NCBI RefSeq assembly: GCF_003569765.1
Contig: NZ_QXMG01000068.1
Coordinates: 1 to 32,019, forward strand
DNA: 32,019 bases
Reading direction: 5' to 3'
From: Caldimonas tepidiphila
GTDB taxonomy: Bacteria > Pseudomonadota > Gammaproteobacteria > Burkholderiales > Burkholderiaceae_C
The notes under the pieces are model-generated. The model was not told where the DNA came from. It saw nothing but the letters and a program-made list of their open reading frames with translations, and ran no database searches. How positions within the stretch are numbered: position 1 is the first letter of the stretch; the number at the start of each line of letters is the position of its first letter. Below, in pieces: positions 1 to 32,019 of the stretch. The translations under genes and the position numbers were made by a program.

Positions 1-783
1 ATCGAGGCCGCGGGCGTGCGGTGGTGGCCGATGCAGATGGCGCGCGAGCTCGACGACGCGATCCTGTCGATGCGCACCAACGAGCTCGACATCGGCACCT
101 GGCTGCTCAAGACCGAGGGCGACGCCGAGGGCGTGCTCGCCTGCGACCGGGCGCTCGCGCAGCACGCCGGCCACTGGTTCGTGCGCGAGGTCACCGGGCT
201 GCTGCGCCGCACGCTCGCGCGTCTGGACGTCTCGTCGCGCACGCTGTTCGCGCTGATCGAGCAGGGTTCCTGCTTCGCCGGCACGCTCGCCGAGCTCGCC
301 TTCGCCGCCGACCGCGCCTACATGCTGGCGCTGCCCGACACCCCCGAGCAGGCGCCGCGCCTCGCGCTCAGCGAGCTGAACTTCGGCACTTGGCCGATGG
401 TCAACGGCCAGTCGCGCCTGGCGCGCCGCTTCTACGAGGAGGCCGGCCCGCTGGAGGCCGCCCGCGCTGTGATCGGCCAGGGGCTCGACGCCGATGCCGC
501 CTTCCAACTTGGCCTCGTCACTGCTGCGCTCGACGACATTGATTGGGGCGACGAAGTCCGTCTGGCGATCGAGGAGCGTGCCGCAATGTCGCCCGACGCG
601 CTGACGGGCCTTGAGGCCAACCTGCGCTTCGCGCAGAAGGAGACGATGGAGACGCGCATCTTCGGCCGCCTCACCGCTTGGCAGAACTGGATCTTCAACC
701 GTCCGAACGCTGTCGGCGAGAAGGGCGCGCTCAAGGTCTACGGCAAGGGCGACAAGGCCCAGTTCGACCTCAACCGCGTCTGA
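1..783 (+). CDS. boxC: BoxC, benzoyl-CoA-dihydrodiol lyase (C-terminal part)
   Basis: The reading frame is open from the first base of the window, so the 5' end lies outside; about 260 C-terminal residues remain of a family usually around 550 residues. BoxC opens the ring of 2,3-epoxy-2,3-dihydrobenzoyl-CoA hydrolytically in the cytoplasm, giving 3,4-dehydroadipyl-CoA semialdehyde and formate. Visible family traits are the crotonase-like segments around EQGSCFAGTLAELAFAADRA and SELNFGTWPMVNGQSRLARR, and the C-terminal end KGDKAQFDLNRV, which matches BoxC as I know it. It is followed after 95 bases by boxB and then boxA, the usual partners, so it belongs to one box operon. The identification is by recall of the family, not by a search. 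Confidence 0.9.
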   Translation: MEAAGVRWWPMQMARELDDAILSMRTNELDIGTWLLKTEGDAEGVLACDRALAQHAGHWFVREVTGLLRRTLARLDVSSRTLFALIEQGSCFAGTLAELAFAADRAYMLALPDTPEQAPRLALSELNFGTWPMVNGQSRLARRFYEEAGPLEAARAVIGQGLDADAAFQLGLVTAALDDIDWGDEVRLAIEERAAMSPDALTGLEANLRFAQKETMETRIFGRLTAWQNWIFNRPNAVGEKGALKVYGKGDKAQFDLNRV

Positions 784-878
784 CCTTTGAGGGCTGCGCT
801 GCGCGGGCTCCGGTGGAGCGCGCGGCGCTGTTTCACCACTTCACTCTCCACCCGATGTCCTGAAAACGGAGAACCGAC

Positions 879-2262
879 ATGTCGTCCATCAACTACAGCG
901 AGAAGATCCCCAACAACGTCAACCTGTCCGAGGACCGCACGCTGAGGCGACATGGGCCCCGAGGGCTCGCAGGACTTCGACGTCTACCTGCGCACCGCGA
1001 TCAGTGTCGACCCGCAGGGCTGGGCGCAGTTCGGCCACGTGAAGATGCCTGACTACCGCTGGGGCATCTTCATGAACCCGAAGGAGGAGGGCCGCCGGAT
1101 CCACTTCGGCGAGCACAAGGGCGAGGCCGCCTGGCAGGACGTGCCCGGCGAGCACCGCGCCAACCTGCGCCGCATCATCGTCACGCAGGGCGACACCGAG
1201 CCTGCGTCCGTCGAGCAGCAGCGCCACCTGGGCCTGACCGCGCCGAGCCAGTACGACCTGCGCAACCTGTTCCAGGTCAACGTGGAGGAGGGCCGCCACC
1301 TGTGGGCAATGGTCTACCTGCTGCACAAGTACTTCGGCCGCGACGGCCGCGAGGAGGCCGAGGCGCTGCTGCAGCGCAACTCGGGCGACGAGGACAACCC
1401 GCGCATCCTGGGCGCCTTCAACGAGAAGACGCCCGACTGGCTGAGCTTCTTCATGTTCACCTACTTCACCGACCGCGACGGCAAGTTCCAGCTCGCGGCG
1501 CTCGCCGAGAGTTCCTTCGATCCGCTCGCGCGCACGACGAAGTTCATGCTGACGGAAGAAGCCCACCACATGTTCGTCGGCGAGTCCGGAATCTCGCGCG
1601 TCATCCAGCGCACGGTGCAGGCGATGAACGAGCTCAAGACCGACGACCCGGTGAAGATCCGCGCCGCCGGCGTGATCGACCTCGAGACCCTGCAGCGCTA
1701 CCTGAACTTCCACTACAGCGTCACGATCGACCTGTTCGGCGCCGACCAGTCCTCCAACGCCGCGATCTTCTACAGCTCCGGGCTCAAGGGCCGCTACGAG
1801 GAAGGCAAGCGCAGCGACGACCACCTGCTCAAGGGCGAGAACTACAGGATCCTCGACGTGCAGGGCGACCGGCTGGTCGACAAGGACGTGCCGATGCTCA
1901 ATGCGCTCAACGAGGTGCTGCGCGACGACTACATCAAGGACTCGGTCGCGGGGGTCGGTCGCTGGAACAAGGTGATCGAGAAGGCCGGCATCCCCTTCCG
2001 CCTGACCGTGCCTCACAAGGCCTTCAACCGCCAGATCGGCACGCTCGCGGGCGTGAAGGTCTCGCCGGACGGCCGCGTCGTGAGCGAGGCCGAGTGGGCC
2101 GCGAAGGTCGACGAGTGGCTGCCCTCGGCCGAGGACCGCGCCTTCGTCGCGAGCCTGATGGGTCGCGTCGTCGAGCCCGGCAAGTTCGCCAACTGGATCG
2201 CGCCGCCGGTGATGGGCATCAACCGCCAGCCGGTCGACTTCGAGTACGTGCGCTTCAACTGA
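879..2262 (+). pseudogene. boxB: boxB, benzoyl-CoA 2,3-epoxidase oxygenase subunit, with apparent 5' deletion/frameshift
   Basis: BoxB is the di-iron oxygenase that makes 2,3-epoxybenzoyl-CoA using electrons from BoxA. The expected start ATG is at 879, behind a purine-rich site (ACGGAGA), and encodes a normal BoxB N-terminus (MSSINYSEKIPNNVNLSEDR). That frame then runs out of register at about 943 and stops at 1050-1052. The rest of the protein, 436 residues, is open in another frame from ATG 952 to 2262. Compared with BoxB sequences I remember, about 41 bases (the RALEQWQPxFLxWWDD segment) are missing. The di-iron motifs are intact: EEGRH (residues 112-116 counted from 952) and EEAHH (202-206). 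GAGG at 944-947 lies 4 bases before ATG 952, so a shortened protein might be made by reinitiation. The other reading is a sequencing or assembly error. Confidence 0.85.
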
Positions 2263-2340
2263 CCCAAGCGCCGACTGAGAGAAACAGCCAGTCCGGCGCC
2301 CCTGGTGCCCCCCGGACTGGCTTGCAAAGGATCACTCCCC

Positions 2341-3618
2341 ATGGACATGGCAACGCCGTCGATCGTCATCCGCCAGCACCTGATCGACCCCGAGATCTGC
2401 ATCCGCTGCAACACTTGCGAGGCGATCTGCCCGGTCAATGCGATCACGCACGACGACCGCAACTACGTCGTCAAGGCCGAAGCCTGCAACTTCTGCATGG
2501 CCTGCATCTCGCCGTGCCCGACGGGCGCGATCGACAACTGGCGCAACATGCCCCAGGTGCTGGCCTATCCCATCGAGGAGCAGCTGACCTGGGACGAGCT
2601 GCCGGCCGAGCTGACCGAGGACCAGATCGCCGCTGCAGGCGTCTCCGTCGCACTGGAGGAGGCCCTACCGCCGGCGGTGGAGGTGAAGTCGCCCGCTGCC
2701 GTCACCGGTGAAGTGCCCTTCATGTCCTCGGCGTACGGAACGACCCTGCCGCCCTGGTCGGCAGCACATGCCTACACCAATCTCTTCGGCCCGAAGAGCC
2801 CGACCGTCGCGACCGTGGTCGGCAACTACCGGGTCACCGAGGCCGGCACCGACAGCGACACGCACCACATAGTGCTGGACTTCGGCTCGCTGCCCTTCCC
2901 GGTACTCGAAGGCCAGTCGATCGGCATTCTTCCGCCCGGGGTGGATGCGCGCGGCAAGCCGCATGTCGCGCGCCAGTACTCGATCGCCTCGCCGCGCAAT
3001 GGCGAGCGCCCGGGCTACAACAACCTCTCCCTCACGGTGAAGCGCGTGACGGTGGACCACGAGGGCCGCCCGGTGCGCGGCGTGGCCTCCAACTACCTGT
3101 GCGACGCCAAGGTGGGCGACGTGGTGCAGGTGATCGGGCCCTTCGGCGCGAGCTTCCTGATGCCCAACCACCCGCGCTCGAACATCGTGATGATCTGCAC
3201 CGGCACCGGCAGCGCGCCGATGCGCGCGATGACCGAGTGGCGCAGGCGGCTCAGGGGCAGCGGCAAGTTCGAGGGCGGCAAGCTGATGCTGTTCTTTGGC
3301 GCGCGCACTAAGGAGGAGCTGCCGTACTTCGGACCGCTGATGAACCTGCCGAAGGACTTCATCGACATCAACCTCGCCTTCTCGCGCACGCCGGGCGCCT
3401 CGAAGCGGTACGTGCAGGACGCGATGCGCGAGCGTGCGATCGACCTCGTCGAGCTGCTCAAGGATCCGAACACCTACCTCTACGTCTGCGGCCTCAAGAG
3501 CATGGAGGAGGGCGTGGTGCTGGCACTGCGCGACGTGGTGCAGCAGGCCGGCATGGGCTGGGAGGCACTCGGTGCCGCGCTCAAGCGCGAGGGGCGCCTG
3601 CACCTCGAGACTTATTGA
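2341..3618 (+). CDS. boxA: BoxA, NADPH-dependent reductase subunit of benzoyl-CoA 2,3-epoxidase
   Basis: This 425-residue protein passes electrons from NADPH through FAD and two iron-sulfur clusters to BoxB. The N-terminus carries two ferredoxin-type 4Fe-4S motifs, C20-x2-C-x2-C-x3-C30-P and C49-x2-C-x2-C-x3-C59-P. A linker of roughly 100 residues follows, then a ferredoxin-NADP reductase module with the flavin motif RQYSIAS and the nucleotide-binding stretch [25 protein letters not shown] near the C-terminus is also typical of that fold. The start at 2341 is chosen because the ferredoxin domain begins right after it and AAAGGA lies upstream. An in-frame upstream start at 2305 is less likely. 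The gene follows boxB by 78 bases and is followed by a terminator-like hairpin. Confidence 0.93.
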
Positions 3619-3639
3619 TCCATTCCTGTGCGAATCGCA

Positions 3640-3677
3640 GGGTAGGCAATGCGTGAGCAGCAAGCCTGCCCTTTTTT
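3640..3677 (+). terminator. Rho-independent terminator-like hairpin downstream of boxA
   Basis: GGGTAGGC at 3640-3647 pairs with GCCTGCCC at 3664-3671 (eight pairs, one of them G-U), with a 16-base loop that itself contains TGC/GCA. Six T residues follow at 3672-3677. It lies 22 bases after the boxA stop and 18 bases before the TTG start of the next gene, so it probably ends or attenuates boxCBA transcription. Confidence 0.6.
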
Positions 3678-3695
3678 CTTCTGGAGAGACTTACC

Positions 3696-4481
3696 TTGGA
3701 AACCTTGAAGATTTCCCGGGCTGAACGCGGTGTTGCCAAGGTCGAGATGGCCCGGCCGGCCGTGTACAACGCCTTCAACGAGACGATGATCGGCGAGCTG
3801 GCCGAGGCCTTCGATCAGCTGGCAGCAGACCCGGAGGTGCGGGCCATCATTCTGGCGGGCGAAGGCAAGGCTTTCAGCGCGGGCGCCGACCTGCAGTGGA
3901 TGCAGCGTGCAAGTGAGGCCAGCTTGCACTGGAACCTCTTGGATGCACGGCGCTTCGCGGCGATGCTCGCCCGCATCGAGTCCTGCCCGAAGCCGACCAT
4001 CGCGCGCGTGCAGGGCCTGGCGCTCGGGGGCGGGGTGGGCCTGGCCTGCGCCTGCGACATCGCGGTGGCAAGCAGCGACGCGAAGTTCGCCGTCAGCGAG
4101 GCGCGCTTCGGCATCCTGCCCGCCGTCATTGGCCCCTACGTCACCAACGCCGTCGGCAAGCGCCACGCCAAGAGATTAGCGCTGACCGCGAGCCGCATCG
4201 GCGCTGAGGAGGCGCTCGCGATCGGCCTCGTGCAGCGTGTCGTGCCGGCCGAGGAACTGGACGCCGCGGTGGACGCCTTCGTCGGCGAGCTGCTGCTGAA
4301 CGGGCCGAACGCGCTCGGCGAGATCAAGACCCTCTTCGGGCAACTCGAAGTCGGCCCGATCACGCCCGAGGTGCGCGAGCTCACCGCGCAGACCATCAGT
4401 CGCGTGCGCGGCACCGACGAGGCGCGCGAGGGCTTCGCGGCCTTCCTGCAGAAGCGACCGGCCGCCTGGGTGAATCCATGA
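3696..4481 (+). CDS. Enoyl-CoA hydratase/isomerase family protein
   Basis: A 261-residue crotonase-fold protein, the usual length. The oxyanion-hole segments are SAGADL (61-66) and GGGVG (111-115). The first canonical catalytic Glu is replaced by Gly115, while the second is kept (E135 in SEARFG). This pattern resembles the methylglutaconyl-CoA hydratase-like branch. The start is TTG at 3696, with GGAGAG 7 bases upstream and no better in-frame ATG near it. The stop overlaps the start of the next gene (ATGA), implying coupled translation. Beside box genes and a 3-hydroxyacyl-CoA dehydrogenase, a natural role is hydration of the dehydroadipyl-CoA made from benzoyl-CoA. The precise substrate is inference. 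Confidence 0.85.
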   Translation: METLKISRAERGVAKVEMARPAVYNAFNETMIGELAEAFDQLAADPEVRAIILAGEGKAFSAGADLQWMQRASEASLHWNLLDARRFAAMLARIESCPKPTIARVQGLALGGGVGLACACDIAVASSDAKFAVSEARFGILPAVIGPYVTNAVGKRHAKRLALTASRIGAEEALAIGLVQRVVPAEELDAAVDAFVGELLLNGPNALGEIKTLFGQLEVGPITPEVRELTAQTISRVRGTDEAREGFAAFLQKRPAAWVNP

Positions 4482-6013
4482 ACGCGCTCTCCGCTTCCAC
4501 GCCGGTGCTCGTCATCGGCGCCGGCATCATGGGCGTGGGCATCGCGCAGGTCGCCGCGCAGGCCGGCCATGCGGTGGCGCTCTTCGACGCGCGCGAGGGC
4601 GCGGCCGCGCATGCCCGGACCAAGCTCGCCGCGACGCTGGAGGGCCTGACCGCCAAGGGCAAGCTCCGACCCGAGGACGCAGCAGCGACCGCCGCGCGCA
4701 TCCGTCCGATCGCGGCCCTCGAGGATGTCCGCGACGCGGGGCTCGTGATCGAGGCCATCGTCGAGAACCTGGAGGCCAAGCGTGCGCTGCTGCGCCAGCT
4801 CGAAGGCCTCGTCGCTCCCGACTGCATCCTCGCCTCCAACACCTCGTCGATCTCGATCACGGCGCTCGCCCACGGGCTGCAGCACCCGGGCCGGCTTGTC
4901 GGCATGCACTTCTTCAACCCGGTGCCGCTGATGAAATTGGTAGAGGTCGTCTCCGGACTGCACACCGAGCCCTTGGTGGCCGAGGCGATCTTCGGGCTGT
5001 CGAAGGCCTGGGGCAAGACGCCGGTGCACGCGCGCTCGACGCCCGGCTTCATCGTCAACCGCATCGCCCGGCCCTACTACGGCGAGACGCTCGCGCTGCT
5101 GCAGGAGCGCGCCGGCGAACCGGCGGTGCTCGACGCCTGCCTGCGCGCGACGGGCTTCCGCATGGGGCCGTGCGAGCTGATGGACCTGATCGGCCACGAC
5201 ACCAACTTCGCCGTCACCGAGTCGGTCTGGCAGGCGAACTTCATGGACCGGCGCTTCACGCCCTCCCTCGTGCAGCGCGAGCTGGTGGACGGCGGCCTGC
5301 TCGGGCGCAAGTCCGGGCGCGGCTTCTACGACTACCGCGAGGGCGCGGCGGGCGCGACGGCACCTGCGGCCGAAGCCGGGAACGCATCTGTACCGGGGGC
5401 CGGGTTGTTGGTGCTGCATGGCGATGGTGCTGTGGCCGAAGGTCTGGCGCAGGCATTGGCGCGGGCAGATGTCGCTTGTCGGCACGAACGTGACAGCAGC
5501 TGGGTCGGCTTGCAGGTCGACGCAGCGCAGCTGCGCCTGACCGACGGCCGGCCCGCGGCGCAGATCGCCGCCGAGACTGGCGTGCGGGATCTGGCCGTCT
5601 TCGACCTGCCGATCGCCGGCTTTCCCGCGTCTCCGGCGGCGCTCGCCTGGGCGCCGGCGGCCTCGGCCTCGCAGGCCTGGCAGCGTGACGCGGCGCAGTG
5701 GCTGCGCGTGGCGGGCTTCGCGCCGCAGCGGCTGCGAGATGCCGCGGGCCTCGTCGTCGCGCGCACGATCGCAATGCTGGTCAACGAGGCGGCCGACGCG
5801 GTGCTGCAGGGCGTGTGCACGCCCGAAGGCGCGGACCTCGCGATGAAGCTCGGCGTCAACTACCCCGCCGGCCCCTACGAGTGGCTCGCGCGCTGGGACG
5901 CCGCCGCCTTCGTGCAGCTGCTCGACCACCTGGATGTCCACTACCGTGGCGAGCGCTACCGCGTGAGCCCTGAACTGCGCCAGCGCGCCTGGCAGCAAGG
6001 AGCTGTCGCATGA
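4478..6013 (+). CDS. 3-hydroxyacyl-CoA dehydrogenase, two-domain PaaH-like
   Basis: A 511-residue NAD-dependent dehydrogenase. The Rossmann motif GAGIMG is at residues 14-19 with an acidic residue (D37) at the end of beta-2 for the adenine ribose. The catalytic region [17 protein letters not shown] has His144. Two copies of the C-terminal 3HCDH domain are visible (around 190-285 and 415-500), as in the PaaH/3-hydroxybutyryl-CoA dehydrogenase type of about 500 residues. It is joined by ATGA overlaps to the hydratases on both sides, so the three genes are one translational unit. The likely reaction is 3-hydroxyadipyl-CoA to 3-oxoadipyl-CoA in the lower box pathway. No thiolase gene for the last step is in the window. 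Confidence 0.87.
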
Positions 6014-6810
6014 CCCGAGCCCTGGAGCTAAACACCGCCGACTTCCGCGTCGAGATCGGCGAGGACGGCATCGCCGAGCTGATCTTCGGTGCCCTCAGCA
6101 CGATGCCGACCACCGGCGCCGCCGGGCACAGCGAGCTCGGCCGCATCTGGGGCCGGCTCGCCGCCGAGCCCGGCGTGCGCTGCATCCTCGTGCGCAGCGA
6201 GGGTAAGGGCTTCTGCGCCGGCGGCACGATGGAGGTCGTCGAGGAGATGATTGCGAGCGAGGCGGCGCGGCTGCGTGTGATGCGCGAGGCGCGCGAGATC
6301 GTGCAGGGCATGATCGACTGCGACCTGCCGATCGTCTCGGCGATCAACGGCGCGGCGGTGGGCGCGGGCGCGGCGGTCGCGCTGCTCGCCGACGTGACGG
6401 TCGCGGGACGCCGCGCCAAGATCATTGACGGCCACACCAAGCTGGGCGTGGCCGCCGGCGACCACGCCGCGGTGATCTGGCCTCTCTTGTGCGGTATCGC
6501 CAAGGCTAAGTACTACCTGATGACGTGCACGCCGCTCGACGGCGAGGAGGCGGAGCGCATCGGCCTCGTGAGCCTGTGCGTGCCGGACGAGGAACTGCAG
6601 GCCACCACGCGCCGTGTCGCGCAGCAGCTCGCCGCCGGCAGCCCGACGGCGCTCGCCTGGACCAAGCGCAGCCTCAACCACTGGCTGCGCGCGGCTTGGC
6701 CGGCCTTCGAGCATTCGCTGGCGCTGGAAATCCTCGGTTTCGCCGGCAGCGACGCGCGTGAGGGCCTCGCCGCGCTCCATGAGAAACGCAACCCGAGGTT
6801 CGGCGCATGA
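6010..6810 (+). CDS. Enoyl-CoA hydratase/isomerase family protein lacking canonical catalytic Glu residues
   Basis: A 266-residue crotonase-fold protein. Oxyanion-hole segments are present (CAGG at 69-72; GAGAAV at 118-123), but neither usual catalytic glutamate is found: the first site has Ala and the second, in GHTKLG (141-146), has His. It therefore belongs to a divergent hydratase/isomerase subgroup, and the reaction cannot be read from the sequence. It overlaps the preceding dehydrogenase by ATGA and is itself overlapped by the truncated MaoC-like gene, which suggests a role in the same CoA-thioester pathway. A double-bond isomerase acting on dehydroadipyl-CoA is one possibility. Confidence 0.8.
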
Positions 6811-6905
6811 GGTTCGCGGACTTCCACCCAGGGCAGGTGATCGAGGCCGGCCCCTATGCGGTGAGCGAGGAGGAGGTGCTGTCCTGCTGGGTCCACAGCT
6901 CGTAG
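6807..6905 (+). pseudogene. MaoC-like dehydratase, 5' remnant cut by IS66
   Basis: ATGA overlap with the preceding hydratase gives a start at 6807. The first roughly 26 residues ([20 protein letters not shown], then EEEVLS) are a standard MaoC/hot-dog dehydratase N-terminus. After about 6882 the DNA matches an IS66 transposase on the opposite strand, and the frame closes at the TAG at 6903-6905. The remaining 120 or so residues of a MaoC protein are missing from the window. The gene is clearly broken and marks the boundary between the box cluster and the phenol cluster. Confidence 0.7.
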
Positions 6906-7320
6906 AACTTGCGCCGTGTGTGCGCGAGGCACCCCGCCTCGGTGATGCCCTGTGCGAAGAGCATCTTGTAGGCGCTGTAGTCGTCGCACACGAGCTTGCC
7001 TCGCCAGGCGTGGTCGGTGCCGATGCCGAGGAACGCCTAGGCGTGCCGCCCGGCGCGGCTATCGGCGAAGTCGAAGACCACGGCCTTGAGTTCGGCATAG
7101 GCGGTGGTGCAGTAGCTCCAGAGGTACGCCCGGTGCGTCTTGCCGTTGCCGGGCTTGAGTATCGCCACCGGCGTCTCGTCGGCGTGCAGCACTTCGTGGC
7201 GCAGCAACTCGTGCTTGAGCGCGTCGACCAGCCGCTGCAGCTGCACGCCGCACGCTCCCACCCACTGCGCCGGGGTCGAGCGCAGGATGAAGCGATCGCC
7301 GTGGTGCCCGTTCCAGACTC
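6870..7320 (-). mobile_element. IS66-family transposase (TnpC) internal fragment
   Basis: Read on the minus strand, the frame gives WVGACGVQLQRLVDALKHEL, then the IS66 DDE-domain hallmark VLHADETPVAILKPG, then KTHRAYLWSY and, further on, [15 protein letters not shown] and [11 protein letters not shown]. An in-frame TAG at about 7037-7039 interrupts it between the SRAGRHA and [10 protein letters not shown] segments, and both ends of the transposase are absent. It cannot be functional. It separates the interrupted MaoC gene from the regulator pair of the phenol cluster, so it marks the join between two catabolic modules. No terminal inverted repeats were found. Confidence 0.85.
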
Positions 7321-7344
7321 CGTTACATCACCCGGGCTCGGCTT

Positions 7345-8079
7345 TTAAGCTTGGGGACACGCCACCTCACGTAATGTCCACTCTGATCGCGCCAGCGCGT
7401 CCGGAGTCGCTCGGATGTGCGCCTCCAGCGCGAGGGCGGCGCGGGCCTCCTGCCCGGACATGGCCATCTCGAAAATAAGTCGATGCTCCGCGTGCACGTC
7501 ACGACACCCCTGCAGGCTCCCGATGGCGATGCTGCGGTAGCGTTCGCTGTGACGGCTCAGGGTGCGCAGGACCTTCATCGTCCAGGGCGAGTCGCACGCG
7601 GCGATCAGCGCTTCGTGAAAGCGCGTGTTGAGTTGCTCCCAACGACGCCGGTCCTTGGGCCGCAGCGGCTGCTCGACGGCCGAGAGTTGGGTGTAGACGT
7701 CTTGCAGGTGGGCGCGCCACGCATCGTTTCCCCTCCGGATGGACTGTCGTAGGGCGTCGAGCTCAATGTGCAGCCGCAAGCGCGTGAGGTCCTCCAGGTC
7801 GGCAAGCGTCGCTGGTGCGACGCGGAACCCGCGCTGCCCTTCGCCGACGACGAGTGCGTCGCTCACTAGCCAGGTGATCGCCTCGCGCAGCGTTCCCGCA
7901 CCGACGCCGTAACGCACCTTGAGGTGCTCGACCCGCAGCCGTTCATCCGGAGGCAGCCAGCCCTCGATGATGTCGTCGCGCAAGCGGACGTAGGCGTGTT
8001 CGATGAGAGTGCGCGACGGGTCTTCGCCCTCTGCCGCGGCGCCGGCCGTCGTCACGTCCTGGATGCTGCGTTTGGCCAC
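7345..8079 (-). CDS. GntR-family (FCD-type) transcriptional regulator, AphS/PhcS-like by context
   Basis: A 244-residue regulator. A winged-helix GntR domain occupies about residues 25-95 (RLRVEHLKVRYGVGAGTLRE, then AITWLVSDALV), and a helical FCD/FadR-type effector domain covers about 100-235, with His-rich helices (FHEALIAACDSPW; HRLIFEMAMSGQEARAA). The start is GTG at 8077-8079, two bases after the stop of the sigma-54 activator gene, so the two are co-transcribed and probably coupled. In Comamonas testosteroni a GntR-type repressor (AphS/PhcS) silences phenol genes next to a XylR-type activator. By analogy this protein may repress the operon at 10072-25590, but its operator is not identified. 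The last codons abut IS-derived DNA yet the length is normal. Confidence 0.85.
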   Translation of the reverse strand: MAKRSIQDVTTAGAAAEGEDPSRTLIEHAYVRLRDDIIEGWLPPDERLRVEHLKVRYGVGAGTLREAITWLVSDALVVGEGQRGFRVAPATLADLEDLTRLRLHIELDALRQSIRRGNDAWRAHLQDVYTQLSAVEQPLRPKDRRRWEQLNTRFHEALIAACDSPWTMKVLRTLSRHSERYRSIAIGSLQGCRDVHAEHRLIFEMAMSGQEARAALALEAHIRATPDALARSEWTLREVACPQA

Positions 8080-8081
8080 GG

Positions 8082-9791
8082 TCAGTCCTTGTCGGTATTC
8101 GGGCTCATGTCGCCGGGGGCGTCTTTCAGCCGCTGCACCCGGTAGCTCAGTTGGGGCCTGGTGAGGCCGAGCGCCCGGGCCGCGGCGGCGAGGTTGCCGC
8201 CAGCGCGCGAGACTGCTTCCTGCAAGATCACCTGCTCCATCGCGTTCAGACTAAGGCCGCGACGCTGCAGTTCGTCATACAGCGTGCCGCCGTCGGCGGC
8301 GACATGCTGCTCAAGGTCGCCCTGGGCGTTGACGGTGAGGGGCGGCTCCCCCGGCAGTCCCGGGAACAGGCTGTCCACGTCGACCAGTTCTCCATCACCG
8401 ACGAGGATCACCCCGCGCTCGATCAGGTTCTCGAGTTCGCGCACGTTGCCGGGCCAGGGATGGCGCCGCATGGCGTCCAGGGCGCGGTCCGTGAATCCAC
8501 CCACGCGCTTGGCATGCAGGGAAGCGAAGCGCTGCAGCAGATGCATGGCCAGCGGCTCCACGTCCTCGACCCGCTCACGCAGCGGCGGGATGCGGATGGG
8601 GTACACGTTCAGCCGGTACAGCAGGTCGCGACGGAAGCGGCCGGCTGCCACTGCAGCGTCAAGATCGACGTTCGTCGCCGCCACGACGCGCACGTCGACC
8701 TTGCGCGGCTGCGTTGCGCCCAGGCGTTCCACCTCGCCGTGCTGCAGCACGCGCAGCAGCTTCGCCTGCGCGGTCAGTGGCAATTCGCCCAGCTCGTCGA
8801 GCATCAGGGTGCCGCCGTCGGCCCGTTCGAAGCGGCCGGGCCGTGCGACGCCGGCGCCGGTGTAGGCACCTTTCTCGGCACCGAACAGTTCGCTCTCGAT
8901 CAGCTCGGCCGGCAGCGCCGCGCAGTTGATGGCCACGAAGGGTTTGTCGCGTCTGGGGCTCATCGCATGCAGGGCACGAGCGAAACGCTCCTTTCCGACG
9001 CCGGTCTCACCGGTCAGCAGCACCGTCACCTGAGTTGCCGCCGCCTTGCGCAGCAGCCCGATCGCGGCGTCGAAGGCCCGCGAGCGTCCCACCAGTGGGC
9101 CGAGTTCGTCGGCGGGTTCGAGCGTCGACCGCAATGACTCCACCTGGGACTGCAGGTCCTCCAGCCGCACCAGCAGCGAGTCGGCTTCGTAGTCGCGTGC
9201 CATTGCCTCGCCGTCAGGCCACTCGCCGAGAGGGCGTCCCTCAATGCGGCAGTGAGGGGATCCACATGCAGCGCACTCGGTTTCCTTGAACAGGATGACC
9301 TGGCCGAAGAACTCGCTGGTGTAGCCGGTTGCATAACCCAGCAGCATCCAGCACACCGGGTTCGTCTGCGGACCGAAGTCGCGCACGTGGCAATCCACCT
9401 CCCATGAATGGTCCCAGCGGAAGACACCGTCGAAATGACCGCGCGCGATGTCCACGTCAAAGCGCTCGGGCGTGACCTGCACCGAGCCATAGAGCATGTG
9501 CAATTGCGGCCCCACCGCGAACATCTCGAACAGCCCGGCGCAGCCTCGAACCTGTCTGGCCAGTGCTGCATCACGGCGGCCGGCGGCGTGGCCTGTTCGC
9601 ATCAACACCCGGCGAGTCTGTTCCCAGCCGAAGCTGTGCATCAACTCGCGCCGCAGCAGTCCCATGGACGCAACGTGCACCAGCACCATCCGCTGACCTG
9701 CAAGCCAGATGCGGCCGTCCCCGGCCGAGAAGTGCACCAGGCGCCGGAGGTCGGTGTCGCCGGGAAGAGGGGGGAGAGTAGGAGCTGCCAT
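8082..9791 (-). CDS. dmpR: Sigma-54-dependent phenol-responsive activator, DmpR/XylR type
   Basis: A 569-residue activator in the standard order. An aromatic-sensing XylR_N domain (about 15-110) is followed by a V4R domain (about 130-190) with a Cys-rich patch [10 protein letters not shown], a linker, the AAA+ domain and a Fis-type helix-turn-helix at the C-terminus ([20 protein letters not shown]). In the AAA+ domain Walker A is GETGVGKE (261-268), the sigma-54 contact loop reads GAYTGA (308-313) and Walker B is TLMLDELGE. The contact loop has Tyr where GAFTGA is usual. It is divergent from the phenol hydroxylase operon, as expected for DmpR, PhhR, AphR or TbuT. Start ATG 9791 matches the known N-terminal domain boundary, although the ribosome site is weak. 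Phenol or methylphenols are the likely effectors. Confidence 0.92.
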
Positions 9792-9861
9792 TGAGCAATT
9801 ATCGATAAATTTGAGCGGGCGAAGTCCGTGACTTCCCCAGTCAACTCATCAAATGATTACC
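9791..9861. promoter_or_regulatory. Possible upstream activating sites for the DmpR-like activator
   Basis: Two stretches resemble the XylR/DmpR palindrome TTGATCAATTGATCAA as I recall it. TTGAGCAATT begins at 9791, and CTCATCAAATGATTAC lies at about 9845-9860 with the small palindrome TCAT-CAA-ATGA at 9846-9856. They lie in the divergent intergenic region, about 190-260 bases before the proposed start of transcription of the phenol operon. That is somewhat farther than typical, so this is a weak call. Confidence 0.3.
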
Positions 9862-10022
9862 CGGTTCACGGCTTGTTGTTCATTTGGTGAAGCGTGCCAT
9901 GGGCATCTTGAAGCGCCTTGATTCAGGTTCTCGGGTTTGCCCTCATGGCCGCGCCGGTGCGAGGTCGTCAAAGAGGCGGCAGTTAGGTGGTTTCCCTGAG
10001 ATTATCGAGATTCCATGGTTGG

Positions 10023-10038
10023 TGGCATGGACCGTGCG
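10023..10038 (+). promoter_or_regulatory. Candidate sigma-54 (-24/-12) promoter of the phenol operon
   Basis: TGGCAT-N5-GTGC: GG at 10024-10025 and GC at 10036-10037 are exactly ten bases apart, and the match to TGGCAC-N5-TTGC is good with two mismatches. Transcription would begin near 10049, so dmpK would start at ATG 10072 rather than the upstream in-frame ATGs at 10015 or 10027. A weaker candidate with the same GG-N10-GC spacing is at 9900-9914. Confidence 0.45.
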
Positions 10039-10071
10039 AAAGAGAGCGCATCCGACGAAAGCGTTGATGCG

Positions 10072-10272
10072 ATGGACACCACCCAGCACCCCGACCCCGC
10101 CACCTTCGACCCGCGCCGCAAATTCGTGCGGCTGATGGACAGCCCGCGAGAGGACTTCGTTGCCTTCGAGTTCTCCATCGGGACGCCGGAACTCGCGGTC
10201 GAACTGCTGCTGCCGGTCGACGCCTTCGAGGAGTTCTGCGCCACGAACCGAGTCGAGCGGCTCGAGGCCTGA
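10072..10272 (+). CDS. dmpK: Phenol hydroxylase assembly subunit DmpK-like
   Basis: A small acidic protein, 66 residues from ATG 10072, or 85 from the in-frame ATG at 10015. The body FDPRRKFVRLMDSPREDFVA and the segments FEFSIGTPELAVELLLPVDA and FEEFCATNRVERL match the DmpK/PhK/TomA0 family. That family is not part of the catalytic oxygenase but helps insert iron into it. It is the first gene of the operon, 26 bases before dmpL. The shorter start is preferred because a sigma-54 promoter-like site lies inside the longer version and the extra N-terminus looks unconserved. No start has a strong ribosome site. Confidence 0.8.
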   Translation: MDTTQHPDPATFDPRRKFVRLMDSPREDFVAFEFSIGTPELAVELLLPVDAFEEFCATNRVERLEA

Positions 10273-10298
10273 CCAACCGCACGAGGAGACAGCTACCC

Positions 10299-11297
10299 AT
10301 GAACATCGACCTGCAGGCACGGGACATCACCCCGCTGCGCCACACCTATGCGACCGTCGCAGCCCGCATTGGCGGGGACAAGGCCGCTTCGCGTTATCAG
10401 GAGGCCACCCTCGGCGCACAGCCCGAGGTGAACTTCCACTACCGGCCAACCTGGTCGCCGCAGCACGAACTGTTCGACAAGTCGCGCACCGCCATCGTGA
10501 TGAGCGATTGGTACGCGCTGCGCGACCCCCGCCAGTTCTATTACGCCACCTGGACGATGACGCGGGCCCGGCAGCAGGACGCGATGGAGTCGAACTTTGC
10601 CTTCGTGGAGTCACGCGGCTTGGCCGACAAGATGGATGACGCGCTCAGGGCGCATGCGCTGTCCGTGCTGCTGCCCCTGCGCCATGTGGCCTGGGGTGCC
10701 AACATGAACAACGCCGCGATCTGCGCCTATGGCTGGGGCGCAGTGCTCACTGCGCCCGCGATGTTCCATGCGATGGACCACCTCGGCATCGCCCAGTTCC
10801 TCACGCGGCTGGGCTTGGCACTCGACACGCCCGAGGTGCTTGACCTCGCCAAGGCGGCCTGGCTGTCGGACCCGCACTGGCAGCCCCTGCGGCGGCTTGT
10901 CGAGGACACGCTCGTCGTCGCCGACCCCTTTGAGCTCTTCGTCGCGCAGAACCTTGTCATCGACGGGCTGCTGTACCCGCTGGTGTACGGCCGTTTCGTC
11001 GACGAGCACGTGGCGCTTCGCGGAGGCACGGCAGTGGCGATGCTCACCTCCTTCATGCCGGAGTGGCACGACGAGACGGCGCGCTGGGTGGACGCGGTGG
11101 TGAAGACGGCCGCTGCCGAATCTGAGGCCAACCGGGCGCTGCTGAATGGCTGGGTGCGGCAGTGGACAGCGCGCGCTGTCGAGGCCCTGGCACCAGTGGC
11201 GCACTTGGCGCTGGGCAAGCCTGGCGCGGAACTGCTGAACGAGGGCGTCGAAGCTCTGGCCGCCCGTGCGCGCAAGGCCGGTCTCGCCGCCACCTGA
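10299..11297 (+). CDS. dmpL: Phenol hydroxylase P1/beta subunit DmpL
   Basis: A 332-residue subunit of the multicomponent phenol 2-monooxygenase. It has the fold of the large subunit but lacks the di-iron ligands, as in the family. Recognisable segments are RHTYATVAARIGGDKAASRY, HYRPTWSPQHELFD and RDPRQFYYATWTMTRARQQD. GAGGAGA just upstream supports ATG 10299. The protein pairs with DmpN (large subunit) and DmpO in the hydroxylase core, with DmpM as effector. Its length matches DmpL, TomA1 and AphL. Confidence 0.95.
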   Translation: MNIDLQARDITPLRHTYATVAARIGGDKAASRYQEATLGAQPEVNFHYRPTWSPQHELFDKSRTAIVMSDWYALRDPRQFYYATWTMTRARQQDAMESNFAFVESRGLADKMDDALRAHALSVLLPLRHVAWGANMNNAAICAYGWGAVLTAPAMFHAMDHLGIAQFLTRLGLALDTPEVLDLAKAAWLSDPHWQPLRRLVEDTLVVADPFELFVAQNLVIDGLLYPLVYGRFVDEHVALRGGTAVAMLTSFMPEWHDETARWVDAVVKTAAAESEANRALLNGWVRQWTARAVEALAPVAHLALGKPGAELLNEGVEALAARARKAGLAAT

Positions 11298-11331
11298 GCC
11301 TGCAAACCGCACCCCATACCGAGGAGAACCG

Positions 11332-11601
11332 ATGTCCAACGTCTTCATCGCCTTTCAGCACAACGAGGAATCTCGTCCGGTGATCGAGGCCATCGTCGCG
11401 GACAACCCGCACGCAGTGGTCTCCCATTCGCCCGGGCTCGTCAAGGTCGACGCTCCCAACCGCCTGACGATCCGGCGCGACACGATCGAGTCGCAGACCG
11501 GTCGCCGCTACGACCTGCAGCAGATGCACATCAACCTCGTCACCCTGAGCGGGCACATCGACGAGGACGACGACCAGTTCACCCTGAGCTGGCAGCACTG
11601 A
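11332..11601 (+). CDS. dmpM: Phenol hydroxylase effector/regulatory subunit DmpM
   Basis: An 89-residue cofactor-less effector protein, the usual length. It starts at ATG 11332 after GAGGAGA. MSNVFIAFQHNEESRPVIEA and LVTLSGHIDEDDDQFTLSWQ are close to DmpM/PhM. It binds the hydroxylase core and tunes dioxygen activation at the DmpN di-iron centre, required for turnover. It sits between dmpL and dmpN with short gaps (34 and 19 bases), the conserved order. Confidence 0.93.
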   Translation: MSNVFIAFQHNEESRPVIEAIVADNPHAVVSHSPGLVKVDAPNRLTIRRDTIESQTGRRYDLQQMHINLVTLSGHIDEDDDQFTLSWQH

Positions 11602-11620
11602 AACCCGAACAGGAGCATCC

Positions 11621-13186
11621 ATGGACACCCGTGTCGCCAAGAAGAAGCTTGGTCTGAAGGACCGCTACGCCGCCATGACCCGCGGCCTTGCCTGGGAAAC
11701 CACTTACCAGCCGATGGACAAGGTGTTTCCGTACGACCAGTACGAGGGCATCCGCATCCACGACTGGGACCGCTGGGAAGACCCGTTTCGCCTGACGATG
11801 GACGCCTACTGGAAGTACCAGGGCGAGAAGGAGAAAAAGCTCTACGCCGTCATTGAGGCCTTCGCGCAGAACAACGGCCAACTCGGCGTCACCGATGCGC
11901 GCTACATCAATGCGCTCAAGCTGTTCCTCCAGGGCGTCACCCCGCTCGAGTATTGCGCCCACCGCGGCTTCGCGCACGTGGGACGGCAGTTCCGCGGTGC
12001 AGGAGCGCGTGTGGCCTGTCAGATGCAGAGCATCGACGAGCTGCGCCACTACCAGACCGAGACGCACGCGCTGAGCCAGTACAACAAGTATTTCAACGGC
12101 ATGCACCGGGCGAACCACTGGTACGACCGCGTGTGGTATCTGAGCGTGCCCAAGTCCTTCTTCGAGGACGCCATGAGCGCCGGCCCGTTCGAGTTTCTGA
12201 CCGCAGTGAGCTTCTCGTTCGAGTACGTGCTGACGAACCTGTTGTTCGTGCCCTTCATGAGCGGCGCGGCCCACAACGGAGATATGTCCACTGTCACGTT
12301 CGGCTTCTCCGCGCAAAGCGACGAGAGCCGCCACATGACGCTGGGCATCGAGTGCATCAAGTTCATGCTCGAGCAGGACCCGGCGAACGTGCCAATCGTG
12401 CAGCGCTGGATCGACAAGTGGTTCTGGCGTGGCTACCGCCTGCTGACCATCGTCGCGATGATGCAGGACTACATGCTGCCAAAGCGCGTGATGAGCTGGA
12501 AGGAGGCTTGGGAGATGTACGCCGAGAGCAACGGCGGTGCGCTCTTCAAGGACCTCGCGCGCTACGGCATCCGTGAGCCGGCCGGCTGGGCCGACGCCTG
12601 TGAAGGCAAGCATCACATCAGCCACCAGGCCTGGAACGCCTTCTACAACTACAACGTCGCCGCGCCGCTGCACACCTGGGTGCCGCAAGACAGCGAACTC
12701 GACTGGCTGTCCGAGAAGTACCCCGAGAGTTTCGATGCACTGTACCGCCCGCGGCTGGAGTACTTCCGCGAGCGCCAGCAACAAGGGGAGCGCTTCTACA
12801 GCAAAACCCTGCCGATGCTGTGCAACACCTGCCAGATCCCCATGGTGTTCACCGAGCCGGGCCGCCCGGACGAGATCAGCTACCGAGAGGGCCGCTACCT
12901 CGGCGACGTCTACCACTTCTGCAGCGACCACTGCAAAGGCATCTTCGAGCAGGAGCCCGAGAAGTACGTGCAGAGCTGGCTGCCGGTGCACCAGATCTAC
13001 CAGGGCAACTGCTTCAAGCCCGGCGCGGACCCCACCGCCGAAGGATTCGATCCGCTCGCCGAGGTGCTCGCGTACTACGAAATGGGCGAGGGCACGGACA
13101 ACCTCGACTTCGAGGGCTCGCAGGACCAGAAGAACTTTGCCGCCTGGCGCGGCGAAAGCACCACTGCCAAAGGAGAAGCGTCATGA
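11621..13186 (+). CDS. dmpN: Phenol hydroxylase P3/alpha (di-iron) subunit DmpN
   Basis: The 521-residue catalytic subunit. It hydroxylates phenol to catechol at a carboxylate-bridged di-iron site. The ligands are all visible: E110, E140 with H143 (DELRH), E201, and E235 with H238 (DESRH). Each sits six residues later than the matching ligand of toluene/o-xylene monooxygenase as I recall them. A C-terminal Cys-rich YHS-like segment (around LCNTCQIPMVF and FCSDHCKGIFEQEPEKY) is normal for the family. The stop overlaps the start of dmpO (ATGA), so their synthesis is coupled. Confidence 0.96.
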   Translation: MDTRVAKKKLGLKDRYAAMTRGLAWETTYQPMDKVFPYDQYEGIRIHDWDRWEDPFRLTMDAYWKYQGEKEKKLYAVIEAFAQNNGQLGVTDARYINALKLFLQGVTPLEYCAHRGFAHVGRQFRGAGARVACQMQSIDELRHYQTETHALSQYNKYFNGMHRANHWYDRVWYLSVPKSFFEDAMSAGPFEFLTAVSFSFEYVLTNLLFVPFMSGAAHNGDMSTVTFGFSAQSDESRHMTLGIECIKFMLEQDPANVPIVQRWIDKWFWRGYRLLTIVAMMQDYMLPKRVMSWKEAWEMYAESNGGALFKDLARYGIREPAGWADACEGKHHISHQAWNAFYNYNVAAPLHTWVPQDSELDWLSEKYPESFDALYRPRLEYFRERQQQGERFYSKTLPMLCNTCQIPMVFTEPGRPDEISYREGRYLGDVYHFCSDHCKGIFEQEPEKYVQSWLPVHQIYQGNCFKPGADPTAEGFDPLAEVLAYYEMGEGTDNLDFEGSQDQKNFAAWRGESTTAKGEAS

Positions 13187-13539
13187 GCGTCGTCGCTGTC
13201 GCGTCCTATGAATTCACGCCGCGCGATGCACGCGAGCGTTTTCCCGCGCCGCTGCTCTACATCGGCTGGGACCGTCACCTCGCGTTCTGCGCACCGGTGT
13301 GCGTGCCGCTGCCGCCGGACATGCCTTTCGGCGCGCTGGCCACTGCGGTCCTGCCCGGCATCTACGGCTGGCATCCGGACTTCGCGCAGATCGACTGGTC
13401 CAGCGTGCAGTGGCTCAAGTCCGGACAGCCGTGGACGCCAGATCCGGCGAAGTCGCTCGCCGACAACGGGCTTGGCCACAAGAGCGCCATCCGCTTCCGC
13501 ACGCCGGGGCTCGACGGCATCCGAGGCACTGGCATCTGA
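13183..13539 (+). CDS. dmpO: Phenol hydroxylase P4/gamma subunit DmpO
   Basis: A 118-residue gamma subunit. It starts at ATG 13183, overlapping the dmpN stop by ATGA, with AAGGAGA 7 bases upstream. Family segments are LLYIGWDRHLAFCAPVCVPL, LPGIYGWHPDFAQIDW and NGLGHKSAIRFRTPGLDGI. It completes the (LNO)2 hydroxylase core. Twenty-one bases separate it from the reductase gene dmpP. Confidence 0.93.
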   Translation: MSVVAVASYEFTPRDARERFPAPLLYIGWDRHLAFCAPVCVPLPPDMPFGALATAVLPGIYGWHPDFAQIDWSSVQWLKSGQPWTPDPAKSLADNGLGHKSAIRFRTPGLDGIRGTGI

Positions 13540-13560
13540 GGCCCTGGAAGGAGTCGCGCC

Positions 13561-14625
13561 ATGAGCTATCAACTCACCATCGAGCCGCTCGGCGCCACCA
13601 TCGAGGTGGCTGAGGGGCAGACGCTGCTGGACGCCGCACTGCGCCAGGGCATCTACATCCCGCACGCTTGCGGTCACGGCCTGTGCGGCACCTGCAAGGT
13701 GCAGGTGTGCGACGGCAGCGTGGACCACGGTGCGGCCAACCCGTTCGCGCTGATGGACTTCGAGCGCGACGACGGCAAGACGCTGGCGTGCTGCGCGACC
13801 CTGCAGGACGACTGCGTGATCGAGGCGGACGTGGATGAGGAGCCCGACGCCGAGGTCATCCCGGTGCGCGACTTCGTCGCCACGGTCACGCGCATCGTCG
13901 AACTCACGCCCACCATCAAGGCCTTGCACCTGAAGCTCGACCGCCCGATCCACTTCCAGGCCGGGCAGTACGTGCAGCTGGAGATCCCCGGGCTCGGCGA
14001 GTCGCGCGCGTTCTCCATCGCCAATTCGCCTGCCGCCGTGGAGGCCCGCGGCGAGATCGAGCTGAACGTGCGTCGCGTGCCTGGCGGGCGGGGCACCGGC
14101 GTGATCCATGAGCAGCTGAAGGAAGGCGAGCAGGTGAGCCTGACCGGCCCCTACGGCCGCTTCTTCGTGCGCAAGTCCTGCAGCGAGCCGATGCTGTTCA
14201 TGGCCGGTGGCTCCGGGCTGTCGAGCCCGCGGTCGATGATCCTCGATCTGCTCGACGGCGGCTACGCCGCACCGATCACCCTGGTCTATGGCCAGCGCAG
14301 CCGCGACGAGCTGTACTACGACGACGAGTTCCGGGCGCTGGCCGAGGCGCATCCCAACTTCCGCTACCTCCCGGCCTTGTCCGACGAGGCGGCCGGCAGC
14401 GGGTGGGACGGTGCGCGCGGCTATGTCCACGAGGCCGCGAAGACGCTGTTTCAGGACGGCTTCGCGGGACACAAGGCCTACCTGTGCGGACCGCCACCGA
14501 TGGTGGAAGCCTGCATCGCCACGCTGATGCAGGGCCGCCTCTTCGAGCGCGACATCTACACCGAGAAGTTCATCTCGGCGGCCGACGCGAACGCGCAGCG
14601 CAGCCCGCTGTTCAAGCGAGTCTGA
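13561..14625 (+). CDS. dmpP: Phenol hydroxylase reductase DmpP
   Basis: A 354-residue electron-transfer component. The N-terminus is a plant-type [2Fe-2S] ferredoxin (C37-x4-C42-x2-C45, fourth ligand C77 or C78), followed by an FAD-binding ferredoxin-reductase domain (ESRAFSIAN) and an NAD-binding domain (MAGGSGLSSPRSMI; AYLCGPPPMVEACI). It moves electrons from NADH to the DmpN di-iron centre. The length is typical. ATG 13561 follows AAGGAG. Confidence 0.95.
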   Translation: MSYQLTIEPLGATIEVAEGQTLLDAALRQGIYIPHACGHGLCGTCKVQVCDGSVDHGAANPFALMDFERDDGKTLACCATLQDDCVIEADVDEEPDAEVIPVRDFVATVTRIVELTPTIKALHLKLDRPIHFQAGQYVQLEIPGLGESRAFSIANSPAAVEARGEIELNVRRVPGGRGTGVIHEQLKEGEQVSLTGPYGRFFVRKSCSEPMLFMAGGSGLSSPRSMILDLLDGGYAAPITLVYGQRSRDELYYDDEFRALAEAHPNFRYLPALSDEAAGSGWDGARGYVHEAAKTLFQDGFAGHKAYLCGPPPMVEACIATLMQGRLFERDIYTEKFISAADANAQRSPLFKRV

Positions 14626-14627
14626 CC

Positions 14628-14990
14628 ATGCTGCTCGATCACCGCCCCAAGGTCGGCGTGCAGGTCGTGCAGACCGGCGAGTCGTATCCCTGCGCCCTCG
14701 ACGAAAGCCTGCTGGCCGGGATGCTGCGGCTGGGCCGCAAGGGCATCCCTGTGGGCTGCGTCAACGGCGGCTGCGGGGTGTGCAAGGTGCGCATCGTCGA
14801 AGGCGAGGTGCGCCGGCTCGGGCCGGTCAGCCGCACGCACGTCAGCGAGTCCGAGGAGGCCTGCGGCCTCACGCTCGCCTGCCGGGTCGCACCGGTGGCG
14901 CCGGTGCAGCTCGAGGTGGTGGGCCGCTTCGAGAAGCCGTTTTTCAAGACGTTCGCCCGCCGGGCGGATGAACAAGACCCTTCCCAATGA
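14628..14990 (+). CDS. dmpQ: DmpQ/XylT-type [2Fe-2S] ferredoxin
   Basis: A 120-residue plant-type ferredoxin with ligands C44-x4-C49-x2-C52 and C85 ([17 protein letters not shown]). Members placed immediately before catechol 2,3-dioxygenase, such as XylT and DmpQ, re-reduce the dioxygenase iron after it is oxidised by poor substrates like 4-methylcatechol. ATG 14628 is two bases after the dmpP stop, and the gene ends 13 bases before dmpB. Presence of this gene suggests the pathway handles methylated catechols as well as catechol. Confidence 0.9.
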
Positions 14991-15003
14991 ACCAAGGAGA
15001 CTC

Positions 15004-15951
15004 ATGATGGGTGTGATGCGAATCGGCCATGTCAGCCTGAAGGTGATGGACATGGAGGCCGCGGTGCGGCACTACGAACAGGTGCTCGGCATGAAGACCA
15101 CGATGGTCGACAAGGCGGGCAACGTCTACCTGAAGTGCTGGGACGAGTGGGACAGGTACTCGCTGGTGCTCACGCCCTCGGACAGCGCCGGCATGAACCA
15201 CGTTGCCTTCAAGGTGCGTGACGACTCGGACCTCGAGATGCTGCAGCAGCGGCTGGAGAAGCACGGAATCTCGACCGCGCTGCTGCCCGAGGGCACCCTG
15301 CCGTCCACCGGCCGCATGCTGCAGTTCCAGTTGCCCAGCGGCCACGACGTGCGTCTTTATGCCATGAAGGAATACGTGGGCACCGACGTGGGCATCACCA
15401 ATCCGGACCCCTGGCCCGACGACATCCGCGGCGCTGGCGCGCACTGGCTGGACCACGCGCTGCTGATGTGCGAGCTGAACCCGGCAGACGGCATCAACAC
15501 GGTGGAGGAGAACACCCGCGTCTTCACCGAGTGCCTGGGCTTCTTCGTGACCGAGCAGATCTGCGTCGGGCCCGGTGGCGAGGTGCGCGCTGCCTGCTGG
15601 CTGTCGGTGTCCAACACGCCACACGACATCGCGTTCGTGGGCGGGCCGAAGAGCGGTCTGCACCACCTGGCGTTCTTTTTGGACTCGTGGCACGACGTGC
15701 TCAAGGCCGCCGACGTGATGGCCAAGAAGCAGGTCAAGATCGACGTGGCCCCCACGCGCCACGGTATCACCCGCGGCGAGACGATCTATTTCTTCGACCC
15801 GAGCGGCAACCGCAACGAGACGTTTGCGGGCCTCGGTTACCTGGCCCAGCCCGATCGGCCGGTCACGACCTGGACCGAGGACAAGCTGTGGAACGGCATC
15901 TTCTATCACACCGGTGAAGCGGTGCCGTCCTTCACCGATGTCTACACCTGA
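15004..15951 (+). CDS. dmpB: Catechol 2,3-dioxygenase (extradiol, DmpB type)
   Basis: A 315-residue two-domain vicinal oxygen chelate enzyme that opens catechol to 2-hydroxymuconic semialdehyde. Fe(II) ligands fit H151 (HWLDHALLM), H220 or H221 (GLHHLAFF) and E272 (NRNETFAG), the last lying in the extradiol signature. ATG 15004 follows AAGGAGA. A second ATG at 15007 is possible. It lies directly after the ferredoxin gene, as in dmp and xyl operons. Confidence 0.95.
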
Positions 15952-15964
15952 AGCGGGGGCGGGC

Positions 15965-16417
15965 ATGAACACGAGCACCAACCCCGGTGCGCGCTGCAGC
16001 GTCTCCACGCGCTGCATCGACTGGCCTGCGGCTGCGCAGGCGCTCCAGGCGGCCGTGGTGCAGGCCGAGGCGCTGGGCCGCCGCGTCAACGTCGCCCTGG
16101 TCGACCCCGCGGGCACGCTGGCGGGCTTCCTGCGCATGCCGGGCGCGCCGCTGCATTCGGTGGAGATCGCCATCGACAAGGCCTACACCGCGGCCAGCTT
16201 CGGCATACCGACCGCCGGCTGGAGCGAACTGCTGGCAACGCATTCGGCTGCCGTGCGCGATGGGCTGGTGCGGCGGCCGCGCTTCGTGGCCTTTGGCGGC
16301 GGGCTGCCGCTGGTGGAGCAGGGCGTGTGCATCGGCGCGATCGGCGTGTCGGGTGCCAGCGAGGACGAAGACGAACGGATCGCACGGGCCGGTGCCCGCG
16401 CGATCGGGCTGGCATGA
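15965..16417 (+). CDS. GlcG/HbpS-family (DUF336) protein of the meta operon
   Basis: A 150-residue protein with the GlcG/HbpS-like fold traits: RRVNVALVDPAGTLAGFLRM, IAIDKAYTAASFGIPTAGW, GGLPLV and CIGAIGVSGASEDEDERIA. Homologues recur in meta-cleavage operons just after the dioxygenase, but their catalytic role is not established; other family members bind haem. It begins 13 bases after dmpB and ends 31 bases before the hydrolase gene, so it is part of the operon. No signal peptide is seen, so it is likely cytoplasmic. Confidence 0.8.
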   Translation: MNTSTNPGARCSVSTRCIDWPAAAQALQAAVVQAEALGRRVNVALVDPAGTLAGFLRMPGAPLHSVEIAIDKAYTAASFGIPTAGWSELLATHSAAVRDGLVRRPRFVAFGGGLPLVEQGVCIGAIGVSGASEDEDERIARAGARAIGLA

Positions 16418-16448
16418 CGCCAGCGCACAGGGACAGGAGCACAACAGC

Positions 16449-17288
16449 ATGACAAAACACAACCCCGAGATCGGCCGCAGCATCGTCGCGGCCGGCATCC
16501 GCACCAACTTGCACGACCAGGGCGAGGGCCCGCCGCTGCTGATGATCCACGGCTCCGGGCCCGGTGTTTCCGCGTGGGCCAACTGGCGCCTGTCCATCCC
16601 CGTGCTGGCGCAATCCCGCCGCGTCATTGCGCCAGACATGGTGGGCTTTGGCTTCAGCGACCGACCCGCCGGGCAGCGCTACGGCATGGACGAGTGGGTG
16701 CGCCAGGCGGTGGGCGTGCTGGATGAGTTGGACCTGGAGCGCGCCGACGTGGTGGGCAATTCCTTCGGCGGCGCGCTGGCACTGGCGCTGGCCATCCGGC
16801 ATCCGGACCGGGTGCGTCGCCTCGTGCTGATGGGCTCGGTCGGCGTGCCCTTCGAGATCACGCCGGGGCTCGACGCGGTGTGGGGCTACGAGCCCTCGTT
16901 GGAGACCATGCGTCGCCTGCTCGACATCTTCGCCTACGACCGCTCGCTCGCCACTGACGAACTGGCGCGCATGCGCTACGAGGCCTCGATCCGCCCCGGC
17001 TTCCAGGAGTCCTTCGCGGCGATGTTCCCCGCGCCCCGCCAGCGCTGGGTGGACGCGATGTGCAGCGCCGAGGCCGACATCCGGGCGCTGCCGCACGAGA
17101 CGCTGGTGCTGCACGGCCGTGAGGACCAGGTCATTCCGCTGGCGAACTCGCTGACGCTGGCGCAGTGGATTCCGAACAGCCAGCTCCACGTCTTCGGCCA
17201 TTGCGGCCACTGGACGCAGATCGAGCACGCAGGTCGCTTCAACCGGCTGGTGGACGACTTCCTCACGGAGGCGGACACCGCTTCCTGA
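16449..17288 (+). CDS. dmpD: 2-hydroxymuconic semialdehyde hydrolase DmpD
   Basis: A 279-residue alpha/beta hydrolase. The oxyanion-hole motif is HGSGPGVSAWANW, with nucleophile S105 in GNSFGG, D226 in GREDQVIP and H254 in GHCGHW. It cleaves the ring-fission product (best for methylated, ketone-type products) to 2-hydroxypenta-2,4-dienoate and a carboxylic acid. ATG 16449 lies after GGAG. It precedes the semialdehyde dehydrogenase gene, so both branches of the meta pathway are present. Confidence 0.93.
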   Translation: MTKHNPEIGRSIVAAGIRTNLHDQGEGPPLLMIHGSGPGVSAWANWRLSIPVLAQSRRVIAPDMVGFGFSDRPAGQRYGMDEWVRQAVGVLDELDLERADVVGNSFGGALALALAIRHPDRVRRLVLMGSVGVPFEITPGLDAVWGYEPSLETMRRLLDIFAYDRSLATDELARMRYEASIRPGFQESFAAMFPAPRQRWVDAMCSAEADIRALPHETLVLHGREDQVIPLANSLTLAQWIPNSQLHVFGHCGHWTQIEHAGRFNRLVDDFLTEADTAS

Positions 17289-17302
17289 ACAGAGAGATCG
17301 CC

Positions 17303-18757
17303 GTGAAAGACTTTCTCAATTTCATCGATGGCGAGTTTGTCGCCACCGGCAAGACCTTCGAGAACCGCTCGCCGGCCGACAACCGCGTGCTCGGGCGCGT
17401 CCACGAGGCCGGTCGCACCGAGGTCGAGGCTGCGGTGCGCGCTGCGAAGCAGGCGCTGCGCGGGCCCTGGGGTCGCATGAGCGTCGCCAAGCGCGTCGAA
17501 TTGCTCTACGCCGTGGCCGACGAGATCAACCGACGTTTCGACGACTTCCTGGCTGCCGAGATCGCCGACACCGGCAAGCCGGAGTCGCTGGCCGCGCATA
17601 TCGACATCCCGCGCGGTGCGGCCAACTTCAAGGTGTTCGCCGACATCGTGAAGAACGTGCCGACCGAGAGTTTTGAGATGACCACGCCCGACGGTGGTAC
17701 CGCGGTCAGCTACGCGCTGCGCTCACCGGTCGGGGTGGTGGGTGTGGTGTGCCCCTGGAACCTGCCGCTGCTGCTGATGACGTGGAAGGTGGGCCCGGCG
17801 CTGGCCTGCGGCAACACCGTCGTAGTGAAGCCGTCCGAGGAGACGCCCGCTACCGCCACCCTGCTGGGCGAGGTGATGAAAGCCGTCGGTGTGCCGGACG
17901 GCGTTTACAACGTGGTGCACGGATTCGGACCCGATTCCGCGGGCGCGTTCCTGACGCAACACCCCGACGTGGATGCCATCACCTTCACCGGCGAGACGCG
18001 CACGGGAGAGGCGATCATGGCTGCCGCCGCCAAGGGGGTGCGCCCGGTGAGTTTCGAACTGGGAGGCAAGAACGCCGGCATCGTGTTCGCTGACGCCGAT
18101 TTCGACAAGGCCGTGGCGGGCATCACCCGCAGCGCCTTCGAGAACTGCGGCCAGGTGTGCTTGGGCACCGAGCGCGTCTACGTGCAGCGGCCCATCTTCG
18201 AGCGCTTCGTGCAGGCGCTGAAGGCCAAGGCCGAAGCCCTGAAGATCGGTCCGCCCGAGGAGCCCGGAGTCGGCCTGGGCCCGCTGATCTCGCGCGAGCA
18301 CCAGCAGAAAGTGCTTGGCTACTTCGAGCGCGCGCGCGCCGAGGGTGCCACCGTCGTCACCGGCGGTGGGGTGCCGCCGATGAGTGGCGCCTGGGCCGAG
18401 GGCCACTGGGTGCAGCCGACGATCTGGACCGGCCTGCCCGAGACCTCTGCCCTGGTGCGCGAGGAGATCTTCGGGCCCTGCTGCCACATCGCACCCTTCG
18501 ACACCGTCGATGAAGCGATCGCGCTGGCCAACGACACCGACTACGGCTTGGCCACCACGGTGTGGACCACCGACCTGAGCACCGCGCATCGCTGTGCCCG
18601 CGAGATCGAGGTGGGCTTGTGCTGGATCAACAGCTGGTTCCTGCGTGACCTGCGCACCGCCTTCGGCGGCAGCAAGGCCTCCGGCATCGGCCGTGAGGGT
18701 GGAGTGCATTCGCTCGAGTTCTACACCGAACTGCGCAACGTGATGGTCAAGCTTTAG
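17303..18757 (+). CDS. dmpC: 2-hydroxymuconic semialdehyde dehydrogenase DmpC
   Basis: A 484-residue NAD-dependent aldehyde dehydrogenase. The catalytic pair is E252 (FELGGK) and C286 (GQVCLGTERV); the NAD-binding TFTGETRTGEAI and PWNLPLLLMTWK regions are present. It oxidises 2-hydroxymuconic semialdehyde to 4-oxalocrotonate (2-hydroxymuconate), the start of the oxalocrotonate branch. The start is GTG 17303 (MKDFLNFIDGEFV), which matches the family N-terminus and follows AGAGAGA. Upstream in-frame ATGs would add residues unlike the family. Confidence 0.95.
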   Translation: MKDFLNFIDGEFVATGKTFENRSPADNRVLGRVHEAGRTEVEAAVRAAKQALRGPWGRMSVAKRVELLYAVADEINRRFDDFLAAEIADTGKPESLAAHIDIPRGAANFKVFADIVKNVPTESFEMTTPDGGTAVSYALRSPVGVVGVVCPWNLPLLLMTWKVGPALACGNTVVVKPSEETPATATLLGEVMKAVGVPDGVYNVVHGFGPDSAGAFLTQHPDVDAITFTGETRTGEAIMAAAAKGVRPVSFELGGKNAGIVFADADFDKAVAGITRSAFENCGQVCLGTERVYVQRPIFERFVQALKAKAEALKIGPPEEPGVGLGPLISREHQQKVLGYFERARAEGATVVTGGGVPPMSGAWAEGHWVQPTIWTGLPETSALVREEIFGPCCHIAPFDTVDEAIALANDTDYGLATTVWTTDLSTAHRCAREIEVGLCWINSWFLRDLRTAFGGSKASGIGREGGVHSLEFYTELRNVMVKL

Positions 18758-18791
18758 CCACCCGCCCGGCATCCACTCAACAGGAGAGAAC

Positions 18792-19574
18792 GTGACAGAA
18801 GACAAGATCCAGCAGTACGGCGACGAGCTGTACACCGCGCTCATCGAGCGCCGACCCGTAGCGCCCTTGACCGAGCGCGAGCCCGCCATCACGCTGGACG
18901 ACGCCTACCGCATCCAGCTGCGCATGATCCAGCGCCGCATAGACGCCGGCGAGACGGTGGTCGGCAAGAAGATCGGCGTCACCAGCCAGGTCGTGATGGA
19001 CATGCTCGGCGTCGACCAGCCGGACTTCGGCCAGTTGCTGTCGGGCATGGTGGTGCAGGCGGGCGAGCCCATCCGCGTCGATTCGATGATCGCGCCCAAG
19101 GCCGAGGCCGAGGTCGCCTTCGTGCTCAAGAGCGACCTGCACGGCCCCGGTGTCACCGCCGCCGACGTGCTGCGCGCCACCGCCTTCGTGATGCCGTGCT
19201 TCGAGATCGTCGACTCGCGCATCCGCGACTGGAAGATCAGGATCCAGGACACCGTCGCCGACAACGCCTCGTGCGGCGTGCTGGTGCTCGGCGGCGTGCG
19301 CAGGGATCCGCGTGAACTCGATCTCGCACTGGCCGGGATGGTGCTTGAGAAGAACGGCGAGGTCGTCAGCACCTCCACCGGGGCCGCGGTGCAGGGCTCG
19401 CCCGTCAACGCCGTGGCGTGGCTGGCCAACACGCTTGGCCGTCTCGGCATCGCGCTGAAGGCGGGCGAGGTGATCCTGTCGGGCTCGCAATCGCCGCTCG
19501 TGCCGGTCAAGCCCGGTGACAGCCTGCACTGCAGCGTCGGAGGCCTGGGAAGCGCCGGCGTCCGCTTCATCTGA
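18792..19574 (+). CDS. dmpE: 2-oxopent-4-enoate hydratase DmpE
   Basis: A 260-residue MhpD/DmpE-family hydratase. It adds water to 2-hydroxypenta-2,4-dienoate, giving 4-hydroxy-2-oxovalerate. Family segments are GKKIGVTSQVVMDMLGVDQP, KAEAEVAFVLK (acidic metal ligands), CFEIVDSRI and VADNASCGVLVLG. The start is GTG 18792 behind GGAGAG. It is a paralogue of the next gene (dmpH), with which it forms a complex in studied systems, and the two genes are 15 bases apart. Confidence 0.92.
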   Translation: MTEDKIQQYGDELYTALIERRPVAPLTEREPAITLDDAYRIQLRMIQRRIDAGETVVGKKIGVTSQVVMDMLGVDQPDFGQLLSGMVVQAGEPIRVDSMIAPKAEAEVAFVLKSDLHGPGVTAADVLRATAFVMPCFEIVDSRIRDWKIRIQDTVADNASCGVLVLGGVRRDPRELDLALAGMVLEKNGEVVSTSTGAAVQGSPVNAVAWLANTLGRLGIALKAGEVILSGSQSPLVPVKPGDSLHCSVGGLGSAGVRFI

Positions 19575-19589
19575 TCGAAAGGCCTTGCC

Positions 19590-20378
19590 ATGAACCTCAC
19601 ACCGCAGACGATCGCCGGCCTCGCCGAGCACCTGGAGTCCGCCGAACTGCTCGCGCGCGATGTCACCAAGATCACCGATGAGCACCCCGGCATGGACTGG
19701 GACGACGCCTACGCCATCCAGGACGAGATCCGCCGCCGAAAGGAAGCGCACGGCCAACGCACCGTCGGGATGAAGGCAGGGCTGACCTCCTTCGCGAAGA
19801 TGAAGCAGATGGGGGTCGACACACCCGTCTTCGGCTTTCTCAGCGACTACATGAGCCGACCCGAAGGTGGCGAGATCAGGACGAGCGAACTGATCCACCC
19901 CAAGGTCGAGGCCGAGATCTGTGTCGTCACCAAGGCAGCGCTGAAGGGGCCCGGCTGCCACCTCGCGCAGGTGATGGCGGCGATCGATTTCGTCGTGCCG
20001 GCGGTCGAGATCATCGACAGCCGCTACCGGGACTTCAAGTTCGACCTCAAGAGCGTGGTGGCCGACAACACCTCGGCTGCGCGCTTCGTCGTCGGCTCTC
20101 GCATGCGTGCGCTCGACGAACTCGACCTGCGCACGCTGGGCGTGGTACTCGAGAAGAACGGACAGATCGCGGCGATGGCGGCGGGCGCCGCCGTGCTTGG
20201 CCATCCCCTGACGGCCGTGGTGATGCTTGCCAACCACCTTGGCGCACGCGGCCAGGAACTGCCTGCAGGTAGTTTCGTCATGACCGGCGGCGTGACCGAA
20301 GCGATTGCCGTGCAGGCGGGAGACCACGTGAACGTGCGCTTCCAGGACCTGGGGTCCGTCTCGATGCGCTTCGTCTGA
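19590..20378 (+). CDS. dmpH: 4-oxalocrotonate decarboxylase DmpH
   Basis: A 262-residue member of the same fold as DmpE. It decarboxylates 2-oxo-3-hexenedioate to 2-hydroxypenta-2,4-dienoate. [31 protein letters not shown] and [18 protein letters not shown] are typical of DmpH/XylI. Being the second of the two paralogous genes and carrying the AKMKQMGVD motif favours decarboxylase over hydratase. The assignment of which paralogue is which is by recall. Confidence 0.88.
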
Positions 20379-20419
20379 CGCCGCCCCCGAACCAACTCCC
20401 ACTCCACAAGGATTTCGTC

Positions 20420-21337
20420 ATGAAGAAGATCAAGTGCGCCCTCATCGGCCCCGGCAACATCGGCACCGACCTGCTGGCCAAGCTCAAGCGCAGCCCCGTG
20501 CTGGAGCCGGTGTGGATGGTGGGCATCGACCCCGAGTCCGACGGCCTCAAGCGTGCACGCGAGATGGGCCTCAAGACCACCGCCGAGGGGGTCGACGGCC
20601 TGCTGCCGCACGTTCTGGCCGACGGGGTGCAGATCGCGTTCGACGCCACCAGCGCCTATGTGCATGCCGAGAACTCGCGCAAACTCAACGAGCTCAGCGT
20701 GCTGATGATCGACCTGACACCGGCCGCGGTCGGCCCCTACTGCGTGCCGCCGGTGAACCTGCGTGAGCACGTGGGCCGCCGTGAGATGAACGTCAACATG
20801 GTCACCTGCGGGGGCCAGGCCACCATCCCGATGGTGGCGGCAGTCAGCCGCGTGCAGGCGGTCGAGTACGCCGAGATCGTCGCCACGGTGTCCAGCCGCT
20901 CGGCCGGCCCCGGCACACGCAAGAACATCGACGAATTCACCCGCACGACCGCCGGCGCCATCGAGAGGGTGGGCGGAGCGCGCAAGGGCAAGGCCATCAT
21001 CGTCATCAACCCTGCCGACCCGCCGCTGATCATGCGCGACACCATCCACTGCCTGACGGTGGACACGCCCCGTGCCGCCGAGATCGAGGAATCAGTGCAC
21101 GCCATGATCCAGGAGGTGCGCAAGTACGTGCCCGGCTACCGGTTAGTGAACGGCCCGGTGTTCGACGGCCACCGCGTGTCGATCTACATGGAGGTTGAAG
21201 GCCTGGGCGACTACCTGCCCAAGTACGCCGGCAACCTCGACATCATGACCGCCGCCGCAGCCCGCACTGCGGAGATGTTCGCCGAGGAGATCCTCGCCGG
21301 CCGGCTGTCACTCGAACCCGCCGCGCTGGCGGCCTGA
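20420..21337 (+). CDS. dmpF: Acetaldehyde dehydrogenase (acylating) DmpF
   Basis: A 305-residue acylating aldehyde dehydrogenase. It turns acetaldehyde channelled from DmpG into acetyl-CoA using NAD and CoA. Rossmann motif GPGNIGTD is at 10-17, and the catalytic Cys is C130 in [13 protein letters not shown] 20420 has AAGGA upstream. It is eleven bases from dmpG, its obligate complex partner, which is the conserved F-G order. Confidence 0.95.
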
Positions 21338-21348
21338 AGGAGAACCCG

Positions 21349-22449
21349 ATGAAGAGCCAACTCGAAGGACGGCAGGTCACGCTGCACGACATGACCCTGC
21401 GCGACGGTATGCATCCGAAGCGCCACCAGATGACGCTAGCGCAGATGAGGGATGTCGCCACCGCGCTCGACCGCGCCGGAGTGCCCCTGATCGAAGTCAC
21501 CCACGGCGACGGTCTGGGTGGCAGTTCGGTCAACTACGGCTTCCCGGCCCATACGGACGAGGAATACCTGTCCGCGGTGATCCCCCTGATGCAGCGGGCG
21601 AAGGTCTCGGCGCTGCTGCTTCCCGGCATCGGCACTGTGGATCACCTGCGCATGGCCCACGGCCTGGGTGTGAGCACCATCCGGGTGGCGACGCACTGCA
21701 CTGAAGCCGATGTGTCCGAACAGCACATCACCTTCGCGCGCAAGCTTGGCATGGACACCGTCGGCTTCCTGATGATGGCACACATGAACAGCCCCGAGGG
21801 CCTGGTCAAGCAGGCGCTGCTAATGGAAGCCTATGGCGCTAACTGCGTCTACGTGACCGACTCCGCGGGCTACCTGCTGCCCGACGACGTGAAGGAGCGT
21901 GTCGCCGCGGTGCGTGCCGCGCTGAAGCCCTCGACCGAGGTCGGCTTCCATGGGCACCACAACCTGGCGATGGGCGTGGCCAACAGCATCGCCGCCATCG
22001 AAGCCGGTGCCAACCGCATCGATGCTGCCTCTGCCGGGCTCGGCGCCGGTGCGGGCAACACGCCGATGGAAGTGCTGGTGGCGGTGTGTGACCGCATGGG
22101 CATCGAGACTGGCGTGGACGTCTGGAAGATCCAGGACGTCGCCGACGACATCGTGGTGCCGCTGATGGACTATCCGATTCGCATCGACCGCGACGCGCTG
22201 ACCCTTGGCTATGCAGGTGTGTACGGCTCCTTCCTGCTGTTTGCCAAGCGCGCCGAGGAGAAGTACGGCGTTCCCGCGCGGGACCTGCTCGTGGAACTGG
22301 GTCGGCGCGGCATGGTCGGCGGGCAGGAAGACATGATCGAGGACACCGCCCTGACGTTGGCCCGTGAGCGCCAGCGCGCCGCCGCCGAGCAGGGCCAGCC
22401 CCGGACCGGGTCCAAGCCGCAACGCTCCCTGGTCGACACACGAGCCTGA
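21349..22449 (+). CDS. dmpG: 4-hydroxy-2-oxovalerate aldolase DmpG
   Basis: A 366-residue HMGL-like TIM-barrel aldolase. It splits 4-hydroxy-2-oxovalerate into pyruvate and acetaldehyde. [10 protein letters not shown] has catalytic R18 and metal ligand D19, and [14 protein letters not shown] carries the metal His pair. A DmpG communication domain follows the barrel. The C-terminus extends about 20 residues ([14 protein letters not shown]) past the roughly 345 usual for the family; this may be natural variation. Eighty-three bases then precede the sulfatase gene. Confidence 0.95.
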
Positions 22450-22532
22450 ACGCCGGGCACGCCGACGCGCGCCCTCCACCCTAGCGGCGCGACGGGTGAC
22501 ACAACCCGCGCGCCCTGACGAGGAGACAATGC

Positions 22533-24302
22533 ATGAACCGACCCTTCCCGGGCCGCCTGCTGGCGGCCGCCGCCGCCGCATGGCTGGTGGCCTGCAGCAG
22601 CACCGCAACCACGGATCGATCCGAGGCCGCAGCGCCGAAACGGGCGCCCAATTTCCTGCTCATCCTGGCTGACGACCTCGGCTACTCCGACATCGGCGCC
22701 TACGGCGGCGAGATCTCCACGCCGAACCTGGATAGGCTGGCGCGCACCGGCACGCAACTCACGTCGTTCTACGCCTCGCCGTTCTGCTCGCCGACCCGAG
22801 CGATGCTGATGTCCGGCTCAGACAACCACCTGATCGGCTACGGTGACATGGCCGAGCTGATGCTCGATCAGCAGCGCGGCAAGCCTGGCTACGAGGGCCA
22901 TCTCAACGATCGCGTCGTCACGCTGCCGGAGGTGCTGAAACAGTCGGGCTACCGGACGGTCATGGCGGGCAAGTGGCACCTCGGCAACACGGAAGCCCTG
23001 AGCCCGGCGGCACGCGGCTTCGACCGCTCGTATGCGATGACCATGGGCGGGGCCAGTCACTTCGGCGACCAGCTCGGCATCATCACCGCCGACCCCGACA
23101 AGCCGCCCAAGGCGATGTACCGGGAAAACGGCAAGGCCGTCGACATTCCCCGCGACGGCTTCTATTCGTCCGACGCGTTCGCCAGCCGCCTGATCCAGTA
23201 TCTGGAGGAGACCCGGGGCGATGGCAGCCGCCCCTTCTTCGCATACCTGGCGTTCACCGCGCCGCACTGGCCGCTGCATGCGCACGACGAGGACATCGCC
23301 CGTTATGACGGCAAGTACGACGCGGGCTACGACGCCATCCGTGCGCAGCGACTGGAGCGCATGAAGCAGTTGGGGCTGGTGCCCACGGACGTGGAGGCCT
23401 ACGCTGGACATCCGCGCTGGAAGCGCTGGGAGCAGCTCACGCCGGCCGAGCGCCGCAGCGAATCGCGCCGGATGGCCGTCTACGCCGCGATGGTCGACAA
23501 CATGGACCGCAACATCGGCCGCGTGCTGCAGTACCTGCAGGAGCGTGGCGACCTTGACAACACGGTAGTCGTGTTCATGTCCGACAACGGGGCCGACGGG
23601 AATTCGGTGTTCGACCTGGCGCGCACCCGCGACTGGATCCGCAAGGACATGGACAACAGCACCGGCAACATCGGTCGCCCCGGTTCTTTCATCGAGTACG
23701 GTCCTGGTTGGGCACAGGTGGGCTCGACGCCGCTGAACCTGTTCAAGTCTTTCATGCACGAAGGCGGAATCTCGGTGCCGGCCATCGTATGGGGCCCGGC
23801 CGCAGGCATCAGCGGGCAACGTCGCACGCAGGTGGCCCACATCATGGACATTGCGCCCACGTTCTACGAACTCGCCGGCGCCCGTCATCCCGGGCCGGTT
23901 GGGGAGGGCCGCACGGTGCTGCCAGTGAAGGGGCGCTCGCTCGTCGCTTTCCTGCAAGGTCGACAGGAGTCGGTGTACGGCCCGGACGACGCGATCGGCT
24001 GGGAGCTCGGCGGGCGCAAGGCCCTGCGCAAGGGCGACTGGAAGATTGTCCAGTCCAACCGGCCGTGGGGCACCGGGGAATGGGAACTCTACAACGTGGC
24101 GCGCGACCGTACCGAGAGCCGTAACCTGGCGATCGAGCGACCAGACAAGCTGGCCGAACTCGTGCAGGCCTGGAAGCAGTACGTCGCGGACAACGGCGTG
24201 CTGGAGATCGACGGCCTGTCGGATCGACCCGGCTACAGCAACGCGGCGAAGTACTACGACGACCTGGCGCATGAAGCGGTCGAAGCGCCGAGGCGCAAAT
24301 GA
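22533..24302 (+). CDS. Arylsulfatase (PAS/AtsA-like) with lipoprotein signal
   Basis: A 589-residue type I sulfatase. It hydrolyses aryl sulfate esters using a formylglycine made from Cys85 in the signature CSPTR (85-89). The metal and catalytic residues are all present: D47, D48, R89, K147 and H149 (AGKWHLG), H245 (APHWPL), D351 and N352 (MSDNGADG), and K405. Most sit 34 residues later than their counterparts in Pseudomonas aeruginosa arylsulfatase PAS as I remember it, and long stretches such as KPGYEGHLNDRVVTLPEVL are PAS-like. The extra N-terminus is a lipoprotein signal, LLAAAAAAWLVAC with lipobox Cys21, so it is likely anchored and periplasmic, whereas PAS is not exported. ATG 22533 follows GAGGAGA. 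The stop overlaps the FGE-like gene (ATGA). Expected products include phenols feeding the same operon, but the substrate is inference. Confidence 0.93.
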   Translation: MNRPFPGRLLAAAAAAWLVACSSTATTDRSEAAAPKRAPNFLLILADDLGYSDIGAYGGEISTPNLDRLARTGTQLTSFYASPFCSPTRAMLMSGSDNHLIGYGDMAELMLDQQRGKPGYEGHLNDRVVTLPEVLKQSGYRTVMAGKWHLGNTEALSPAARGFDRSYAMTMGGASHFGDQLGIITADPDKPPKAMYRENGKAVDIPRDGFYSSDAFASRLIQYLEETRGDGSRPFFAYLAFTAPHWPLHAHDEDIARYDGKYDAGYDAIRAQRLERMKQLGLVPTDVEAYAGHPRWKRWEQLTPAERRSESRRMAVYAAMVDNMDRNIGRVLQYLQERGDLDNTVVVFMSDNGADGNSVFDLARTRDWIRKDMDNSTGNIGRPGSFIEYGPGWAQVGSTPLNLFKSFMHEGGISVPAIVWGPAAGISGQRRTQVAHIMDIAPTFYELAGARHPGPVGEGRTVLPVKGRSLVAFLQGRQESVYGPDDAIGWELGGRKALRKGDWKIVQSNRPWGTGEWELYNVARDRTESRNLAIERPDKLAELVQAWKQYVADNGVLEIDGLSDRPGYSNAAKYYDDLAHEAVEAPRRK

Positions 24303-25399
24303 AGTCGCGAGACGAGGGACTGACTGGTAGGCGGCCAGGGCAGCGGGCATGGCTTGCCGCGATGCTAGCCGTCGCGGTGGCGGCGTTCGGCTTCGGCGCG
24401 TTCTTCGCTGCGCCCGCGACACCCGCTGTTGGAGCATCGAGCAAGGCCCCGGCGGGTCTTCTCTGCTCGGCGTACGCCGGCATCCCGGCCGACGGCGAGC
24501 TTGCCGGGATGGTGCATATCCCGGCCGGGCGATTCATGATGGGGTCGGAACGGCACTACGACGAGGAGCTCACACCGCACGAGGTGGAGGTGGACGCCTT
24601 CTGGATGGATCGGCACGACGTGACCAACGCGCAATTCTCCCGCTTCGTGCAGGCCACCGGGTATCGCACCCTGGCCGAGCGAGGGCGCGACGCTAAGCGG
24701 TATCGCGAGCTGCCCTCTGAGTTGCACGCCCCAGGGTCCGTGGTCTTTGTGCAGGGACCGGGCGGCCAAGCGGGCGTGTGGCGATTCGTCGAGGGGGCTG
24801 ATTGGCGTCACCCGGAAGGCCCGGGCAGCAGCATTGCCGAACGTGCCAACCATCCAGTGGTCCACATCGCCTACGAGGATGCGCAGGCCTATGCCCGCTG
24901 GCTGGGACGAGAGCTTCCCACCGAAGCCCAGTGGGAATACGCCGCTCGGGGCGGCCTTGACGGCGCTCCGTATGTGTGGGGTCACGAGTTCAGACCGCAA
25001 GGTCAGATCATGGCCAATACGTGGCAAGGCCGGTTTCCGCAGCATGACGCTGGCGAAGACGGGTATGCAGGCACCTCGCCCGTTGGCTGCTTCGCCAGCA
25101 ACGGCTGGGGCCTCTATGACATGGCCGGCAACGTCTGGCAGTGGACCGCCAGCTGGTACAGCCCCCGGCATCCCGCCGGGGCGCAACGCAATCCTGCAGG
25201 GCCTGCAGAGGACGACAGCGCCGATCCAGCTCAGCCTGGGGTAAAAGCCCGAGTGATCAAGGGAGGATCTCACCTGTGTGCGCCGAACTACTGCATGCGC
25301 TATCGACCCTCGGCGCGGCAGCCGCGTGACATCGCCTTCGGCACCTCTCACCTTGGATTTCGCACCGTGATCAACCCAGAACCAACCAGGAGGAATTGA
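24299..25399 (+). CDS. Formylglycine-generating enzyme-like (SUMF1/FGE) sulfatase-activating protein, membrane/periplasmic
   Basis: A 366-residue FGE-sulfatase domain protein. It is expected to oxidise the sulfatase Cys85 to formylglycine. Key traits are MVHIPAGRFMMGSERH, FWMDRHDVTNAQFSRFVQAT, LPTEAQWEYAARGG, GLYDMAGNVWQWT and the catalytic pair C327 and C332 in GGSHLCAPNYCMRYR. The Cys-x4-Cys pair matches the copper-binding cysteines of oxygen-dependent FGE, so this is probably a true FGE rather than a Cys-less relative. Residues 17-39 (AWLAAMLAVAVAAFGFGAFF and following) form a hydrophobic anchor or signal, so the domain likely faces the periplasm like its sulfatase partner. Its start overlaps the sulfatase stop (ATGA), and its stop overlaps the start of dmpI (TGATG). 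Confidence 0.9.
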   Translation: MKSRDEGLTGRRPGQRAWLAAMLAVAVAAFGFGAFFAAPATPAVGASSKAPAGLLCSAYAGIPADGELAGMVHIPAGRFMMGSERHYDEELTPHEVEVDAFWMDRHDVTNAQFSRFVQATGYRTLAERGRDAKRYRELPSELHAPGSVVFVQGPGGQAGVWRFVEGADWRHPEGPGSSIAERANHPVVHIAYEDAQAYARWLGRELPTEAQWEYAARGGLDGAPYVWGHEFRPQGQIMANTWQGRFPQHDAGEDGYAGTSPVGCFASNGWGLYDMAGNVWQWTASWYSPRHPAGAQRNPAGPAEDDSADPAQPGVKARVIKGGSHLCAPNYCMRYRPSARQPRDIAFGTSHLGFRTVINPEPTRRN

Positions 25400-25590
25400 T
25401 GCCCTTCGCGCAGATTTACATGATTGAAGGCCGTACTGCCGAGCAGAAAAAAGCAGTGATTGAGAAGGTGACCCAGGCTCTCGTTGAGGCCGTGGGTGCG
25501 CCCAAGGAGAACGTGCGCGTCTGGATCCATGACGTTCCAAAAGAGAATTGGGGCATCGCCGGAGTCAGTGCCAAGGAACTGGGCCGTTGA
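25399..25590 (+). CDS. dmpI: 4-oxalocrotonate tautomerase DmpI
   Basis: A 63-residue tautomerase that ketonises 2-hydroxymuconate to 2-oxo-3-hexenedioate for DmpH. After Met removal the catalytic Pro1 is exposed, and R11 and R39 are conserved. The usual Phe50 is Trp, a conservative change. GGAGG sits 5-7 bases upstream and the start overlaps the FGE-like gene stop, so this is the last gene of the long operon. It is separated from dmpG by the sulfatase/FGE pair. Confidence 0.92.
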   Translation: MPFAQIYMIEGRTAEQKKAVIEKVTQALVEAVGAPKENVRVWIHDVPKENWGIAGVSAKELGR

Positions 25591-25840
25591 GGGATCGCGG
25601 TTGGGATCGACATGAACTCACCGCAAGACATGAGCGGCACGGCTGGCGCAACTTCCGTCGTTTCCGTGGTTTCTTCGACATTCCAGAGCGCGAGGTGGAT
25701 GACTTGCTTGAGGACCTGGGGGGCGGATGTGCTGCCTCCAAGAGTTTTTGTGGTCGGGGCGAACATGAAACTGCTCGGTGCATTGGAGGCCTACTGGCGA
25801 GCAGCCACTCGGCTCACCACGGTCTGTATTCCCTCGACTC
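25591..25840. other. Intergenic stretch between dmpI and the IS3 end
   Basis: No convincing gene. Short open frames on both strands lack family resemblance. Bases at about 25652-25679 show a 9-base quasi-repeat (TTCCGTCGT, TTCCGTGGT, then TTCTTCGA). No terminator for the long operon was found here. Confidence 0.4.
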
Positions 25841-26028
25841 TGAACCGCCCCGGGTTTCGAGGAGGCTCAACACTCTGAGAGGATTGAGCCATGAGCAAGT
25901 CGAACAAGTTCTCGCCCGAGGTGCGTGAGCGCGCGGTGAGGATGGTGCAGGAGCACCGAGGGGAGTACCCGTCGCTGTGGGCGGCCATCGAGTCCATCGC
26001 GCCCACCTCAGAGGACGGCTGGGGCTGA
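25841..26028 (+). mobile_element. IS3-family element, left end with truncated orfA
   Basis: The terminal inverted repeat begins at 25841 (TGAACCGCCCCGGGTTTCGA). After 50 bases comes orfA at ATG 25891, behind GAGAGGA, encoding [20 protein letters not shown] and then [18 protein letters not shown], a typical IS3 orfA helix-turn-helix start. Similarity ends at about 26004, and unrelated codons lead to the stop at 26026-26028. The matching right end of the same type of element is at 31206, in the opposite orientation. Confidence 0.8.
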
Positions 26029-26351
26029 GAAGTGGCTCCCGTGTCCGGGGCTTGTTGATTCGGGAGCAGCGCAGCATCAGCAGCAGGCAAGGCGGAGCGA
26101 AGCTTCTCGATTTCCCCTTCGAGGCGGCCACCGCTGGACATCCAAATCGGGTTGTATTCGGGGCCGATATCACGCTGTCGTTGCTTGGGCAGCACGTGCT
26201 GAGCGAGGGCGAGTGCCTTGTTCTTTGTCAACTTGCTGCCGTTGCGCTCCGCAGCCAACATGAGCATGGCCACTTCGCGGATCAGCAGATCCATTTCTTC
26301 GGGGCTCCAGCGCAAACGCGGGGACTTGGTGGAATCCTGGGGTTTGGGCAT
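26005..26351 (-). pseudogene. Unknown accessory protein, C-terminus replaced by IS3 antisense DNA
   Basis: Read from ATG 26351, about 115 residues look like a genuine soluble protein: MPKPQDSTKSPRLRWSPEEM, DLLIREVAMLMLAAERNGSK, then a helical region and a Pro/Gln-rich tail. From about 26004 downward the frame continues to 25791 but is only the antisense of the IS3 fragment, so the original C-terminus is lost. The LRWSPEEMDLLIREV start faintly resembles a Myb/SANT-type helix, but I do not recognise the family. An AT-rich promoter-like stretch lies upstream (26352-26395). It may come from the plasmid or integrative element that also supplied the relaxase. Confidence 0.45.
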
Positions 26352-26446
26352 GTGGGATATCTTTAACTTAGGGCTGTACCGATACTGTATCCTAATCGGG
26401 TTGGGGCAAAGCCAGTGCCTATTCCATGCAATGGTGCGGTTAAAAG

Positions 26447-26475
26447 TTCCGCCTGTCCAAGGAGGTCAGGCGGAA
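26447..26475. repeat. Inverted repeat, 9-bp stem
   Basis: TTCCGCCTG (26447-26455) and CAGGCGGAA (26467-26475) are perfect complements around an 11-base loop. On the minus strand CTTTT follows, so a weak minus-strand terminator is possible. It could also be the end of a lost insertion element. Confidence 0.55.
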
Positions 26476-26494
26476 GCCTAGACCCGGGCTTACG

Positions 26495-26539
26495 CTTGGC
26501 GGCGGAGCTGGGTGCAGGCCAGTGAATGCACCCGCCAAG
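26495..26539. repeat. Compound inverted repeat, 6-bp plus 7-bp stems
   Basis: The outer arms are CTTGGC (26495-26500) and GCCAAG (26534-26539). The inner arms are GGGTGCA (26510-26516) and TGCACCC (26527-26533), with a 10-base loop and a one-sided 9-base bulge. No T-run follows, so it does not look like a simple terminator. A protein-binding or single-strand folding site is possible. Confidence 0.5.
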
Positions 26540-26831
26540 TAATTCAGCATACATGTGGACTTGATCCAATCCCCCGGTATCAGCCCCCTCAAAGGCCGCA
26601 ACCTTTCTCTGGCCCCCTCGGATTTCAGGTGAAGCAATTGTTTACTAGAGGGGAAAAGGGAAAGCCATGAGAGTGGTTATACTTTTTATTTTTCATGTAT
26701 GTTGATGCAAACATCTTATTTGCATATCGCAAAAAAATTTAGCGTTTATTTATCTCATCTACGCCCCTACCTTCATATGAACACCTCCTTACCATGTCGC
26801 TTTTTTTCAATAGCGGCAAAAGGAGATTTAC

Positions 26832-26966
26832 ATGGATATCGAAGATTTTCTAAAGCACAGAGGCATCTCCCCTGCTTCACTCCAGCTCGATCTGGGAAGG
26901 AAAGGCCTAGAGCGTGTTATGCACTTTCTCCCAAGGCCCAGAACGTCACGGCCTTGGGTAGCATGA
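26832..26966 (+). pseudogene. Short unknown gene, 5' part only, cut by IS5 remnant
   Basis: AAAAGGAG precedes ATG 26832 with good spacing. The product begins MDIEDFLKHRGISPASLQLD and continues LGRKGLERVMHFLPRP. From roughly 26920 the DNA belongs to an IS5-family remnant on the other strand, and the frame ends at 26964-26966, giving 44 residues. The good ribosome site and AT-rich upstream region suggest it was once a real gene. The family is not recognised. Confidence 0.4.
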
Positions 26967-27180
26967 GCATGGCGAAGACGACGAAATGCAGCGCTGCGAG
27001 CACCTAAGGCATGCGCTCGAAGTCGCGCGACAGGCGCCGGAATCGCGCCAGCCAAGCAAAGCTGCGCTCCACCACCCAGCGCCGCGGCAGCAGCGCGAAC
27101 CCCTTCTTCGCCTCGGGCAGCCTGACCACCTGCAACTCGATCCCCGACGCCTGGGCGTCCTCGCGGGCTTGCTCGCCGCG
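26920..27180 (-). mobile_element. IS5-family transposase, C-terminal remnant with internal stop
   Basis: On the minus strand the frame reads [46 protein letters not shown], then TAG at 27004-27006, then VLAALHFVVFAMLMLP. The [12 protein letters not shown] block is the conserved DDE-domain end of IS5-type transposases. The N-terminal part is absent, replaced by a tandem repeat block at 27181, and the internal stop makes the fragment inactive. Confidence 0.8.
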
Positions 27181-27386
27181 GCCGGACCCAAAAGGTGGGT
27201 CCATTGGAGAGTTGTGAAAATTTTCGGTCGAGCGAATCCCCGAAGTACCCCCTTTGGGGCCCCATGCAGGGATCCAGACCGCAGCCGGATCCAAAAGGTG
27301 GGTCCATCGGGGAGTTGTGAAAACTTTTCGGCCGATGGAGTCCCCGAAGTACCCACCTTTGGGGCCCCATGCTGGGATCCAGGCCG
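27181..27386. repeat. Two-unit tandem repeat of 103 bp with nested palindromes
   Basis: Unit 1 (27181-27283) and unit 2 (27284-27386) both begin GCCGGA, share CCAAAAGGTGGGTCCAT and GAGTTGTGAAAA, and end around GGGGCCCCATGC and GGGATCCAG. In unit 2, GGTGGGT (27297-27303) pairs with ACCCACC (27351-27357), and TCCATCGG (27303-27310) pairs with CCGATGGA (27332-27339), so each unit can fold into a long hairpin. The unit looks like a REP- or MITE-type element. Open frames through it are by-products. Confidence 0.75.
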
Positions 27387-27429
27387 CGGCCAGACCCTAA
27401 TGGTTGGCTAGGTCCGCCGCTGCCCCGGC

Positions 27430-27485
27430 AGCATCAACTACTGAAAGTGCTGAACCGGCTACGGCAGCGGTCAACAATGTCTATC
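27430..27485. repeat. 56-bp diverged repeat, copy 1
   Basis: Matches 29065-29120 at about 45 of 56 positions by eye, starting AGCAT and ending CAACAATGTCTATC. It has a nine-base internal period (CTGAAAGTG, CTGAACCGG, CTACGGCAG). If translated on the + strand it reads STTESAEPATAAVNNVY. It lies in a 170-base gap with no supported gene. Confidence 0.55.
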
Positions 27486-27555
27486 GTATGCGCTCAATAG
27501 ACCACGTCCTTGGGGACCGGCGCAGCTTGTGCTGTCTGCGCTGTAGAGGGGGCGG

Positions 27556-28079
27556 TCAGAGGGTGGCGGCGCCGATGCGCCAGGGCAGCAGTGCTTCGTA
27601 GTCGTCGGCGGTGGAGGCCTGGGGCAGCTCGGTCAGCTGAACCGCAGCGCTTGCGGCCAGCAGCACCCCAGCGCCGGGCGTTGGGGTGCGGAGTTCATTT
27701 TTCCCCCGCACCCGTTTGGGTGCTGGTGAGGTCGATGGCTCGGGCTTGCGCAGCGCGCCCTGCTGCGCCTCGTGCCACCAGCAAAACGAGAAGGCGCACC
27801 ACACCAGGGCCCAGTGTCGGCGGATGGCCCGATCGCTGCGCACCATGAAGTCCGCCCAGCCGAGCTCGTGCTTCACGCGCTTGTAGTGCTCTTCGATCCA
27901 GACCCTCAAGCCATAGAGCCACACCAGATGCGGCAGCGGCGCCTTGTCCAGCGGCAGGTTGGTGCTCAAGTACCAGGTCGAGAGCGGCGGCAGCGTGGCC
28001 GGATCGGTGGTGGCCACGATGGCGCGCAAGTAGCCCGGGCGCTGCCGGCGTCGCGCTGGCTCGTATCTTGAGCCAAGAT
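27556..28079 (-). mobile_element. IS701-like transposase, C-terminal fragment
   Basis: On the minus strand an open frame reaches its natural stop at 27556-27558. It contains RAIVATTDPATLPPLSTWYL, LYGLRVWIEEHYKRVKHELG and RSDRAIRRHWALVWCAFSFCWW, the C-terminal DDE block of IS701/IS4-type transposases with its conserved catalytic Glu in EEHYKRVK. The N-terminal two thirds is missing, and similarity ends at about 28079 where the HAD-type gene's DNA begins. It is inactive as it stands. Confidence 0.8.
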
Positions 28080-28134
28080 GCCGTCATGCTTCGGTTCCGA
28101 GCGAGGCATTTCGTTTCCGTATCCGACTAATACC

Positions 28135-28569
28135 ATGATTCTGTTCCTGGATTTCGACGGCGTCTTGCACAAGTACGGCTGCAAGCCAGCCGACCTTTTC
28201 GGCCGGCTGCCACTGCTTGAGGCTTGGCTCGGGCAGCAAGCAGACGTGAACGTGGTGGTGTCGTCGACGTGGCGTCTCACGAGGACGCTGGACGAGATAC
28301 GGAGCTTCTTCTCGCCGGCGATTCAGCCCCGGATCGTCGGCGTCACGCCGAGGATCAATGGCGCCTTGCCTGAACGCTTCCCGCGGGAGGCTGAGGTGGC
28401 CATGTGGTTGCGCGGCAGTGACCAGCCATGGCAGCCGTGGGTAGCGCTGGATGACCACGCCTGGCTATTCCGGCCGTTCAACGACCGCGTGGTGTTGTGC
28501 GATCCCTACGTCGGTTTAACCGAGGATGATCTGGTGAGGTTGTCAGCGGTTCTCGGTGGCCGAGCCTGA
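28135..28569 (+). CDS. HAD-fold hydrolase (HAD domain of Swiss Army Knife RNA-repair type)
   Basis: A 144-residue stand-alone HAD-like domain. Motif I is LDFDGVL with D6 and D8, motif II is VVSSTWR (S43/S44), and the acidic motif is VALDDH (D106, D107). This short cap-less version resembles the HAD domain found in Swiss Army Knife RNA-repair proteins and in many small stand-alone proteins. Phosphatase activity is likely, but the substrate is unknown. ATG 28135 is chosen because motif I normally begins at once; an in-frame ATG at 28078 would add 19 residues and lies at the junction with the IS701 fragment. The ribosome site is weak. The gene looks intact between mobile-element debris. Confidence 0.75.
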   Translation: MILFLDFDGVLHKYGCKPADLFGRLPLLEAWLGQQADVNVVVSSTWRLTRTLDEIRSFFSPAIQPRIVGVTPRINGALPERFPREAEVAMWLRGSDQPWQPWVALDDHAWLFRPFNDRVVLCDPYVGLTEDDLVRLSAVLGGRA

Positions 28570-28689
28570 AGTCCGGCGTCGCGGTGCCCAAAAGAACCCG
28601 TCATGCTGACGGTTCCAGAGGGTATCCGACCGATACAGTGGCCGGGGTCTGTTTGCGGACGCTGAGAGTGGGCTGGACCGGCCTCTGTT

Positions 28690-28740
28690 TAGCTATCTGG
28701 CGACAAATCCGGTCCCAACTTAGCTGCTGAGCGACAAATC
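28690..28740. repeat. Short direct repeats, 20 bp, 31-bp period
   Basis: TAGCTATCTGGCGACAAATC (28690-28709) and TAGCTGCTGAGCGACAAATC (28721-28740) agree at 15 of 20 positions. A third partial copy, TAGCTGATCAGCGA, starts at 28762. Such arrays occur at the ends of some insertion sequences such as the IS21 type, but no transposase of that kind is visible here. Confidence 0.45.
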
Positions 28741-29064
28741 AGCCGGCAGGCCTCCCTTCGTTAGCTGATCAGCGATGCTCTGCCGACGGACATCAAGCGC
28801 TAGTTGAGCATGCGATCTCGGATCGCGGCCTTGAGGTGCGAGTTGACTAGCCGCACTCAGCACCGACCGTCCAGGGCAAATGCCCCTCGGTGGCTTGCCA
28901 CATGAGGCAGCTGAGCTTCATTTTTAATTAGGAGCGCTTTTGAATTGCACTTGGGTGTGCTACGTAACAGCACAACAGCCCACAAAGAACTATTGGATGG
29001 CCAACATGGCACATTGGTTGACCAAGTTAGCGTGCTCAAAGGTTAGAAATAATCATTGGGTGGC

Positions 29065-29120
29065 AGCATTGGCCGCTGAAAGTGCGGAATCGGCCACGGC
29101 AAAGGCCAACAATGTCTATC
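29065..29120. repeat. 56-bp diverged repeat, copy 2
   Basis: Partner of 27430-27485. It has the same nine-base internal period (CTGAAAGTG, CGGAATCGG, CCACGGCAA) and ends CCAACAATGTCTATC. The + strand reading is AAESAESATAKANNVYPLAS followed by a stop at 29141-29143. Several differences from copy 1 fall at third positions of this frame, which hints that it may once have been coding. Confidence 0.55.
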
Positions 29121-29421
29121 CACTGGCCAGCATTGGCAAATAGTCGGCAGTTTTAGCCGTTTTTGCGACCTTGCTGCTTGGCTGTGAGGCGGGCAGGACT
29201 GTCCAGATACAGAGTGGCGTCGAGCATTTCGATTTGTGAGCCGATCCGTCGAGTTTTTGCGCTGATACGTACAACTTTGAGGCCAACGCGTTAAATTTGC
29301 ACATCAGTTCGTTGTGATTGAAAATTCAATTGAAAAGCAGTGCTGTCTTTGCTCCATGCCCGCCAATTCGGCACCAGCTGCCGCCGCCGAGCTTCTCCCG
29401 TGCAACCGGGCGCCAAAGGTG

Positions 29422-29445
29422 AAAAAAACAGGAGGCTACCCTCCT
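29422..29445 (-). terminator. Rho-independent terminator, minus strand
   Basis: On the minus strand AGGAGG (29445-29440), a 4-base loop, then CCTCCT (29435-29430), followed after one base by seven T residues (29428-29422). The loop contains the TAG stop codon of the small minus-strand gene ending at 29436, so it appears to be that gene's terminator. Confidence 0.65.
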
Positions 29446-29630
29446 TGGTCGTCGGCGTGATGTATCTCGAAGGCCTCTGAAATAACCCCTGCGGCCAGGT
29501 ACTTCCTCTGTATCACCCGGCGGCACCGGCACATGAGGTTACTGCCTAGAAATGAAGCCCCGTTCACGTAGGTCTCTTTTTCTAGGGCAACGGATCCCTC
29601 CAGCCGCCAAAATACATCCCACATCGTCAT
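29436..29630 (-). CDS. Small hypothetical protein
   Basis: A 64-residue frame from ATG 29630: MTMWDVFWRLEGSVALEKET, then YVNGASFLGSNLMCRCRRVI, then QRKYLAAGVISEAFEIHHAD. The composition looks protein-like, and a rho-independent terminator sits exactly on the stop codon, which is the main support. No ribosome site is clear. A TATACGAT-like promoter element lies just upstream on the minus strand (about 29643-29650). It is divergent from the relaxase gene, so an accessory mobilisation or regulatory role is conceivable, but the family is not recognised. Confidence 0.4.
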   Translation of the reverse strand: MTMWDVFWRLEGSVALEKETYVNGASFLGSNLMCRCRRVIQRKYLAAGVISEAFEIHHADDQGG

Positions 29631-29769
29631 CGATATCTGCTATCGTATATGTAGTCATCGCGGACGGAGTGTCTCGGGAGTATCTTCGAGCGCGAAGGGC
29701 TCACCACCGGGGGGGTAGGTGCATCGATATCGCAGGGCCATCGAAAACGGAGGCCCATCGTGGACGGAG
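29628..29769. promoter_or_regulatory. Repeat-rich region upstream of the relaxase gene, candidate oriT or control region
   Basis: Direct repeats: CATCGATATC at 29628-29637 and 29722-29731, and CATCG(C/T)GGACGGAG at 29656-29669 and 29756-29769, the latter exactly 100 bases apart. Further CATCG units continue into the relaxase gene. Relaxase genes often lie beside their nick site, so an oriT is possible. No nic sequence of a known type was recognised. Confidence 0.35.
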
Positions 29770-30962
29770 GCATGACATCGGGGACGAAGATCCCATCGGA
29801 AGCTAAGGCTCTCATCGGCAGCGCAGCAGCGGCGGGAGTTGCCCTGGCAACGACCTCTTCGCCAACGGAGGGGGGCTCGTCATCGAAGGGGGGTGGTTCG
29901 CCATCGGGGAGTTCGGTGGGCTCGGGGCAGTTCGTGCACGAGGAGTGCTATGCGCGCCGCGGCAGCCGCAATGCGCGCGGCCGCAAGCCCAGCGCCCGCG
30001 ACATCATCGGCGAGCTCCTGCGCCTGGGGCCGCGATACGTGCAGCATCTGGTGGACCAGGGCATCGAGCCCCAGCCGCCGAGGCACCTGCATGGCGTGCA
30101 CCCCGGGGATCTCATCGCATGGTGGGAGGAGCTCGAGCGGCAGGCCCGGGAGGTGGTCGAGGAGCGGGTGTACGGCGACGAGGTGCGGCTGTATCGCCAG
30201 CGTGAAACCACGACGATTTTGGGCGTGGCGGTGGCCAGCTACCCGGGTCCGCCCTCCGAGCAGGATCCGCTGTACGTGCGCTGGCGCGAGCTGACTGTGG
30301 CCTGGGCCGCGGAGCACTACGGCGAGCGGCTCGCCGGCGTGTACGAGCACACCGACGAGCGCCACGGGCACCTCCACGTGGTTTTTGCGGACCAGGGGCG
30401 GCAGGTCAAGCACAGCCTAGCGGGGCATGGCGCCGCGTTGAGGGCGCTGCAAAATGGCTCAGTCAAGGCCGACGCCAAGCTGCGGCTCATTGAGGCGAAT
30501 AAGGCGCTGCAGGACGAGTACCACGAGGCCGTGGGGCGCCATGTGGGTCTGGGGCGCGTGGGGCCGGCGCCAAGTCAGCGCCGCAGCCGCTCGGTACAGC
30601 TGCGCCAGCGCCTCAAGGCCGAGCTTGAGCAAACAGCCGGCAGCCTCAATGCCATGCAGGAGGCCATGCGCCGCGCGATCGAGGCCGTCGACGAGCGGGA
30701 GCGCCGCGCGCAGCAAGCCGAGGCCCGAGCGGAAAGCGCAGAGACACGGGCGCAGCAGGCCGAGGAGCGGGCCAGGGCCGCGGAAGCGCGCGCGGAGGTG
30801 GCTCACGCGGCAGCCAAGCGCTGGCGCATGGCCATGGAGTGGACTAGCCAGCAGATTGCCGAGATGCGTAGCGCATCCAAAGAAGTCTTGGATCCAGCTG
30901 CGCACGAGCTGCTGTTTGCGCGCTTCAGCCCGACGCCTGCTAAGTCCGAGCCCAAGAATTGA
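29760..30962 (+). CDS. MobV-like relaxase / mobilisation protein
   Basis: A 400-residue protein. The central domain contains YEHTDERHGHLHVVFAD, which fits the His-x-Asp...His-x-His metal motif of MobV/Pre relaxases. The helix WRELTVAWAAEHYGE before it and the EYHEAVGRHVGLGRVG segment after it have the same layout as Mob/Pre proteins. The usual N-terminal Asn/Arg motif is not obvious, so it is a divergent member. Residues about 285-365 form a long Ala/Glu/Arg coiled coil. The start is GTG 29760, with GGAGG at 29749-29753 (6-base spacing); the ATG at 29772 has its purine site too close. A terminator follows at 31009. It would nick DNA at an oriT for transfer. No replication or coupling gene is seen. 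Confidence 0.65.
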   Translation: MDGGMTSGTKIPSEAKALIGSAAAAGVALATTSSPTEGGSSSKGGGSPSGSSVGSGQFVHEECYARRGSRNARGRKPSARDIIGELLRLGPRYVQHLVDQGIEPQPPRHLHGVHPGDLIAWWEELERQAREVVEERVYGDEVRLYRQRETTTILGVAVASYPGPPSEQDPLYVRWRELTVAWAAEHYGERLAGVYEHTDERHGHLHVVFADQGRQVKHSLAGHGAALRALQNGSVKADAKLRLIEANKALQDEYHEAVGRHVGLGRVGPAPSQRRSRSVQLRQRLKAELEQTAGSLNAMQEAMRRAIEAVDERERRAQQAEARAESAETRAQQAEERARAAEARAEVAHAAAKRWRMAMEWTSQQIAEMRSASKEVLDPAAHELLFARFSPTPAKSEPKN

Positions 30963-31008
30963 ACCGCGCATGTTCAGGGTGCTGGGTCATGGCGCCTGAC
31001 TTTTCCAC

Positions 31009-31030
31009 TTTTTCGCATCGTTGCGAAAAA
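31009..31030. terminator. Bidirectional rho-independent terminator after the relaxase gene
   Basis: TTTTTCGCA (31009-31017) and TGCGAAAAA (31022-31030) form a perfect 9-bp stem with a TCGT loop. Outer arms CCTGA (30996-31000) and TCAGG (31031-31035) extend it. It lies 46 bases after the relaxase stop. Bases 30963-31205 otherwise hold no supported gene. Confidence 0.7.
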
Positions 31031-31205
31031 TCAGGAAAAACCTTAAAAATCAATGATGCGGGCGTCGCGCAGCAGTTCGGGCATCGCTACCGCGTTGGCG
31101 ATAGCCGTGAGCTTGAAGATCTCGATGGCATTGCTCACCAGATTGGGGGCGTGAGGCGGAACGCTTGCGGCAGCAGCACGTGCCGTAGCGCCTGCATGCG
31201 CGTCA

Positions 31206-31412
31206 TGAACCACCCCGGAAATTTCCGAGGCTCATTGGCTTGAGTCAGGCCGACATGGCTCATTCGACAAGTTAACGATAGTAGTGAGCTTTGGCCTCGG
31301 CGGGCGGAATGTGGCCGATGGGCTCAAGCAGCCGGTCGTGGTTGAACCAAGCGACCTGTTGCAGCGTGGCCAACTCGACCGCATCCCGGGTCTTCAACGA
31401 AGGTTGGCGGTC
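31206..31412 (-). mobile_element. IS3-family element, right end with orfB C-terminal remnant
   Basis: The terminal inverted repeat begins at 31206 (TGAACCACCCCGGAAATTTC) and matches the left end at 25841 in TGAACC-CCCCGG and GAGGCTC. Reading the minus strand inward from the body of the element gives SLKTRDAVELATLQQVAWFN, HDRLLEPIGHIPPAEAKAHY and YR, then TAA where IS3 proteins usually have a Gln before LVE. This is the standard orfB C-terminus. The fragment joins IS30 DNA at about 31412. Confidence 0.8.
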
Positions 31413-31974
31413 CCCAGTGGCCGGGCATCACGCGGTCCTCGACCTCAGGCGGGCGCACATGGATGCTGGGCATCTCGGGCAGCAGCCCGCGGCGGTCCTG
31501 GCCGCCCAGGCGGGGGCGGCGAGTGCTCTTGCATTGGCGAAGGCAGGCGATGAGCTGGCGGCGCAACTCGCCGCTGGCGTGCGCGTAGATCGCGGTGTAG
31601 ATGGTCTCGTGCGAGGCCTGCATCGAAGAGTCGTCGGGGAACATGCGCCGCAGTGGGGCCACGATCTGTTGCGGCGACCAGCGCCACGCCAGGCAGGTCG
31701 AGATGACGATCCACAGCTTGCCCAAGGGGTGCAGCTTCGGCCAGGGCCGGGCCGCCGTACGACGCGCGTGGGCCGCCCGCTGGGCCGGTGTAGAGGCGTA
31801 GCCGCGATCGGGCAGTGCATTGCGCCGCAGCTCCCGGCTGACCGAACTGGGCGAGCGCCCGAGAGTGCGGGCAATGGAGCGCACTCCATGTCCCTGCTGC
31901 TTCAGGCTTGCGATCGTGACCCGTTCCTCGGGCTGAAGTTGCTGGTATGCCGTTGTCGTCACCTGATTAGTCAT
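31413..31974 (-). pseudogene. IS30-family transposase, truncated at its C-terminus
   Basis: From ATG 31974 the frame gives a typical IS30 start (LQPEERVTIASLKQQGHGVR, SIARTLGRSPSSVSRELRRN), then WRWSPQQIVAPLRRMFPDDS and SHETIYTAIYA, up to EDRVMPGHW, where the DDE catalytic core should begin. At this point the DNA switches to the IS3 right end. The open frame continues to 31324, but those last residues are out of frame with IS3 orfB and meaningless. The transposase therefore lacks its catalytic core. The 5' side of the element continues to the window edge. Confidence 0.82.
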
Positions 31975-32019
31975 GATCCTCAGCCACGCTCCGGATATGA
32001 CGCTCGCGCATAGGCGAGT

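Follow-up and report, generated by a model that had tools for sequence, protein, structure and literature searches.

Bacterial arylsulfatases are usually assigned to sulfur scavenging. The Pseudomonas aeruginosa arylsulfatase (PAS/AtsA), which supplies sulfate for assimilation, is a cytosolic, sulfate-repressed enzyme tied to ester uptake. Another parallel comes from Klebsiella, where an arylsulfatase is controlled by an aromatic compound as well as by sulfur: a tyramine-regulated operon with atsA and atsB was reportedly described by Murooka in 1990. There the maturase, AtsB, is a radical-SAM enzyme acting on a Ser-type sulfatase, and the atsA/atsB operon is not known to be a ring-cleavage operon. 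We know of no described dmp/aph phenol meta-cleavage operon that contains a sulfatase and a formylglycine-generating enzyme (FGE). In Pseudomonas putida F1, the arylsulfatase Pput_2406 is up 11-fold on benzoate with sulfate present, and the authors propose that it gives access to sulfated aromatics; the accessible part of that report gives protein levels and mentions no surrounding ring-cleavage operon (PMC3827995).

The DNA analyzed here (the window) is a 32,019-nucleotide stretch of Caldimonas tepidiphila, contig NZ_QXMG01000068.1. It carries a dmp-type phenol meta-cleavage operon, in which hydroxylase, catechol 2,3-dioxygenase and lower-pathway genes follow in the order of the dmp/aph operons behind a DmpR-type activator, an assignment in which the regulator model is under its cut-off and the hydroxylase subunits are named by position. 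The DmpR/MobR-type sigma-54 activator gene (8082–9791, minus strand; NF041906 MobR, 547.7 bits, below the cut-off of 999) is divergent from the operon and adjoins a gene for a GntR-type regulator (7345–8079, minus strand; CsiR and PhnR models, both below cut-off), for which AphS is presumably the relevant comparison. On the plus strand lie genes that we take to be those of the multicomponent phenol hydroxylase, dmpKLMNOP, with a dmpQ-type ferredoxin (10015–14990), from their position and sequence and an order conserved in related operons; dmpL matched no NCBIfam model. They are followed by genes for catechol 2,3-dioxygenase (dmpB, 14968–15951; TIGR03211, 441.4 bits, cut-off 320.2), an HbpS-like small protein (16055–16417; PF03928, 6e-34), a dmpD-type alpha/beta hydrolase (16449–17288; HsaD and BphD models, below cut-off), 2-hydroxymuconic semialdehyde dehydrogenase (dmpC, 17303–18757; TIGR03216, 897.4 bits, cut-off 693.25), 2-oxopent-4-enoate hydratase (dmpE, 18792–19574; TIGR03220, 451.8 bits, cut-off 408.8), 2-oxo-3-hexenedioate decarboxylase (dmpH, 19590–20378; TIGR03218, 472.6 bits, cut-off 350.55), acetylating acetaldehyde dehydrogenase (dmpF, 20420–21337; TIGR03215, 473.5 bits, cut-off 282.25) and 4-hydroxy-2-oxovalerate aldolase (dmpG, 21349–22449; TIGR03217, 565.9 bits, cut-off 286). 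The last gene of the operon (25399–25590, plus strand) exceeds the curated NCBIfam cut-off of the 2-hydroxymuconate tautomerase family (TIGR00013, 83.5 bits, cut-off 56.9), as dmpB, dmpC and dmpE–H do those of theirs. Since the narrower NF041920 (DmpI) model scored below its cut-off, dmpI here denotes the 4-oxalocrotonate tautomerase at that position.

Between dmpG and dmpI lie genes for a PAS-type arylsulfatase (22533–24302, plus strand, 589 aa) and an FGE (24299–25399, plus strand, 366 aa). The reading frames are exactly those proposed in a sequence-only reading of this DNA, which had also noted the overlapping codons ATGA between sulfatase and FGE and TGATG between FGE and dmpI, and had claimed a full set of key sulfatase residues and both FGE catalytic cysteines; all of this held. 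The sulfatase contains a type I (formylglycine) sulfatase domain (PF00884, 1.5e-57; 195.6 bits against a curated cut-off of 25), with the CxPxR motif and the metal/sulfate-binding residues. When what we take to be the list of PAS catalytic residues was transferred through the 1HDH alignment, ten of ten were as expected (D47, D48, C85, R89, K147, H149, H245, D351, N352 and K405). C85, in the sequence CSPTR, is the formylglycine precursor, and solved chains have a modified residue at that place. The closest solved structures are entries named arylsulfatase, 4cxs (2e-165) and 1hdh (2.7e-165), the latter being the P. aeruginosa PAS structure according to PMC3920027. The window sulfatase thus shares family, Cys-type formylglycine site and catalytic positions with PAS, but differs from it in having a lipoprotein-type signal (LVAC, Cys21), an FGE of its own and a location in a phenol operon. 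Aryl sulfates are its predicted substrate class, and PAS-like sequence alone leaves the substrate unfixed.

The downstream protein matched PF03781 with 267 bits (2.4e-79), and its nearest solved relatives are formylglycine-generating enzymes/SUMF1 (solved FGE, 2.6e-76). Its active-site motif cysteines are C327 and C332, and the two-cysteine motif was present in 28 of 28 FGEs compared, one near-duplicate (L108) being excluded. Domain, closest relatives and both cysteines place it with the aerobic, SUMF1-type FGEs; an assignment as an EgtB, SenA or GldK homologue was rejected, as those models matched far below their cut-offs. Unlike Klebsiella AtsB, the maturase of the window is an FGE beside a Cys-type sulfatase, and it lies in a ring-cleavage operon.

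The ten closest sulfatases, the window's included, form one supported clade in the sulfatase tree. Six of them are located within dmp operons, where they occupy four slots. The pair is found between dmpG and dmpI in the window (G|I), between dmpH and dmpF in Aquabacterium humicola and A. terrae (H|F), between H and D-F in G631, at C|E in G544, and after H in SZAS AMP-55. A seventh clade member sits in a catBCA operon with the order catB-catC-catA-TctC-SULF-FGE. The arrangement is thus not a pairing unique to the window contig, an option that was rejected. The synteny that the sequence-only reading proposed to look for recurred as far as the pair inside relatives' dmp operons is concerned, but there in slots other than G|I; the proposal of a unit leading from aryl sulfates to central metabolism gained support from this gene context and from the catBCA operon. 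It knew of no dmp-type operon described with the pair, and our search of the open-access literature gave, among the matches listed, no description of a sulfatase within a dmp operon and only the related proposal for P. putida F1.

Two or more dmp genes no farther than 6 kb away were seen for 6/10 clade members (5/9 without the window; flanks shorter than 6 kb on a side in L165 and L167), as against 0/44 more distant PAS-like sulfatases (short flanks in 6), 0/29 scoring under 340 bits (short flanks in 12) and 0/13 further same-genome places (one of them, L208, a 6.8 kb contig). None of 16 further distant relatives, which were lower-scoring matches (three below 340 bits), lay near dmp genes, and two had one other reference match each (L255, L258); in total, 0/60 of the more distant PAS-like sulfatases were near dmp genes. 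The same was found for the other sulfatases of the nine clade-carrying genomes (0/42; 29 located in the neighbourhood scan and 13 checked by position), four sulfatases being common to the sets of 60 and 42 (two from L170, and L171 and L209, counted both here and among the 44). The explanation that these genomes simply keep sulfatases near aromatic genes was therefore rejected. One of the 42, a second sulfatase that its genome has in L126, is found close to mhpA/mhpB.

The counts excluded duplicates (L005, L007, L009) and short match pieces (L088–L107, L127–L160, L178–L186). From the 80-locus set only L005–L010 entered the count and L011–L084 were screened only, the sole dmp-related matches there being weak ones of aldehyde-dehydrogenase (dmpC, 33–42%) or DmpR type. 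Neighbourhood genes were called with a composition-scored ORF caller, as the longest ORF in this high-GC DNA can be an antisense frame. The reference genes came partly from counted loci: the dmp genes from the window, catA2, catB and catC from L166, salA and catA from L085, mhpA/B from L126, and intradiol dioxygenase, maleylacetate reductase, monooxygenase and pca genes from L087. Donor loci match their own reference genes by construction, and aromatic genes beyond the reference set go undetected; counts of dmp genes only avoid this circularity, the window itself excepted.

In a 54-row sulfatase tree (rows above 700 aa trimmed by motif to the sulfatase part, labels counted against all rows), the dmp label was clustered, with three changes and 0/500 shuffles as low. 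The starred branches force all three changes, so the dmp location has been gained or lost repeatedly. The FGE tree did not reproduce the sulfatase clade, and thus sulfatase and FGE have not always travelled together. At the genome level, where the two Aquabacterium of one genus were entered separately, dmpN was present in 7/9 genomes with a clade sulfatase against 62/399 in the same draw (P 4.5e-5; without the window 6/8, P 2.3e-4). By genus the figures were 6/7 against 34/141 (P 8e-4), and 5/6 without the window's own genus (P 2.8e-3). Genomes with only a 38–51% relative showed no dmpN excess (2/17 against 2.6 expected).

Another explanation is a chance or selfish insertion, in which the two genes came along with a mobile catabolic operon and have no functional link to it. 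The slot of the pair varies among operons, eight same-genus genomes searched had no such sulfatase, and the window's right flank is patchy in composition with short plasmid/IS-like matches (megablast against plasmids). Frames and residues are nevertheless intact, the junctions are tight, the association is repeated and more distant relatives lack it, and we regard such an insertion as very unlikely. All 12 comparator dmp loci, two of them of the window's genus, were devoid of a sulfatase or FGE match, in contrast with the window, which has both.

Improbable, too, is another substrate class, such as a phenolic acid, steroid or other sulfate, for which the dmp operon would be an inducible home. 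Three of the ten clade members (L164, L167 and L006) had no ring-catabolism reference genes within 6 kb; L167, with 210 bases only on one side, is near an aromatic-ring-hydroxylase-type monooxygenase, and L164 and L006, which sit with SBF-type symporter genes, would fit a different substrate, as would the many other contexts that host PAS-like relatives. Against it stand the six clade members among phenol-pathway genes and the one among catechol genes.

Outside the clade, a sulfatase lies beside salA-catA on pND6-1 (L085), and two Paracoccus plasmids carry relatives at a cluster of the hydroxyquinol type. Among the five plasmid relatives that were opened, L086 and L109 had no ring-cleavage genes. 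The pND6-1 locus is like the window in that a sulfatase with an export-type N-terminus and an FGE adjoin salicylate/catechol genes. It differs in that its FGE has no export-type N-terminus, its sulfatase has approximately 46% identity and the pathway is of the ortho type.

Hydrophobic N-termini were present in 10/10 clade sulfatases and 10/10 clade FGEs, from which, with the lipobox, export is predicted. Such N-termini also occur beyond the clade, where 14/19 adjacent FGEs score at least 1.7. In the most scavenging-like set, f55 (L189 twice, L191, L192, L193 and L194), 0/6 have an FGE within 1.5 kb and 5/6 have no export-type N-terminus. The apparent export of both proteins is a point absent from the sequence-only reading. 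It shifts the likely mechanism, since desulfation would take place outside the cytoplasm and a sulfate-ester importer would be unneeded; the sulfatase is probably tethered in the periplasm.

These findings also bear on sulfur scavenging, in which the sulfatase would supply sulfate for assimilation and its location in the operon would be incidental. The sulfate set free would be usable anyway, and P. aeruginosa stops expressing its arylsulfatase when sulfate, sulfite or cysteine is present (PMC3920027). However, dmp and cat operons host the pair repeatedly, and the remaining sulfatases of these genomes lie away from dmp genes. The operon genes that could be named include no ABC genes for sulfate esters or sulfonates, some flanking ORFs matching no family, and the PAS-type sulfatase of L189, which lies by two ABC-permease genes, has neither an export-type N-terminus nor an adjacent FGE. 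Scavenging is thus an unlikely explanation.

The recurrence of the pair in phenol operons, here and in relatives, suggests that sulfated phenols can serve as a carbon source. We consider it likely that sulfatase and FGE form a stand-alone desulfation module that a phenol meta-cleavage operon has acquired, and that it feeds the phenol of aryl sulfates into the operon's pathway for carbon. According to this model, the sulfatase would be exported unfolded by Sec through its lipoprotein-type signal, and an exported or membrane-anchored FGE would oxidize Cys85 to formylglycine beyond the inner membrane. The mature sulfatase, probably tethered in the periplasm, would split aryl sulfates of the class of phenyl, cresyl or catechol sulfate into sulfate and a phenol. 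The uncharged phenol would pass the inner membrane unaided and be converted by phenol hydroxylase, catechol 2,3-dioxygenase and the dmpC–I enzymes to acetyl-CoA and pyruvate. From the position of the pair inside the operon we infer co-transcription and expression in response to phenols sensed by the DmpR-type regulator. The product of the pair could then reinforce its expression, in keeping with the sequence-only reading, which had the sulfatase supply both substrate and inducer.

Every part of this module is already known, and what appears new, from the open-access matches listed, is their arrangement in a phenol operon. For a wider reading the chances appear about even: a mobile, self-maturing periplasmic aryl-desulfation module, unrecognized until now, may have been slotted more than once into phenol, catechol and related operons, would let bacteria draw carbon from sulfated phenols (p-cresyl or phenyl sulfate, for example), with phenol as the controlling signal and a positive feedback, and would mature its sulfatase outside the cytoplasm, as in the animal endoplasmic reticulum. 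Phenyl and cresyl sulfates are excreted by mammals, and the gene neighbourhood speaks for a role in carbon supply in which they would be fed directly into ring cleavage, a question testable in A. humicola and A. terrae, which carry such an arrangement. If confirmed, the export signal on this dedicated FGE would point to formylglycine formation in the bacterial periplasm.

Scans for transcription signals showed no sigma-70-like promoter in 21300–26400, an uninformative result because only 0.7 was expected by chance, and sigma-54-like sites in the window were not in excess (39 against 42 expected from shuffles). A consensus scan for terminator-like sites found 6 against 2.0 expected. One falls within the sulfatase gene, and another, a hairpin with a T-rich tail, follows dmpI at 25719–25739 on the plus strand.

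The window is the entire contig C57 (32,019 bases) of a 5.47 Mb genome in 178 contigs. A DmpR/MobR-type activator and a GntR-type regulator are encoded leftward in it, and the rightward genes run in the order multicomponent phenol hydroxylase, ferredoxin, catechol 2,3-dioxygenase, HbpS-like protein, dmpD, C, E, H, F, G, sulfatase, formylglycine-generating enzyme (FGE) and a tautomerase in the dmpI position. The overlaps claimed in the sequence-only reading were borne out: the 3' end of the sulfatase gene (22533-24302) overlaps the FGE start as ATGA, and that of the FGE gene (24299-25399) overlaps the dmpI start as TGATG. The dmpG-sulfatase gap of 83 bases is the widest between genes from dmpC onward. 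No sigma-70-like promoter was found in 21300-26400, where chance expectation was just 0.7, and six terminator-like sites were detected there vs 2.0 expected, including one directly past dmpI (25719-25739) and one within the sulfatase gene (23670-23684). The scan is compatible with a predicted transcript running through the pair. Sigma-54-like sites were not above expected frequency in a pattern scan. Upstream, the benzoyl-CoA epoxidase genes boxB and boxA (952-3618; both above model cut-off) place two aromatic routes next to each other in the window. To the right of the operon, 26001-32019 has patchy GC (0.54-0.69), encodes a HAD_SAK_2 protein, and includes approximately 170 bases that match plasmids at identities as high as 99%; in one plasmid record the match falls under an IS3 transposase. 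This stretch resembles mobile or mosaic DNA.

Domain search and comparison with solved structures identified the sulfatase as PAS-type, and Pfam and the same kind of comparison identified a true FGE. All ten expected catalytic residues of the sulfatase and both catalytic FGE cysteines (C327 and C332) are present, as had been stated. The sulfatase N-terminus carries a lipobox (LVAC, Cys21), and a hydrophobic segment precedes the FGE domain.

A genome scan with the FGE, from which the best 80 of 512 relatives were retained, was followed by local tblastn and located the pair also in Aquabacterium humicola, A. terrae and the MAG SZAS AMP-55, each time within a dmp operon. Whole-genome sulfatase searches, with the window's own genome counted in every tally, gave matches in 5/60 relatives (1e-60), 16/399 genomes of the order (1e-100), 26/399 of the family (1e-120) and 9/398 of the phylum (1e-140); same-genus genomes gave none (0/8, 1e-60). 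Neighbourhoods of the matches were annotated with a purpose-made gene caller. The slot within the dmp operon varies: the pair lies between dmpG and dmpI in the window, between dmpH and dmpF in both Aquabacterium species, between dmpH and dmpD-F in genome G631, between dmpC and dmpE in G544, and after dmpH in SZAS AMP-55. At the last locus dmpI was not found, and one contig's end and another's start both lie inside dmpF, consistent with the two contigs forming one operon. In genome G706 the order is catB-catC-catA-TctC-sulfatase-FGE. The G544 operon also encodes a Phenol_MetA_deg protein (L168:6121-7014) and a methyl-accepting chemotaxis-like protein (L168:14595-16016), both below model cut-off.

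Among the loci counted, the association with dmp genes was confined to the clade of the ten closest sulfatases. With a reference gene set partly taken from the loci counted, and with some flanks short, at least two dmp genes lay within 6 kb of the sulfatase in 6/10 members of this clade (5/9 without the window), and in none of 44 PAS-like sulfatases scoring 340-720 bits, 29 sulfatases under 340 bits, 13 further same-genome places or 16 further distant relatives. Any reference ring gene was found near 7/10 clade members and three of the 44 (L085 on plasmid pND6-1, L087 and L108), and a single one near 2/16 distant relatives. The nine clade genomes have 42 further sulfatases, none of them near dmp genes and one near mhpA/mhpB. 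The phenol hydroxylase gene dmpN occurred in 7/9 genomes with a clade sulfatase vs 62/399 in the family draw, an excess that persisted by genus (6/7 vs 34/141) and was absent from genomes with 38-51% sulfatase relatives (2/17). Since seven of the 62 dmpN genomes carry a clade sulfatase, 55 do not (family search, 1e-120). Neither sulfatase nor FGE was matched in 12/12 comparator dmp loci (L230-L241) chosen from dmpN genomes without a clade sulfatase and including two of the window's genus, the lower operon being only partly visible in L235, L236 and L239.

The ten members formed a single clade (support 100/99) in a sulfatase tree of 54 rows, with the window, the two Aquabacterium species and G631 as a subclade (100/100). 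The dmp label required three changes against all other rows, with 0/500 shuffles as low, and well-supported branches forced all three; the link is therefore clustered, but was repeatedly gained or lost. The FGE tree was less well supported. In it, the FGEs of G544, G706 and G456 grouped with other FGEs (97/98), and the window's FGE fell outside the grouped Aquabacterium/G631 FGEs (95/89). This differs from the sulfatase clade, so sulfatase and FGE do not share their whole history.

All ten clade sulfatases have an adjacent FGE, with hydrophobic N-termini on both proteins, and a lipobox (LAAC) is present in both Aquabacterium sulfatases. Adjacent FGEs and export-type N-termini are not confined to the clade, judging from the sequences: an FGE lies within 1.5 kb of 19 of the 44 other PAS-like sulfatases, and 14 of these 19 FGEs score at least 1.7, the lower ones being those of pND6-1, two Paracoccus plasmids, L123 and L124. 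According to one review, Cys-type sulfatases are typically cytosolic (PMC3920027), which the export-type N-termini here do not fit; in another, most of the carbohydrate sulfatases discussed are periplasmic (PMC10154612), so exported sulfatases as such are already known.

The favoured reading is that the pair serves desulfation for carbon, probably in the periplasm. A periplasmic sulfatase would suit carbon use, as the charged ester needs no import and the phenol can diffuse in. The less likely rival reading is sulfur scavenging, as by Pseudomonas aeruginosa PAS/AtsA. In contrast to the clade, six PAS-like enzymes of another family (L189 twice, L191-L194) appear to have features that would suit a scavenging system: none of the six has an FGE within 1.5 kb, five lack the hydrophobic N-terminus (exception L193, score 1.7), and two ABC-permease genes adjoin L189. 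Two studies give independent hints of a link to organic substrates. In P. putida F1, an arylsulfatase rose 11-fold on benzoate despite sulfate being present, and access to sulfated aromatics was proposed (PMC3827995); in Caenibius tardaugens, an arylsulfatase was raised in 'Chol'-grown cells, and bile-acid desulfation was suggested (PMC12882949). Against the carbon reading count the lack of reference ring-catabolism genes near clade members L164, L006 and L167, the lack of ring-cleavage genes in 2/5 plasmid relatives opened, and the unremarkable frequency of sigma-54-like sites. The L164 sulfatase neighbours a porin and an SBF (bile-acid-type) symporter, that of L006 an SBF symporter and an IclR-type regulator, and L167, cut by a contig end, is near a BKACE-TctC-monooxygenase cluster. 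The SBF symporters possibly serve uptake of sulfated organic anions.

Each part of the system is known by itself; what looks new is how the parts are arranged, that the arrangement recurs, and that both proteins have export-type N-termini. Among the matches listed from the open-licence literature, none described a sulfatase-FGE pair in a dmp operon.

A second Cys-type sulfatase of the window's genome (L126:3473-4795, minus strand; contig C43 = L126:652-15393) lacks a signal. Its gene is accompanied by TctC receptor and SulP permease genes, and beside it, in divergent orientation, lie a LysR-type gene and a meta-cleavage operon of the mhp (3-hydroxyphenylpropionate) type. At six related loci from other genomes, TctC, SulP or LysR neighbours were partly present and mhpA/mhpB absent; one of the six, L229, gave a 39% mhpD-like match. 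TctC-type solute receptor genes recur beside sulfatases or within aromatic operons (L166, L167, L168, L126), and the ligands of these receptors may be aromatic or sulfated. At L113 (also L114 and L115), a PAS-like sulfatase-FGE pair lies near MoaF, aldehyde dehydrogenase, class III aminotransferase and amino-acid permease genes (families checked in L113 only), a neighbourhood reminiscent of the Klebsiella tyramine-regulated ats system.
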